Assembly (NCBI GenBank): GCA_016490735.1
Contig: JAEMWC010001606.1
Location: 36,001-100,000 of the forward strand
Origin: Pachyseris speciosa
Lineage: Eukaryota; Cnidaria; Anthozoa; Scleractinia; Pachyseridae
Length of the DNA: 64,000 nucleotides
Direction: 5' to 3'
The notes under the pieces were generated by a model. It was not told the DNA's origin and made no database searches. It saw only the letters and a list, made by a program, of their open reading frames with translations. Positions 1-64,000 of the stretch are shown one piece after another. The position numbers were made by a program, and so were the translations under genes. Position 1 is the stretch's first letter. Each line of letters begins with the position of its first letter.

Positions 1-72
1 AAATTTGTACCTTTTGGGAGTTAAACGTTGTGATGAGGATGACTTGAGAAATTCAAAAATTACCTCTCTTAA

Positions 73-501
73 AGGGAACCTCCTCACTTGTAACAAATTC
101 AAGCTAAATTGTTGGAAATAATTACTAGCTTCCAAATTTTGTTTTGAAATGTGAATATAACATTTAAGTGTACAGAAAAAAATCGATATCATTATCCCTA
201 TTTTCGCTTTCAAATTTTCCGGGCGCGACCATTTTGGATTTGATGACGTACATGGTTGCAGCTATTGTCAGGAAGCAAATGAAGCAGAAAATCCTTTGTG
301 TTAAACAACAGGTCAACCAATTTGCACGTCATCAAATCCAAAATGGCTGTGCCTGGGAAATTTAAAAGCAAAAATAGGTGATGATAATATCCATTTTTTT
401 GTACCCTTAAATGTTATATTCATGTTTTAAGACAAAATTTGAAATCTAGTAATTATTTCCAGCAATTTATCATCAATTTTTTGTAAGAGTGGAGGTTCCC
501 T
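73..501. mobile_element. TTAA-flanked fold-back MITE
   Basis: The two halves are inverted copies of each other over nearly the full length. The ends read AGGGAACCTCC at left and GGAGGTTCCCT at right, with TTAA on both outer sides (69-72 and 502-505). A TTAA target duplication is the hallmark of piggyBac-like insertion. No transposase is encoded; the 65-residue frame is chance. Confidence 0.75.
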
Positions 502-514
502 TTAAATTTATTCC

Positions 515-800
515 AGTACCTTCTACATATAAATACCTCTTACTAAATGAGTTCGAGGTCTGTACTGTAAGTTACAGACTGAGTTTTTTCCCGTTGATTT
601 ATAATGGGGAAAAACAAGGATTCGTAACTTACAGTATGGACCGAGAAAACAAGGCTCGTAAGATATTTATTATATCTCTGAGGTTAATCCGGTGCGTGGG
701 AAAGAAAACTAGTTGAAGTCAAGCAGGCCGTACTGTAGAATATGGCCCACAAAATTGACCAGTCACAGCATGCATACTAAGTAAGAGATATAATAATTAT
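515..800 (-). repeat. dispersed repeat, copy A
   Basis: The reverse complement of this stretch matches 13968-14275 along its length: TTATATCTC..., a CTTGACTTCAACTAGTTTTC block, and two facing motifs around TCGGTCCGTACTGT and AACTTACAGTA. The two copies are inverted relative to each other. There is no coding capacity. It looks like an old MITE. Confidence 0.65.
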
Positions 801-1310
801 TGAAGGGCTTGGTGGAATTAGCTATGGCTGCAATATGAGGTTCAGGTATCCTTGGAGAGTTTATTATAACTTTGCTGGCCCTGTCAATGGGATGTGAGAT
901 TTCTCCTCTTGGGAGTCACCATTTTGTGCTTAATAAACTCCACTAAAAAACTGATATTAAGTTTCGAAGTGGCACGTACAATACATTTTCAGTTACGGAA
1001 AGCAACATTTTCTGTGACTGCTTGTTTCTAGAGTATTTGTTACTAAAGTGAAAGATTTTGAGTTTTTGTTGTAATATTTGGTGTGAATTGTTTTTACATT
1101 GTGGAGAGAGATGGTAAGTTTCTACTGTGGTAAATGAGTTTGTGACAGTGTTAATAACTCACATGCTTCATATTTTACATTGGTCTGTTATTTGGGTTTA
1201 AGGCTCCACATAATGATACCCAAAGTGGTTATAAGGAGCAGCCCCCAGCCACTTCCCACCAGGGATGCACCTAAAACAAGTTGACAGTCAGTTTTCACTT
1301 TTGTTTTCAG
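801..1310. other. non-coding, nothing recognised
   Basis: AT-rich sequence with frequent stops in all frames. I see no exon flanked by convincing splice sites and no repeat shared with the rest of the window. It reads as intron of the gene whose exon starts at 1311. Confidence 0.5.
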
Positions 1311-1452
1311 TGTTCAACCCAAGAAGAGAGTTCCTCAAGGTTCACAAAGGTAAGATGAAGCAAATCTGTGGTTGGTCTTACTCCACACATGTTGACTGTG
1401 ATTTGGCAGCTTGTGAAGTACTGTTCAGCTGATTATGGCATTGGACAGTCAG

Positions 1453-1490
<38 letters not shown>

Positions 1491-4400
1491 CCTTATTTTA
1501 CTTTGAATTCTGTATCTACAGCAATATGCTAATATCTCCAAAGAAAATAAGTTGTTATAAGTGTTTCTTTGCTTTGTCTTCTGCATGTAATATCCATAGT
1601 CACCTGTATTTATCACTGCCGGCTCATGAATGTGATCACCTGTTTATTTTTTACTGTTTTTAACAGTGCATACTTATATTATTACACTGAAGAATGTTAA
1701 GAGATCTGGCATCTGGGGTCTTATTGGTATTGTCATGGTCATGATCTGGTGTCCTCACTTTTTATATTCACTTGAGTTGAATAGACATGTTAACATCATG
1801 AATGGACAAGGGATTCCATAAGCCCACTGATACCCATGCTCTCCTTCTAATTGTGTGTTTAAAGCACATTTTTCTGTAAAGGCATTAGTTTTCAGTAGCA
1901 CAAAACAATTTACTAATGAGCACTTTTCAGTGGAATTAAGCATTAAAATTATTAATTATGACTAATTTTTCTTCTTCAGTAATGTCACAGTTGCTGAGTC
2001 ACCTGTCAAGCTAGTTTCACAGTCTGCGAATAAAGAGGTCGAAATGGATATTGTGGGTGCACTGGATACATTAACTCCAGTAAGTATTTTCTAAAAATAC
2101 AATCTTGTACACTGCACACTTAAATTAGTTTGGACATCGGAAATTAGCCTTTACACCATGTCCAGTGACTGCCTTGTGACTGCTCACTGAGTTGGTTGTT
2201 TCTCCAATCCAGCAATCCTTTCTGGGAACACTACTCAACACTCCCATGTTACAAGAGAAACTCGCAGAGAATATCAACAAAGTTGTCAGCAGGTATGGAT
2301 GTTTTAACAGTAGAGACAGGTGTAGTTGGAAAAATTAATTTAACCACTATTGTACACTTTGTTGTTTGTAGCATGCATGGCATTTACATGTAATTTCAAT
2401 TTCCTAAGTACCAATAATTTATTTTCTTTAGCTTGCTGTGCAGTCTTTATCTGGTCATATGTTACATGATTACGCATTACATACATGACTTATTTGTCAG
2501 AAGCCTGTCCTAGGCTCTCAGATATTTGGGTTAAGCAATACACCAAGCAAAGAATGAGGAAAGAAACTTGAACAGGGACTGGGGGAGGGGGGCAAAAGGA
2601 ACTCCCCTCTCCCCCCCCCCCCCCTGCCCCACTAATTTTTTTCCGGCATTCTCTCTCACCCCAAATTCTGAAAGCTTGGAACATGCCAATTGGTTGGCTG
2701 TGAGTGGTGGAATATCCTAGGTATATGTTTTCATAACCATTTATGGGTCAGATGTAAATTCATGTGTCGGAAGAACATTCAATAGAACATGGAAATAAAA
2801 GTAACAAGAAAGCAAAATATGCTGATGATCGGCATTTTAGAAGGAATTTCATTCATGGTCCTTCACATGTAACCTGATGTAGTCTACTAGTATGCAACTG
2901 AAACTTGCAGCTTAGTTCTCAGTGCTTACATTTAATGCAATGAATGGTTTGAACCCTTGCAGCTCAAGAGTGCCGGCTGCTGGAGATGAACTTTCTTCGG
3001 ACTCCACTCACAGCATGACAACAACAGAGGCCAGTAGTGAGGATGTATTTATGGCATCAAACCAGGTACAGGTGGCCTCCATTGTCAGAGGGCAGGGGCT
3101 GGATTGGGGGTGAGAGTTAGAGGAAACTGGACATTTAGGCCACCAACCTGGCAGACAGTGGGGGCTGGAGGTTTTAGGTGTTCAGATATAATTTTGAGGA
3201 AGAGAAGTTAGCATAGAAAGATTTTGGCAGTAATTAAAGTTTGACATACCGGTAGCATTAATTTTTTGAATAATGTGTTTCCATCAAATCACATTATACA
3301 GGCTTAAACTACACACTTATGACATAGAGACTTTCTGTCTAAGGGGATTACTTTTGATGTAAATGAATTTTCATCTCAACATACAAAATTTATTGCTCCC
3401 TAGTTCAAAAGATTGAGTGGGATCTGCTTAAAATATTTTGCAATAGTCTGAATGGTGGAAGGTGGAAGCAATGGCCGTCTAGCAGTCTTTTGATGTTTTT
3501 TTTTTTTACATTTAACAATTATCCTGGGAAATCACACAGAATATTGCCTGATACTTATCCAACTCGGCCAGTATCAGACAATATAATTTCCAGAAGATTG
3601 AGCCCGGTAATTGTTTTATTATTCAACATGTTATAACAAAGCACATTTTTCTACTTTTATTGTAAAAAAAGTTGGAAACGCAACCATTCTTCTCAGCAAC
3701 ACACAAACATGCAGTTGTTTTAGTTTTTTTTGTTGTTGTCGTTGTTGTGTCCTAGCTTTGACCGTGATGTAGAATAATAATGTAAACGGCATAAGCTCTC
3801 TTGATGAGCACTATCTGCTCTTAGAGCAAATGCCAAAAAAAATATTGTTTAAATAAAAAAAATAGTTATCTCACAGGATGTCTGTCGAATGCGCATGATG
3901 AATATTGAGCTCACTATGACCATAATTTGGACGTCAGCAATGTGTCTTATTTGTAGGAAAAATGTTTTCTTTTTTTTTAGAGGAGAATTATGTTGTAGGC
4001 GATAGAAGCTGTTTTCATCTTTGTTTTGTCTTGTCTTTTTTTTGGGGGGGGGGGGGGAGTCTAATATTACCCTACTGGCACTCATTTTGGGGTCTGAAAC
4101 TCTGAGCTCACCCGAGCCTCCCCATCCCCATCTTATCCCTACTGGGTTGCCATAGTGCCATAGTTGGGAAAGACTAATTTTCAAGGCCAGGGAAAAGTTT
4201 AGAAATTTTGTCTTCAGTCAGGGAAACTCTAAATTCTAGGTTAAAGTAAGTGGAAATTCAGATAATTTTATTTTTGGCTAGCCTAGAGGTTTGGAAGAGT
4301 TTTCCTGTTGCAAAAGGACAGGTTGTTTCAAAACAGAGTTGATCTTTGGCTGTAATTGAACTTCAAGGCAACGTGGAAGCAAAAGATTGAGATGTCCAAT

Positions 4401-4951
4401 AACTGTTTAAATAAAGACACTTGTCTTATTGCAGGGATGGTTTGTTGTTCTGATTTATTTAGTGGAACATTTTGAACAGAAAATATTATTGTCTGTTTGA
4501 CTGTCATGTGGAACCTTAACAATGTTGTTACTTTTTAAACAAAAGGGTGCTGGAGGTGAGATCCCTGTTAAGGAGATCATGGATCTCATGCAAGCAGACC
4601 CAGCATTTGATGTACTGTTCTCATTTTTTGGACTTGGTAAGGATGACTCCCCATATTTTCTGTTTTATCCATAAATCTAAACTCATTTTCATTGTGACAA
4701 GCAATTACAATTCAGGCCATACCGGTAAGTCCCTGGGACACTGGTCAAACTTGTATGAAAACTAAAAATTAGTTGTTTCTGCTTTCATGTATCTTTTCTT
4801 ACGATGGTAACTGTTGTTCTCCCTTTAGTACATTGCTTGACTTCCCCCTCCCCCACCCCCTCCCAGGCAATGCTGAAACACCGCAGGTCATCCAAGGACT
4901 AATCTTGCTTTGTGCAAAGACCAGGGAAATAGAAAACTGTCCCAAAATTTT

Positions 4952-4989
<38 letters not shown>

Positions 4990-7900
4990 TAATAATATAA
5001 TGTTATGACGTACATTGTTAGTAGCAATATTGTTACAAGTTACCTTTCATTATCCCAAAAGGAGTAACTCAAGTCAATGACATTTAAACCCCCCAAGCAT
5101 TTTATTTCGTTTGCTTGTTTCAAAATATACACCTAAGTGGAGAGAGATACAATGTACGGTACCTGTTTCCAGTAAAACAACAGGATTGTGGAGATCAATC
5201 ATATGCGATTCTTAAAAGCAAGTTTTTCTTGACCTTTAGTGTCAAAAAATCTCTAGAGAATCAACTTGTTTTTCAAACAGATGCATTGGATGCTTTGCCA
5301 TCTGCAACAAACTCAAGCACAGATTTGCCTGGGACACCTGCTGACTCCAATCAAGCTACCAAACCTACCTCCTCACTGCCAGGTTCTGAGTCGCAAATTC
5401 AAGGTACTGTGTGGCTATGTGATAATCATCATAATCATTATTGTTTGACAGCTTTCCTTTCAGAGGTCACAATTTAGGATTTCATCCACAGACCCAAAAG
5501 TTAGAACCACCTTGTAAAACTTTTAAAAAAGCACCACAGGAAAGTACTCGGCTGCTTAACAGCTTTTATTTGAATGGTGATGCTGTGGGATTTCATCCAC
5601 ATACTCAAAAGATAGAACCACCTTGTAAAACTTAATAAACAGCACCACAGGAAAGTACTCAGCTGCTTGGTAGCTTTCATTTCAATGGTCATACTGTGGG
5701 ATTTTATCCCCAGACTCAAATGTTTGAACCACCATGTACTATCAGTATACATGTAATAAACAGCATCACAGGCATCACTATTGTTTTTAGTCTATATAAA
5801 CGACCTCCCTGCGTGCCCCCTATACTCTGTGCCAAGAATGTACGCTGACGATACAAGTCTTACTTTAAGTTCAAATAATCCAGCTGACTTACAATACAAA
5901 TTAAATAGTGACTTAGCCGAAATTAAGACCTGGCTACAAGCTAATAAACTTAGTCTAAATGTCAAAAAAACCAAATATTCCATTATTGGTAGCCATAACA
6001 AATTGGCTAACTTAAACTATCAGTTTGATGTAAAAATCGATGAACATTGTTTAGAAAGAGCTAAAACCTACAAGTATCTTGGTATTGATTTGGATGAGAA
6101 CTTATCTTGGGACTCCCACATTGACAACATTGTCAAAAAAGTATCTGCCAGCCTCGGGGCTATCAGACGTGTTAGAAACTTGGATACCTCACAAATTAAT
6201 GTGATTTGGTAAACTGAAGCCACTCTAAAGGCACTAAGGCCACATGTTAGCGGGCATTCAGGGGTAATGCCGCTACCATGTGGCCTAAGTGCCTTTAGAG
6301 TGGCTTCAGCTTACCAAATCACATTAATTTGTGAGGTATCCTTGTCACTTCAGCCACATCCCACAAGCTTTATGTTTTCACTGCGTGTTAGAAACTTGGT
6401 TCCCAGTGAGACTCTTATTATGATTTATAAAGCTCTCATCCAACTGTACTTTGATTACTGTAGCTCTGTATGGGGCAGCATAGGTGTGTGTCAATCTGAG
6501 AGACCCCAAAAACTACAAAATAGGGCTGCACGTTTAATCACTTTCTCTGACTTAAATATTAGATCGTCCACTTTACTCAGTGACCTCGGTTGGGATTCCC
6601 TGGAGTGAAGGCGTTCTAAGCAACTAGCAATCATTTTGTTTAAGATTCTCCATAATCTTGCTCCGACTCGTTTAAACAGTCTTTTAAAAACTACATCCAG
6701 TGTTCACTCACATAATCTAAGAAATTCAAAATACAACCTTTTCGTTCCTAGACCGAGTACTGAAGCAGGCAAATGAAGTTTTCAATATCGTGGCTCTGTT
6801 CTCTGGAACAGCTTGCCTTTGAGGGCTAAGATTCAGCCAACTATTAGTTCCTTTAAGTCATGCATTTAATTAATATTGATAAGTAGCCATAAGTAATAAA
6901 GAGTATTTATAGCCTTGTAATAGCTATAGCCTATGTAATAGCCTTGTACAGACAATAAACTTAGTTAGATAATTTAATTGGTTATTAAGTAATTAATTAA
7001 TAGAGACCTTAAGATACCCCGATTCTGGTGTATGGGTACGGGTAAATTACTGGTAGCCGTACACGTGAAAAGTGACGGGAACATCGGCTTAAGTTACCCG
7101 GACTAAACAAAGAAGGACTGAAATCATAACTTATTCCCGTTTAGTGAACATGGCGGCTGCCAAGGTTAGGTTTGTAGTCACAATGTTTTATCAGTATCTG
7201 TTCGGCTTTTCTTCAATTTGCTCAGTGTTTTTTTTTCCGCTTAACAAGGTTCCAAATATTTTGTTCCTTGCTTTCAGAAAAGTACGTAGACGAAATGTTG
7301 CTGCTTTATGCCCGTGATAGTAACGATCAGCTCAAAATTCCTGGAAACTGTCCTTTCGAAACATATTTTCCTTTATTTTGACTAGATAAGCTTAAAGGTT
7401 CACAAAAGTGGCTGGTACAATTTTGTCTTCGAAAAGATTTTCTACCACGAACATGTCTCCGCCATTTGTCGCTTCCAATGCTTAATCAGCTGGTTTTTGG
7501 TCAAATGTTTCATGTTAATTAGACTTTACCTGGTACAAACACAAATTAGACAGCACAGTTGACTTACATTTTTGTTCATTTCACGTAAAACATCGTTCGC
7601 TTGTCCTTTACAACTTACCCGTAAGTAAACACGAGTAGAATGCCACGTACCCCAGATAAACGGCTAGGCTACCGGGTAGTGAGATGATGCCATTACCAAA
7701 TATGGTCAAACATGGTGCCCTACCTGTACCCGTACACCGGAATCGGGGTATCTTAAGTTCTCTAATTGTTTTTAAAACATGGCTCGATGGAAGAGCATGT
7801 AAATGAATTGATACCGTGTATAAATAAAGTTTTACTACTACTACTACTACAGGAAAGCTTAGCTCAGTAGCTTTCATTTGAATGACTACGGAACTTAAAC

Positions 7901-10900
7901 CCAAAAAGCTGGAGCCTTTTCACAAGGTACTACAACACTATCAGCCATGAAACTATGTGATATGTGTGGTATATAAATCCATTACCATTACCAATGGTGG
8001 CCCTACAGGATTTCATGATCCACAGACTCAAAACGTGGACCCACTTTGAATACTATACATTAAACAGCACCTCAGGAAAGTTTGCTTTTCGTTTGAATGT
8101 TTAGAAAGGATTTCACTATTGGCATCAAAATTTAGAATCACCCTGTACAGCATACAAAATAAACAGCATCACAGAAAAGTACTATATAATCACGTCATTC
8201 AAATTGTGACAATTTAGCTAGAATTGCAGTTAGCACTACAGGAGAAAGTACTGCCCAGAAGTCAATTATACTTTAATGATGATTGTAATATTAATTTTTA
8301 TTTTTGATGTTTATTACTAACAGTTAATTTGCTTGATTTTGAAAACCTCATGACTTATAATCAGCCACTAACATTGCTGTATTTACAGTTAATATTGAGC
8401 CGTTTCTTATGAACACCTCATCCATATCTTTCAGGCTGTACCCTTGGAGACTTGTCTTCGTTGCCTACAGAAACAATATGTGATTTAGGGTCTGGAATAA
8501 CCACTTTGCGAGGATCAAACGAACAGCTCCACACACCTAATTCTGTGCCTGATGTCAGAAAGGAGAACACCACTCTGCAAGCATCAATCCACCAGCCTGA
8601 TAATCCAAGCAATCCTCCTGCTTCTGATTTGCACTTGTCAGGTTTGTGCAGTTTGTCCCTAATAGCAAGTAATCAGCACATCCATCACTGAGTGGGGCCT
8701 TCCAAGCGACAAGTGACATGGCTCCCAAAATAGGCTTGATCTTCTCCCAAAATACTGACAACCAACGGAAATTGGCAGAAAAAGCGTGACAGTTTCCGAC
8801 CGGGAAAGTTCACTCTCTATTTCTTTTCTTTGTGACAGTGACATTTGTCCCTAACGAAAGAAGTGAGAGACATCATAAACAAGTCACAAAGCAGCACCAG
8901 ACCACCCCTTGGAAGGCCTCCTGGGTTGAAGAGTGGTCTCTTATCTGTTTAGTCATACCCTATTTCTATGTGGGTAGGGTACTATAATTGTTTGTGTTAC
9001 TTGAAAGTGTTTCCTAAGAAAAAGTGGTCACTTGCAAGAGCTCTTAAATACAGCAGATTGACGGAAGAAATGGTTTTGTGGTCAAGTGATTGCTTAAGGA
9101 TCTATATCTGATGCTAGGTTTTGTTGTTATTGTTTGCACAGCTACAAGTATTGTTACAGATGCATTGCTCTTACTGGCTGGAAGCCCTCAGAAGAAAAGT
9201 CCTCCTCGTGCAACAGCAGAGCTCAGTTTGTCAGCAGGGGTTCCTTTATCAGAGCAGCATAAGCCTGATACCCCACCAGTGGAGACTTATTCTACTCATA
9301 GAAGCCTCATAAATGACAAACAACCTTGCAGACAATCTATCGTAAATCAACCTGCTTTAATCACTTCAACTTTGCCTTATGTACGTGCACTCAATTTTAC
9401 AATAACAAATGAACCACCGCCAAGCAAAAGAGGCCGTAAGAAAGGCAGTAAGAATAAGAAGAGCACAAAACAGAGTACAATGATTACTGAACAAAGTAAA
9501 ACCCCTGGAAACAACAAAGGAGGCACAAACAGTGGTAGGACACAAGTAAATGCCAAGAAAACATCTCAACTGACAGTGACATCATCTTCACAAGCTACTT
9601 CATGTTCAACCGTTGTTCCAAGACCTAGCAACAATAGTCAGGTCCTTAACAACAGTGGCAGCACATTTAATCGGGCAATCCTCCCTTGTGCCTCTCCTTC
9701 AAATGCTGTGATGTCAAGTGCATGTCCCAGCCCTTTGCCTTGCAGTTTTGTTAATTGTGTTCCTAGCTGCACCCCACTGCCTGACAATGTTGTTAGCTCC
9801 TCGTCATCACCTGTGAGTCATGCTGATGCAGTTGCACACTCCTTGGGTTTACCTGGAAATCACATTGTTGTGGGGACTAATGCTGGCCTTGCTCCTCTAA
9901 ACGTCAACATTCCCACACGCCCTAATCCTTCACCTGTTAATTTTACCACTTCCAGTTCATTTCAAACCCCGACAGTCTCTACTCCATCCAGTTTTCTTAG
10001 TTGTTCTTCCCCTGCTCATCTCACCACATTGTACCCTTCCCAAACTCCTTCCGTTGGGTATGTTGTGAACTCAACCATTTGTCCAACCCCTTCATCCACT
10101 TGTCCAGGCAGTGAAGGCTTCAACCACGTCCCATCATCCTCCAGTCATAACCCCTCCAATGTTCCTGAGCTTTCGAGAACGACATCAGCACAACATGTTG
10201 TCAATGCTGTAACAACATTGAGCTCTGTTGGACTTCCCAAGGCTGTTGTACCTGGACATTTCACACACTCCAGAGTGCTGAATGCAACAACCAGTCCTGG
10301 AAATTCAATTAGCATTCAAAGTGACCATAGGAACCAAGCAGTTAATTCAGGCAGTGATGATCTGTCATCACCAGCAGAACCTCTGTCATTGGAAGCATCC
10401 AATTTGTTGCAAACGTTTGCATTAAAACATGTAAATTCTCTGTCAAACTCTTCTGCTCCACAAACTCTTGCACCAGGCTCAAAGACTGGCGAGGTTGGGA
10501 TTGAAGGCTCACAAAACAACAGGCCTATCTCAACTGAGAATTCTGCAATAAGTCAACCTTTAAAGGAAAAATCAGCATCTTTGGAGAACACGAGTGTCTC
10601 TGAAGACAACACTGTGGTTATGAGTGAAAAACAGTTAGCTCACGGTTCATCTCCTGCAAATTCGCTGGAGCAGGAATCAAGGTTGGCTGGAGCAAGTTTA
10701 CAAAATTTGCAAGGAAGTGAGAATGGCAGCACTTCCTCCTTGGAAATATTGAATGAAGAATGCAGTGAAAATATGAAAGAAAACTCCACTAGTTTCCCAA
10801 ATTCACAAATAAACAGTGAGAGGGAAATGCAAGGATCAACTAATTTACAGGGAAAACGGCAAAGGGATGCTATTCAACCACTGAAGGTAAAAGATAAACT

Positions 10901-13455
10901 ACACTTGTTTCATTTTTTGTCTTTAAGTGAATAGTGTAAACATATCACCTAGTCGCAAGGGTGGTAGAATCCTTTATTGATAACCTCCCCCCCCCCCACC
11001 CCCATGTACATGCGCCCTAACAGCGTGAAAGACCAGACCACAACACCACATACTAACTGCCTTTGAACCTTCCAGCCGCCTTGTCGAAGATCACCAACAT
11101 ACTAGCGTACTTACATACTTAGTGCACAAACTACTGATGAACAACTGCCTTGTAATCGCCCCTGATGACCAGAACGTACTAGCGTACTTCTGTACTTAAC
11201 GCACAAATTAACGATGGACAACCACCTTGTAATTGCTCCTGATGACCAGAACGTACTAGTGTACTTACGCTCTTAGCGCACAAACTTACCAATGAACAAC
11301 TGCCTTGTAATTGCCCCTGATGACTTTGGCATGTTACTGCGCTCCTTGTCCTTAGTACGGACACATACGTCCGTTGTTATTCGTCTCCTTGGTACGTAAG
11401 TATGCTAGTACTTAGTGTGGACATGTACATCTGTTGTCATTCGTCTCCTTGGTTCTTAAGTACGCCAGTACGCCAGTACTTAGTACAGACATGTACGTCT
11501 GACTCTGTTGTTATTCATCTCCTTGGCACTTTGGTACGCTAGTACTTAGTACTGACACATACATGGGATGGGATTCTTGTTTATGTCATAGATGTGTTAG
11601 ATCAAAGTACCTGCATAGTCAAAGTAATGTTGAGGTAATATTGTGCAATTTCACTATAAGATATTGATGTTAACAGTGGAGTGAAGAAAATATATTGAAA
11701 GCAACCCAAGGTTCCAAGAAAACAATAACAAAATTGATATCATCTTTACAACTCTAGTTCATGTCATCAACGTATCATTTAGGTATCAATGTTTTTCTTT
11801 TAATACTAAAATCATCCGTACTAAGTCAAAAAAAAAAGAAGAAAACCGTGTCCTATTTTGTGCATAGTGAATGAAATAGCTGGGAAACTTATGATACTAT
11901 CAGAGAGAAGGTACATGTGACATTCTTACCATAAATGCTATATTGCAGCAGCAGAGAATGAGCCCTTGTTGTTAGCTGTAGCTCAGGCACATTCAAAACT
12001 AGATCAGTAAAAGCACATGGTAATAACTCATGGGTTCTTGTTAAATACAAAAATTCCTTTTAATGCCTTTCCCACACTTGTACTTAACATCATAGTTGTT
12101 TTAAAGGATGGAGGGAGTAACATGAAATTTCAAGTGTTTACCCTCGTTTTGCATGACGCTTTGGTATGTTTCAGACTATTCTCTGAGTTGTAAGTTAACC
12201 CAGTAGTGCACCTATGCTGAAGAATCAGGTGACCTCAGCCTGCAATGACAATGGGTTTTTGTTGTACAGACAATAATCAGTTTGTTAAACATTATTTCGT
12301 TTTCAGAAAAAGAAAAGTAAATCGTCTCGACCTTCCAAGGTGAGTTCATCCTAATGTTTGTGAGGCTTAAGCCTGTTAAACATTTATTTTATTGTTGGGG
12401 AGCGTTGGCAGTGCTCGACATTAACACTCACCCACTTTTCATTGGAAAGTAAATTTACCTCTCAGAGAGTAAAAAAAAAAAGAAAATTAACAGGAATACT
12501 CAAAAGATCTTGAAAGAAACTTGGGGCTACGATGGAAAGCAATTTTTTCTTTTCAAAGGCTTTAGTCAAAATGTTTGTAAATGAAATGAGAAAACAACTC
12601 TCAGACATTGATTTTGCCAGGTCCTGATAAGGACAAATTTCCCCATGCATTCTCACATTTTCTGCCACATTGGCAGATCAAATAAACTCCCAAGGAAGTC
12701 TGGTTACAACAAAACTAAAGATGGCAAGCAAATGTGACATTGGAGATACACTGCAGTAAAGAATGAGTATTTTGTTTTGGTTTTACACAGACAAATTAAA
12801 AAAATACTATCAATGAGACATGGTAAAGAAAACATTTTTTATTCTTGTGATTGGCAACTATGTTACTGTAATCCGTTTTGGAAAGTAAATTTTGAGGGGG
12901 AAGGTAAAATTTGAAATCTACTTTCCAAAGTGGAAAGTGGTGTCAAAAGTTAGTGTCAAGCACTGGGTGGACCACAAACCCCCTTTTTTTCACTTTTTTC
13001 TTTGCCAAGAAATTTCAATTCAAACTTCCTTGGTTTTGCATGTACTGGACATACTAAATTCTGACCACAAGTAAGTTTTTTCATAAACAGTAAATTTCTA
13101 AGAAGTCCTCTGCAGCAAACAGGGAGCATGATAAGTAGCCATCGCTTTACTAAAATCCTTAGAAATATTATTGAACCTTAAGAGTAAATACAAAAAGACA
13201 TCTAAATAAGCAGGCAAAGTCAGAAGTGCATGAAAAACTTGGTTCATTCAGAGAATTGTTTCAATTTCTTTGCCAAAGATGCTACTTCTCTTTGCCCACC
13301 ATCAATTCTGTTTTAGCTTGCCAATGTAAACATGATGTGATACTCTTTTTTCTTTCTTCTTTCAGAGATCGAAGACTGGAGAACAGGGTTTTAATTTCCC
13401 TTCTGATTTGAATGTTGAAGAATTTTTATCTAAGCTTCACTATGAAGACAAGTAA
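1311..13455 (+). CDS. 3' part of a multi-exon gene, NPAT-like candidate
   Basis: Ten exons join in phase, each with AG before and GT after: 1311-1349, 1980-2079, 2213-2292, 2963-3065, 4546-4636, 5281-5403, 8435-8641, 9142-10886, 12307-12339 and 13366-13455 (TAA stop). The 5' part lies outside the window. Visible protein features in order: a basic start (VQPKKRVPQG); a helical stretch with EKLAENINKVVS; a Ser/Thr-rich linker; a segment EIPVKEIMDLMQADPAFDVL followed by FSFFGL; low-complexity Ser/Thr/Pro sequence with an AT-hook-like basic patch (KRGRKKGSKNKK); a Lys-rich segment (KKKSKSSRPSK); and the C-terminus FPSDLNVEEFLSKLHYEDK. This order, and above all the short conserved-looking C-terminal block after basic residues, resembles NPAT, the nuclear coactivator of histone gene transcription. 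The identification is from memory of family style, not from a search. The exon chain itself is much more certain than the name. Confidence 0.6.
1451..1488. repeat. (TCAA)n microsatellite
   Basis: About nine units of TCAA, starting with TCAG variants, in an intron of the NPAT-like gene. Confidence 0.9.
3500..3960 (+). repeat. dispersed repeat, copy 1 of a family also at 49970-50630
   Basis: Shared blocks in the same order are AGAATATTGCCTGATACTTA, then AAGATTGAGC..GG.AATTGTTTT, then a Lys/T-rich stretch, then CTATGACCATA.TTTGGACGT. The second copy is at 49970-50630. No coding capacity. Confidence 0.55.
4546..4636 (+). CDS. exon encoding the EIPVKEIMDLMQADPAF segment of the NPAT-like gene
   Basis: This 91-nt exon starts in phase 0 after AAAAG and ends with one base of a codon before GTAAGG. 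It encodes an amphipathic helix-like block with alternating Ile/Leu/Met and acidic residues, ending in FSFFGL. It is the best-ordered segment among otherwise low-complexity exons, so it is the best query for testing the family assignment. Confidence 0.65.
4954..4998. repeat. (TAA)n microsatellite
   Basis: A run of TAA/AAT units, slightly interrupted, in an intron. Confidence 0.9.
6184..6383. mobile_element. short fold-back relative of the hammerhead repeat family, in a LINE
   Basis: Sequence shared with the 254-bp hammerhead family: the ATAC.TCACAAATTAATGTG end, the GAAGCCACTC..AAGGCACTAAGG block, and the CCACATCCCACAAGCTTTA end. Here the two arms fold back before the ribozyme region, so no hammerhead is present. 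It is flanked by the 16-bp direct repeat CGTGTTAGAAACTTGG (6168-6183 and 6384-6399), which belongs to the LINE coding sequence. The insertion is therefore later than the LINE. Confidence 0.8.
7001..7764. mobile_element. MITE with about 45-bp terminal inverted repeats, nested in the LINE 3' region
   Basis: The left end TAGAGACCTTAAGATACCCC and the right end GGGGTATCTTAAGTTCTCTA are inverted copies. The pairing continues through GATTC.GGTGTA.GGGTACGGGTA. The interior has no open frame. LINE 3' sequence continues on the right side (AATTGATACCGTGTATAAATAAAG), so this element inserted into the LINE. Confidence 0.75.
8695..8920 (-). mobile_element. GGCCTTCC MITE, diverged copy
   Basis: The ends are GGCCTTCCAAG and CCCCTTGGAAGGCCTC. 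The interior is a diverged reverse-orientation copy of the family seen at 15627-15835, 28700-28954 and 32003-32246. It sits directly behind the exon ending at 8641. Confidence 0.7.
9142..10886 (+). CDS. large low-complexity exon with AT-hook-like patch, NPAT-like gene
   Basis: An exon of about 1.75 kb, open throughout. Two acceptors keep the same frame: after GCACAG (start 9142) or after GTTACAG (start 9160). The donor is AAG|GTAAAAG at 10886/10887. It encodes about 580 residues rich in Ser, Thr, Asn and Pro, typical of a disordered nuclear regulatory protein. Near residue 95 of the exon is a basic patch, KRGRKKGSKNKK, which resembles an AT-hook or nuclear localisation signal. The end, GKRQRDAIQPLK, is also basic and runs into the Lys-rich exon 12307-12339. 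The long frame continues past the donor only to a stop at 10934, so splicing is the better reading. Confidence 0.7.
11060..11570. repeat. intronic minisatellite rich in GTAC palindromes
   Basis: Three units of 77-78 bp begin CTTGTAAT at 11149, 11226 and 11304 and contain GATGACCAGAACGTACTAG. After these, shorter related units of about 65-70 bp repeat TATTCGTCTCCTTGG and CTAGTACTTAGT. Many units contain GTAC or TAGTAC palindromes. Confidence 0.7.
12340..13365. other. last intron of the NPAT-like gene
   Basis: About 1 kb between the 33-nt exon and the terminal exon. Several GGAAAGTAAATTT-type stretches recur (near 12445 and 12880). No coding or mobile element recognised. Confidence 0.5.
13366..13455 (+). 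CDS. terminal exon of the NPAT-like gene
   Basis: The exon follows a strong polypyrimidine acceptor (TTTCTTTCTTCTTTCAG) and encodes RSKTGEQGFNF, then PSDLNVEEFLSKLHYEDK and TAA. The acidic/hydrophobic ending FPSDLNVEEFLSKLHYE, directly after Lys/Arg-rich sequence, is the main reason to suspect NPAT, which ends in a similar short block as far as I recall. The previous exon (12307-12339) is only 33 nt, yet the phase is kept, which supports real splicing. Confidence 0.65.
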   Translation, partial: RSKTGEQGFNFPSDLNVEEFLSKLHYEDK

Positions 13456-13794
13456 ATTTGCTAAACAAAATGAGATGTTAGATTTATTTAATTAAAAGCA
13501 AATAGTTGATATCTTTATATATGAATACACAGAGAGAATTTATAATTAACTGGATTATTTTTATATTAAAATGGAATATTTATATTAAGTAACTTCTGTA
13601 GTTCAGATTTTAATAAGATAGAGACTCTGGGTGAAGACAAACGGAGGAAAATTAGGAGGTTTTTAAGTCATATCAGTACTATGTTAATTCAGGCATGACA
13701 GGAAACTTTAAAAAAAAAACATCTTCATGAACTGGTTTTGTATGAGTTTTATGCTACCACCAAATAGTATACCACGTTTACATGACAGCGATAG

Positions 13795-13876
13795 AGTGGT
13801 TTTTAATAATTAATAATAATTAATTATTAATGATTAAGTTATTAATTAACAATTATTAATTATTAATAATTAATCT
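13795..13876. repeat. AT-rich TAATTAAT palindromic tract
   Basis: Degenerate TAAT/ATTA repeats can fold on themselves. Located downstream of the NPAT-like stop codon. Confidence 0.8.
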
Positions 13877-13925
13877 TGTACCCAGATCCTCCATGGTAAT
13901 ACTTTTCATTCAGCATAAGCACAAT

Positions 13926-13926
13926 A

Positions 13927-13964
<38 letters not shown>

Positions 13965-13966
13965 AA
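13926..13966. repeat. (TGA)n microsatellite
   Basis: About a dozen GAT/TGA units immediately left of the dispersed repeat at 13968. Confidence 0.9.
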
Positions 13967-13967
13967 A

Positions 13968-14275
13968 AATAGATTTATTATATCTCTCACTTAGTATGAG
14001 CGCTGTGATTGGTCACTTTTGCGGACCGTATTCTACAGTACGGCCCTCTTGACTTCAACTAGTTTTCTTTCCCGTGCGCCGGAATTAACCTCGGAGATAT
14101 AATAAATATCTTACTAACCTCGTTTTCTCGGTCCGTACTGTTAGTTACGGATCCTCGTTTTTTCCCATTATTTTATGGCCCATGCTTGGGCCATAAATCA
14201 ACGGGAAAAAACTCGGTCCGTAACTTACAGTACAGACCTCAAACTCGGTTAGTAAGAGGTATTTATATAGCACCA
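13968..14275 (+). repeat. dispersed repeat, copy B (inverted relative to 515-800)
   Basis: Matches the reverse complement of 515-800. It has an internal near-palindrome: CTCGGTCCGTACTGTTAGTT faces AACTTACAGTACAGACCTC, with a smaller GGCCCATGC/GCTTGGGCC hairpin at the centre. No coding capacity. Confidence 0.7.
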
Positions 14276-14643
14276 TATCCACTAACTGCACTATGGCGTT
14301 TACAATACTACATTAAAAAGATAACTAAACAAAAATTACATGAATTTACAAAATATTTACAAAAAAGCTTATTTCAAAAGGTAAGTCTTCAGACTTATCT
14401 TAAAAGAAGCTAATGAAATACCAGGCTGTCTCATATGAATGGCAGAGCATTCCACAACCGTGGGCCAGCCACTGCGAAAGCTCTGTCACCGTAAGTCTTT
14501 TGAGTGGACCTTGGAACAACCAATAGAGACAAGTGAGATCTGGGTACGAAAATAGTTTTCAACACGTGTGGTCAAACTAAAACCAAGTAGTTACTCTGGC
14601 CGACTACAGCGTAATGAGCCAAGGAGAATTCTATGGAATTCTG

Positions 14644-14896
14644 GGGAGCAGGGTTGGCGCAGTGGTGAGAGCGCTTGCCTTCCACCAATGTGTCCCGGGT
14701 TCGATTCCCAGAATCGGCGTCACAAGTGGGCTGAGTTTGTTGGTTCTCTACTCTGTTCCGAGAGGTTTTTCTCCGGGTACTCTGGTTTTCCCCTCTCCTC
14801 AAAAACGAACATTTCCATATTCCAACTTGATCCGGCCCCATAAGCTTGTGGCTTTAAATTGTAACCGTGTTTAAATAAAGTTTCTTATTCTAAGAA
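14644..14896 (+). mobile_element. tRNA-derived SINE
   Basis: The head has a box A-like sequence (TGGCGCAGTGGTGAGAGCG, from about 14655) and a box B (GGGTTCGATTCCC, 14697-14709), the internal RNA polymerase III promoter of a tRNA. The body contains TCTACTCTGTTCCGAGAGG and TTTTTCTCCGGGTACTCTGG. The tail ends TTTAAATAAAGTTTCTTATTC. A second copy lies in reverse at 43398-43582. Confidence 0.8.
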
Positions 14897-14899
14897 AAT

Positions 14900-15600
14900 A
14901 CATGCAGCCAGCAAAAAGTGCAGGAAAGTGTGTGTGAGCAGGGCATTATTGACACTGGTGTAACCTGAACACCGATTTTGCGTCGCTCAACGTCGATTTG
15001 ACGTTAATATCTTTTTCACATTTCACTGAGCAATCCAAAATCCCTACGCTCATCCCACAAAGCAGTGTTGTGGGATGTTTTGTGAATTTTATGGTGATTT
15101 TTAGGTAGATTTGGGAAGAGATTTTTTTTCTCAAATTATTAGTTAAATTGAGTGAAATAGGAAATATCGATGATTGAATGAAGGTTTGAAGTGGAAAATT
15201 AGTAGATGGACACCAAAACAGTTCCCCAGCACTGAACCTGCAGTGCCCTTGTGGGGTGTCAACTAACTGGTAGTGTTTCAAAACATTTCAATCCCTTCAA
15301 AGTACACTCCAATTCATGCTTTTTTAAGTCCCACCTTCAAACACTCAATTGAAAACCATTTTGTGAGATTCTTGATCAGTCTGCGAGCAGTCCTGTTTTG
15401 TATAGTTGTGCTGAAACCTGGAGCGGCCTTAAGGTGGGTAACACTGGTTGCCAGCACTTTTGATTTGATACATGTTCCCCATTTCTACCAATCTTTATAT
15501 GTTGTTACCTCTATGGTGGTATGAAACAAATGCCCTATCATTGGTGAACAAGTTATGAAAAAGTCTTTGACATAACAGGTTACCAGGGTTCCAGAAGGGA
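14900..15600. other. non-coding stretch, nothing recognised
   Basis: Open frames of 111 codons (minus) and 83 codons (plus) exist but show no motif, signal sequence or convincing splice context. I treat them as chance. Confidence 0.4.
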
Positions 15601-15626
15601 CTACCCTGTTTAATGTTTAAATTAAG

Positions 15627-15835
15627 GGGCCTTCCAAGGGGTGGTCTGGTCTCGCTTTGTCGCTCGTTCACAACTCTGTATGTCGCTGTCGCAAAGAAAA
15701 CAAAGAGGAATGGAAAGTGAATTGTCACTGTCGCGTTTTTTCTGTCATTTCTGTTGGTTGTCGTTGGTTATATGGAGGATTGTCGCCTGTTTTCAGAACC
15801 ATGTCGCTTGTAGCTTCTACCCCTTGGAAGGCCTC
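15627..15835 (+). mobile_element. GGCCTTCC MITE
   Basis: The ends are GGCCTTCCAAGGGGTGG and ACCCCTTGGAAGGCC. The interior is rich in TGTCGC words. Its right-hand ~130 bp are identical by eye to the MITE at 32003-32246 but not to that at 28700-28954. Confidence 0.8.
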
Positions 15836-16184
15836 AATAAAGGTGTTCACTTCAAAGTGTTGCTATGGTAACCTATTATGTTGAAAAAAACTATAAAAGT
15901 AACACCTTTATAGGTGTGGTAGTAATGATCCAAGTAAGTTTGTATACAGGAAGCCTTGAGTAACAACGGTAACGGAAACGTCATTTTCTGCAAAGGATTC
16001 ACGGGACGATAATGAAATTCGCCAAGGGGTCTTAAAACGATTTAGACATCAATCAAGAATTCAATTTAAATTACTTGAAGAACTTGGGCATTCTTTGTAA
16101 ACCAAACGCTGTTGTCATCGTGAAATCCTAGCCCAAGCAAATACCGTAATGATTCAATTTAGCGCCTGGGGCGCTTATTAAGAT

Positions 16185-16735
16185 AAGATAGGATAACTTT
16201 ATTTTAACACGGTAAAATTCATCAGTAAAAATTTTACAAAATCCTATGCCTAATTACAACTTTGTCTAGGAATTATTTACTAAAAATAAACTGCTTTACA
16301 CGAATGCCGTGTCTGAGAAAAAAGTACAGTTGCTAAGTTTATAAAGGAAAGCGTCAAGGGACTCTGCTTGCCGTACATCAGAAGGTAAATTTCACAGTAC
16401 CGCACCGCTTTCGCTTAAACTGTTTTTGAGAAAATTAGTGCGGGGCAATGGAACAGTAAGTTTGTTCACAGAGTCTCTCAGAGAATAGCTTACATAATGT
16501 CGTAATGTAAATAGATTGCTTAGATAGGCGGGAGTGAGACCATTCCGTTATGGCTTTCTGCGTCTGCCTTTGAATGCTTAGTTTTCGCCAGCCAGATTTG
16601 ACGAACAAATCATCCACGTTAGAGTCAAAGTTGGAAAAAGTCAACACACGAGCAGCACGGCTTTGTAGTTCATATTACAGGAATCCCAAACAACACTGCA
16701 GTAATTGAAATGCAGCAAAACTAAGGGCCTGTTCA
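16185..16735 (-). mobile_element. LINE reverse-transcriptase C-terminal remnant
   Basis: Read on the minus strand, the protein contains LLHFNYCSVVWDS, RVLTFSNFDSNVDDLF, a GWRKLSIQRQTQKAI block, RDSVNKLTVPLPRTNF and LPSDVRQAESLDAFLYKL. This is the usual order after the RT domain in CR1/Jockey-like LINEs. It is broken by frame shifts, and a TGA stands where Trp is expected in VLWN. At the plus-strand left edge, AAGATAAGATAGGATAACTTTATTTT is the reverse of a LINE 3' end with an ATCTT-type tail. Confidence 0.75.
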
Positions 16736-16874
16736 CATGGAGGTGGGGGACCCCAGGCAGGTGAGGTCCTCCACCTACCCGTGGTCCAAAAAAGCTAGCC
16801 TTCACATGCAACCCCGGGGCGCTAAAACTCAAAAGTAAACAGATTTTTGCATTTTTATCTTCATCATGTAAAAG

Positions 16875-17104
16875 ACTAGCCTGCGTAGTAGACGTTAACT
16901 AACCCCGGTTAGTAACGTCTGCGAAGCAGCGCCCTTTTCCTTACCAAAATTTGAGTACGCGTTATGATTGGCTCGTCAACAAAAGCCTTTTGTTGACGAG
17001 CCAATCACAGCATGCAATCAAATTCTGGTACAGAACAAGGAATTTGGCGCTGTTTCGCAGACGTTACTAACCGGGGTTAGTTTACGTCTGCGACGCGGGC
17101 TAGT
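16875..17104. mobile_element. palindromic MITE (ACTAGCC ends)
   Basis: A nearly complete palindrome. The arms carry ACTAGCCTGCGTAG, TAACCCCGGTTAGTAACGTC and TTGGCTCGTCAACAAAAGG, with inverted partners to the right. The centre is CTTTTGTTGACGAGCC. No coding capacity. Confidence 0.8.
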
Positions 17105-17559
17105 AAAAGACATATTAGAAATGTATCTGCTTCCATGTTTTCAGCTCGGTACCTTGCTTTGTTTTGAAAATAGAGCAGTTTGAATTTTATAGTTTTTCAC
17201 AGTGTGTGACAACAGATGTCTTCTCACTAACCTGCGATCAGGCGTTCTTTTTCTTTTGTACGGGGGAGGGAGAAAAAGAACGCCTGATACAATAGCGACG
17301 CGCACTAATGACGTCACAAAATTGGAGCCCCCTGGGTGACCCAGACAAACAAATCGCTTTTCTGTAAGAGTGTGAGTTGAAATTATGTCATTCGCGAGCA
17401 GTTCTCTTTCCTCTTTAAAAACGTAAAGCTTGTGGGATGTGGCTGGAGTGACAAGGATACTTCACAAATTAATGTGATCAAGTAAGCTGATGCCACTCAA
17501 AAGGCACTAAGGCCACAAGGTAGCGGGCATTACCCCTTAAATCTACCAAAGCAAAGATT

Positions 17560-17640
17560 GAGCCCAAGCATTAGCAGCCATGGACAGCTGTTTCGGCCTT
17601 GTTAGGCCTCATCAGCATGGCATAGCTAATGCTCAGGCTC
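17560..17640 (-). ncRNA. type I hammerhead ribozyme
   Basis: Read on the minus strand: CTGATGA (complement of 17609-17615), stem II GGCC with loop TAACAA and GGCC, then GAAA, the short stem III CAGCTG and the cleavage triplet GTC. Stem I pairs GCCATG with CATGGC, then, after a small internal loop, GCATTAGC with GCTAATGC, then GAGCC with GGCTC. All core positions of the hammerhead are present. Confidence 0.9.
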
Positions 17641-17831
17641 AAGTACCCACATATCAATAAAACAAGCAATGAAAACGTAAAGCTTGTGGGATGTGGCTGG
17701 AGTGACAAGGATACTTCACAAATTAATGTGATCAAGTAAGCTGAAGCCACTCAAAAGGCACTAAGGCCACTCCAGCCACATCCCACAAGCTTTACGTTTT
17801 CATTGCTTGTTTTATTGATATGTGGGTACTT

Positions 17832-17912
17832 GAGCCTGAGCATTAGCTATGCCATGCTGATGAGGCCTAACAAGGCCGAAACAGCTGTCCATGGCTGCTA
17901 ATGCTTGGGCTC
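17832..17912 (+). ncRNA. type I hammerhead ribozyme
   Basis: CTGATGA at 17857-17863. Stem II pairs 17864-17867 with 17874-17877, with loop TAACAA (extendable to a fifth U-A pair). GAAA is at 17878-17881. Stem III is only three pairs (ACA/UGU, including the A15.1-U16.1 pair) with a two-base loop. GTC is at 17887-17889, with predicted cleavage after 17889. Stem I pairs 17851-17856 with 17890-17895 and 17840-17847 with 17897-17904, then 17832-17836 with 17908-17912. The stem I internal loop (TAT/T) faces the stem II loop, as in active natural type I ribozymes. A very short stem III is typical of metazoan hammerheads that work best as dimers. Confidence 0.92.
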
Positions 17913-18085
17913 AATCTTTGCTTTGGTAGATTTTAGGGGTAATGCCCGCTACCTTGTGGCCTTAGTGCCTTTTGAGTGGCTTCAGCTTACTTGATCACAT
18001 TAATTTGTGAAGTATCCTTGTCACTCCAGCCACATCCCACAAGCTTTACGTTTTCATTGCTTGTTTTATTGATATGTGGGTACTT

Positions 18086-18166
18086 GAGCATGAGCATTAG
18101 CTATGCCATGCTGATGAGGCATAACAAGGCCGAAACAGCTGTCCATGGCTGCTAATGCTTGGGCTC
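18086..18166 (+). ncRNA. type I hammerhead ribozyme, stem II variant
   Basis: Same fold 254 bp downstream: CTGATGA at 18111-18117, GAAA at 18132-18135, GTC at 18141-18143. Stem II reads GGCA-TAACAA-GGCC, so the fourth pair is lost and three remain. The outer stem I has GAGCATGAGC in place of GAGCCTGAGC. The core is intact. Confidence 0.85.
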
Positions 18167-18284
18167 AATCTTTGCTTTGGTAGATTTAAGGGTAATGCCC
18201 GCTACCTTGTGGCCTTAGTGCCTTTTGAGTGGCTTCAGCTTACTTGATCACATTAATTTGTGAAGTATCCTCTTTCCTCTTTAA

Positions 18285-20513
18285 CCGTTCTGACTGAAGA
18301 TGACGTTGTTCCCTTCTCCAGATTTTGAAGAGAACCAGAAGACAACGCCGTGGGGCAGTTAAAACGGTGGTTGAAGTGCCGGAGTTTCAAATTGAGTGGA
18401 AAATGCGATGAACTTGTGTCCGACTGCATCAGAGAATGAAAGAGTGGACATCACCACACGCTTGATCCGAGTATTAAAGGAACCTCCTGAGTTTGGATAA
18501 CTGCGGAAAAATGGCATTTTGCATGTCTCTAAATGTTAAGCTTACATAAATCAGCTGAATGAACGCAGTGAAAATTTTGAGCACATATGATTGTTCGATT
18601 TTCCTTTCTGGTAACAGATAAATACATGTAGTCTCTATCTTATCGAAAACTCACTTGTTCGACCAGTTTTTGCATTTTCCATTGCAGAAGAATCCTTAGA
18701 AGTCCAATAGTTGATGGTATGCAAAGGGCAAACGTGGTCGAGAAAATTAAGCAGAATTTATTTGTGTGATCTTCGCAACGAAGTGCTCCATAAGAGCTGG
18801 AATCCGCCCCGGCGATATTATCGTAGCACAGACTACTCACAACTCTGGGAGCATTGCGAACAAGCCCCGAGAGACTTGCTCGCAGGCTACCTTCGCTGTC
18901 GACCGTTATAGATTTTCCTAACACGTTAGTTGGTATAGATTCAGCAAAATTCTTGTCGATTAGGTTTTCTATCTTTGCCAGTGGCTCTAGACACGCGCAT
19001 TGTTTGGTGTGAGATTTGCTCAGTGGATCGGAAAATTTAGTAGTGGGACCGTTTTCTCTGGGCCAGTGAAGGGAACAAAGAGAAGCTTATGCTTCTGGCA
19101 CAAATGTTTGTATTTCTGGCCGGGAGATGTTTCTCTCTGTAAAGAATTTCCGTGAACAAGCTATTAACCAAGGTTCGCACTTCCCAATATGTTGCGAAGA
19201 TTTTGGGAATGGAATAAATACACAGATTCTTGTCAATCTGAGGGATTTTTGGCATTTTTTTGGATACCTCCAGTCCGTTTTTGCACTCACACAAACAGCA
19301 GTGTTTGGTGCTAACCATTTATCGCCCTTCTGGAAAGCTAATACCACAATCTTACCGATTCTTTCGTGTTTTTGTTCGAAAATTATCACTACATTTTCCT
19401 TTAGCAAACTGCAATGTTTGTCTGAGTCACGGCGGGGGACTAAAGTGACAAAATCTATTTATAGTAATAGTGCGCGTCGCTATTACTGCACGAGTCGCTT
19501 GCCGCCCCTCGGTTGTTTACCTGTCAACAGCGATGTTATCTTGTGTCATACGATAAATGTCAGACAATCAGATTTTACCGGAAATCCATGCGGTAATCGC
19601 GGCAAGGAAAAGCACTGCTACTTTTTTGAATAATGCTTAACCATTGGTGTGTTTTCTCTGTTGAAAACGTCAAGAAACAAATAAAATACTAAAAAAAATC
19701 TGCCGGTGGAACATCAGAATCCTTTATTTTATCGTAAAGCGATCAAAAGTGTGGGAATGAAACTTTGATTCTGCAGCAGCACGTCTTGCAACAAGTGCAC
19801 CATGAATATTAATTGATCGTCAATTGTTGTACATAGTACTTCCACGATTTGATTTTCCGATTTCTCTGTGAACCCTGACTCCTCAATCGCGGCAGCACAA
19901 TCCGCGCTTCTTTTGATTTCCGACTTCTTGGTTCCATATATATTCCATGGGACTCACCACAACTACCGTAAAGATGTTTTGGAATCAGTAGAACGATGCA
20001 TTTTTTTTTTCACCGCTTTCGGAACAACTAGTAAATAACTCTCCCTCCAAATCCTGTGGAAAGTACGGCTGCAACGTCTTCTTTTAAGCATAAGATCCTT
20101 GGGATGCATTCCATAGGCTCTTCCTTCAAGGATTTGTGAATAAACTTTTGAAGAGAGTAAGTTATAGCTGCATAAGATTCGCCTCGGCAGCCGACGTAAC
20201 GGCTCACTTGTGTTGAGTTTGCACCGGAAGTCACATATGTAAATCAAGTAACCAATCAGAACGGGACTCAAAAGACTCTTTTGTTCTACGACCAATCAGA
20301 CAAAACTCCAGATTCTGGCTTTTTTACAAGTGATCTCGTAAAGAAATGTATCATGCCCTCCTCCCTTCGGCGACATGTAGAGAATATAGGGAGAGGACAT
20401 GATTTCAGGCTAGGATGAGGGGGGGGGGGGGGGGGGCACTGCCTTATATGTGCTATATGGGTATGTGCGGCCCCAAATAGTATGTTTTTTAGCCGTTTTG
20501 GTCTGAAATAGGG
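18285..20513. other. mostly unassigned sequence with a minus-strand reading frame
   Basis: Apart from the minus-strand frame at 18640-19460 described separately, I see no gene or shared repeat. A G-run lies at 20420-20435. A GGTCTGAAATAGGGTAT repeat starts near 20500 and continues at 22780 beyond hammerhead multimer B. Confidence 0.4.
18640..19460 (-). pseudogene. possible broken reading frame with one membrane-like segment
   Basis: Read on the minus strand, one frame runs from about 19460 to the stop at 18640 with a single in-frame TAA near 19086. The upstream part (LLKENVVIIFEQ, FQKGDKWLAPNTAVC) and the downstream part (CLEPLAKIENLID, SLSGLVRNAPRVVSSLC) share the frame. Near the C-terminal end a hydrophobic stretch, FCLIFSTTFALCIPSTIGLL, looks like a transmembrane segment followed by basic residues. 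A TATAAATAG word lies on the minus strand at the upstream edge (about 19455). I do not recognise the family. It may be an exon with an overlooked splice, a pseudogene, or chance. Confidence 0.3.
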
Positions 20514-20671
20514 TATCAATTTTGAAATGAAATCGTAAAGCTTGTGGGATGTGGCTGGAGTGACAAGGATACTTCACAAATTAATGTGATCAAGTAAGCT
20601 GAAGCCACTCAAAAGGCACTAAGGCCACAAGGTAGCGGGCATTACCCCTTAAATCTACCAAAGCAAAGATT

Positions 20672-20752
20672 GAGCCCAAGCATTAGCAGCCATGGACAGC
20701 TGTTTCGGCCTTGTTAGGCCTCATCAGCATGGCATAGCTAATGCTCAGGCTC
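20672..20752 (-). ncRNA. type I hammerhead ribozyme
   Basis: Same as 17560-17640 in all core positions: on the minus strand CTGATGA, GGCC-TAACAA-GGCC, GAAA, CAGCTGTC and the three-part stem I. A further half ribozyme (3' strand of stem I plus the start of stem III) lies at about 20926-20954, where the arm inverts. Confidence 0.9.
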
Positions 20753-21175
20753 AAGTACCCACATATCAATAAAACAAGCAATGAAATCGTAAAGCTTGTG
20801 GGATGTGGCTGGAGTGACAAGGATACTTCACAAATTAATGTGATCAAGTAAGCTGAAGCCACTCAAAAGGCACTAAGGCCACAAGGTAGCGGGCATTACC
20901 CCTTAAATCTACCAAAGCAAAGATTGAGCCCAAGCATTAGCAGCCATGGACAGCTTGGTAGATTTAAGGGGTAATGCCCGCTACCTTGTGGCCTTAGTGC
21001 CTTTTGAGTGGCTTCAGCTTACTTGATCACATTAATTTGTGAAGTATCCTTGTCACTCCAGCCACATCCCACAAGCTTTACGATTTCATTGCTTGTTTTA
21101 TTGATATGTGGGTACTTGAGCCTGAGCATTAGCTATGCCATGCTGATGAGACCTAACAAGGCCGAAACAGCTGTC

Positions 21176-22615
21176 GACGTCTTATAATTGGCTGTTTTTT
21201 GTTATTTTTGGATGCAAGTCCTAAGTACCCGCCGGGGGGAACGGCAATGCATCCATCCCAAAACGTTTTGCAGTGTCCAAGTAGTGCCGTAGTTCTCTTC
21301 CCTGAGGAAATCTACAAATCTGTTGGTTCGTCTGTGGTGCTACCACAATTGTTGCAAGCTGTGCCTGTAGAAAAGCTATGTGCTGTCCAGTTCCTGCGCA
21401 ATGGTGCGGTTCGTCTGTCCTTCGAACAGACCGCTAACTGTGATGATCTTGTTCTCCGTGGTGTCATGTACGGTGACACACCCTTACGTGTTGTCAGTGC
21501 TGATAAAAAGTCCCGCCTCGTGTATCTTCGGGATTGCCCGTCTGAGGTTTCTGACGATGCTGTGTCTCAGTTCTTCTCCACGTACGGGGAGGTGCTTTCT
21601 GTTCAAAGATCCAAGCATGCCGCCTTTCCCGTTCTCCTTGATGGGAACCGCGTGGTGAGAATGTCCTTGTCTCGAGACATCCCGTCTACTGTTAACGTCG
21701 CTGGCTTCGACTGCCGCGTGTGGTACGCTCGCCAGCCTCCGCAGTGCTCGATTTGTAGGAAGTCTGACCATCGAAACCGTGATTGCCCGCTTTCTGGTCT
21801 GTGTAGACGCTGTCGCCAACCTGGTCATCTTGCCAAGGAGTGTAAGCAGGCTTGGGGTTCAACCCGTTCCGCTGATTCTTCTCTGGAGGTTCCCCCAGAT
21901 GAACGTAAGGAAGTTCTTGTTTCTGGTTCTGTCGATCTTATAGATGAAAGCCCGGATTTTGTTCCCTCTGCGGATGAGGCTTCTTTCGATGAATGTGAAA
22001 TGGCTTCGGGGATGAGGAGGTTGTTGCCCAGGCTGAACCCTCTCCTCCTCCACGTCGTCCAAGTATTACAGCTTCTTCGTGTTTTTCTGTTGGTGTTTCT
22101 ACTTCTGTTGATGTTCCTGATGCTGGCGTTACTTCTGATGTTGCTCCTGGTGATATTCCTGACCCTTCCATTGCTGATTTTTCCGCTGCTGCTGTTGTAA
22201 CTTCTGAGTCTGTGGTCGCCGAGCCTCCGGTTGTTCCTGTCCCTAAGCCATCGCCGTCTATTTTCGTCCGTCTGAAAGCTGCTGCTGTTAAGGATATTCT
22301 CCTCCGCAAAACGCTTGAGCGTTATGGACATGTTATTACGGAGAAGCTTTTAATGCGTATTCCTCAGGATGTCCCTTTTGCTTCCGGTCAATATCTGGCT
22401 CATTTGACTACTCTTGCTGATGAGAGACTTGCTTATTTAAAGCGTATCGAGAAGAAATTTAAAGCTAATTCTACTAAGAGATGAACCTTGCCGTGTTTTT
22501 TCTTTGATATGGGTTGACTGATTGATGTATTTTTGAATTTTGCGTGCGGCTTTGTTTTCTTGTCTTTGTTTGTATTTTAATGTGTTTTTATCTGTGAATA
22601 AATTTTCTTATACAA
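21176..22615 (+). mobile_element. 1440-bp ORF1-only LINE-like element
   Basis: Bounded by a 14-bp target-site duplication (CCGAAACAGCTGTC). It contains one gag-like frame and a short 3' region ending GAATAAATTTTCTTATACAA, but no endonuclease or reverse transcriptase. This is the layout of a 'half LINE', comparable to HAL1 elements in mammals, which carry only ORF1. It must borrow the reverse transcriptase of another LINE. The 5' end starts about 70 bp before the first in-frame ATG. Confidence 0.75.
21249..22484 (+). pseudogene. LINE ORF1 (gag-like) with two CCHC zinc knuckles, one frameshift
   Basis: The first in-frame ATG is at 21249. An N-terminal part with an RRM-like pattern (LRNGAVRLSFEQTANCDD, then LVYLRDCPSEVSDDAVSQFF and GEVLSVQRS) is followed by two zinc knuckles: CSICRKSDHRNRDC and CRRCRQPGHLAKEC (about 21748-21845). 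After an acidic linker the frame shifts by one base around 21996-22025. The original frame then gives only a Leu-rich artefact to 22200. The shifted frame continues with PSPPPRRPSITAS, a Val/Pro/Ser-rich stretch and a charged C-terminus (LTTLADERLAYLKRIEKKF) to the stop at 22484. RRM plus CCHC is typical of ORF1 nucleic-acid chaperones in several LINE clades. Confidence 0.75.
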
Positions 22616-22770
22616 CCGAAACAGCTGTCCATGGCTGCTAATGCTTGGGCTCAATCTTTGCTTTGGTAGATTTAAGGGGTAATGCCCGCTACCTTGTGGC
22701 CTTAGTGCCTTTTGAGTGGCTTCAGCTTACTTGATCACATTAATTTGTGAAGTATCCTTATCAATTTTGA

Positions 22771-23238
22771 ACATTTTGGTCTGAAATAGGGTATGGTTTG
22801 TGCACTCTTGTCTTGAATTCGGTATGTTTTTTAGAAGAAGCTACTTCTTCATCTTTAGCCGATAAGACCATCAACAAAAGCCCTTCTTTTTAGTCTTTTA
22901 ATTATTTTTACGTCCACGGTGTACGTGAAATAGGTCTGAAATAAGGTATCAAATTTTTGGTCAGGTCTGAAATAGGGTAAGGGTTTCAGGAAGCGGGCCG
23001 CACACCCCCAACCAATTTTTCTGGGAGTACCCCCCCGGGTGTGCTTGCTAAAGGCTCCGTGAAGGCAAAATTAGGCTAATTTAGCAACAGAACGGGAACG
23101 TCATTTGAGGACGCGAGAACGCGCGGAAAGGACTGAACACAACTTCCGGTGCTCAATTTGCTGCTCTGCCATTGGTCAAGTCGGGTTTTAGATCTGCGCG
23201 CGCCGTTGTCAAGAAGTTCCCGTTGTCTTTGCTAAATC
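22771..23238. repeat. degenerate GGTCTGAAATAGGGTA repeats, then unassigned sequence
   Basis: The word GGTCTGAAATAGGGTA occurs near 20500, 22780 and 22965, with a variant (GGTCTGAAATAAGGTA) near 22932. It belongs to the sequence into which multimer B was inserted. The stretch 23040-23235 holds nothing I recognise. Confidence 0.5.
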
Positions 23239-23622
23239 AAGGATACTTCACAAATTAATGTGATCAAGTAAGCTGAAGCCACTCTAAAGGGCACTAAGGC
23301 CACAAGGTAGCGGGCATTACCCCTTAAATCTACCAAAACAAAGATTGAGCCCAAGCATTAGCAGCCATGGACAGCTGTTTCGGCATTGTTAGGCCTCATC
23401 AGCATGGCATAGCTAATGCTCAGGCTCAAGAACCCACATATCAATAAAACAAGCAATGAAATCGTAAAACTTGTGGGATGTGGCTGGAGTGACAAGGATA
23501 CTTCACAAATTAATGTGATCAAGTAAGCTGAAGCCACTCTAAAGGGCACTAAGGCCACAAGGTAGCGGGCATTACCCCTTAAATCTACTGGTAGATTTAA
23601 GGGGTAATGCCCGCTACCTTGA
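23239..23622 (-). mobile_element. hammerhead-ribozyme retroelement, copy D, truncated
   Basis: On the minus strand it ends at the family's common 3' end (plus-strand left edge AAGGATACTTCACAAATT). It contains one whole monomer and part of a second, then inverts at about 23588 (AAATCTACTGGTAGATTT) and stops at CCCGCTACCTTG. No clear target-site duplication. Its right edge abuts the broken coding frame at 23627. Confidence 0.8.
23347..23427 (-). ncRNA. type I hammerhead ribozyme, stem II variant
   Basis: On the minus strand: CTGATGA, stem II GGCC-TAACAA-TGCC (three pairs plus one mismatch), GAAA, CAGCTGTC, and the full stem I. The core is intact. Confidence 0.85.
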
Positions 23623-23626
23623 TCGT

Positions 23627-24386
23627 ACGTTCCAACTCAATCGTTTGACACTGTTTTGTTGACGATTCAGACTTGTGGTGTATTAAATTTATCTCTTCCC
23701 AAATCTTATGAAATTCATTCTGAATATATACAGGATTTAACAACACTGAGTCGCCATCAACTGAGATATCTTCTTGAGCACAGCACTCGTTGCTGTCAGC
23801 GACCACGGGTTCTGCTTCGTTCTCAGGTTCAGTCTCGGCTGTCGTTCTCTTCGGTGGTGAAAGGTCCACAGTAATTTCCTCAAGGCGAAGCCTAATCTCG
23901 CTACTAGCGCTGCCTTGAATCTGCAGCGTTTTAGTATTTAGATAAAAGTTGAAAGTCACATTGGATAATTTGAAAACGGCACATGAACCATTGCGCGATT
24001 CAGTCATTCCGCCATTAACACCATCATTGTCAGGCGCGGATCCAGGATTTTGAAAAGGGGGGTGAATTTTTGTAATAATGTAAAAGAACCAAAGCCTGGT
24101 TGAGGTGTTTGAGGATAAGAAAAAAAAAAAGAAAGAAAGAAGGGGGCTCAGAAAAAAAGGGGGGGGGGGTGAAAATTCACCCATTTCACCTCCCTGGATC
24201 CGCGCCTGCATTGTGTTCATTTGCACGAAGAAATTTATCTTCGATAAACTTTTCAAGATATTCAACCGAGCCACTCCAACTAAATCTTTTTTTGGTTGAA
24301 TTAAACGACAGAAATTGGTCAAGGTCGGGAGAATTTTCGCCTTGCTCAGGACTAGAAGACATATTCATCGCTGCCATGTGCTCCAC
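23627..24386 (-). pseudogene. broken minus-strand coding fragment interrupted by a MITE
   Basis: From an ATG at 24386 the frame reads MEHMAAMNMSSSPEQGENS..., then KRFSWSGSVEYLEKFIEDKF and RANEHNA, and is then cut by a 178-bp MITE. Beyond the MITE it continues in another frame with GGMTESRNGSCAVFKLSNVT, LNTKTLQIQGSASSEI, an acidic stretch and FHKIWEEINLIHHKSES, ending at 23627 against hammerhead repeat D. The MITE plus its target duplication (184 bp) is not a multiple of three, which explains the frame change. I do not know the family. The layout (small N-terminal nucleic-acid-binding-like domain plus acidic linker) could be the start of a transposon or host protein. Confidence 0.5.
24031..24208. 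mobile_element. 178-bp MITE (CAGGCGCGGATCCAGG ends)
   Basis: The ends CAGGCGCGGATCCAGG and CCTGGATCCGCGCCTG are inverted. The 6-bp target duplication CATTGT lies at 24025-24030 and 24209-24214. The interior has facing A/C-rich tracts and a G-run. Confidence 0.85.
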
Positions 24387-24659
24387 TCCGATAGTATGTA
24401 TTGGTAGCCCGCGTCAGTGGCAGGCGTTGAAAGTGGACGAAGGAGGAAAAGAATCGTAAAGGTTTCGTAAAATCTATTTGAAGTCCGTTGTCCGGTTTGA
24501 TCGATTTTCTTTTTGTCAATTTTTGAAAAAGTATTGCTTTCTTTTCGGTCTCTGCCCGGACGTCTATCCGTAAATCCCCTGAGGAAAGAATTGCTTTCTG
24601 ATGAAAGAAAGAACCGTTTTTCTGTTCTATCTCTCCTCGGACGTCTATCCGTGAATTCA

Positions 24660-25110
24660 ACAACAACAACAACAACAACAACAACATCTTTATTGTACCT
24701 TGAATTTTCTTTGATACAAAATTATATAAGTTAATACATAAGAAAAGGTACGGACCCTCAGAAATAACTATTAAGAGTTAAAAATGCCTGGAGGTCAATA
24801 ATTGCAGGATATAAAAATAAATTAGTGAAATGGATCAGAGGTACAGTACACTCAAGAAATAGAGCAAAACACGCACAGAGAACATACACTACACACAGAA
24901 GACACAGGCATAAACACAAAACACACACACAAAACACCCACAGTATTAGAAAATAATTATATACATCATATAAATAAGCAAGATTATTGATTAGAAGCAA
25001 AGAAAATAGCATGTGAGTAAAAGATGTCTTAATAATCATTCCCCTGATGTAAGATTCCGCTTTGTTGAAAAGTTCCAAAATAGAGGAAAAGTGAAAAGAA
25101 ACACTCTCGA
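24660..25110 (-). repeat. likely LINE 3' end on the minus strand, (CAA)n tail
   Basis: On the minus strand the sequence ends TACAATAAAGATGTTGTTG..., with AATAAAG directly before (TTG)n. That is the same arrangement as the LINE end at 62305-62340. The body has no coding sequence. Confidence 0.5.
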
Positions 25111-25610
25111 ATAAATTAGTTTGCTTTTAGGTGTAAGTAAAGTTATTTATTTTATTTATTTGTTTCACTAATACAGTTTTACTCCATTTCATTGTGACTC
25201 AAAACCCTATGTTATCTTTTATTCTAAATCAGCCAGAGACGACGGAGAAACCAGACAGGAAATGACAGGAATGACTAAAGAAACTGAAAACCCGAGTTTT
25301 GCACTGTGGCGTGCGAAAAAGACTGCTTAGCGAGGGCTAAAACAACGACTACGTAAGCATCCCAATCTCGTACCCAGAGTCCTCAGGCGACTAACCGCTG
25401 GCCAAAGAGCCTGAGGACTCAGTAAAGTCATTTTCATCTTCTTTCGAATCATGTTTTCTCCTTCTAAAATACAACGCGACTGAACTCGTACCGCGTCGCA
25501 GAACGAAGTGAAAAACTCGACGTCATAAAGACAAATTTGAACGCGTTTACCTTGTGCGCGCTCAGTTGACGAAATATGACGAATTTATTCCAAATGAATG
25601 TTGGGTTTTT

Positions 25611-25708
25611 CTAGCCTCCCATGCAGTCGTTTTTAGGGGACTCGTATTTCACCTCCTCCCCAGGAGGTGAAATACGAGTCCCCTAAAAACGACTGCGTGG
25701 GAGGCTAG
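25611..25708. mobile_element. 98-bp perfect-looking hairpin MITE
   Basis: CTAGCCTCCCA at left and TGGGAGGCTAG at right. Pairing continues to the centre at CACCTCCTCCCCAGGAGGTG with few mismatches. The CTAGCCTCC-type end also occurs at 28252-28311. Confidence 0.8.
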
Positions 25709-25842
25709 GTTTTTCAGAATTTTTAAAACTGATCAAGAAGAGCAAAAATAAACTGAAATTAAGCAAAGTCCCATTTAGTCAGAAATTAGTCATAACCAAC
25801 CATCTCCTATTCAGATTTTATACAGTGAGTAGCTAACCATGA

Positions 25843-25870
25843 CTGATGAACGGGTTATTCCCGAAACGTC
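25843..25870 (+). ncRNA. hammerhead-like core, different family
   Basis: CTGATGA, then AC, GGG-TTATT-CCC as stem II, GAAA, and CGTC with a stem III of two pairs and no loop. Stem I partners are weak (TAAC..TGA against TGACTGTTA). The motif is followed by GTGTAATAAATGAG. It resembles the minimal hammerheads reported in Penelope-like elements, but no Penelope coding sequence is next to it. Confidence 0.45.
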
Positions 25871-27133
25871 TGACTGTTATTGTAATGTGTAATAAATGAG
25901 CAGGAGTGATTTTTCAATCGGATGTAAAATTTAGCCGTGTCTTCATCAGATATAAAGACACTTTGCATTTCCTTTATGAATTATTAATGCATTTTTCAAT
26001 ACAGTTTCTCAGCACTCCGACACAACAAAATTTCATTTATCATCATTTAACTCGAAAGTTGATTAACTTAATTCAGGATTAGCGCTACCTTAGGTTTCAG
26101 TTTTTTAACTCTTGAGTGAAAGTTTCTTTTGCTGCTTTTTGTTTTTCAGGATTCGCGCCCTCTAATCTAAAATTTTGCAGAATATCAGCGTTGAACAACA
26201 TGTTTGGATAGAGAAATGAAGTCCTTGATTAATTTTTAATATTGGATTTACGTTAATCGGCTTTCGAACATCCGGGCCCTGATCGAGATGATAGTCACGG
26301 TCGTCATGGTGAAGGAAACGTTCGCGATTAACGATTAACCTACCCTAACGTTCACGATTAACGATAACGGTTACCACAGTGATAACGAAAACGATAACGT
26401 TAACGATAATTTAACGCGGTAATGATAAGTGTATTTTCTCACGTTGTGGAATGCACGCTTATTATGGTGCTAGTTCGGTTGTGTTGGTTCTCACAGTGAT
26501 CAAGACATTTTAAAATTTACTTGTGGGAAGATGTACTAGCGGAAAGTTTAGGCATAGATATTCCCGTTAAAAGGAATCTGTATAGGTTTCGCTGTAAGAC
26601 ACGGGATTTTCCTGGTACAGGTTTGAGTAAAGTCTAGAAAGTTCATCCAAAATTGCTTTGGGGTTTGTTGATGGCACTTGATCCTTTATGAAAATTTTCC
26701 GTATAATGGCACTTTTTCTTCCTCTTGAATTTTCTAAATGCAAAAAAATATTTGTTGCTTTTTTCTCCTTCTTCGCACCATTTAGCTCTCGAGCGAACTA
26801 TTGCTCCTTTAGTAATCTACTCATACAACAAATCATATTCCGTTTTCAAAATCTCTAATTCTTCATCATTTTCAGTTGACGGGTCTTCGTCATATAGTTC
26901 TTGACAATGTTGTAGGTTTTTCTCTAACTCTGACAACTTCACTCTCCTTTCTTTTGCGGCTTTTCCTTGCTATAAGATATAGAATCTTGCCTTATTTTAC
27001 ATTTAAAGAGATCCTAAAGCAATCTTGGATAAGTTACGTCTTTGAGTCATATGTGCTAGTCATCATTTGGCTGTGTGACCGCGTGATGCGGTTCCAGTCA
27101 AAAGCCCACATTTCACCCTTGCTCACCATAGAG

Positions 27134-27225
27134 TCTCCAGTAGCTCAGTGGTTAGAGCGTCCGTCTAGATCGCGGAGGGTCGTGGGTTCAAATCCCATCT
27201 GGAACTCGGATTTTTTTTCCGAGTT
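27134..27225 (+). tRNA. tRNA-like Pol III unit, anticodon-position AGA, probably pseudogene
   Basis: The cloverleaf is recognisable. The D-arm is GCTCAGTGGTTAGAGC. The anticodon arm is TCCGT-CTAGATC-GCGGA (AGA at positions 34-36). There is a 5-base variable loop, and the T-arm is GTGGG-TTCAAAT-CCCAT. The acceptor pairs 5 of 7 (TCTCCAG with CTGGAAC). A T8 run at 27210-27217 could end Pol III transcription. An AGA anticodon means Ser, but tRNA-Ser has a long variable arm, which is absent here. A tRNA-derived repeat or pseudogene is therefore more likely than a working tRNA. Confidence 0.5.
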
Positions 27226-27884
27226 TCCATTTGATGTTATATGCATTTCTATCATGTTGACTTTATAATCAATGAAGAATGATCCTCGCAGTTGTGAACG
27301 CAATTTATGCAATTGCGAAATGAAGCCTGAAAAAAAAAAAATATTCAGGACTCAAAAAAATAACAACGATAACATCGCTGTTAACAGCGTTCGTCAGCTC
27401 GTGAAGTTTCTTCCCTTCCTCTTTTCCTCCCATCCCCTTTCTTGTCTCCTTGCGGGTTGAGAATAACAACGACGGTCTTCTCGCAGGTCAGAAGTGCATG
27501 TACACGAGGGGAGTATTTGTGATTAGGTATATCAGTACTGATAGCAGGTTTTCGGCATCTCCCTTTACATTTCCGTCAATTTTCTTTAGTTTTTGCTATT
27601 ATTTGCTATACGGTACATTACAACACAAAACGCTCATGTTGTCTATAAGTCCAGTTTGCTATTTGTGTTATTTTGATTCAATGGGATAATCAAATAATTT
27701 TAATGGCGAAATTTTAATTTGGGGTTAAGCTGAAACAATTTTAATTTTGTTGTAATTTTCTATCGCATAAATTTTATATTCTACTAGATATTTGGATAAT
27801 TGGCAAATGTCTTGCCCTCTTCAGATATAGAGCCGGTGTGTTCACTAGACGTCAGGGCGGCTATGTTGGAGGAGAAAGTAAAAT

Positions 27885-28106
27885 GCGTTTGCGTTGGTTT
27901 GGCATTGCTTTGCTCTGTGATTTTAACCAATGAGAAGCTGAACCAAAACCAATCGCGACTTCCACGCTCGTATTTTCCCGCGCTTTTCGCCAGTTACGTG
28001 TAATTACTTCGAATTCTGATTGGCTCAATACACTGTTTCAGTCTGTTGTGATTGGCTGGAGTAATTGCTTTGGTTTTGGTTTTACGACACTCAATTGAAA
28101 ACTGCT
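27885..28106 (-). mobile_element. MITE of the CGACACTCAATTGAAA family, truncated
   Basis: Shares CCAATGAGAAGC...AACCAAAACCAAT, TGTAATTACTTCG.ATTCTGATTGGCTCA and the end TTTACGACACTCAATTGAAA with the complete copy at 48017-48292. Its right part (from 28051) is also the left edge of the 3.3-kb tandem duplication. Confidence 0.7.
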
Positions 28107-28251
28107 ATAATGCAAATTCTCTCTTTTGTTTCAGTAAACCAATATGGCTGGGGGTCACGTGAGCGAACACTCCCTGCATGTGCTAGTGAAGCGATCAATA
28201 TACGAAGTGCCCATTCTTGATTCTCGTCTGCCGTCTGCGTTGGATTATATT

Positions 28252-28311
28252 TAGCCTCCTTCGCAGACGCTTCTGCGTGACTTGCCAAAAGAGCGTCTGC
28301 GAAGGAGGCTA
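28252..28311. repeat. TAGCCTCCTTCGCAGACGC hairpin
   Basis: TAGCCTCCTTCGCAGACGC faces GCGTCTGCGAAGGAGGCTA across a short spacer. Copy 2 is at 31555-31615 with one change in the left arm. Confidence 0.85.
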
Positions 28312-28699
28312 GATGATATTCAGTGTGAAAATGACTTTTTCTCGTTTCACTGTATATTTATATAAAATATCACATTGCAATTCTTAATGCATTTTCTATG
28401 GCACATTTGTACTTAAACGCGCCTTCGCTCATGTGCGATATGTGGATAAATAAAATTACTTACTTTACTTACTTACTTAGTAAGCAGAGAACAGTGATGA
28501 CGGTAGTATTAACGATACGATTATTTTAACGGGCTCTACCTCGGTGTAAAAACCTGTGAAACTCACGAATGACGTAGCGAACTCGTTCGATCTTCGGAGA
28601 AGGCAAATTCTTTACTTATGTGTCCGAGTTTTAATCAGATATAGAATTTCAGGAACTGATACACCAGAGAGATAAACTTAGCATTCTATACTGTGATAT

Positions 28700-28954
28700 G
28701 AGGCCTTCCAAGGGGTGGTCTGGTGTCTGGTGTCGCTTTGTCGCTCGTTCATAACTCTCGGTATGTCGCTTGTTTCGTTAGGGACAGATGTAGCTGTCGC
28801 ATAGAAAACAAAGAGGAATGGAAAGTGAATTGTCGCTGTCGCAAACTGTCGCACTTTTTCTGTCAATTTCTGTCGGTTGTTGTTGTTTTTGGAGAGGATT
28901 GTCGCCTGTTTTCAGAGCCATGTCGCTTGTCGCTTCTACCCCTTGGAAGGCCTC
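28700..28954 (+). mobile_element. GGCCTTCC MITE in duplication copy 1
   Basis: Ends GAGGCCTTCC and GGAAGGCCTC. The 6-bp target duplication TGATAT is at 28694-28699 and 28955-28960. The interior differs from the equivalent MITE in copy 2. Confidence 0.85.
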
Positions 28955-29511
28955 TGATATGACAGAAGCAAAATTGCAAAAACAAACTTCACAAAGAAGA
29001 TCAGACGCTACAAAGTCTAATTTTCACAGTTTAACTCACATGGAAGCCAATAACCTGAATAACATTCGAGTCTTGAAATTGAGACATCTGCTTCTGTCGC
29101 TAAGTAATAAAACCATTTACTTTACTGCGCTTCTCAATTAGAAAACTCGGACACAAACTTTGATTTTCCCAATTCTAACTTTTAAGTTTAGCAGACTAAA
29201 ATATCACCGTAAATCGGGATCAGCCTATAAAACGACAATCCTGATGTAATTCCATCATCCACCAAGATCCCTGCCAAATTTTAGCGGAATCGAGCATCAA
29301 AATACAGCAATTTGAACTGGCTTGAAAATGGAACACCTACCCTAAGATTTGCCTCAGCAATTTATTCATCGGCAAGTGTCCTGTGCGACCTTAACACAGA
29401 CGAAAACAAAATCTTCCAATCAGTTTCTTCCTGGCCATTTTGCGAACTTCATTTGGAAACCGTTTGATTCAATAGTTCACTAAGGACAAGGAATAAAATC
29501 AATTATCTTAA

Positions 29512-29895
29512 CCCCGGCTACACGTTGTAACATTGTTAGAAGAACACGTCCCAACGTTGTTGTAAGAACGCTTTTAACAATGTTGGATACGCATATAACA
29601 TTGTTGGAAACACGTCGCTTCGGGAGTCTGACTTCAACAATTTTCACCTCTGCTATTAGACTCTCGGATTGGACACTGAGCCCTTAACTCTAAATGGTCT
29701 TTGCAATACAACATTGTTGAAAGGGCGGCTACACGCCTCAACATTTGTTGTATGTTGGATAAAATGTTTGATCGAAATCAAAACATTCTTCCAACAAAAA
29801 ATGTTGAACAAACGTCATCAAACATGCATGCTACACGTTCTAACATTGTTCATCCAACAAATGTTTTATAACAATGTTTGAACGTGTAGCCGGGG
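29512..29895. mobile_element. MITE with CCCCGGCTACACGTT ends
   Basis: CCCCGGCTACACGTT at left and AACGTGTAGCCGGGG at right. The interior is rich in AACATTGTT words in both directions. The equivalent copy is at 32819-33180, which lacks about 25 bp near its left end. Confidence 0.8.
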
Positions 29896-30439
29896 CTTTA
29901 GAACGGCTTGTTTCGCTTCAATGATGAAACAGGTGAAATATTCGGCCTCTGAAGCGTCGCCTTATCGTAGACTGTTGACAACACCGTGCTTTACAGACTG
30001 ATTGTGATTTGAGTTTATAATTTCTTCAATATGAAAAACAACAACAACAACAAGCAAAAGAAAACAAACCAACGGTGTACCGTCGCTGTTCATGTTTGTT
30101 CATAGTGGGTCCGCCATCTTGAATCCGCTTGCCCTTGAAGAGAGGCCCTGGGGACAACACGGCTGTCACATGAAAGAATGCAAAATAGTGGGTGTATGTC
30201 GCATAATAATTACTCGGGATACTGTAAGTATACCGAGTTATAAAATGTGTCAGATTTCAGTCTTTTTTTTTTTTTTTTCTGTGCAGCAAAATGCACAATA
30301 CAATTACGTTCCGGTGTTTGGATTGGCCAATGCACAATAGCAGGCACGTGGCGGTGTGTTTATTGGTTAAAGCAAACCACATAGTCCAAAGGTCGAAAGG
30401 CTAACATCACGCGACGGTTGTTTACAAGTTATGCAAATT

Positions 30440-30900
30440 CATCGTGTCTGAGTTGTGAAGCTAGATATTTTAAGACAGCACAGTCTGTCCCCGTGAAAAG
30501 GTTTGCCGAGTGTTAAGAAAAAGTTGGAGGCCTCGCACGTGTAATCGATATCACAAGTCGAAATCGAATGCTGTGACAGAAAAATTACAGATTTGCACAA
30601 AGTTGTTTTCGTAATGTGATACCTTCCATTTAATACGTGACCCCAAGTGAACACTCAAGGTTAAATAATCCACTTCGACCGCGGAACAAATTTTCCTGCA
30701 TATATCTTTGTAAAGTTGTGAAACTGGATTTTAATACAGTACAGACTGTCCGTGTGAAAAGGTTTGCCGAATTTAAGACAAGGTTGGAAGCCTCGCACGT
30801 GCTGTGAGTATCGACTCGAATTAGAACGTTTGTGACAGTTCTATATTTAGATAATCGCAAAGTTGTTTTGATGTAATTTGATCCGGATTATACCACAACT
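30440..30900. repeat. two diverged tandem units of about 258 bp
   Basis: Shared words in both units: AGTTGTGAA, GACTGTCC or GTCTGTCC, GTGAAAAGGTTTGCCGA, GTTGGA.GCCTCGCACGTG, then GTGACAG. A third relative sits at 44990-45110 inside the TA-flanked element. In duplication copy 2 the pair lies at about 33680-34140. Confidence 0.65.
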
Positions 30901-31353
30901 CAATCGCTGTGACAGATCTATATTTAGAGACAAGTTTGCGAATTTTTGGTTTTCACGCGCGTCAGAAAAAAACTAAAATTAAACATTTCGATTTTTTACC
31001 TTCATCAGGTAAATGACATACGATTTGCCTTGTGTTTTCAAGTTTGTTTTCAAGCTTCGCAGAGAGAAAAAACTCCAGATGTTGCCACTTAATCTAGAAG
31101 TAAACAACAACAGCTGACAAGGAATATGGATGGCAACTCTCAAACGGTTTAACGAGCTTTGCTCGAACGTGAACAAAAAGGTCTTACGTGAACCCAAAAG
31201 CAAACCATTAGCCGGATAGTTTCGAGAATCAGAAAGCGTGCGTGCGGCTTCTGGAACAAAAAAGTATCCCGAGTTAACGCTCATAGAGCGTCTTGTTAAT
31301 CAAAGCCTATGTTGTTATGAGTTAGATTCAAAATTGCATATTAGAAATGTTTG

Positions 31354-34300
31354 GATTGGCTGGAGTAATTGCTTTGGTTTTGGTTTTACGACACTCAATT
31401 GAAAACTGCTATAATGCAAATTCTCTCTTTTGTTTCAGTAAACCAATATGGCTGGGGGTCACGTGAGCGAACACTCCCTGCATGTGCTAGTGAAGCGATC
31501 AATATACGAAGTGCCCATTCTTGATTCTCGTCTGCCGTCTGCGTTGGATTATATTTAGCCTACTTCGCAGACGCTTCTGCGTGACTTGCCAAAAGAGCGT
31601 CTGCGAAGGAGGCTAGATGATATTCAGTGTGAAAATGACTTTTTCTCGTTTCACTGTATATTATATAAAATATCACATTGCAATTCTTAATTCATTTTCT
31701 ATGGCACATTTGTACTTAAACGCGCCTTCGCTCATGTGCGATATGTGGATAAATAAAATTACTTACTTTACTTACTTACTTAGTAAGCAGAGAACAGTGA
31801 TGACGGTAGTATTAACGATACGATTATTTTAACGGGCTCTACCTCGGTGTAAAAACCTGTGAAACTCACGAATGACGTAGCGAACTCGTTCGATCTTCGG
31901 AGAAGGCAAATTCTTTACTTATGTGTCCGAGTTTTAATCAGATATAGAATTTCAGGAACTGATACACCAGAGAGATAAACTTAGCTTTCTACACTGTGAT
32001 ATGAGGCCTTCCAAGGGGTGGTCTGGTGTCTGGTGTCGCTTTGTCGCTCGTTCATAACTCTCGGTATGTCGCTTGTTTCGTTAGGGACAGATGTAGCTGT
32101 CGCATAGAAAACAAAGAGGAATGGAAAGTGAATTGTCACTGTCGCGTTTTTTCTGTCATTTCTGTTGGTTGTCGTTGGTTATATGGAGGATTGTCGCCTG
32201 TTTTCAGAACCATGTCGCTTGTAGCTTCTACCCCTTGGAAGGCCTCTGATATGACAGAAGCAAAATTGCAAAAAACAAACTTCACAAAGAAGATCAGACG
32301 CTACAAAGTCTAATTTTCACAGTTTTACTCACATGGAAGCCAATAACCTGAATAACATTCGAGTCTTGAAATTGAGACATCTGCTTCTGTCGCTAAGTAA
32401 TAAAACCATTTACTTTACTGCGCTTCTCAATTAGAAAATCGCACAAAATTCTAATCTATATTAATTTTTTTAATAACTTTAAGTTTAGAGCGACTAAAAT
32501 ATCACCGTAAACCGGGATCAGCCTATAAAACGACAATCCTGATGTAATTCCATCATCCACCAAGATCCCTGCCAAATTTTAGCGGAATCGAGCATCAAAA
32601 TACAGCAATTTGAACTGGCTTGAAAATGGAACACCTACCCCGAAGATTTGCCTCAGCAATTTATTCATCGGCAAGTGTCCTGTGCGACCTTAACACAGAC
32701 GAAAACAAAATCTTCCAATCAGTTTCTTCCTGGCCATTTTGCGAACTTCATTTGGAAACCGTTTGATTCAATAGTTCACTAAGGACAAGGAATAAAATCA
32801 ATTATCTTATTATCTTAAGCCCCGGCTACACGTCCCAACGTTGTTGTAAGAACGCTTTTAACAATGTTGGATACGCATATAACATTGTTGGAAACACGTC
32901 GCTTCGGGAGTCTGACTTCAACAATTTTCACCTCTGCTATTAGACTCTCGGATTGGACACTGAGCCCTTAACTCTAAATGGTCTTTGCAATACAACGTTG
33001 TTGAAAGGGCGGCTACACGCCTCAACATTTGTTGTATGTTGGATAAAATGTTTGATCGAAATCAAAACATTCTTCCAACAAAAAATGTTGAACAAACGTC
33101 ATCAAACATGCATGCTACACGTTCTAACATTGTTCATCCAACAAATGTTTTATAACAATGTTTGAACGTGTAGCCGGGGCTTTAGAACGGCTTGTTTCGC
33201 TTCAATGATGAAACAGGTGAAATATTCGGCCTCTGAAGCGTCGCCTTATCGTAGACTGTTGACAACACCGTGCTTTACAGACTGATTGTGATTTGAGTTT
33301 ATAATTTCTTCAATATGAAAAACAACAACAACAACAACAACAAGCAAAAAACAAACCAACGGTGTACCGTCGCTGCTCATGTTTGTTCATAGTGGGTCCG
33401 CCATCTTGAATCCGCTTGCCCTTGAAGAGAGGCCCTGGGGACAACACGGCTGTCACATGAAAGAATGCAAAATAGTGGGTGTATGTCAGATTTCAGTCTT
33501 TTTTTTTTTTTTTTTTTTTCTGTGCAGCAAAATGCACAATACAATTACGTTCCGGTGTTTGGATTGGCCAATGCACAATAGCAGGCACGTGGCGGTGTGT
33601 TTATTGGTTAAAGCAAACCACATAGTCCAAAGGTCGAAAGGCTAACATCACGCGACGGTTGTTTACAAGTTATGCAAATTCATCGTGTCTGAGTTGTGAA
33701 GCTAGATATTTTAAGACAGCACAGTCTGTCCCCGTGAAAAGGTTTGCCGAGTGTTAAGAAAAAGTTGGAGGCCTCGCACGTGTAATCGATATCACAAGTC
33801 GAAATCGAATGCTGTGACAGAAAAATTACAGATTTGCACAAAGTTGTTTTCGTAATGTGATACCTTCCATTTAATACGTGACCCCAAGTGAACACTCAAG
33901 GTTAAATAATCCACTTCGACCGCGGAACAAATTTCCTGCATATATCTTTGTAAAGTTGTGAAACTGGATTTTAATACAGTACAGACTGTCCGTGTGAAAA
34001 GGTTTGCCGAATTTAAGACAAGGTTGGAAGCCTCGCACGTGCTGTGAGTATCGACTCGAATTAGAACGTTGTGACAGTTCTATATTTAGATAATCGCAAA
34101 GTTGTTTTGATGTAATTTGATCCGGATTATACCACAACTCAATCGCTGTGACAGATCTATATTTAGAGACAAGTTTGCGAATTTTTGGTTTTCACGTGCG
34201 TCATAAAAAAAAACTAAAATTAAACATTTCGATTTTTTACCTTCATCAGGTAAATGACATACGATTTGCCTTGTGTTTTCAAGTTTGTTTTCAAGCTTCG

Positions 34301-34595
34301 CAGAGAGAAAAAACTCCAGATGTTGCCACTTAATCTAGAAGTAAACAACAACAGCTGACAAGGAATATGGATGGCAACTCTCAAAACGGTTTAACGAGCT
34401 TTGCTCGAACGTGAACAAAAAGGTCTTACGTGAACCCAAAAGCAAACCATTAGCCGGATAGTTTCGAGAATCAGAAAGCGTGCGTGCGGCTTCTGGAACA
34501 AAAAAGTATCCCGAGTTAACGCTCACAGAGCGTCTTGTTAATCAAAGCCTTGGTTGTTATGAGTTAGATTCAAAATTGCATATTAGAAATGTTTG
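31354..34595. repeat. 3.3-kb tandem duplication, copy 2
   Basis: A direct repeat of 28051-31353, beginning immediately after it. It carries its own hairpin (about 31555-31615), MITEs (32003-32246 and 32819-33180) and the 258-bp units. It ends ATTAGAAATGTTTG at 34595; the next bases (TTAGGAAAG) are unique. Confidence 0.92.
32003..32246 (+). mobile_element. GGCCTTCC MITE in duplication copy 2, converted interior
   Basis: Same insertion site as in copy 1 (TGATAT at 31997-32002 and 32247-32252). From AAAACAAAGAGGAATGG to the right end it reads like the MITE at 15627-15835 rather than its own duplicate at 28700-28954. Confidence 0.85.
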
Positions 34596-36276
34596 TTAGG
34601 AAAGTTATAAACATATCCCTATTTTAACAAAAAATAAAAGCAATTCAAACGGTATTATTGTTAGCCGCGCAGTGTTATTGTCGTCAGTGTCGGTATCTTT
34701 GCGGCTGCGCGCAACGGCTCGTAGCGTAGCATCCTTCTCATTTGCAAAGTGGGGAGCAAAGAACGGCATCAAGAATTTGTCAGCTGCCAGGGAACAGCCT
34801 CGTTTTAATTCAAGGGCACAAAACAACTAACAGAATCAGTTTCCCAAAAGTTGAAATGATCACTCAATAAAAATAAACATTGTCCCTGATAGCGCGAGGT
34901 CAGCTAAACGAAAGCATCGCAATTATCTATAACGACCTCCATAAAAGACAGGAAGATCAAGGTAAGATTATTTGTTTGTGTCGTGTATTCACGCCTTCGT
35001 GAGATCTGATGAACTTTGCATGTGTAGAGTGGCCGAGATCGTCATTTGGATTACAATTTTCTCGGCCAGTCAAAAACCGCCACGGATCGGATTTATCTGA
35101 TACTTGGACTTTGATCCGCGCTTTTTGTTGTTAAGATACGCAGAGATAAACGCTTTCTGCGTCGACGCAGCTGTCTGCGCTGGCGGCACAGAATGCTCGT
35201 TTCGGGTGTTCGCGATGTTGTTTCTCATTTGCAAACGAAAAACGCTGTGGTATAGATCAAGCAGACCAAAAACTAACTGCAGCCTAAAGAAGACATGACA
35301 ACTGAAAACAAATGTCTGATAAACGAAACGAGAGATAACATTGTTTGCACAAGATTTTGCGATTATCAAGCTTCTGTCGTATTCGTCGTATGCATTTGCA
35401 TGATATATTCGTTTTGTCCGCTGCGACGAAAAGCACGACGTTTTCGGTCAACGAGGCCTCGAACTTCTTTCATCATAATTAATGGTCAAGTACCATTCTT
35501 TTATTAAAGAGAACGCTCTCTAAGATTTCCACTCGACCTTTAAGGCTAAGGCGTCCTTTTCTTCGGTAATCGAAAAATTATCGTACACATATGACATTTG
35601 CATCGTTTTCCGCCATCTTGGAGCCTGTTCGCACGCAAAGATACACTAACGAGGGAGGGGTAAGATTATGACCTACCACACTCGTGTAAACTGAAGGGAA
35701 CGGTTCCATATCCAGACAAAAGACATGAGACTTAAAGAAAATCGAATCTACGTGCAAACTAAGTCGTTATTTGTAGTTTTGAAACACTTACAAGACCAAA
35801 TTTAGAAATAGTCGTGACTGTAACTTACCCCACCCTTGAAAGTAAAGTGTGTTTGTGTTCATCGTGAGGTTTTGATATCGAGTCGTCGGTAGCGGTGCAC
35901 GGGGGAGTTTTACCCATTTGTCCAAGTAATTTACGGCAGAAAGTTTATTTTCTTTTCATTTATGCATTTATTCCATTTAGTGACATCACTCTGAGTTTTG
36001 TTTGAAATTTAAGAGCCGTTCGGTAATCGTAGTTCTGAAAAGGTTCCCGCCAAATGGGACGCCATTTTTGATTTCATTCATGGCGCGTGGATTGAAAGCG
36101 TGCCGTGGAGTGTTTCAGCTTTTTGATGACCAGTACGGACAGAAAAGAGGAGGAACACTTTGAGTGGCGTCGCCTTTTTGATAAGCTGTGTCCTCAAATC
36201 GTATTTCAGTGGAAGAATTCTCTCCTTGGGAATACTTGTCGTGCTTCCGCGGCCATCTTGGATTTGCTGTGTTTGT
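34596..36276. other. unique sequence upstream of the second gene, possible promoter region
   Basis: No repeat shared with the rest of the window was found. GC content and CpG rise toward 36280. The words CGCCATCTTGG (about 35610) and GGCCATCTTGG (about 36250), similar to YY1 sites, lie upstream of the ATG at 36277. I see no clear TATA box. The small open frames here show no family feature. Confidence 0.4.
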
Positions 36277-36351
36277 ATGATGTCGGCAACAAGCGAAGTT
36301 GAAGCCACGCGTGAGAAGCAAAATGGGGAAACGTTTAGCGAGGAAATGAAG
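36277..36351 (+). CDS. probable first exon of the second gene
   Basis: Encodes 25 residues, MMSATSEVEATREK then QNGETFSEEMK, up to AAG|GTAAGG. The CpG-rich upstream DNA and the consensus donor support it. No database support is available here. Confidence 0.5.
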
Positions 36352-39300
36352 GTAAGGAGAGCAAGATAAGTTTTGAGATCAAGGTTCTGAAGTTATGAGT
36401 AACCCCCACGTAAACTTATTAAGTTCTTGTATCAGGCTCAGGCTAGGCTGGCGGCATTGCCTCACGACCGGTCGCGTGTTCTCACTGTTTCGGTTCCAAA
36501 TGGAAACGGACTTGGAAAGCTTTCGATTTGATTATTTTTATAGTTGATTTAGCCTAGTGCGATGTTGTGTATAGTGATGTGCTTCGGGGAATTTCCGCGT
36601 GTTTTTGGGCTGTTTGGTTGGCCATGTTGGTTTTGTCTTTCCAGTTCAACTTTCATGCAACCCACCAATTACAGGCTTCCTTTCCGCTCAGTTTGTGAAG
36701 CATGCCATCACTACAGGCTACTTCCTTCTCCTCTGCCAATTACCACATCTCCCATGTGGAATTTTGCCAACTTTGACCCCAACAAACTGTCATGACCCTT
36801 TGAAATTTAGACATTGTACACATGGCCGTGGGTATACAGTAATATGACATTTTTGTTCCTTTGTCTATAAGGGCATTTGATTGAAGAGTTACAGAACTTT
36901 CATTGACTATCTGGAGTCCAGATCACTCTCTTCCAATCACTAGCCTGGTTACTAAGCTAACTAAAGAGTGATGCTAAAAAAAGACCCAGTATGCTCTGGA
37001 GTTCTGTTTATCCACCATATTTTTTGGTTATAAGGCACAATCAGTTATAAGGCGCATCCCTAACTTTTCAACAAGAGTTTGCCAAGTTAACAAACTAACA
37101 ATAATTATCTCAAACACTCAGTTATAAGACATAACTGGGATTTTTTGGCGTCGTTCATTTGGACCACAATGATGTGCCTTGTAATGTTCTTAATAATGGT
37201 CACATCGTCTTTGTAAACAATGTGAAAAAGTCCCTCAAAAGGCTGGTTTGACCAGCCGAAATATTGTTCTCAAATATATTATGTTGTATCAACCTTGCAG
37301 TAGTCTTTGGACTTCTAATCGTATATTTTTCAAGTTTGGTTGATTAGATCTCCTATGAGATCCAACGTACAAGCAAGCAGGATCTTTGTTCACAGTTTTT
37401 GCAGTTTAAAACAAATAGTGTTGCTTTCTACAGCTGTTAATACTAATTGATCCATTTTAGGTGGCAAAAACATGTCTCAGATGATGTATTAACCCATTGG
37501 CACCCGTGCCGGCCAAAACCGGCCGTAAAAAACTCCCATGCTTCAAAACATTGCAACTTTCTCAATCGCACGAATATTGCCTTAACTGTTAGTTTGTGAG
37601 CCGAAATGGAATGCCCTTTAAATTTGGATATCCAATAAATGCAAGAAACGTAGCGATTTTTACTAAATATGGCCTTTTGAGTTTGGACAAGAACGAAACT
37701 GGCCGTTTTTAACGTCAAAGAGAAACAACAAAAATGCCCCTTTTTGCCTTCATGTTTTTTAGGGAAATCATCGTCGAAAAACCAAAATTCAACCATCATA
37801 ACGAAATTCAGTCCTTTTTCTAGCTTAGAAATGACTTTTTTCTTCATATTCTTCTCCCGAGCGTAGAGACAGCCTTTTGTTCCAGTGCATTCAGGCCTTC
37901 CCGACATTTTCAACATCTTGAGCGCATTGCATGCTGGGAACTAACGAGAATTTTTGACAGCGCCCGTTCCTTCCCCCAATTCTTTCACATATAAACTAAG
38001 TCTACAGCCACTCCGACCTACCGCCAAAATTTCCTGCTCGTGGTCATCTTCAGTACACAGAAATTCCAAAATATGTGGCGGTAGGTCGAGAAATTCATCA
38101 ATAGTCGAGTCCCAAAGGTAGTAAGTGTTCGACCGGCCAAATTCCCAGTTCGTCGAGTAACAAGCCAAATTCAACAACAAAGTACATCACCTTGCTCGAT
38201 TCTTTGAGAAAGTGGACTCTTAGCTACTGTCACGCTTAATGATGCTCATCAGGCAGCCGCTAAAGATGAAAAGTGGCTGTAAATTTAGCAGAAATCGCAA
38301 GCAAACCCAACTTGGCTACGTCAAAATGACGTTTTCAGAAACCTTGAGCCTCCAGTGGCTTAGGACAGCACCACTTTTCCCTGGTAGTTCAAATAATGAG
38401 TCACGAATTGCTATTCATCATTTGTGGGTGGAAAATCACTCCGAAAATGTAAAAACCTCCGGTGGTCAATGGGTTAAAGTGCCTATAACCCCCCCCCCCC
38501 TCCCAATTTTTTTGTCAATAAAATCTTTGTATGGAACTGAGAAAAATACTGCAAACATTCGGTTACAACCCAATTTTTTTATGAAATTTTAAAGTGAGCG
38601 GCGTTTTAGGCACAACTGAACAAACAGGAGAATGGGACTAGTGATGTCATTCCAGGCCATTTGGTTACTGTATGGGATCAATCAAGCGTTTCATATTTTG
38701 GTGAAAAAACTGTTGTTTGACTGAAAAAATGGGATCATCAAGTCTATTCCATTCATTTTGTCATCCAGTGATGCTGGCTTTGACTCTAGCTCGGATTCCA
38801 AGGCCACAGAAACAGATGTGGAGTACAACTTAGAAGTCAAGGGTTCATCAAAGGCGAGCAAACAAGAAACCTCAAATGAACCAAGAGGTGTCTATACCAA
38901 TGAGCTGACAGCAGACCAGGAATGGGTGGCTCAGTATGGAGCAGAAAGAAAAATCGAGGAAGAACTTGAAATGAAATTGCAAAAGCGACTAAAGGTGGTA
39001 AACAAATATGCTGGTTCCTTGCTTCTTCTTCAACAGTTTTGCTTGGGTTTGACTTGCAAGCAGACACAAGCCGACCAGCACTACTTTCCTCCTCTGAATA
39101 AAATGAGACACAGAGAGATGTTTAAAGGAGCACTGTCACCGGGATTTTTGCTGTTTCTGGTTCAATTCTGCCAAAATTACTGCCTTTTACCTGTTATCGT
39201 GCAAAAAATGCTCCTACAGAATCAGCAAGATGAATTCCAATGAAATTTAATGTAGGAAGAGCTAACCATAATAATTTTTTGGTGAATTTTCAATGCATAG

Positions 39301-42300
39301 CTTGAAATTTTGAAAAAACTGGCAAGTTTTTTCAAATTTCAATCCATTTCCATCCTCGTCATCTTAGATGGAATACAGAAGTTTATAGTGTCAATGCAGT
39401 ACTGCAGTCTTTGGCAACAAAACTAGACCATTATTTTAAGGTTTCCATTGATGCATAGGCCGTTTTAAGCTTTTTAAAGTGATGGTACAATAGCGTGACA
39501 CTGCCCCTTTAAGAGGAATCCACTCTTGAAAACCAGCAAATTTTTACAAATACAAAGTGAGTTAAAGAGGTGAAAGAAATGTGTCCACACACTGCAAAGT
39601 ACTTTATGGGCTCCCGATGAACACACTTCGATTTTGAGAAAATCCATACCCTTTGTTCTTCTCTTGCGTTTCTGCGGGTAAACAGCCCCTTCAAAAGGTA
39701 TTGGGTACAGTGATATACCCTTATCCTTGTTTGACCTGCTGTTGTTAACCAAAAACAATGCATTTATCTAAAATGTTCATCCTTGAAACCGAAGCAATGA
39801 CAGTTCTGATCAATGGCCTGGAATGACGTTACAAATTATACTATTCCCAGACCTTTTTTTACTGATTCTGCAGCTTGGTTGTGTTTCCTGCTCTTTTGGT
39901 TTTATCCAAAATGAAAAAAATTTGTTTCTCATATATAGATAAATATTTGTTTAAACCAAAAACATTTTTGGGGATTATAGGCACTTTAAGTTACAGCATA
40001 TTATTTCTTAGCGTTGTTTTGTATTATGTTGTTAATTTTAATAAACTTGAACTTGAACTTGAACTTGAGAGTTGTCATTCTCAGTTTCCATTGTGAAACG
40101 GACAAACAACTACTAAAGAACCTGAACCCGGAATTAAATCTACTGTGGTTCTGCCATACGTCAAAGGCATATCGGAGGCTCTTTGCCTCAATTCCCTTCC
40201 TTGATATGTTGATCATCAAGGATTCGAATGGATACCTCTCTACCAGTGTTTACAGAAAGCCTACACACACTGACCAGTACCTAGCGTATGATTCACACCA
40301 CCCACAATCTGTAAAACGCGGTATTGTCAAGTGCCTGTACGATCGATCTAAACACCTCATAACAAAACCATCAGTTATCTCTCATGAAAAGAAACACCTC
40401 TCCGGTCCTCGTTTCCAACAGTTATCCGTTTTCGTTTGTAAAAAATCTTACGAAAACCAAGGGACGAACAACCACTAAAGAACCTGAACCCGGAATTAAA
40501 TCTACTGTGGTTCTGCCATACGTCAAAGGCAAATTGGAGGCTCTTCGCCGTTGCTTATAACAACAAGGCATACAGACTGTTTTCAGATCTGACACAACTC
40601 TTAGATCACACCTAGTGTGACCTAAGGACATTGTTGATCCAGTAAAACAAGACAGAATAGTCTACAAGATTCCCTGCGAATGTGGTAAGGTTTATATTGG
40701 AGAGACGTGAAGATCTATGCGTGAACAGATTGAGGAACACGATAGAGACATACGGCTTGCTCGGATCCAATCCTCCTCCGTTTCAGAACATAGCAATACG
40801 ACCGGACATTATCCGCTCTGGAATGAAGTTAAATTTATTGACCGAGACCCACATTGGTACACCCGAAGGGTTAAAGAGGCTATTCACATAAGACTTCACC
40901 CTAACAACATTAACAGGGACAGTGGAATTGAAATTCCTGAAGCGTGGATGCCCATGATCAAACAACACAACAGCCAATCAGTACCAAAGCGGACCACTGA
41001 GGGAACAATTTCTAGTTTGAACGACAAAGATTGAAATTCTCCAATCAACAACAGCCTAAGCGAGGATCAAAACGTACCAATCATGACCAGCCATGGTGCT
41101 TCTTATTCTCAAACGCAATCAGTCGACGCCATCGTCTGATGAAGACCAGCAGAATAGCGGTCGAAGCATCGCGATCTGCATCTTTGTGACTCAATTGTGA
41201 GACAAAAGATTAACTCAGCTATCATATTATTTCTTGTTGATCGCGATACACGAAAATGAACATTTTTGTCAATTATGTGAAAAATTTAGTCCATAATTAT
41301 GAAAATACCTGTGATAAAAACAGCTCTTGCAGTTTTAATACATTTTGGAGCTTTGGGCAACAAACAAAGGTTCGAAAAATAAACAACTGCCATCTTGGGT
41401 CAATCACATGCTCAGAGAGTTCTCCTGGTTACCAAGCATACAACAATGCTGTTCCATTCAAACAATCAATACGGTGATTTGTTTTCGATGAACATCGACT
41501 TGTTGAGGCTATTACCAGCTTTACGAGAGCTAGAAATAATTGAAGACTAAGAGCAAAGAAGAGGATGAGCAGCCAGAGGTTTAAAAGCTGTGAAAGGTCA
41601 AAACTTTGACACTGTTTTTTTTGCGTGAAGATACAGTACTTGAAGATACAGTACTTGGTTATAAGATGCACCCTGAAATTAGAACAGTTTTAGAGCAACC
41701 AAGAAAAATCTTTTGACAAATGCTGCACCTTATAACTGAAAAAAAATATGGTACTTGACATCCTGTGTACTTTGCTGGAGAGACTATTCTTACCCTTTTG
41801 CATTGTTCAGTTGAGTTTCTTTGTTGTTTGAATCAGAAATATGTGGTTTCAACAAAATATTCCTACCTCCCCAATGTAAGGTCACTGAAATAAGTGTCAA
41901 AGTTTTGAAAAGAAAGTAGGAAAGAAATTTTGGAATTTTCTTTGGGGCTGATGGTTGTTTTCTGGATGCGTAAGAACTCTTTTAATTCTTTCAACTCCAC
42001 AGTTAATTAATTTAATTCGGTTGTTGTCTCCTAAAGCATTTGTATATTTCAGGACTATGCAAAAAGCACCATGAATGAATTGCTGGGAATGTTTGGTTAT
42101 GAAGGAGAAATCACACGTGAAGCTGTTGAGGAGCTTCAGATTAGGCTACTTCCAGAGGAAGATGACAATGCCCAGTCAACAATTGATAAATCTGGGGAGA
42201 AGGGTGTTCCTTTACTGTTAACATCAACGCTGGTGAAAACTCAGTTTTGGTTCAAATCCCTGGTAAGTGGCATTTTAGGATGCTTTTCATCAGCAGTTCT

Positions 42301-45300
42301 TGAGGTTTCATTAAAGTACGCCAAACACCAAAAATTTTTTTCGCTAAAATAAAACCACATAAATAGACCGCAATAAATATACAGCCAGAAGTCAGGCTAT
42401 TTGCTGGGTGCTGGAACTCCCTCTTCAAACCTTTAAATCTTTGCACCTGTCACAACAACATTTCGCCTTTATTTCCAGTTTTGGACATTTTTATGGGCTT
42501 CAAACATACAAAAAATGAAGCATCATTTGGTACAGACCAAGTCAGAAGGAGCTTGGGTCTATTCTCAATTTGATGTCACAAACTGCTTTGCATGCATGTT
42601 TTCAAAGACTTAAAGCAATGTAAATCAGTTTGTGACGTCAAATCGAGAATAGACCCAAGCCTCTCCTGACCTGGTTGTGGGACAGACGATGGCGAGATTT
42701 TACAACTTTTAAACAGCCCATGAAAACTGGTGAAGATTCGGTAAAAAAGGCACAATGTGTTTCAAACAGGTGCAAAGATTTATTTTAGTGAAAAATAAAA
42801 TTAAGTGTTAAGTGCACTTTAAGTTTTTAGGTAGAATGGTGAATAGGAGGGTATATGGATTTGTACCCCTCAACAAGTTATTTCATGTAGACTGGGTTTC
42901 CATCTCCCCCAATGCATGTACCATGTTCACAGTTTATGGATGGCATTGTCCTGTTCCTAGTTTCTGATAAAACCCTGAGTTAATTGGGCTTCCAAACATT
43001 TTATCCATCAGAGTCTGCTTACTCAGGCAGACTCTTTGCTGCCACTCGCAGAGTTGCTAGGATCTCACAGGTCATGTACTGATGTTCAGAATACACAGTC
43101 AAAATGTATATTGTAGGGCTTTCACAAAAGATTGTAACCCATTATACACATCAAATTATTGCTGAACAGGCTTTATATGACTTGAATGTTGAAGGTTACC
43201 TTGAAACCCAAGATGGTAGTGCTCTCACTGGTGGTTTTGTTGTGCAAGGTGTACCATGTAACTGAAATCTTTACCAGTCATATACACTGTACTCTATGGT
43301 TTTTCGTTGGAAGCAGCTACATGTACTTTTCAGTGGATGATAAAAAAACGACTTTGTTTAACAAGGTGACACTTAACAGTTATTCAACTGTCAAACCTGT
43401 GGCCCTCGAAATAATTCCGGATCAAATTGGAATTCAGAATGTAGGTTTTTTAGGAGAGGGGAAAACAGAAGTACCCAGAGAAAAACCTCTTGGAGCAGAG
43501 TAGAGAACCAACAACAAACTCAACCCATGCTGCATTGATGGGATGCAAGTGCTCTCACCACTATGCCATCCCTGCTCCCCTAAATACAATTCTTAGAAGC
43601 CCAGTGATAATGATGGAAATGCCTGTGTTCAGTGAGGTGTCTGATATCCTGCGGGATATCATAAGGAGTTGCACCACTGCTTGGTGTCTAGCAGATATTG
43701 CAAGCAGTTTTCCAATGTTGTTTGTTCTTTATTTAAGGTATAGAGAATGCAAGTAATCCAACTGTCATACCCATGCCAGATGTGAATGATGCAGTAAGTA
43801 CATATATTTCTAATTCACGGTATGCATTTTATATTTATACAAAATCTTCATCTTAAATATAAATAGTGTTATCAAAAAGACATTGCTCAGTTACTACAGT
43901 ACTGCTTAAAATTAAGTTACCTGTCGCATCGCGTTTCCTGCGCTATGCGATTAGTGTAGCGCGAGTCACTAAAGCAGAAATTTTTGGTATAAATTTTGGA
44001 TGATTTTGCAACGTGACATCAATTAAGTTCACAAAACACTTTCCAAATGCAGCTATTGTTCTGCCAAATTTGAGTCGTTCATATGTGTAGTTCACTTCTG
44101 TGCAAATAACAGGGTTCGCACACACCTTGAAATTCCTTGAAAGTGCTTGAATTTGAAAATCAAAATTCAAGGCCTTGAAAGTCAGTGAAAAGTACATTGG
44201 GTCCTTGAAAAACCTTGAAATTTGCTGTTTTACTGTTTCCACTTAATGGAAGAACTAGCAAAGACTTAGACTTGAACAAATCTGGCAGTTATCCCTTAAA
44301 CCTGATCGTCTAGTATCACATTCTAAAGGCATTTTTTTTACTACATGGAGTGCTTGAAAAATTTTTTTTGTGCCCTGGAATGTCCTTCAAAAGTCCTTGA
44401 ATTTTTAGTCCAACAAAGAGTACAAACCCTGAAATAAATATAACATCATTGAGTTCATTACAAATCAAAAACTTGTAAACAAACCGATGAATGATGAATT
44501 ACGAATGATAAGCATAATTCGTCACTCCCGCTTAAGCACTGAATTTAGTTGAATTTTTATCGGTTCTGTCGTCGATATGTTTAAATGGTTGTGTTTTCTA
44601 TATTCGTCGAGGGCATAATCAAGAGCTAGTTCGGCACAAGCAAATGGCTAATGACCGGCCGGGTTACTGCGTATGCATTTTGCTTTCAGATCGCAAATTT
44701 GCATAAAACTGCAAAAACTGCTGTCTGCATAATTTGAAACCTTCCACTCAACGTGACCGAAAAATTCATGAGACGCCAAGGAATCGAACCTGAAACAGAA
44801 TGGAATTAATTTTATTTCCTTCTTTGTGCACGAAAAATTTTATCATGTAGAAATCTGAAGTTCATTCTGGCAATGGTGAAGACGCATAAGTTTGGGTAGT
44901 TGTATGTGAAATGTTTGTTTATTCAACACGCCGGCGCTCAATCGTATATTTTCTACTTTGAAAGACTGGAACACATTTACCTGGCTATATCTTCGTAAAC
45001 TTGTGCAGATTTTAATCCAGTAGAGTTTGTCCGTGCAAAAAAGATTTGCCGAAGAGCAATTCGGAAGCCTCGCACGTACTCTGCTTAATTACACCGGTCG
45101 AAGTTCAATGAACTTATTTATGGCTCGATCTGTTTTTAATTTGCCACTTCAAACTCTGTGCCAACTTGCCAACATTTTCAATTTTTTAATGGCTAGTTAT
45201 CAAGGATCAGATGAATAGAAAGCTAACAAAAAGTATCAAGCATCAGTCATGGCTTATGGACGAGCTGAAAAATTGGCGGTTTGATGTACAGTGTAGGAAG

Positions 45301-48300
45301 AAGCTTGTGTCCAAGGGAATCAAATTGAATGCTGTGCTCACGGCAGTAGAATTCCTCGGAATGTCTCCACTTTGAAAGACCAAAAAGCATGTTCATGTAC
45401 ATCATATTGTGTATGTAGGTTTTTTAAAGTTATTAATATGTCAATCTCAGTCTATCAAAGTTTCGAGGAGAAAACAGTTTGACACGGAATTTGGAAGCGT
45501 AGCACACGCTGCCCTTCTCCGGCGATGATTTATCGATTACACATATTCATTTCTTCTTAGTGGGCTTTTGCAAACACTGGAAATTGACTATTGAAATCGA
45601 CTGTTGTTGCTTTACAATGGGCATATTAAGTGGTGAGAGAGCTTCAAGTCAATATACTTACAGTTTCCAGGACATTGCGATGCAATTCGCGTAGCGCGCA
45701 ACGAGAATCGCATAGCTCAATTGCGTTGCGCGCGAGGGTGGTAACTTACTTTTGAGCAGTACGGTATGATTAAACAAGAATGAGTTTCAGACAGATTGTA
45801 GAATTTGTTAGTGCAGGACCTTCCACTCCTACGATTTGATGAAGTTTTAGTTGTCGTGAATGTAATGTGTGCTTAAAACTCTATAATATGTATTATTGTT
45901 GTTAGCTTGTTGTATTAACACTGTTGTTACATAAAAGTTATTGCACATTTTCCTCTGTGTTGTCTCAGGCAATTCCAACTGATAATATTGTGCAACCCTT
46001 ACCTGATGCACCCATCAACCCCCCAGTTGAATCTAGCCAGCCTGGAACAGTGTTGGTAAGTGCTGTCACTTGTTTTTTATCTGGAATTAACTAAACATTG
46101 TATTGTGAAGGAGTATCTTGAGACTATTGTGATTATTTGTTCCTGAGAAACACAGGCTTCTACACAGGGACTCTGTTTTTAGTTGTCAGTTATGAAGTTG
46201 AATCGTCAACCTCCTGCTTTGGAAGTACCAAACCAACTGAGCTAGTTATCACGTAGGGCCAAAAGTATATTTGTAAGTTTCAAAAGGAAGGATGTTAGTT
46301 GTGTTTTCTTTTTTGTTATTTTTTTATATGTTTGCACCATTACTTTTCCAATCAAAACAAAAGGCAAATTGAATGTTATTGGACACCGCAAGGTGATTTT
46401 AAAAAAGGAAGCTGTGATGAGATGATCAAGAGATGTGAGTTGTGAAAATGACAGCACTTTGTTGAATTATTCTTTGTCAATGCTTTTTGCCAACAAAACC
46501 CAATTAAAACCATGAGGTTGCTTTGTGCATTATTATTACAGTTAATACAGGCTGATTCCTCCATTGCAGTTTGTTATCAGCTTGGCAAAGGTCTTGAAAT
46601 TGTGTTCTATTGAAAGTTAAATGGGGTTATTTTACACTGCAGATGCATCTGATTTTATGTTAAATCTGTTACAAGTTAAGAAACTTTGTGGCAAAATCAT
46701 TATACCATAATTTTATGAATTCCATAGTTGCCCATTTCTCAAGACAATTACCTATTCTTTTTCACAAGATCTTCAGAAGCAGTTTGCTTCCTCAACAAAA
46801 TATTGTTTTTCAGTTCAGACAGGAAAACATGACAATCAATGCTCCCTTGTCCTAACTATGGATGTTAGCACTATGTTGACATAAGGAGCAACCATGTTAC
46901 ATTGAAATTTGCCCTGAATTGGAAAAAATCACTTGTGTGACATCTCTTTAATCCAGTCAGATCCACTTTTCTTTCTTTCTGTTTTTCCCATTTGTGTAGA
47001 CTTTTATTGCTACATTACCTTGTAATTGTTCTTGGGTACTACTGTACATATAGTTTTCATTTCTAATAACTCAACATGAAATCTAGTTAAGTCTGTAATT
47101 TTCATAGATAATACATGACCCTTCAAGCATGTATTTTGCTTTAATCGTGTTTAAATAAAGGATTTTACTTTTACTTATTAAGTGACCTACATGTAAAATA
47201 AACAAAAATCATTTTAAAACACTATAAACTTCAACACTGTACTCAAAAGGCAGATTCTCTTCCATTGGTTATGTGCCCATGGACTAGCTGGTTATATCCA
47301 GTATTAAATACTGTATATTGTGGTTCAGATTTGTTTTTGGTATAATTATTTTTAAAATTTAAATCTCAGATGGATTTTGAATTCTGTTGTCCCATACTCA
47401 AAATCAAATTCAAAATCAAACTGATGGAAGAATTTCATACCAAAAACAAGTGTAAATCACTTCTGTCAATACTTTATTGACTGTTTTCTATATCTAAATA
47501 AAATGACCAAGCTTGTATTGCATAACAAACCATATATGGTAAATGGGTAAGCTACACTGCCAACAACATCATAGAAGAATGGCCAATGCCTTATTTTAAC
47601 TAAAGTGCAAATAGACTGATTTTAATGTTACGATGTCTTTGTGTTGCTTGAAACCTCTGAGATTTATACAGGGGTACATTTATATGTTAATGTCTCAATG
47701 AGGTGTTTTTCTCTTTGAAACACTTTGTTTAGTCTAAGAAATAATATTTTTTATTCTAAGGGGTGTTGTGTGTCATTTGCTGTAACATTCACTTGCTTTC
47801 CTCTCTGTCTTTTGTGTTATAAATGCCTCTACAGAATTTTGTAGGCTACCACGTAACATTGCCTAAGACTAAGGGAGGCAAGTGGGGCAATTGTATGAGA
47901 GCAGAGGTTTCATCTCAAAGAATGAGCATTTGTCTCTTTCAGCACTATAGAAAAAACAAACCTTGGCATCTGAGGAGCAATTACAGTGTAACTAAGTTTA
48001 ACAATCCTTAACTTAAAGTGGTTTTCAATTGAGTGTCGAAAGTAATTCTGGTTTTGCTTTGGTTTTGCATTGCTTTGCTCCATGATTGGCCTGCAAAACT
48101 CGCGCCACTTTCTCAACCAATGAGAAGCAAAACCAAAACCAATTGTGACTTGCATGCGCGCATTTTCCCGTGCTTTGCGTCGGTTATATGTAATTACTTC
48201 GTATTCTGATTGGCTCATTGCACTGTTTCAGTCTGTTGTGATTGGTTAGAGTAATTGCTTTGGTTTTTGCTTTTACGACACTCAATTGAAAGGCGCTCTA

Positions 48301-49713
48301 ATGCGTATAAATTTATTTGACCAAAAGTAAAAACAGATTTAGAGTATTTGATGAATCTGTGTAGCTTACCTGTACATTGCATCCAACTGTTTTGCCATAA
48401 ATGGTTCGTTTTGCTCTGCCCTGATGTCACCTGTGAAATCATGGCCTTTTGAAATTTGAAATGTTGCTGGTTTTAGCTGTGTCAGATTTGTTAAAGATAG
48501 TGACTGCAAATCACTAAAAATAATTCCAGTTCCTTTACAAGGTTTTTTGTCACTTTTGCCTATTCACCTTTACAAACTTAGTCACAGCTAAAACCAATAA
48601 CTGAAACCTCTGTTCTCCTCTTGCCAGGCTCCTCAATTCCTTGCCGAGCCTCCCAACATCAAAGGTGTATATTGCGTGGTGGCAAATCTCCCAGTCGTTA
48701 ACAGCGGCAACAAGACAAATATGACATTTAAGTTCTGGAATTGTATCATGTGTTCTGAGTACTTTGTCCAGAAACCGGAAGTTGTCTTTCGTGTTGAGCA
48801 TCCACATTTGTTTGAAAGTCATCCTACATGGCTTTACCAGGCAGCTGTCTGTCAAAAATGTCATCAGAGTTTAAAGGCATCCAAACAGGGTGCTGCAACC
48901 ACTGCCACTCCCAAGGAGGCATCTTCATTTTCACTTAGAGTGGAGGCTGCTAATGGCAGTCAGCAAGTCAGCGCATCAACATCAGCTGAAGCCATCATTG
49001 CGGAAAGTGCTTCTAAAGTTTCTTACAATGATGCTGTTGTCTGCACCAGCCTACCCAGCAATCTTGTTATTAGTACTTCCACCAGTGAGCTTCCTGTAAA
49101 GTCTGCTGCAAAAAATGAGAGCAACGAGTGTAAGAACCTGGAGGAGGTGTTGTTTGATTGTTATATCTGCTCAAAGCCAGTGTACAAGAACTCTCGGCAT
49201 GGCAAACTCAGAAGGAGCAAATTTCCTATGTTATTCAGCAATTTACCAGAGAGCGTTGGTGTCCAAAAGGTCTGCTTTAAATGCTCCGAGAGACTGACAC
49301 GACAGCGAGACAGATTTGTGCATGCAGGCATTGCTGAAGAGAACAGGGATTATGTTGCTCATATTAAGATATGGACCGGAAAAGATTTCAGCAGTAGGAT
49401 CTCTTCACCACCCGCAAACAATGGTGATTCTTCAACATGTTTTGTTTGTGAAAAATATATCCCAGAGAATGCCGACCAGGATGTTAGGACACTAAACAGA
49501 ACCAAATTTCCATCAATTTTCTCAGTAGTTCCAGGCCAGACTATCAAGCTGTTGGTCTGTGATTCTTGCCACCGAAAGTTACTGAAAGTTAAGGGTAGAT
49601 TTGATGAGAATAACACAGTGGAAGAGGAAAGAGATTACTGGGTGTACATCAACAGCTGGAGGGACCAGAAGGGTTTAGAAAACCATCTGTATAGCTCATG
49701 TCTTCATAAATAG
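36277..49713 (+). CDS. second gene, uncharacterised, with triple CxxC modules
   Basis: Proposed exons: 36277-36351 (ATGATG start, phase 0 donor GTAAGG); 38769-38997 (or from 38803), rich in Ser/Glu with GVYTNELTADQEWVAQYG and IEEELEMKLQKRLK; 42053-42262 (DYAKSTMNELLGMFGYEGEI and an acidic tail); 43738-43792 (IENASNPTVIPMPDVNDA); 45969-46055 (AIPTDNIVQPLPDAPINPP); and 48628-49713 (terminal). Joins 43792/45969 and 46055/48628 are phase 0 with good splice sites. The join from the first exon into 38769 does not match in phase, so either the 38803 acceptor or an unseen exon is used. The join 42262/43738 is also unresolved: it would fit a donor at 42203. The N-terminal half looks disordered and helical; the C-terminal half carries zinc-binding-like modules. 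I do not recognise the family. Confidence 0.55.
37016..37140. repeat. TTATAAGG-type terminal repeat fragment
   Basis: CCATATTTTTTGGTTATAAG starts the stretch, with further TTATAAGGCGCA and TTATAAGACATA words. A reversed end (GCACCTTATAACTG...ATATGGTA) lies at 41730-41754. Both look like ends of the same transposon family. Confidence 0.45.
37241..37275 (+). other. hammerhead-like stem II remnant
   Basis: GGCTGG-TTTGA-CCAGCC-GAAA has the stem II plus GAAA arrangement of a hammerhead, but the CTGATGA box is replaced by CCTCAAA. It is probably a decayed ribozyme of another element. Confidence 0.3.
37493..38473. mobile_element. TTAA-flanked element, piggyBac-like ends
   Basis: The ends CCCATTGGCACC and GGTGGTCAATGGG are inverted, with TTAA outside on both sides (37489-37492 and 38474-38477). 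CCC-type ends with TTAA are characteristic of piggyBac. Two minus-strand open frames (157 codons at 37443-37916 and 79 codons at 37941-38180, with a CGACCTACCGCCA hairpin in the latter) may be remains of its protein, but no DDD motif is visible. Confidence 0.7.
38769..38997 (+). CDS. Ser/Glu-rich exon of the second gene
   Basis: The acceptor is TTTTGTCATCCAG and the donor GTG|GTAAAC. It encodes DAGFDSSSDSKATETDVEYN..., then EWVAQYGAERKIEEELEMKL. This is charged and probably a coiled coil at the end. It lies between inverted arms of a TTAA-flanked element (38478-39985). Confidence 0.55.
39126..39508. mobile_element. TTAA-flanked MITE
   Basis: AGGAGCACTGTCAC at left and GTGACACTGCCCCT at right are inverted. 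TTAA lies at 39122-39125 and 39509-39512. Confidence 0.75.
40100..41230 (+). mobile_element. Penelope-like retroelement remnant (RT end plus GIY-YIG)
   Basis: The RT C-terminal part reads PFLDMLIIKDSNGYLSTSVY, RKPTHTDQYLAYDSHHPQSV and KRGIVKCLYDRSKHLI (about 40195-40370). The GIY-YIG endonuclease part reads VYKIPCECGKVYIGET, a stop, then RSMREQIEEHDRDIRLAR and SEHSNTTGHYPLWNEV, ending EAWMPMIKQHN (about 40650-40970). RT followed by GIY-YIG is diagnostic of Penelope-like elements. An 80-bp segment (KEPEPGIKSTVVLPYVKG) is present twice, at about 40107-40195 and 40469-40550, and stops break the frame. It is inactive. Confidence 0.85.
41136..41175 (+). ncRNA. decayed hammerhead-like motif downstream of the Penelope-like remnant
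   Basis: CTGATGA, then AGACC..GGTC as a possible stem II, then GAAG where GAAA is required. Penelope-like elements are known to carry hammerhead motifs near their ends, so position and sequence agree, but the A-to-G change in the core should block cleavage. Confidence 0.5.
42053..42262 (+). CDS. exon of the second gene (DYAKSTMNELLGMFGYEGEI)
   Basis: The acceptor is TGTATATTTCAG and the donor CTG|GTAAGT. The exon is 70 codons, open in phase 0. A shorter version ending at 42203 (before GTGTTC) would fit the phase of the next exon. The segment TMNELLGMFGYEGEITREAV looks like two short helices, followed by acidic residues. Confidence 0.5.
43398..43582 (-). mobile_element. tRNA-derived SINE, minus strand
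   Basis: The reverse complement of the family at 14644-14896: GGGGAGCAGGG head, a box A-like ATGGCATAGTGGTGAGAGCA, the body with TTTTTCTCTGGGTACTTCTG and the end CCGGAATTATTTCGAGGGCC. Box B is degenerate. Confidence 0.75.
43897..45764. mobile_element. 1868-bp TA-flanked element without transposase
   Basis: Left CAGTACTGCTTAAAATTAAG and right CTTACTTTTGAGCAGTACGG are inverted, followed inward by GTTACC and GCGCGC-type sequence on both sides. TA borders the ends. No open frame above about 100 codons. It contains a nested MITE (44110-44431) and a relative of the 258-bp unit of 30440-30900. Confidence 0.6.
44110..44431. mobile_element. hAT-like MITE (CAGGGTT ends)
   Basis: CAGGGTTCGCAC at left and GTACAAACCCTG at right. 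The interior has repeated CCTTGAAA/TTTCAAGG words. The CAGGG-type end suggests the hAT group. The flanks GCAAATAA and AAATAAAT are only partly equal, so the target duplication has decayed or is shorter. Confidence 0.65.
45765..48016. other. introns of the second gene around exon 45969-46055
   Basis: Apart from that exon I see only AT-rich intron. A LINE-like 3' end (TTTAAATAAAGGATTTTACTT) is near 47150. The stretch 47836-48008 is open after CTCTACAG but ends in a stop without a clear donor, so I did not call it an exon. Confidence 0.4.
45969..46055 (+). CDS. Pro-rich linker exon of the second gene
   Basis: 29 codons after TGTCTCAG and before GTAAGTGC. It encodes AIPTDNIVQPLPDAPINPPV then ESSQPGTVL. 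It is in phase with the exons on both sides. Confidence 0.6.
48017..48292. mobile_element. MITE of the CGACACTCAATTGAAA family, complete
   Basis: TTTTCAATTGAGTGTCG at left and CGACACTCAATTGAAA at right. The interior has GGTTTTGCTTTGGTTTTGC and its inverse AGCAAAACCAAAACCAAT. Truncated relatives are at 27885-28106 and 31354-31408. Confidence 0.8.
48628..49713 (+). CDS. terminal exon with three CxxC...CxxC modules
   Basis: The exon opens after CTCTTGCCAG with APQFLAEPPNIKGVYCVVAN and runs 361 codons to TAG. Module 1 (about 48742-48870) has CIMC and CQKC. Module 2 (about 49159-49380) has CYIC and CFKC. Module 3 (about 49438-49670) has CFVC and CDSC. The spacing between the two CxxC pairs is about 35-42 residues. 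Modules 2 and 3 share KFPMLFS/KFPSIFS before the second pair, and RF..., EE.RDY and I..W after it. Module 1 keeps HPHLF but lacks the tail. Two CxxC pairs about 40 apart followed by a helix resemble the topology of ZAD (zf-AD) domains, which bind zinc and dimerise. This is a comparison of pattern only. A Ser/Thr/Ala-rich linker separates modules 1 and 2. Confidence 0.8.
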   Translation, partial: APQFLAEPPNIKGVYCVVANLPVVNSGNKTNMTFKFWNCIMCSEYFVQKPEVVFRVEHPHLFESHPTWLYQAAVCQKCHQSLKASKQGAATTATPKEASSFSLRVEAANGSQQVSASTSAEAIIAESASKVSYNDAVVCTSLPSNLVISTSTSELPVKSAAKNESNECKNLEEVLFDCYICSKPVYKNSRHGKLRRSKFPMLFSNLPESVGVQKVCFKCSERLTRQRDRFVHAGIAEENRDYVAHIKIWTGKDFSSRISSPPANNGDSSTCFVCEKYIPENADQDVRTLNRTKFPSIFSVVPGQTIKLLVCDSCHRKLLKVKGRFDENNTVEEERDYWVYINSWRDQKGLENHLYSSCLHK

Positions 49714-49969
49714 GCTGTTATACAAGCAGTAAGTAGACCAAGCTATGTAATTAAGTCAGATTAAGATAATTGAATTATTTTATTCCATAGTTTATAGGTT
49801 TCTGTAGAATTCTTCTTGTTATCTACATCTTTACCAATGACTTCTACCTAGTTCAAAATTTGGGTAATTGCCAACTTAGAATTCACTTTCACAGTTTATA
49901 ATATCAATGAAGACTCTCTTTAACCCTTTTAGCCCCAACCTGCACATTCTCCTTGCTGATCTCTGTATA

Positions 49970-50630
49970 ATTAACAATTTTCCTGCCAAATCGCGCAGAA
50001 TATTGCCTGATACTTAGCCGACTAGGCTGTAGACTTTCTAAGTTGGCTAAAATCAAGCAATATTCAACAACAACAACAACAACACTTTATTTCACCCCAG
50101 AATTTGAAAAGGAAAAATACATTATTATATCAAATGATGGGGGTGATGGCAACGTGAAATGACTTAAGAGCCAGAACCAGCCAAGAACCAGTTGAAGGGC
50201 TGAGAGCATAAACTGCTTATGTGTAATTTTAGGTCATTTTTGATTTTCCTCAGAAATAAACAAATTTTTGCATGTAACTTGCAAGCAATTCGATTCAGAA
50301 ACATTGTCCAGTATTTTTATTCACTGATTTTTGTTTCATTTCCGAGCAAAATCGAAAAACGACCTAAAATTACACATAGGCAGTTTATGCTCCCAGCCCT
50401 TCAGTTAAAAGCAAAGATTCCACAAGATTGAGCAGGATTATTGTTTTTTATTCAACTCATTAATGACAAAGAACAATTTTCTGCATTTTTTGCAAAAAAG
50501 CTGGAAAAAACGCCTTTTCTCTCTGCGACACACAAAATATGTACCTATAGTGCAGGATATCTGTGGAGTACACACGACAAACATTTAGCACGCTATGACC
50601 ATATTTGGACGTAACAATTTGTTCAATAAT
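49970..50630 (+). repeat. dispersed repeat, copy 2 (see 3500-3960), with an internal (CAA)n LINE tail
   Basis: Carries AGAATATTGCCTGATACTTA, AAGATTGAGC.GG and CTATGACCATATTTGGACGT, as in copy 1. It is interrupted near 50067 by (CAA)n followed by CACTTTATTT, the reverse of a LINE 3' end. Confidence 0.5.
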
Positions 50631-51030
50631 AATTGGCCATGTTCTAAACGAGTAAGGGCCTGGGAACGAATCCAAATTTCATTGAAAATCAATGAAATTG
50701 AACTAAATCGATTCTCCTCAAAATAAGCAGTTTCAGCAAGTTTGAGTACATTTGATTGAAAAGCCGCCAGATAACATACATTTAAAACTTAAAAAAATCC
50801 CATACAAATGTCTCTATTTCGGAAAGTTTGTCCCTCCAAACCATACAAAGTCTCTAATTTTCCCAATTTTCAAAAGCATTTTTTTCAGCTCCAATACAAC
50901 TGAACAGCGTCAAAGTTGGTTAGGTGACCATTTTTGAGATGCTCTTTCATGCAGTGGAAACAATTTTTTCCATTCAATAAATTTTAAAACCTCGTTCCCA
51001 GGCCCTTACGCATTTAGAACATGGCCAATT
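50631..51030. mobile_element. MITE with AATTGGCCATGTTCTAAA ends
   Basis: The left end AATTGGCCATGTTCTAAACG then TAAGGGCCTGGGAACGA is inverted at right as TCGTTCCCAGGCCCTTACGC then TTTAGAACATGGCCAATT. No coding sequence. Confidence 0.8.
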
Positions 51031-54000
51031 CTCATTGGAAGAATTTGTTCAAAGACAAGATATTTTATGTAGAGCAATTATTGTTTTCATTCTCATAATA
51101 ATCTGAGAGTGACTTGATGAGGAGAAATTTTGATGTTGGGGGCTCAAAGGATTGAAAATGCTTAAAACCAGAATAATGTTATAATAAGCTGTAACAGTTG
51201 AAAGGCTGGAGGAAAGAAAGAGGCTATGCCAACTGAATGTTAGATTGATTGTTGGTTGTTGTCGAAACTCTGACAAACTCCAAGGTAAAAAAATGGTGCT
51301 TGGTTCCTGAAATGAAATTAATTGAGAAAAAAAGGTGTAGTTTCTAAATGTGTTTCTTTTCTCTTTGATTTTATTGCCCTCGCTTTGGCAAATGGCCAAA
51401 ATGTGCAACTTATCATTCAAGAAACCGGGCCTGTTTTTTTCCTGCAAATTTTGTCTTAGATCTCATAAAAACATACACGCAAATCCATGGATGTGAAATT
51501 TGGCAGTCTTTTTAAGCTCCAATCCTTGTTACTTTGATTTTGTATAAGATCAGTTGTAGCACCATAAACTTTTAAAAAGATCAAGGTGTTTAGGAAACAC
51601 AGTGAGTGTATGCCAGAGAAATTTCCTGGGTTATTCTTATCGGGCCTCAAACAAACTTTGTCGTAAAAGACAATCTACTATCGATCCAGGAGGTTTATGG
51701 TCTACATTTTTATCATGGGAGACTGCTTAGTTGAGTTAGTTAATGATACCCTTACAAACATGAGAAAAACAGAAAGTACAGGGGAGGGAAATAGTTTCTT
51801 TCTTTCTTTTATTTTTTACAAAAATACTCACAGCAATTATCAACATCTTCATTTCTGAGAGTTAATTTCTAAACTGCATTTGAATTTTAGTTTTGACTCA
51901 AGTAACTACCAAGTTTACATTTCATTTTTGTGAATGTTTTGTGGTTTGAAGTCTATGAACAGTGTACAGAGATAACAATCAAAATCTGTGTGAAACTAGC
52001 TGCTCCAGATTATGATATTGAAAGTTACCCTTTCTAGCTGACCTTTGTGTGAAGTAGAGATGTGAAAGTGGTTTGATTAGAAGGCCTTGTGTCATGCAGT
52101 TCTCTTACATCTATTTGAAATACTGCAGCCGGTTAAGCTGTTATTGTTTTCATGTATCTGAAAAATTACTCAAGTAACAGTCTACTGCACTGATTTCTTA
52201 TTTGACAAGTGTTTTGGAAACCCAGCGAGCACATTGTGGAGGCAGCTGTGTTGTTCTTTAGGATGCTGGAATCTGATATTAAGGTGGAGTTTCTTTATAG
52301 GCTTTGGCTCTGCTGCTATATTGATTCCTTAGAAAGATATGTTGGTCCACATTGTCTTTCTTCACCCAGCTAGTTAATACTGGGAGTTCACAACATACTG
52401 CTTTGGGTGCCCTGTGATGAACAGGCATCCCATCCTGTGGGGTGGGGGAGAAGTAAATTGTGCTGGGTATCCTGCAGTTGACTAGCATCCCATCTGGTGG
52501 TGGGGGAGGGGGGAGGTAGCAGTCTTTTCACCAAAACCAACTGTGGTAATGCCAAACAACTGTGGCTGTTGTGTGACTTAATCTATGTGTACTGTACCAG
52601 TAACAGGATGGGTAGTTTTGTGCTATGTGTGTAGCAAGACTCAAACGAAAATGGGGTGTAGTTGTAGGCTACTATGGAAACTACATGGTATTGTAGTAGT
52701 TTTAGTAAATCCAGTTATCAGAATGTGTGTATGTGTTGGCATTAGCTTTCAAGTTGTTGAATGACAAGTAGCACTAGTTTGTGTTGTCATAACTGAATTA
52801 CTTGTTCAGGGAACAATGACATCACATTTGTGCATTTTCAAGTTCAAACAGAAACACAAACATCTGGGTAAAAAAAATATAGTTATTAGTATATGGATGA
52901 AAAGACGGAGGGTAGTAAGTCGAGTTTCACACACTAAGTGATCATCAGACTAAAGTTGAGTCTGATGATTGCTTAGTGCGTGAAACCCGAGCAACTACCT
53001 TCCATCTTTTCATCTGTATTTTGCTCTGCATATTTTTGCATTGCAATTGAGCACTCATGATAAGTGAAACGACCTTTTAACTGTTTATTCAGTTGTTAGT
53101 ATATGTATAGTTTACAGAAGTAGCTTAATTTAAGGTCAGTCGTAATGAAAGGTACATACTTACACATCTTTTTTGAAGCTCCATTTGCAGGGCTTTTCAG
53201 CCACAATATATTGCAATAATTTTTACAAATAGTGTAAAATAAGTTCACAACATTGTAGCTAAATCAGCAGGGAATTGAGATAAATCAGTTTTATACTAAA
53301 AGCATAATTATTAATTTTACAGATCTCTTCTTAAAAGTACTGCAGTCTGTTACTTCTTTTAGGTCTTCGGGAGTCTTTTCCAACATGTATATGAATATGA
53401 ATATCTAGTCTACATGTAAAGTTTTGACTAAGATAGTCAGGTGCTTGACCATTAATTTTTTATCAGCAATAGTAAGCCATTTTAGTTGTCCAAAATATCT
53501 GTATATTTTGATTCTTAGTTTCCTCTTAAATGATAATATTGTATTTAAAAAAATAGTATACCGGTAAGTTATTCCATTGGTTTTGTTGGGCTTAATTATT
53601 GTTTAGTTGCAAGTGTGTTAAAAACCACATTAATTTACCTTGACCTGAGCATAAATTTACTGAGGTATCAAAGGCTTTAGATAAGCTATCAAAGAGTGTG
53701 ATTTTTAATAAATTATTGCTTTAAGTTTTATCTAAGAGGTTGTGCCACAAACACCTGGTTAGGACAATGGCAATAAAATACTGCTGGAGAAAACATAGGA
53801 TCAGTTTGTCTTTGTCATTTTATTTATTAGGGGCAGAATGAACAGAATGTGGTTTATTCAGAAATGTGAAATATACGTTCTTTTGGGAAACGTTTTGTGG
53901 GAAAATCAAGCCAGTTTCACCAAGTCCATTACTTAGCACCAAAAATCAGGCACACCCTTGCTTCAGATTATTATGCAAACTTCTCTAGTGTCACCTGCAC

Positions 54001-54200
54001 CAGAAATGTCCATCTGCATACTATAAGTCTTTTTGGAAAACTAATTCTACATATTCACCCATTCCTAAGCCAGTATAGGGTTTTATTACCCAGGCTGCGC
54101 GCGTCTCGCGCGGCGCCCGGGTCTAGAACTACCCACGGTTCTCGAATTCTTTTTCGTCGTCGAGTATCATCCACAAATGGCACTTCCGGCATTTCTGCAC
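51031..54200. other. intergenic sequence, one palindrome, no gene recognised
   Basis: Long AT-rich stretch. A palindrome at about 52894-53022 pairs GATGAAAAGACGGAGGGTAG with a right-hand inverse. Its centre has CATCAGACT..AGTCTGATGAT followed by TGCGTGAAACCCGAG, which is only weakly hammerhead-like. Short G/T-rich repeats lie at 52370-52520. Confidence 0.4.
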
Positions 54201-54214
54201 AAGCGCTAACTATT

Positions 54215-54768
54215 TTTAACAACAGTGATGCGTGTTGTCACGTATGGGAAAATGTCGATTCATCTTGTGGCTTTTGAAGTATGAACAAACAATATGTTAA
54301 GAGAAGTGTCTATGCGAATGTTTGGAAGTTCAACGGCGAGAAGAAAGTTTTTAACATGAGTAAACTTAACGGCAGATGGACTGCGGTGTTTCCCCGTGTC
54401 TGCTTCAGTAGACAGCGAGTAGTCTCTTATTTTGGCGACGGATTGTGGGGGCACGTGCGCGCGCGAAGTTGCGAGGAGACGCGACGCGAGGGGATCGCCA
54501 AAAATTAGAGACTACAGACAAAGGGAGTTTGACCTTTCACGGCGGAGTGATTCGAGTGTAAATCTCATATCAACAGCAAGAATGATGCCTGTTGTCACGT
54601 ATCGGAAAACGTCGATTCACCTTGTGTTTTTGAAGTCTGAACAACTAATATGTTAAGACAAGTGTCTATACGAATGTTTGCAAGTTCAACAGCGAGAAGA
54701 AAGCTTTTAACATGACCAAAATTTAACTCCAGATGGACTGCCGTGTTCCCGTATCCGCTCCATTGAGA
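54215..54768 (+). repeat. diverged direct duplication, about 360-bp offset
   Basis: Units at 54215-54415 and 54575-54768 share TGTTGTCACGTAT.GGAAAA, GTCGATTCA, AATATGTTAAGA.AAGTGTCT and CGAGAAGAAAG.TTTTAACATGA. A CpG-rich patch (GCGCGCGTCTCGCGCGGCGC, 54097) lies just upstream. Confidence 0.65.
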
Positions 54769-55179
54769 TGTACATTTTGTTGAATAACTCAAGTACGGGA
54801 TATTACACACCTCTGAGACTTTGACAGGTAGTTTATTTACTATTCTGCCACAATATCTCAATTTCTGGACTTTAATTTTTGAATGATAAGCGATTATAAT
54901 TTACAAATGTACTAGTGTCCCTTGAAACTGTCCAACGTTCCTTTCTTGTGTTTCAAATGACCCTGGATTGACGTATTTGTAAACAGTTTCACTCTGCTAA
55001 TTAATTTTCTACTCACATTTCACCGAGACTCCATTCACATTTATGCGAAAAAATCCAACATCGTTCGATAAGCGTTTCCTTTCTCAAACAATTATCCATC
55101 GAAGCGAAAACAAGTGTGCTTAGTTTTTTTTTTTTTTGGAATCAATACACTATTTTTATCATCTTGCATAACGATAAAC

Positions 55180-55252
55180 CTCTGTGGCCTAAAGGTCATT
55201 GTTCCTGCCTGTGACGCAGCTAACCCGGGTTCGATGTCCTTTAGTGGTATAT
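55180..55252 (+). mobile_element. tRNA-like SINE head, family B
   Basis: GTGGCCTAAAGGTCATTG resembles a D-arm/box A. CTGC-CTGTGAC-GCAG resembles an anticodon arm, and CCCGGGTTCGATGTCC a box B. Acceptor pairing is poor. A relative lies in reverse at about 56762-56845. Confidence 0.45.
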
Positions 55253-55574
55253 ATCACGGGCTTTATTTTTTCTGTTTCTCTTTTCTTGTTCTTTTAGAAA
55301 TATTTTTTACAAGTGTTAATTATTGTGCTCAATGGTTGAGCTGTATTTTAGAGGAATATATGTTGATAGGGGTCTAAAGAAATAGACTCCAACACAAGCT
55401 AAACACAATGCGTCCGATGTAAGAAAGACAGACTTCCCTCTATTCTTTTGTTTAGCACTAAGTTAGGGATACAATACTGTTTTTTGCAAGCCCGGGTTTA
55501 GGCTAATTGTAGCCTCTTGTTATATGGCTAGCAGTTAAGATGAATCAATTCTCCTGCTGTGATTAGCTACCCGC

Positions 55575-55795
55575 GAGGTCAAGATGGAGCCATCTTGACT
55601 GCTTGGGATAGCCTGTTCGTCCCTTGTTTTACTGTCTTTTAATAGTGACGTTTGAGTCTTAATAAATCCTTTATTGGCCAAGCTTGTTCGGTCAAGATGC
55701 TGGGATATTGGCCTCGTTCTTTTTTTGCATGTTATGGTCCTCGGTGCATACACGTACAAAAAAGAACTTGGCCAATATCCCGCCATCTTGACCTC
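55575..55795. mobile_element. MITE with GAGGTCAAGATGG ends
   Basis: GAGGTCAAGATGG at left and CCATCTTGACCTC at right. The right half contains a second hairpin (GGGATATTGGCC facing GGCCAATATCCC). Confidence 0.75.
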
Positions 55796-56394
55796 ACACA
55801 TGGCCAATAACCCATATATACCCAGTATAGAACCAAACGAATATGCCCTAGGTTAACAAGTTTTTCTTATGCTCTTGTCTTTCTCTTTGACAATTTCCAT
55901 GAGCGACTATGTTCAGTGATCATCTTCATGTATAAGTCTCCTCTGAGTGAACTTGTTTCTTAATTCCATGTATGGATCCTAATGATAAAGTCAACTGTAT
56001 TTGATAAGATTTGGTTCAGTTTGTGGGAAAAAAAGCAAATTATGACAGACTAACTGCATACCTTTTCTTGAGAGATTCCAGTAAGAATACTCTGGAGATC
56101 TCAGTTTTAGACCCAAAGGTACAAAATAAGTTCTGGAGTTCTATAGAGGGGTTTAGGGTCCACTGGGAAAGTGGAACCACAGAATTCTTGTTTGGTACTT
56201 TTTTTTATGTTTTTCCTTAAGGTTAAGTTAGTTGAAGTTGTAGGTAAATAACTTGTTATCATGTAAAAATGTTGATTTGAACAGGAAACACTGGTAAATA
56301 CAGTTGTCTATCATTTGCACTCTGATGATGTAGCAGAGGGAATTTCTCTTTACAAAATATTGAAACTACCACATTGAAAATGTTGTAAAACAAT

Positions 56395-56572
56395 TGGTTC
56401 ATGCACCAGCTGTGCGTTCGTCAAGATATGAAGCACTTGGAAAGTTTGGAGAGCACTCAAGAAGCTAGAGTTGCTCTCTGCTACATCTCGAGCAACTCTT
56501 ACGCATCTTTCGTGCTCTCCAAACTTCCCGCGTGCTTTATATCTCGATGAACACATGCTGACTTATGAACCA
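56395..56572. mobile_element. MITE with TTGGTTCAT ends
   Basis: TTGGTTCATGCACCAGCTGTG pairs imperfectly with CACATGCTGACTTATGAACCAA. Inner arms: GAAAGTTTGGAGAGCAC and GTGCTCTCCAAACTTCC. Confidence 0.75.
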
Positions 56573-56761
56573 AACCAAATTATTGTTACCTTAACATGAT
56601 GTTCAAGTCTATTTGCTTGTAGTGAATATCCATAGAACCCTGTCAATATAAATCCCTTTAAAATTGCCAAATTGTTTTACAGCTCAACCATTGATAACAA
56701 TAATAATACTTATCAAAAAACAAACAAACAAACAAAGCAATAAAAAGACAAAATAAAGACC

Positions 56762-56845
56762 AGCGGGAGTTGCCACTACTAGGAGTCAAACCTGGGTTGT
56801 CTGCACCAGAGGAAGCAGCAATGGCTGCAAGACCATATCTGTTCA
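56762..56845 (-). mobile_element. tRNA-like SINE head, family B, minus strand
   Basis: Reversed, it reads CATTGCTGCTTCCTCTGGTG, then CAGACAACCCAGGTTTGACT and CCTAGTAGTGG. This parallels 55180-55252 in the order anticodon arm, box B, TAGTGG. Confidence 0.4.
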
Positions 56846-57717
56846 GTATAGCTAATGAGGTGAAAATAGTTTAGTTATTCCTAAATGACTAATCTCACCA
56901 TTTGATGGATATTTCAGCCTAGCGTTTGTGAACAAAAATGCTTATGGAACGGTTTAAGATTCGAGATATGGTCAGAGAAATCTCTGAAATTACTCATCGA
57001 AGCATCTTTTGCATAAACAAATGAAAAAGAAATGAAGGAGAGGTTTGAAAACAAAAGCTGACCATGACCTTTGCAGTGTTGCATGAAAGGTCACTCAACT
57101 CACGTGCACAACACTATCAAACCCTTCTGTGCAGTGGTGCATGTTGAAAACGTGCACTGGGAAAATCGGACATGAAGACTAAAAAAAACCTAAAACTAAA
57201 AATAAAAAGAACAGCTGAATCCTTGACTTGGTGCCTTTCAGGCCCAAGTAATAACCAAAGGTTGTCCCATGGACCTTGATGGTAGAGGAGGATAATGGCG
57301 CAAGCTTTAGTAAACATTCTGCACCATCTCTGGTCCTGTATATGGACCAAGGCCAAACGAGTGTGAGCATGAGAGTTGTGGGCCCAATGAGTGTATGAAT
57401 TCACTAGAGTTCACTAGATGATGAATTATTTCATTAGGTGACAATTCTTGAAGCATAGTCACACAGTCATTAAAATATATGTAAGCAATCGATATAACAG
57501 AAGATTGCAACTGGCCATTGTGAATGCATGTGAAAGGCTCCTGTGTGTTTACTGCTCTTGTCTATGTTTAGATGCTCATTCAAAACAGTTATAACCCACT
57601 GGCTTACTTCAACTGAACACCAATCTAAACCTGCAGTTGAAGAGGAAGTAATAAAGATAGTTGTTTTTGTTGTTGTTGGCCATTTTACCTTATCAACTCA
57701 ATTGATAGTGGCAGAAA

Positions 57718-60700
57718 TTGATTGATATTGATTTGAATTTACCCTCTGTGACTAATTTTGGTTATTATTCAACTCATGATTTTCACTCTAATGAAGATAT
57801 TCGATCAACTATCTCTGATATTACATTTTCTGCCTTGCATTTTAATATAAGAAGTCTCTCAGCAAACTTTGATGATTTCTATCATATGTTATGTGACATG
57901 AAATATTCTTTTTCTGTTATTGCTCTTTCCGAAACTAAAATCAAAGCTGGAATTGATCCTTTTTTAAATACTAATCTTCCTGGTTACTCTTTTTTGTCTC
58001 AACCATCTATGTCTAATGCTGGTGGTGTTGGTTTCTACATTAAAGATAACCTTTCATATATAAAACGTGATGATTTTTGCACGTCTAATCCAGAATTTGA
58101 GTCCATTTGGATTGAAATTGAGGTCCCACACCAGCATAATATTGTCTGTGGATTAATATATAGGCATCCTGATCAAAATATTACCAAAGCTGCTGACTTT
58201 TTATATAAGGCGACTGAGAAAGTAAATAATGAAGGTAAATTTTGTCTTCTGATGGGCGATTTTAATATTAATCTTTTGAACTATGATTCTCATTCTGAAA
58301 CAGAAGATTTCGTAAATACTCTAGGATCCTATGCATTTCATCCACAAATTCTGAAACCTACTAGAATAACTTATCATTCTGCAACCTTGATTGATAATAT
58401 ATTTTTTAATTCACTGGAGCATTATGCTATTAGTGGTAATATTGTCTGTGGGATAACAGATCACTTGCCTAACTTTCTGATTATCACAAAGTTATCCAAT
58501 CCTCCAAAAAATTTTAAGATGTACAAAAGGGACTACTCAGGGCTTGATAATGAATTGCTCATATCTGAGGTCAGCAAGGTGAACTGGGAGGAGGTACTAG
58601 CTAGTGAATCTGGAGTGCTTGATGTTAACACTATTTTTCAGAATTTCTATCTCTGTATTTCTAATCTGGTCAACAAGCACGCACCTCTTCGTAAACTTAC
58701 TCGCAAAGAAATTAAGTCATTATCCAAGCCCTGGGTCACACCAGGCATCCAAACATCAATTAGGCCACAGGCAGCCCAGACATACTGTATGTGTAATTAT
58801 AAGCTTAATGTTCTGCATATAGTCAAAATATTGATGTAAAAGTTCAAAAATAAATATTGTTTCACTTTAATATCACTATGAGTTTGTTGTGTTGCTCAAT
58901 AACTGGTCTATTTTGCGGTGCTTCTGGCCTGTTCGCCTGCTATCATAACCGCTTGGGAGCATTATTCTTACAGCTATATTCACGGTTCAAAAAGTGTCTA
59001 AAAATTCGAAATACTCTAAAGAAAAGCTCTCTTACCTTTCGCTGAAAGCTTCCTTGAGTGTTCTGGCCGGTTTAAATAGCTATTTTTCGCTTTTCGTTAC
59101 CAGACGGATCTTCCACTAAAGAAGAATTGAAGGCAGGCTAGACCAAAACCGACCATCTCCCACGCGAAGCTCCATAAATTCTCTAATAATCGTCGGATTC
59201 GCTCCAAATTGCGATCAGCTGAACGGCGGTTAATGTGGCTTCCTGTATATTGCTCCCTGGCTTTCAAACTCCATCGCAAGTGCACGAGCATCGCTCAGTT
59301 TTGAGCATTTACCTGACCTTTTCCCTTCGTCAGGTACTGCATTATCGACGGTTTTACTACGCGATTTGAATATCCAAACTTAGCGACCGCGCCCCTTCGA
59401 CAAAATGGCACTAGCCGAGGGAGGGACGATACTATTGGCACTCGAGTGTGTACGGTCCCTCCCTCGGCTAGTGCCATTTTGTCGAAGGGGCGCGGTCGCT
59501 AAGCTTGGATATTCAAATCGCGTAGTAAAACCGTTGATAATGCAGTGCCTGACGAAGGGAAAAGGTCAGGTAAGTGCTGAAAAATGAGCGATGCTCGTGC
59601 ACTTGCGATGGGGTTTGAAAGCCAGGGAGCATTATACAGGAAGCCACATTAACCGCCGTTCAGCTGATCGCAATTTGGAGCGAATCCGACGATTATTAGA
59701 GAATTTATGGAGCTTCGCGTGGGAGATGGTCGGTTTTGGTCTAGCCTGCCTTCAATTCTTCTTTAGTGGAAGATCCGTCTGGTAACGAAAAGAGAAAAAT
59801 AGCTACCCGTATTTGAACCGGCCAGGACACTCAAGGAAGCTTTCAGCTAAAGATAAGTGAGCTTTTCTTTAGAGTATTTCGAATTTTTAGACACTTTTTG
59901 AACCGTGAATATAGCTGTAAGAATAATGCTCCCAAGCGGTTATGATAGCAGGCGAACAGGCCAGAAGCACCGCAAAATAGACCAGTTATTTAGCAACACA
60001 ACAAACACATAGTGATATTAAAGTGAAACAATATTTATTTTTGAACTTTTACATCAATATTTTGACTATATGCAGAACATTAAGCTTATAATTACACATA
60101 CAGTATGTCTGGGCTGCCTGTGATTAGGCTGAAGGAAAAGTTTTATAAGCGTTTCCTAGAATCTAGGAATATATATTTCTTAACTAAATATAAGTTTTAT
60201 CGGAACAAGATTACCGAATTGCTTAAAGCCAGCAAAAAGAATTACTACCATAACTACTTCATTGCTAATAGTAAAAATATTAAAAAAACCTGGGCAGGCA
60301 TTAAAGAATTAATTACTCTCAAACCTAATGGATTCTGCTCTCCCTCTAAAATTGTTGTTGGTAACAATGTCATTACTGATTCTAAGGCTATTGCCTCAGC
60401 TTTTAATGATCATTTTTCTCAAATTGGCAGTAAATTAGCAGAAGACATTCCTCAAGTTGATATTGATCCCCTAGACTTCCTTGGTCCTTCGCTGGCAAAC
60501 AGTTTTATGCTATTTCCTGCTTCTGCAGCAGAGATAGAAGAGATAATTTCTAGCCTGAACTCGTCCAAGGCTTCTGGTCCTTTTAGCATTCCTGTATGCC
60601 TGCTAAAGCTATTAAAAACCTGCATATCATTCCCCTTGGAATTTATCTTTAATATTTTGTTTAGTAGTGGGTGTGTGCCTGACCAATTTAAGTTAGCTAA

Positions 60701-62051
60701 TGTTATTCCAGTTCATAAAAAGGACTCAGTCACTTGCATGAATAACTACCGACCTATTTCATTGCTCTCCATTTTCAATAAAATCCTGGAGAAGCTTGTG
60801 TATAATAGACTTATCACTTTTATTGAAAAATATAATGTTCTATATGATAAACAATTTGGCTTTAGGAGAAATCATTCCACTCTTCATGCAACTCTTTTAA
60901 TTACAGATAAAATTCAGAGAGCAATTGAAGATGGCCTATTTTCCTGTGGAATTTTTCTTGATTTCTCTAAGGCTTTTGATACTGTTGATCATAACATATT
61001 ACTAAAGAAATTAAGCCACTATGGAATCCGTGGTATTGCTAATGACTGGTTTGCTTCCTATTTAAGCAATAGGAGGCAGTATGTTACTATAGGTAGTATT
61101 AAATCAGAAGACACCCTAATTACTCATGGTGTCCCACAGGGTTCTGTGCTAGGCCCTCTTCTATTTCTCCTATATATCAATGATTTCAGTAAGTGCAGCA
61201 ATGTCTTTGACTTTCACATTTTCGCAGATGATACAAATCTATTTTACTCTAATTCTAATTTAGCACAACTCGAGTCCATTGTTAATTATAATCTGAAAAT
61301 GGTCTCTGACTGGCTTACGGCGAATAAGGTTTCATTAAATATAGATAAGACAAATTTCATTATTTTCCATCCCCCTCAAAAGGTCAAAGGTCACTTAGTC
61401 AAATTGACAATTGATAATAGGGAGATTGCACAAGAGAAATTTATTAAGTACTTGGGTCTCATCATTGATTCACATCTCAGTTGGAAGTATCACATTTTAC
61501 ATATTTCAAAAAAGATTAAGAGATGTATTGGCATACTATCTAAGATAAGGTATTCTGTGACCTATGTGGTCCTTGTACAGCTGTATTACTCACTTATATA
61601 TCCTTTCCTGACTTATAGTCTAATAACCTGGGGGACTACATATCAAACAACTCTCTTACCTCTTATCACCTTGCAAAAAAGAGCCGTCAGAATAATAACA
61701 TTCTCAGAATATAATTGCCACTCTAGTCCACTCTTTCGGAAATTAAAACTACTTAAACTAAGTGACTTATTATACTTGTATTGTGCTTTATTCATGTATG
61801 ACTATTACTCCAACAGACTGCCCTTAATTTTTAACGATTTCTTTATGAGTATCAACAAAGTGCATCAATATCAAACCAGACTGGCAAGTAAGATTTCATA
61901 CTATCTGCCCAAAGCGAGAACCAATTATGGCAAATTTAACATTCGTTTCTCTGGAGTTAAAGTCTGGAATTCCATTGAAGACTCACTAAAATCTAAAAGT
62001 CGTACTTGTTTTAAGATCAGCATAAAAGAATCACTTATTTCCAACTACTGA
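57718..62051 (+). pseudogene. LINE ORF2: AP endonuclease plus reverse transcriptase, split by a 1357-bp hairpin
   Basis: Part 1 (57718 to about 58765) is an apurinic-type endonuclease with LHFNIRSLSANFDDF, IALSETKIKAG, GGVGFYIK, LMGDFNINLL and GITDHLPNF in order. Part 2 (about 60123-62051) is a reverse transcriptase with VIPVHKKDSVTCMNNYRPIS, IFLDFSKAFDTVDHN, THGVPQGSVLGPLLFLLYIN, the catalytic FADD box and YLGLIIDSHLSWKYHI, then the post-RT region (LQKRAVRIITFSEYN, SGVKVWNSIEDSLKSK). The two parts lie in the same frame, once the hairpin and one copy of the 7-bp target duplication are discounted. No stop is visible in either part, and about 990 codons remain. The order and motifs fit the CR1/Jockey group. 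No ORF1 is present upstream, so the 5' end is truncated. AATAAAG and a (TTG)n tail end it at 62304-62340. Confidence 0.85.
58766..60122. mobile_element. 1357-bp long-hairpin element in the LINE
   Basis: Two arms of about 663-668 bp are inverted copies around a 26-bp centre (59429-59454). The ends are CACAGGCAGCCCAGACATAC and GTATGTCTGGGCTGCCTGTG. The target duplication ATTAGGC is at 58759-58765 and 60123-60129. By eye the arms differ at only a few positions. No transposase. The 60-64-codon frames are mirror images in the arms. Confidence 0.9.
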
Positions 62052-62303
62052 CTGGTTCATTGATGTACTTTATTTTCCAGTTCTTGTGTGTACACATCCC
62101 CTTGTCTATTGTTATTTGTGTGTACGTGTGTGTGTGTAAACGTAATCCTGTCTATTGCTCTATGTTCAGTAAGTGTATTAGCAAATTTTTTTCCGCTTGG
62201 CCCAGCCACTTAGCTCGATTAGCTTTGCTATTTCTAAGTGGCTGTGCTCTTTTCTATTGTAATTTTTTATCTCTTGTATTTGTCTACACTGTGTAATTTC
62301 CGG

Positions 62304-62340
62304 GCACGAAATAAAGATTGTTGTTGTTGTTGTTGTTGTA
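62304..62340. repeat. AATAAAG + (TTG)n LINE tail
   Basis: GAAATAAAGATTGTTGTTG continues to TTGTTGTAG. The same tail type occurs on the minus strand at 24660-24695 and 50067-50090, suggesting three relatives of this LINE in the window. Confidence 0.85.
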
Positions 62341-62411
62341 GAAAAAGGAAACTATCTCATCCTTTGACATCTTTGTATCTTGTTGTTCATTGTTTGTGGT
62401 TGTTCTTCCAG

Positions 62412-62495
62412 AAGGAAACAAGAAGTGAAGCCACTAGCTCCTCAGACTGCTCTGACAAAGTGGAAGGTAACAGTGAGTCCTTCAATAGTAAATAA
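62412..62495 (+). CDS. possible terminal exon of a third gene
   Basis: After a strong acceptor (GTTGTTCTTCCAG) the frame KETRSEATSSSDCSDKVEGN, SESFNSK ends in TAA. The Ser/Glu-rich composition is like the C-terminus of a nuclear protein. AATAAAATTAG at about 62630 could be the polyadenylation signal. Upstream exons are not certain: short candidates are 56020-56080 (FVGKKANYDRLTAYLFLRDS) and EHQSKPAVEEE before 57645. Confidence 0.4.
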   Translation, partial: KETRSEATSSSDCSDKVEGNSESFNSK

Positions 62496-62774
62496 ATGCC
62501 CTCACACAACACTAGGAGCTATGTCAAGCTGAATGCAGTAAGCCTGACTTATACTCAACAAGTCTACAGAATACACATGAAGTAAAAGAAAAAATCTATT
62601 GAATATAAAAAAAATATGTGGCACTTGTACAATAAAATTAGCTTTCGATATGTTACAGGTTAAATTTGATTTTAGGTTATCCCCTAGCATCAGAAACTTC
62701 TCATTTGACCAGAACCACAACCTGAATTGAAAAAAAATGACCACATGAAACGGAACAAAATTAGCAGTTTACAG

Positions 62775-63931
62775 ATTACAGTTTTCCCGTAAAACCATGA
62801 ACACCAGAAAAAATTTCTGGAATGTTTATTGTTTTGCGACCAATCAGATGCAAGATGAAACTGCAAAAGATAACCGCCAGACCGCAACGGCCTGCAGGGT
62901 TTGCATAGTCACGACTTCACACGAAACAACCTGCTGGCTTTTTTCTTCCATCCACAACAAATCTTCAATTTTACCGTTAACAAACACTGAAATTGTTCTT
63001 TTTTTTTTTATTTCAGAGCAATAGTGGTCAATAGCTGTCGTATTTTTGTTTCTACCGTCAACTTCTTACGGCAAATGAGGCAAACATGTACCATTGCAAA
63101 TTTTGGCTTTTTGGGGTCTGTTCGGTAGTTTCTGTTTTCAACAGATGGAATCAAGTGACTGGTGTTGGTTTATGGTCAAGAACGTCTTTAGACAGAACTA
63201 AAAGAGTGATAAATGGGATGTTTATGTAAGCAGCGATGGAAACAGCGAAGAATACATTTTAAAAAAATCAAAAATGAAGAAATGAAATTGAATATATACT
63301 TCACGCGCGAACCGCGTAACTTGAACTTGAACTTGAACTCTCACTCTTCGCTTAGAGAGCAGCTCGCTGAAATAGAAAAGAAAAAAAAATTCAGTATTTC
63401 CAAACTGGTGAAAATCTGCGACTCAAGAAAACCTTTCACAGAATCATTCTTGGCAACCAAATTTTTAGGCCAATGGCTTTCGTGACATCTTGAGCTGGAG
63501 AATTCTAATGCCATGTATCCAATCTGGCACTGAAGTAACGTAAGGAGAGAATTTTGTAAACATTTTTTTACTCCCGGAAATACTTAAGACTTACCAGTAT
63601 AACACAGAAGTACAACTCGGAACACCGTAGACACCGAAAAGAAATCACAAATACAATTGTTCGGCTCTCAGATGCATTGTCTAGCCGTGTCTGATCATCT
63701 CTTTTCGGTAAAATGTCGTTCATATCAGTTTATTATTTGCTTATACATCAGCTCTGAAATAGAGCAAAGAACAATTCTGAACACAGTAAAATTGAAGATT
63801 TGTCATAGAAGAAAAAAGCCAGCACGTTGTTTCGTGTGAAGTCGTGACTATTAAACCAAACCTTTCAGGCCGTTGCAGTTTCATTTCGCATCTGATTGGT
63901 CGTGAAACAATAAATATTCCAGAAACTTTTT

Positions 63932-63964
<33 letters not shown>

Positions 63965-63970
63965 AAAATT
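62775..63970. mobile_element. about 1.2-kb element with roughly 180-bp inverted arms
   Basis: The left arm (62778-62960) has GAACACCAGAAAAAATTTCT, GCGACCAATCAGATG and GTCACGACTTCACACGAAAC. The right arm (63808-63970) carries the inverse of each. The interior (63213-63485) has a Lys-rich open frame and an AACTTGAACTTGAAC repeat, neither recognised. Confidence 0.7.
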
Positions 63971-64000
63971 CCCTCGAAACATAATAATAATAATGACAAT

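What the first reader, a model, noticed from the sequence alone, without database searches (positions are those of the whole stretch)
17419..23622. Cluster of retrozyme-like elements carrying complete type I hammerhead ribozymes
Five full hammerhead motifs (17560-17640 minus, 17832-17912 plus, 18086-18166 plus, 20672-20752 minus, 23347-23427 minus) and one split copy (21118-22651) share every core base: CTGATGA, GAAA and a GTC triplet. They have a 4-5-bp stem II with a TAACAA loop and a long stem I with an internal loop. Monomers are 254 bp and encode no protein. Seen directly: sequence, pairing, spacing. Known: type I hammerheads in tandem 170-400-bp units define retrozymes, whose circular RNAs occur in plants and some animals. 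Inferred: this is such an element, probably transcribed and self-cleaved.
Basis: partly seen in the sequence, partly recalled or inferred. Interest (0 to 1): 0.92.

Follow-up and report, generated by a model that had tools for sequence, protein, structure and literature searches.

The report
Ribozyme repeat inserted by Penelope machinery
This genome carries a 254-letter repeat with a predicted self-cutting RNA motif (a hammerhead ribozyme), often inserted as mirror-image pairs whose outer ends fall at two fixed points about 40 letters apart, a layout it shares with the genome's own Penelope elements, so Penelope enzymes are the likely movers of this parasite, a question that has been open for such repeats in animals.

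Summary
In detail: six hammerhead cores lie at the stated places, none expected by chance, in a 254-bp non-coding unit: a metazoan-type retrozyme, a known kind. The 'cluster' is three insertions, with a fourth at 6184-6383, all head-to-head inverted. In the window's own genome, ends at which reverse transcription (RT) would begin fall at two points of the unit, S1 (about p128) and S2 (about p168): windows noted before the other loci were fetched caught 43 of 65 such ends (4.6 expected). Of 24 inverted insertions 20 have one end of each kind, none two of one kind, and 19 of the 20 have target-site duplications. The genome's Penelope-like elements (PLEs) end at two points 33 nt apart, never the same one twice in six inverted copies: the published PLE 'tail', the stretch between two RT start sites (PMC11167929). 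Most likely PLE enzyme cuts both strands and primes each at a different site of the retrozyme RNA, probably a circle. Against: no significant sequence similarity between PLE and retrozyme sites. Cleavage, circularity and transcription are untested.

The parts
17404..17418 (.). Insertion A, left target-site duplication CTCTTTCCTCTTTAA
17419..17770 (-). Insertion A, minus arm, p165 (S2) down to p67
17768..18269 (+). Insertion A, plus arm, p133 to about p127 (S1), nearly two units; 3-bp overlap with the minus arm
18270..18284 (.). Insertion A, right target-site duplication
17583..17615 (-). Hammerhead core copy 1, intact stem II
17857..17889 (+). Hammerhead core copy 2, intact stem II; predicted cleavage after 17889 (p254)
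18111..18143 (+). Hammerhead core copy 3, one stem II mismatch
20514..20526 (.). Insertion B, left target-site duplication TATCAATTTTGAA
20527..20955 (-). Insertion B, minus arm, p169 (S2) down to p248
20695..20727 (-). Hammerhead core copy 4, intact stem II
20955..21175 (+). Insertion B, plus arm, first part (p34 to p254)
21143..21175 (+). Hammerhead core copy 5 (split copy), one stem II mismatch
21176..22615 (+). Later retroposon with a CCHC (zinc knuckle) ORF, inserted into B; duplication CCGAAACAGCTGTC at 21162-21175 and 22616-22629
22616..22758 (+). Insertion B, plus arm, last part, ending at about p128 (S1)
22759..22771 (.). Insertion B, right target-site duplication
23238..23588 (-). 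Insertion C, minus arm, p131 (S1) down to p37
23370..23402 (-). Hammerhead core copy 6, one stem II mismatch
23589..23621 (+). Insertion C, plus arm, p35 to p67; no duplication found, outer end not at S2
6168..6183 (.). Insertion D, left target-site duplication CGTGTTAGAAACTTGG, within a LINE RT frame
6184..6383 (.). Insertion D: minus arm p128 (S1) to p52, plus arm p43 to about p172 (S2); no ribozyme
6384..6399 (.). Insertion D, right target-site duplication
40471..41225 (+). Remnant of the resident Penelope-like element, 3' part with degenerate minimal hammerhead at 41136, ending at the PLE's first site (t55); a further 79-bp piece at 40109-40187

Best explanation
This is a family of 254-bp non-coding repeats with predicted type I hammerhead ribozymes (a metazoan-type retrozyme) that is likely moved by the enzyme of Penelope-like elements, which would cut both target strands and copy the repeat's probably circular RNA from two fixed start points about 40 nt apart, one for each strand. 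Shown by sequence: RT-start ends at S1 (about p128) and S2 (about p168); one end of each kind in 20 of 24 inverted insertions; duplications of 11-20 bp; copying through the ribozyme cleavage junction into repeated units; the same two-end rule in the PLE of the same genome. Inferred: transcripts self-cleave after p254 and a host ligase closes the circle; PLE protein recognises the AC-rich stretch between S1 and S2; the two cDNAs run round the circle and their free ends are joined, giving head-to-head inverted multimers.
For: Pre-noted windows catch 43 of 65 RT-start ends (4.6 expected, P 9e-34) against 4 of 62 opposite ends. 20 of 24 inverted insertions are S1/S2 and 0 are S1/S1 or S2/S2; 19 of the 20 have a duplication score above 8, the largest of 344 mismatched flank pairs. 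53 of 62 runs that start at S1 or S2 pass the cleavage junction, 1 stops at it. The two arms of one insertion are closer to each other (2.1%) than arms of different insertions (3.8%; 0 of 5000 permutations). 27 of 33 PLE ends fall at t54-61 or t86-87, 33 nt apart, and six inverted PLE pairs never use the same site twice. A purified anole PLE protein cuts and extends both strands and starts RT at two adjacent sites that bound the 30-40-bp tail, in an AC-rich stem-loop (PMC11167929, parts 1-3 of 4). The richest AC 30-nt window of the retrozyme circle begins at p133.
Against: The PLE and retrozyme sites share no significant sequence similarity (Smith-Waterman 12, shuffles mean 14.0, 480 of 500 at least as good; fixed-window ranks also unremarkable). 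The in vitro study saw no difference in start site between strands, whereas pairing is strict here. 4 of 24 inverted insertions have one end elsewhere; 16 of 19 single-orientation insertions lack a duplication. An uncleaved multimeric RNA would also explain reading through the junction. Greater likeness of the two arms could also come from gene conversion within an inverted repeat. No expression or enzyme data.
Confidence: 0.84

Rival explanations
1. A LINE moves the retrozyme by ordinary target-primed RT with twin priming; the fixed ends are favoured annealing spots on the RNA.
For: LINEs are present in the window (57718-62051); twin priming and long duplications are known for LINEs (recalled); short matches between target and RNA are seen at several junctions.
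Against: Two fixed internal sites, one per strand, in 20 of 24 inverted insertions, with no poly(A) or fixed RNA 3' end; the resident PLE shows the same two-end rule.
Confidence: 0.1
2. The insertions are fold-back DNA elements or products of DNA recombination, not reverse transcripts.
For: Long inverted repeats with flanking duplications and long direct arrays (L038, L045, L047).
Against: The outer ends are two different sequences about 40 nt apart on the unit, inner ends are scattered, and most single-orientation copies also start at S1 or S2.
Confidence: 0.03
3. The template is a linear multimeric transcript and the hammerhead plays no part in transposition.
For: Published PLE insertion in vitro does not need hammerhead cleavage (PMC11167929). 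53 of 62 runs pass the cleavage junction.
Against: Units of one insertion share variants (0.916 against 0.686, 0 of 2000 permutations), though overall distance within (4.9%) and between (5.5%) insertions is close; coral retrozyme RNA is circular in vivo (PMC7229834). One run stops at p1 and one starts at p254 (L010, L021), as cleaved linear RNA would give.
Confidence: 0.3

Closest known systems
Metazoan non-LTR retrozymes (Acropora millepora, Mytilus, axolotl; Cervera and de la Pena 2020, PMC7229834)
   Same: Type I hammerhead, 170-400-nt non-coding units, tandem copies, GC under 50%, duplications longer than 4 bp; PLEs already proposed there as strong candidates for mobilisation
   Different: Unit of 254 bp rather than about 225 and 245 in A. 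millepora; inverted insertions with two fixed, paired ends are not described in the parts read (1-4 of 6; supplement not available)
Penelope-like elements with GIY-YIG endonuclease, and their tail (PMC11167929; PMC3846280 passages)
   Same: Hammerhead upstream of two RT start sites 30-40 nt apart; inverted copies, target-site duplications, tail on one of the inverted ends
   Different: The retrozyme encodes no protein; its hammerhead has a 2-bp stem III and a long stem I; spacing 40 rather than 33 nt; no significant sequence similarity at the sites
Plant LTR retrozymes
   Same: Non-autonomous repeats with hammerheads and circular RNA
   Different: Type III hammerheads, LTRs, tRNA primer site, 4-bp duplications, Gypsy-type machinery (PMC7229834, and PMC7761336 and PMC11722881 passages)

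Membership tests
Metazoan non-LTR retrozyme | Type I hammerhead with intact core | tested here: met
   Six cores in the window; 38 of 53 full units keep the core. Rfam score 33.9, 0.1 below the cut-off; 0 of 20 loci reach it
Metazoan non-LTR retrozyme | Non-coding unit of 170-400 bp with GC under 50% | tested here: met
   254 bp, 45% GC, longest ATG frame 36 codons
Metazoan non-LTR retrozyme | Tandem copies dispersed in the genome | tested here: met
   At least 114 matches; arrays up to about ten units, cut by the fetched stretch (L047)
Metazoan non-LTR retrozyme | Target-site duplications longer than the 4 bp of plant LTR retrozymes | tested here: met
   11-20 bp, median 15, in 19 insertions
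Metazoan non-LTR retrozyme | Helix I-helix II loop contacts of canonical type I hammerheads | not tested
   Internal loop and TAACAA loop are present; contacts not modelled
Metazoan non-LTR retrozyme | Self-cleavage and unit-length circular RNA | not testable with these tools
   Needs RNA
Penelope-like element (as an autonomous element) | ORF with RT and GIY-YIG endonuclease | tested here: not met
   No ORF above 36 codons; it works like a PLE substrate and is not a PLE
PLE-type integration (mechanism) | Two RT start sites 30-40 nt apart downstream of a hammerhead | tested here: met
   S1 and S2, median 40 nt apart, range 32-48 in 19 insertions
PLE-type integration (mechanism) | Inverted copies with the tail on one end and target-site duplications | tested here: met
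   20 of 24
PLE-type integration (mechanism) | Recognition sequence shared with the resident PLE | tested here: inconclusive
   No significant similarity to the one PLE family compared; other PLE families not examined

The most novel reading that the evidence does not exclude
Every intact insertion of this retrozyme is one double-ended event: a PLE enzyme, probably a dimer, makes a staggered break and extends both DNA strands on the same RNA circle, one strand always from S1 and the other always from S2. The PLE tail is then simply the distance between the two start sites, one per strand, and retrozymes are minimal PLE substrates that reveal how PLEs integrate.
Probability: 0.55. Interest if true: 0.82.

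Novelty: new member of a known kind. Interest (0 to 1): 0.68.

Why it matters
Which machinery moves animal retrozymes has been left open. The 2020 description proposes PLEs as strong candidates from co-occurrence (PMC7229834); a 2020 review says the repeats show no conserved motif that would point to a partner (PMC7761336, passage); a 2024 review still lists LINEs or PLEs (PMC11722881, passage). The two-site, paired-end signature found here points to PLEs and gives RNA positions that can be tested with a published PLE assay. It also suggests why PLEs have a tail. I saw no description of fixed, paired retrozyme ends in what I read after the searches; most of those papers I saw as listings only, and subscription papers and supplements were not available.

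Tried and rejected
Sequence homology between the PLE two-site module and the retrozyme: not significant. Rfam at gathering level: no hammerhead in the window or in 20 loci. Exact 33-mer scan of viral contigs: none. Organism from the ORF at 48676: 27 protein hits, the only named one Nematostella vectensis at 42%, so a cnidarian is likely but not shown. Pfam on three PLE pieces: no PLE, RT or endonuclease family, two weak irrelevant matches; the PLE identity rests on my reading of the protein letters, the hammerhead and the ends. PDB search of the endonuclease piece: one match at E 0.068, not used. Other type I hammerheads of this genome (63 matches above the Rfam cut-off, 74 of 127,828 candidates scored): two loci fetched (CTGACGAGTCCCAATAAGGACGAAACAGCTGTC), about 85% alike, too few and too diverged to place ends. 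Covariation: two pairs with a two-sided change, each in one of 53 units; 1386 of 1430 cells paired; too little to count as proof. The microRNA matches are the fold-back arms, all below their cut-offs.

Errors mended: one search had the outer stem one base out of register, replaced. One search was a script error, replaced. In one search my pattern found no hammerhead in L048-L059; the BLAST covers that region instead.

Dropped or hand-set rows: L038, L045 and L047 run off the fetched stretch and were left out of the insertion tables. L010 and L044 (gaps inside) and window B (later insert) were joined by hand as one insertion each. The wide site windows (S1 from 124 or 125 to 137, S2 from 162 or 163 to 183) were set after seeing the ends; one search uses the windows noted. 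In L047 the p254 start is the end of the ten-unit query, not a real end; it counts as a miss. L049 was dropped as the same place as L066; L056 and L066 have identical flanks and may be one insertion duplicated. L023 was left out of the spacing list and L018 out of the duplication lengths; both lists were typed from earlier output. The PLE query stops at site 2, so ends at t87 rest on the differing flanks printed.
Full report
1. Observation. The stretch 17832-17912 is far more stable than its shuffles (z -7.0), and the circle of one unit folds at -89.7 kcal/mol against -64.8 +/- 4.7 for 300 shuffles. Rfam's type I model scores two copies at 33.9 bits, 0.1 under its cut-off. Stem II has one mismatch in three of the six window copies (letters). 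Of 53 full units from 26 loci, 38 keep the core and 33 of these also all four stem II pairs. I number the unit from the first base after the predicted cleavage site (p1 = 17890), so cleavage falls after p254.

2. Architecture in the window. Insertions A, B and D are flanked by 15-, 13- and 16-bp direct repeats; none was found for C. Each of the four is a minus-strand arm followed by a plus-strand arm. D lies in the RT frame of a LINE, and its joined flanks read through the site in one frame. From these four I noted that one outer end lay at p127-131 and the other at p164-176 (C: p67).

3. Test in the genome. The window lies in an unnamed 984-Mb assembly; a search with one unit gave 114 matches, 40 of 251 candidates scored, so a lower bound. 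I fetched 39 loci and mapped every segment onto the unit. In these later loci 43 of 65 ends at which RT would begin fall in the windows noted before (18 of 254 positions; 4.6 expected; P 9e-34), against 4 of 62 opposite ends. Of the 22 misses, nine lie at p126 or p132-137 and three at p178-182; some of these are chance matches with the flank, the other ten are elsewhere. Of 24 insertions with opposed arms, 20 have one end at each site, 3 have S1 plus another point, 1 has S2 plus another point, and none has two of the same (wider windows, three insertions joined by hand). Of the 20, 19 have a duplication score above 8, the largest value among 344 mismatched flank pairs; the twentieth (L018) scores 8. 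The other four have no duplication. Of 19 single-orientation insertions 3 have one. The 19 duplications run 11-20 bp, median 15, 66% A+T.

4. Template. Of 74 cDNA runs, 62 start at S1 or S2; 53 of these extend beyond the cleavage junction, one stops at it (L010, p1) and eight stop before it. One further arm starts exactly at p254 (L021), as priming at a cleaved 3' end would give. The usual template was therefore a circle or an uncleaved multimer. Units of one insertion agree at eight variant positions more than permuted units do (0.916 against 0.686; 0 of 2000), although overall divergence within (4.9%) and between (5.5%) insertions is close. The two arms of an insertion resemble each other more than arms of different insertions do (2.1% against 3.8%; 0 of 5000; 22 insertions with at least 60 shared positions); gene conversion could add to that.

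5. The PLE of the same genome. The window holds a PLE remnant (40109-40187 and 40471-41225). Its endonuclease fragment had 3,516 first-look candidates, of which 150 were scored and listed. A minimal hammerhead, CTGATGAAGACCAGCAGTATAGCGGTCGAAACGTC or close to it, sits at the ORF's stop codon in 8 of 12 larger loci by strict pattern. In those loci, eleven and the window, the element ends at two points, 54 and 87 nt after the cleavage site: of 33 ends, 14 at t54-61, 13 at t86-87, 6 elsewhere. Six inverted pairs: L063, L067, L068 and L070 have one end of each kind; L058 has t54 and t80; L052 has t55 and t68; none has the same site twice. Duplication scores are 14, 13 and 12 in L067, L068 and L070, 9 in L052, 5 in L058 and L063.

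6. Link to published PLE work. Frangieh et al. 2024 (PMC11167929, parts 1-3 of 4 read) report that an anole PLE protein cuts and extends both strands, starts RT at two adjacent internal sites in an AC-rich stem-loop, and that the stretch between them is the genomic tail of 30-40 bp. On their printed template the start at ORF 111-118 lies 82-89 nt after the hammerhead cut by my count. The 2013 rotifer PLE paper (PMC3846280, passages) describes inverted pLTRs, duplications and a 31-bp tail optionally on one of them. The retrozyme shows the same plan: two sites a median of 40 nt apart (range 32-48 in 19 insertions), downstream of a hammerhead, bounding an AC-rich stretch (the richest 30-nt window begins at p133; the 41-nt stretch ranks 7th of 254), with S2 in the loop of a predicted hairpin.

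7. What does not fit or is missing. Sequences at the PLE sites and at S1 and S2 are not significantly alike. The in vitro work saw no difference in start site between strands, whereas here the pairing is strict. Only one PLE family was examined, and Pfam did not recognise its pieces. No expression or biochemistry was possible. The animal is unnamed, probably a cnidarian (one named hit, Nematostella, among 27). Sixty-three type I hammerheads above the Rfam cut-off lie elsewhere in this genome, none within the loci used here; whether those families obey the same rule is open.

8. Verdict. As an object this is a new member of a known kind, the metazoan retrozyme. The point of interest is the insertion rule, which points to PLE machinery and turns a question left open in print into a defined biochemical test.

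Noticed in passing
window 21162-22629: The CCHC-ORF retroposon that splits insertion B has a 14-bp duplication ending exactly at the predicted hammerhead cleavage base (21175); this may be coincidence.
   Followed up: partly
window 25843-25870: CTGATGAACGGGTTATTCCCGAAACGTC, resembling the minimal hammerheads of PLEs, away from any recognised PLE.
   Followed up: no
window 29568-30366 and 32852-33607: The same tandem repeats and hairpin matches recur about 3.24-3.28 kb apart, which suggests a direct duplication.
   Followed up: no
window 42533-42679, 55685-55862 and about 25640-25720: Long hairpins that match microRNA models below cut-off (first two) or are visible in the sequence (third), possibly fold-back elements.
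   Followed up: no
window 57718-62051: LINE with endonuclease and RT frames (Pfam Exo_endo_phos and RVT_1).
   Followed up: no
window 27136-27203: The only Rfam match at gathering level in the window, a tRNA.
   Followed up: no
L069 6878-7884: Tandem PLE 3' pieces ending at t38-45 with a different downstream sequence, perhaps another PLE subfamily with its own sites.
   Followed up: no
L072, L073: A second type I hammerhead family in this genome (CTGACGAGTCCCAATAAGGACGAAACAGCTGTC), with short direct repeats at spacings of 276 and 337 bp.
   Followed up: partly
L038, L045, L047: Long single-orientation arrays (1.6-2.5 kb or more, running off the fetched stretch): many turns of one circle, or later tandem expansion.
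   Followed up: no
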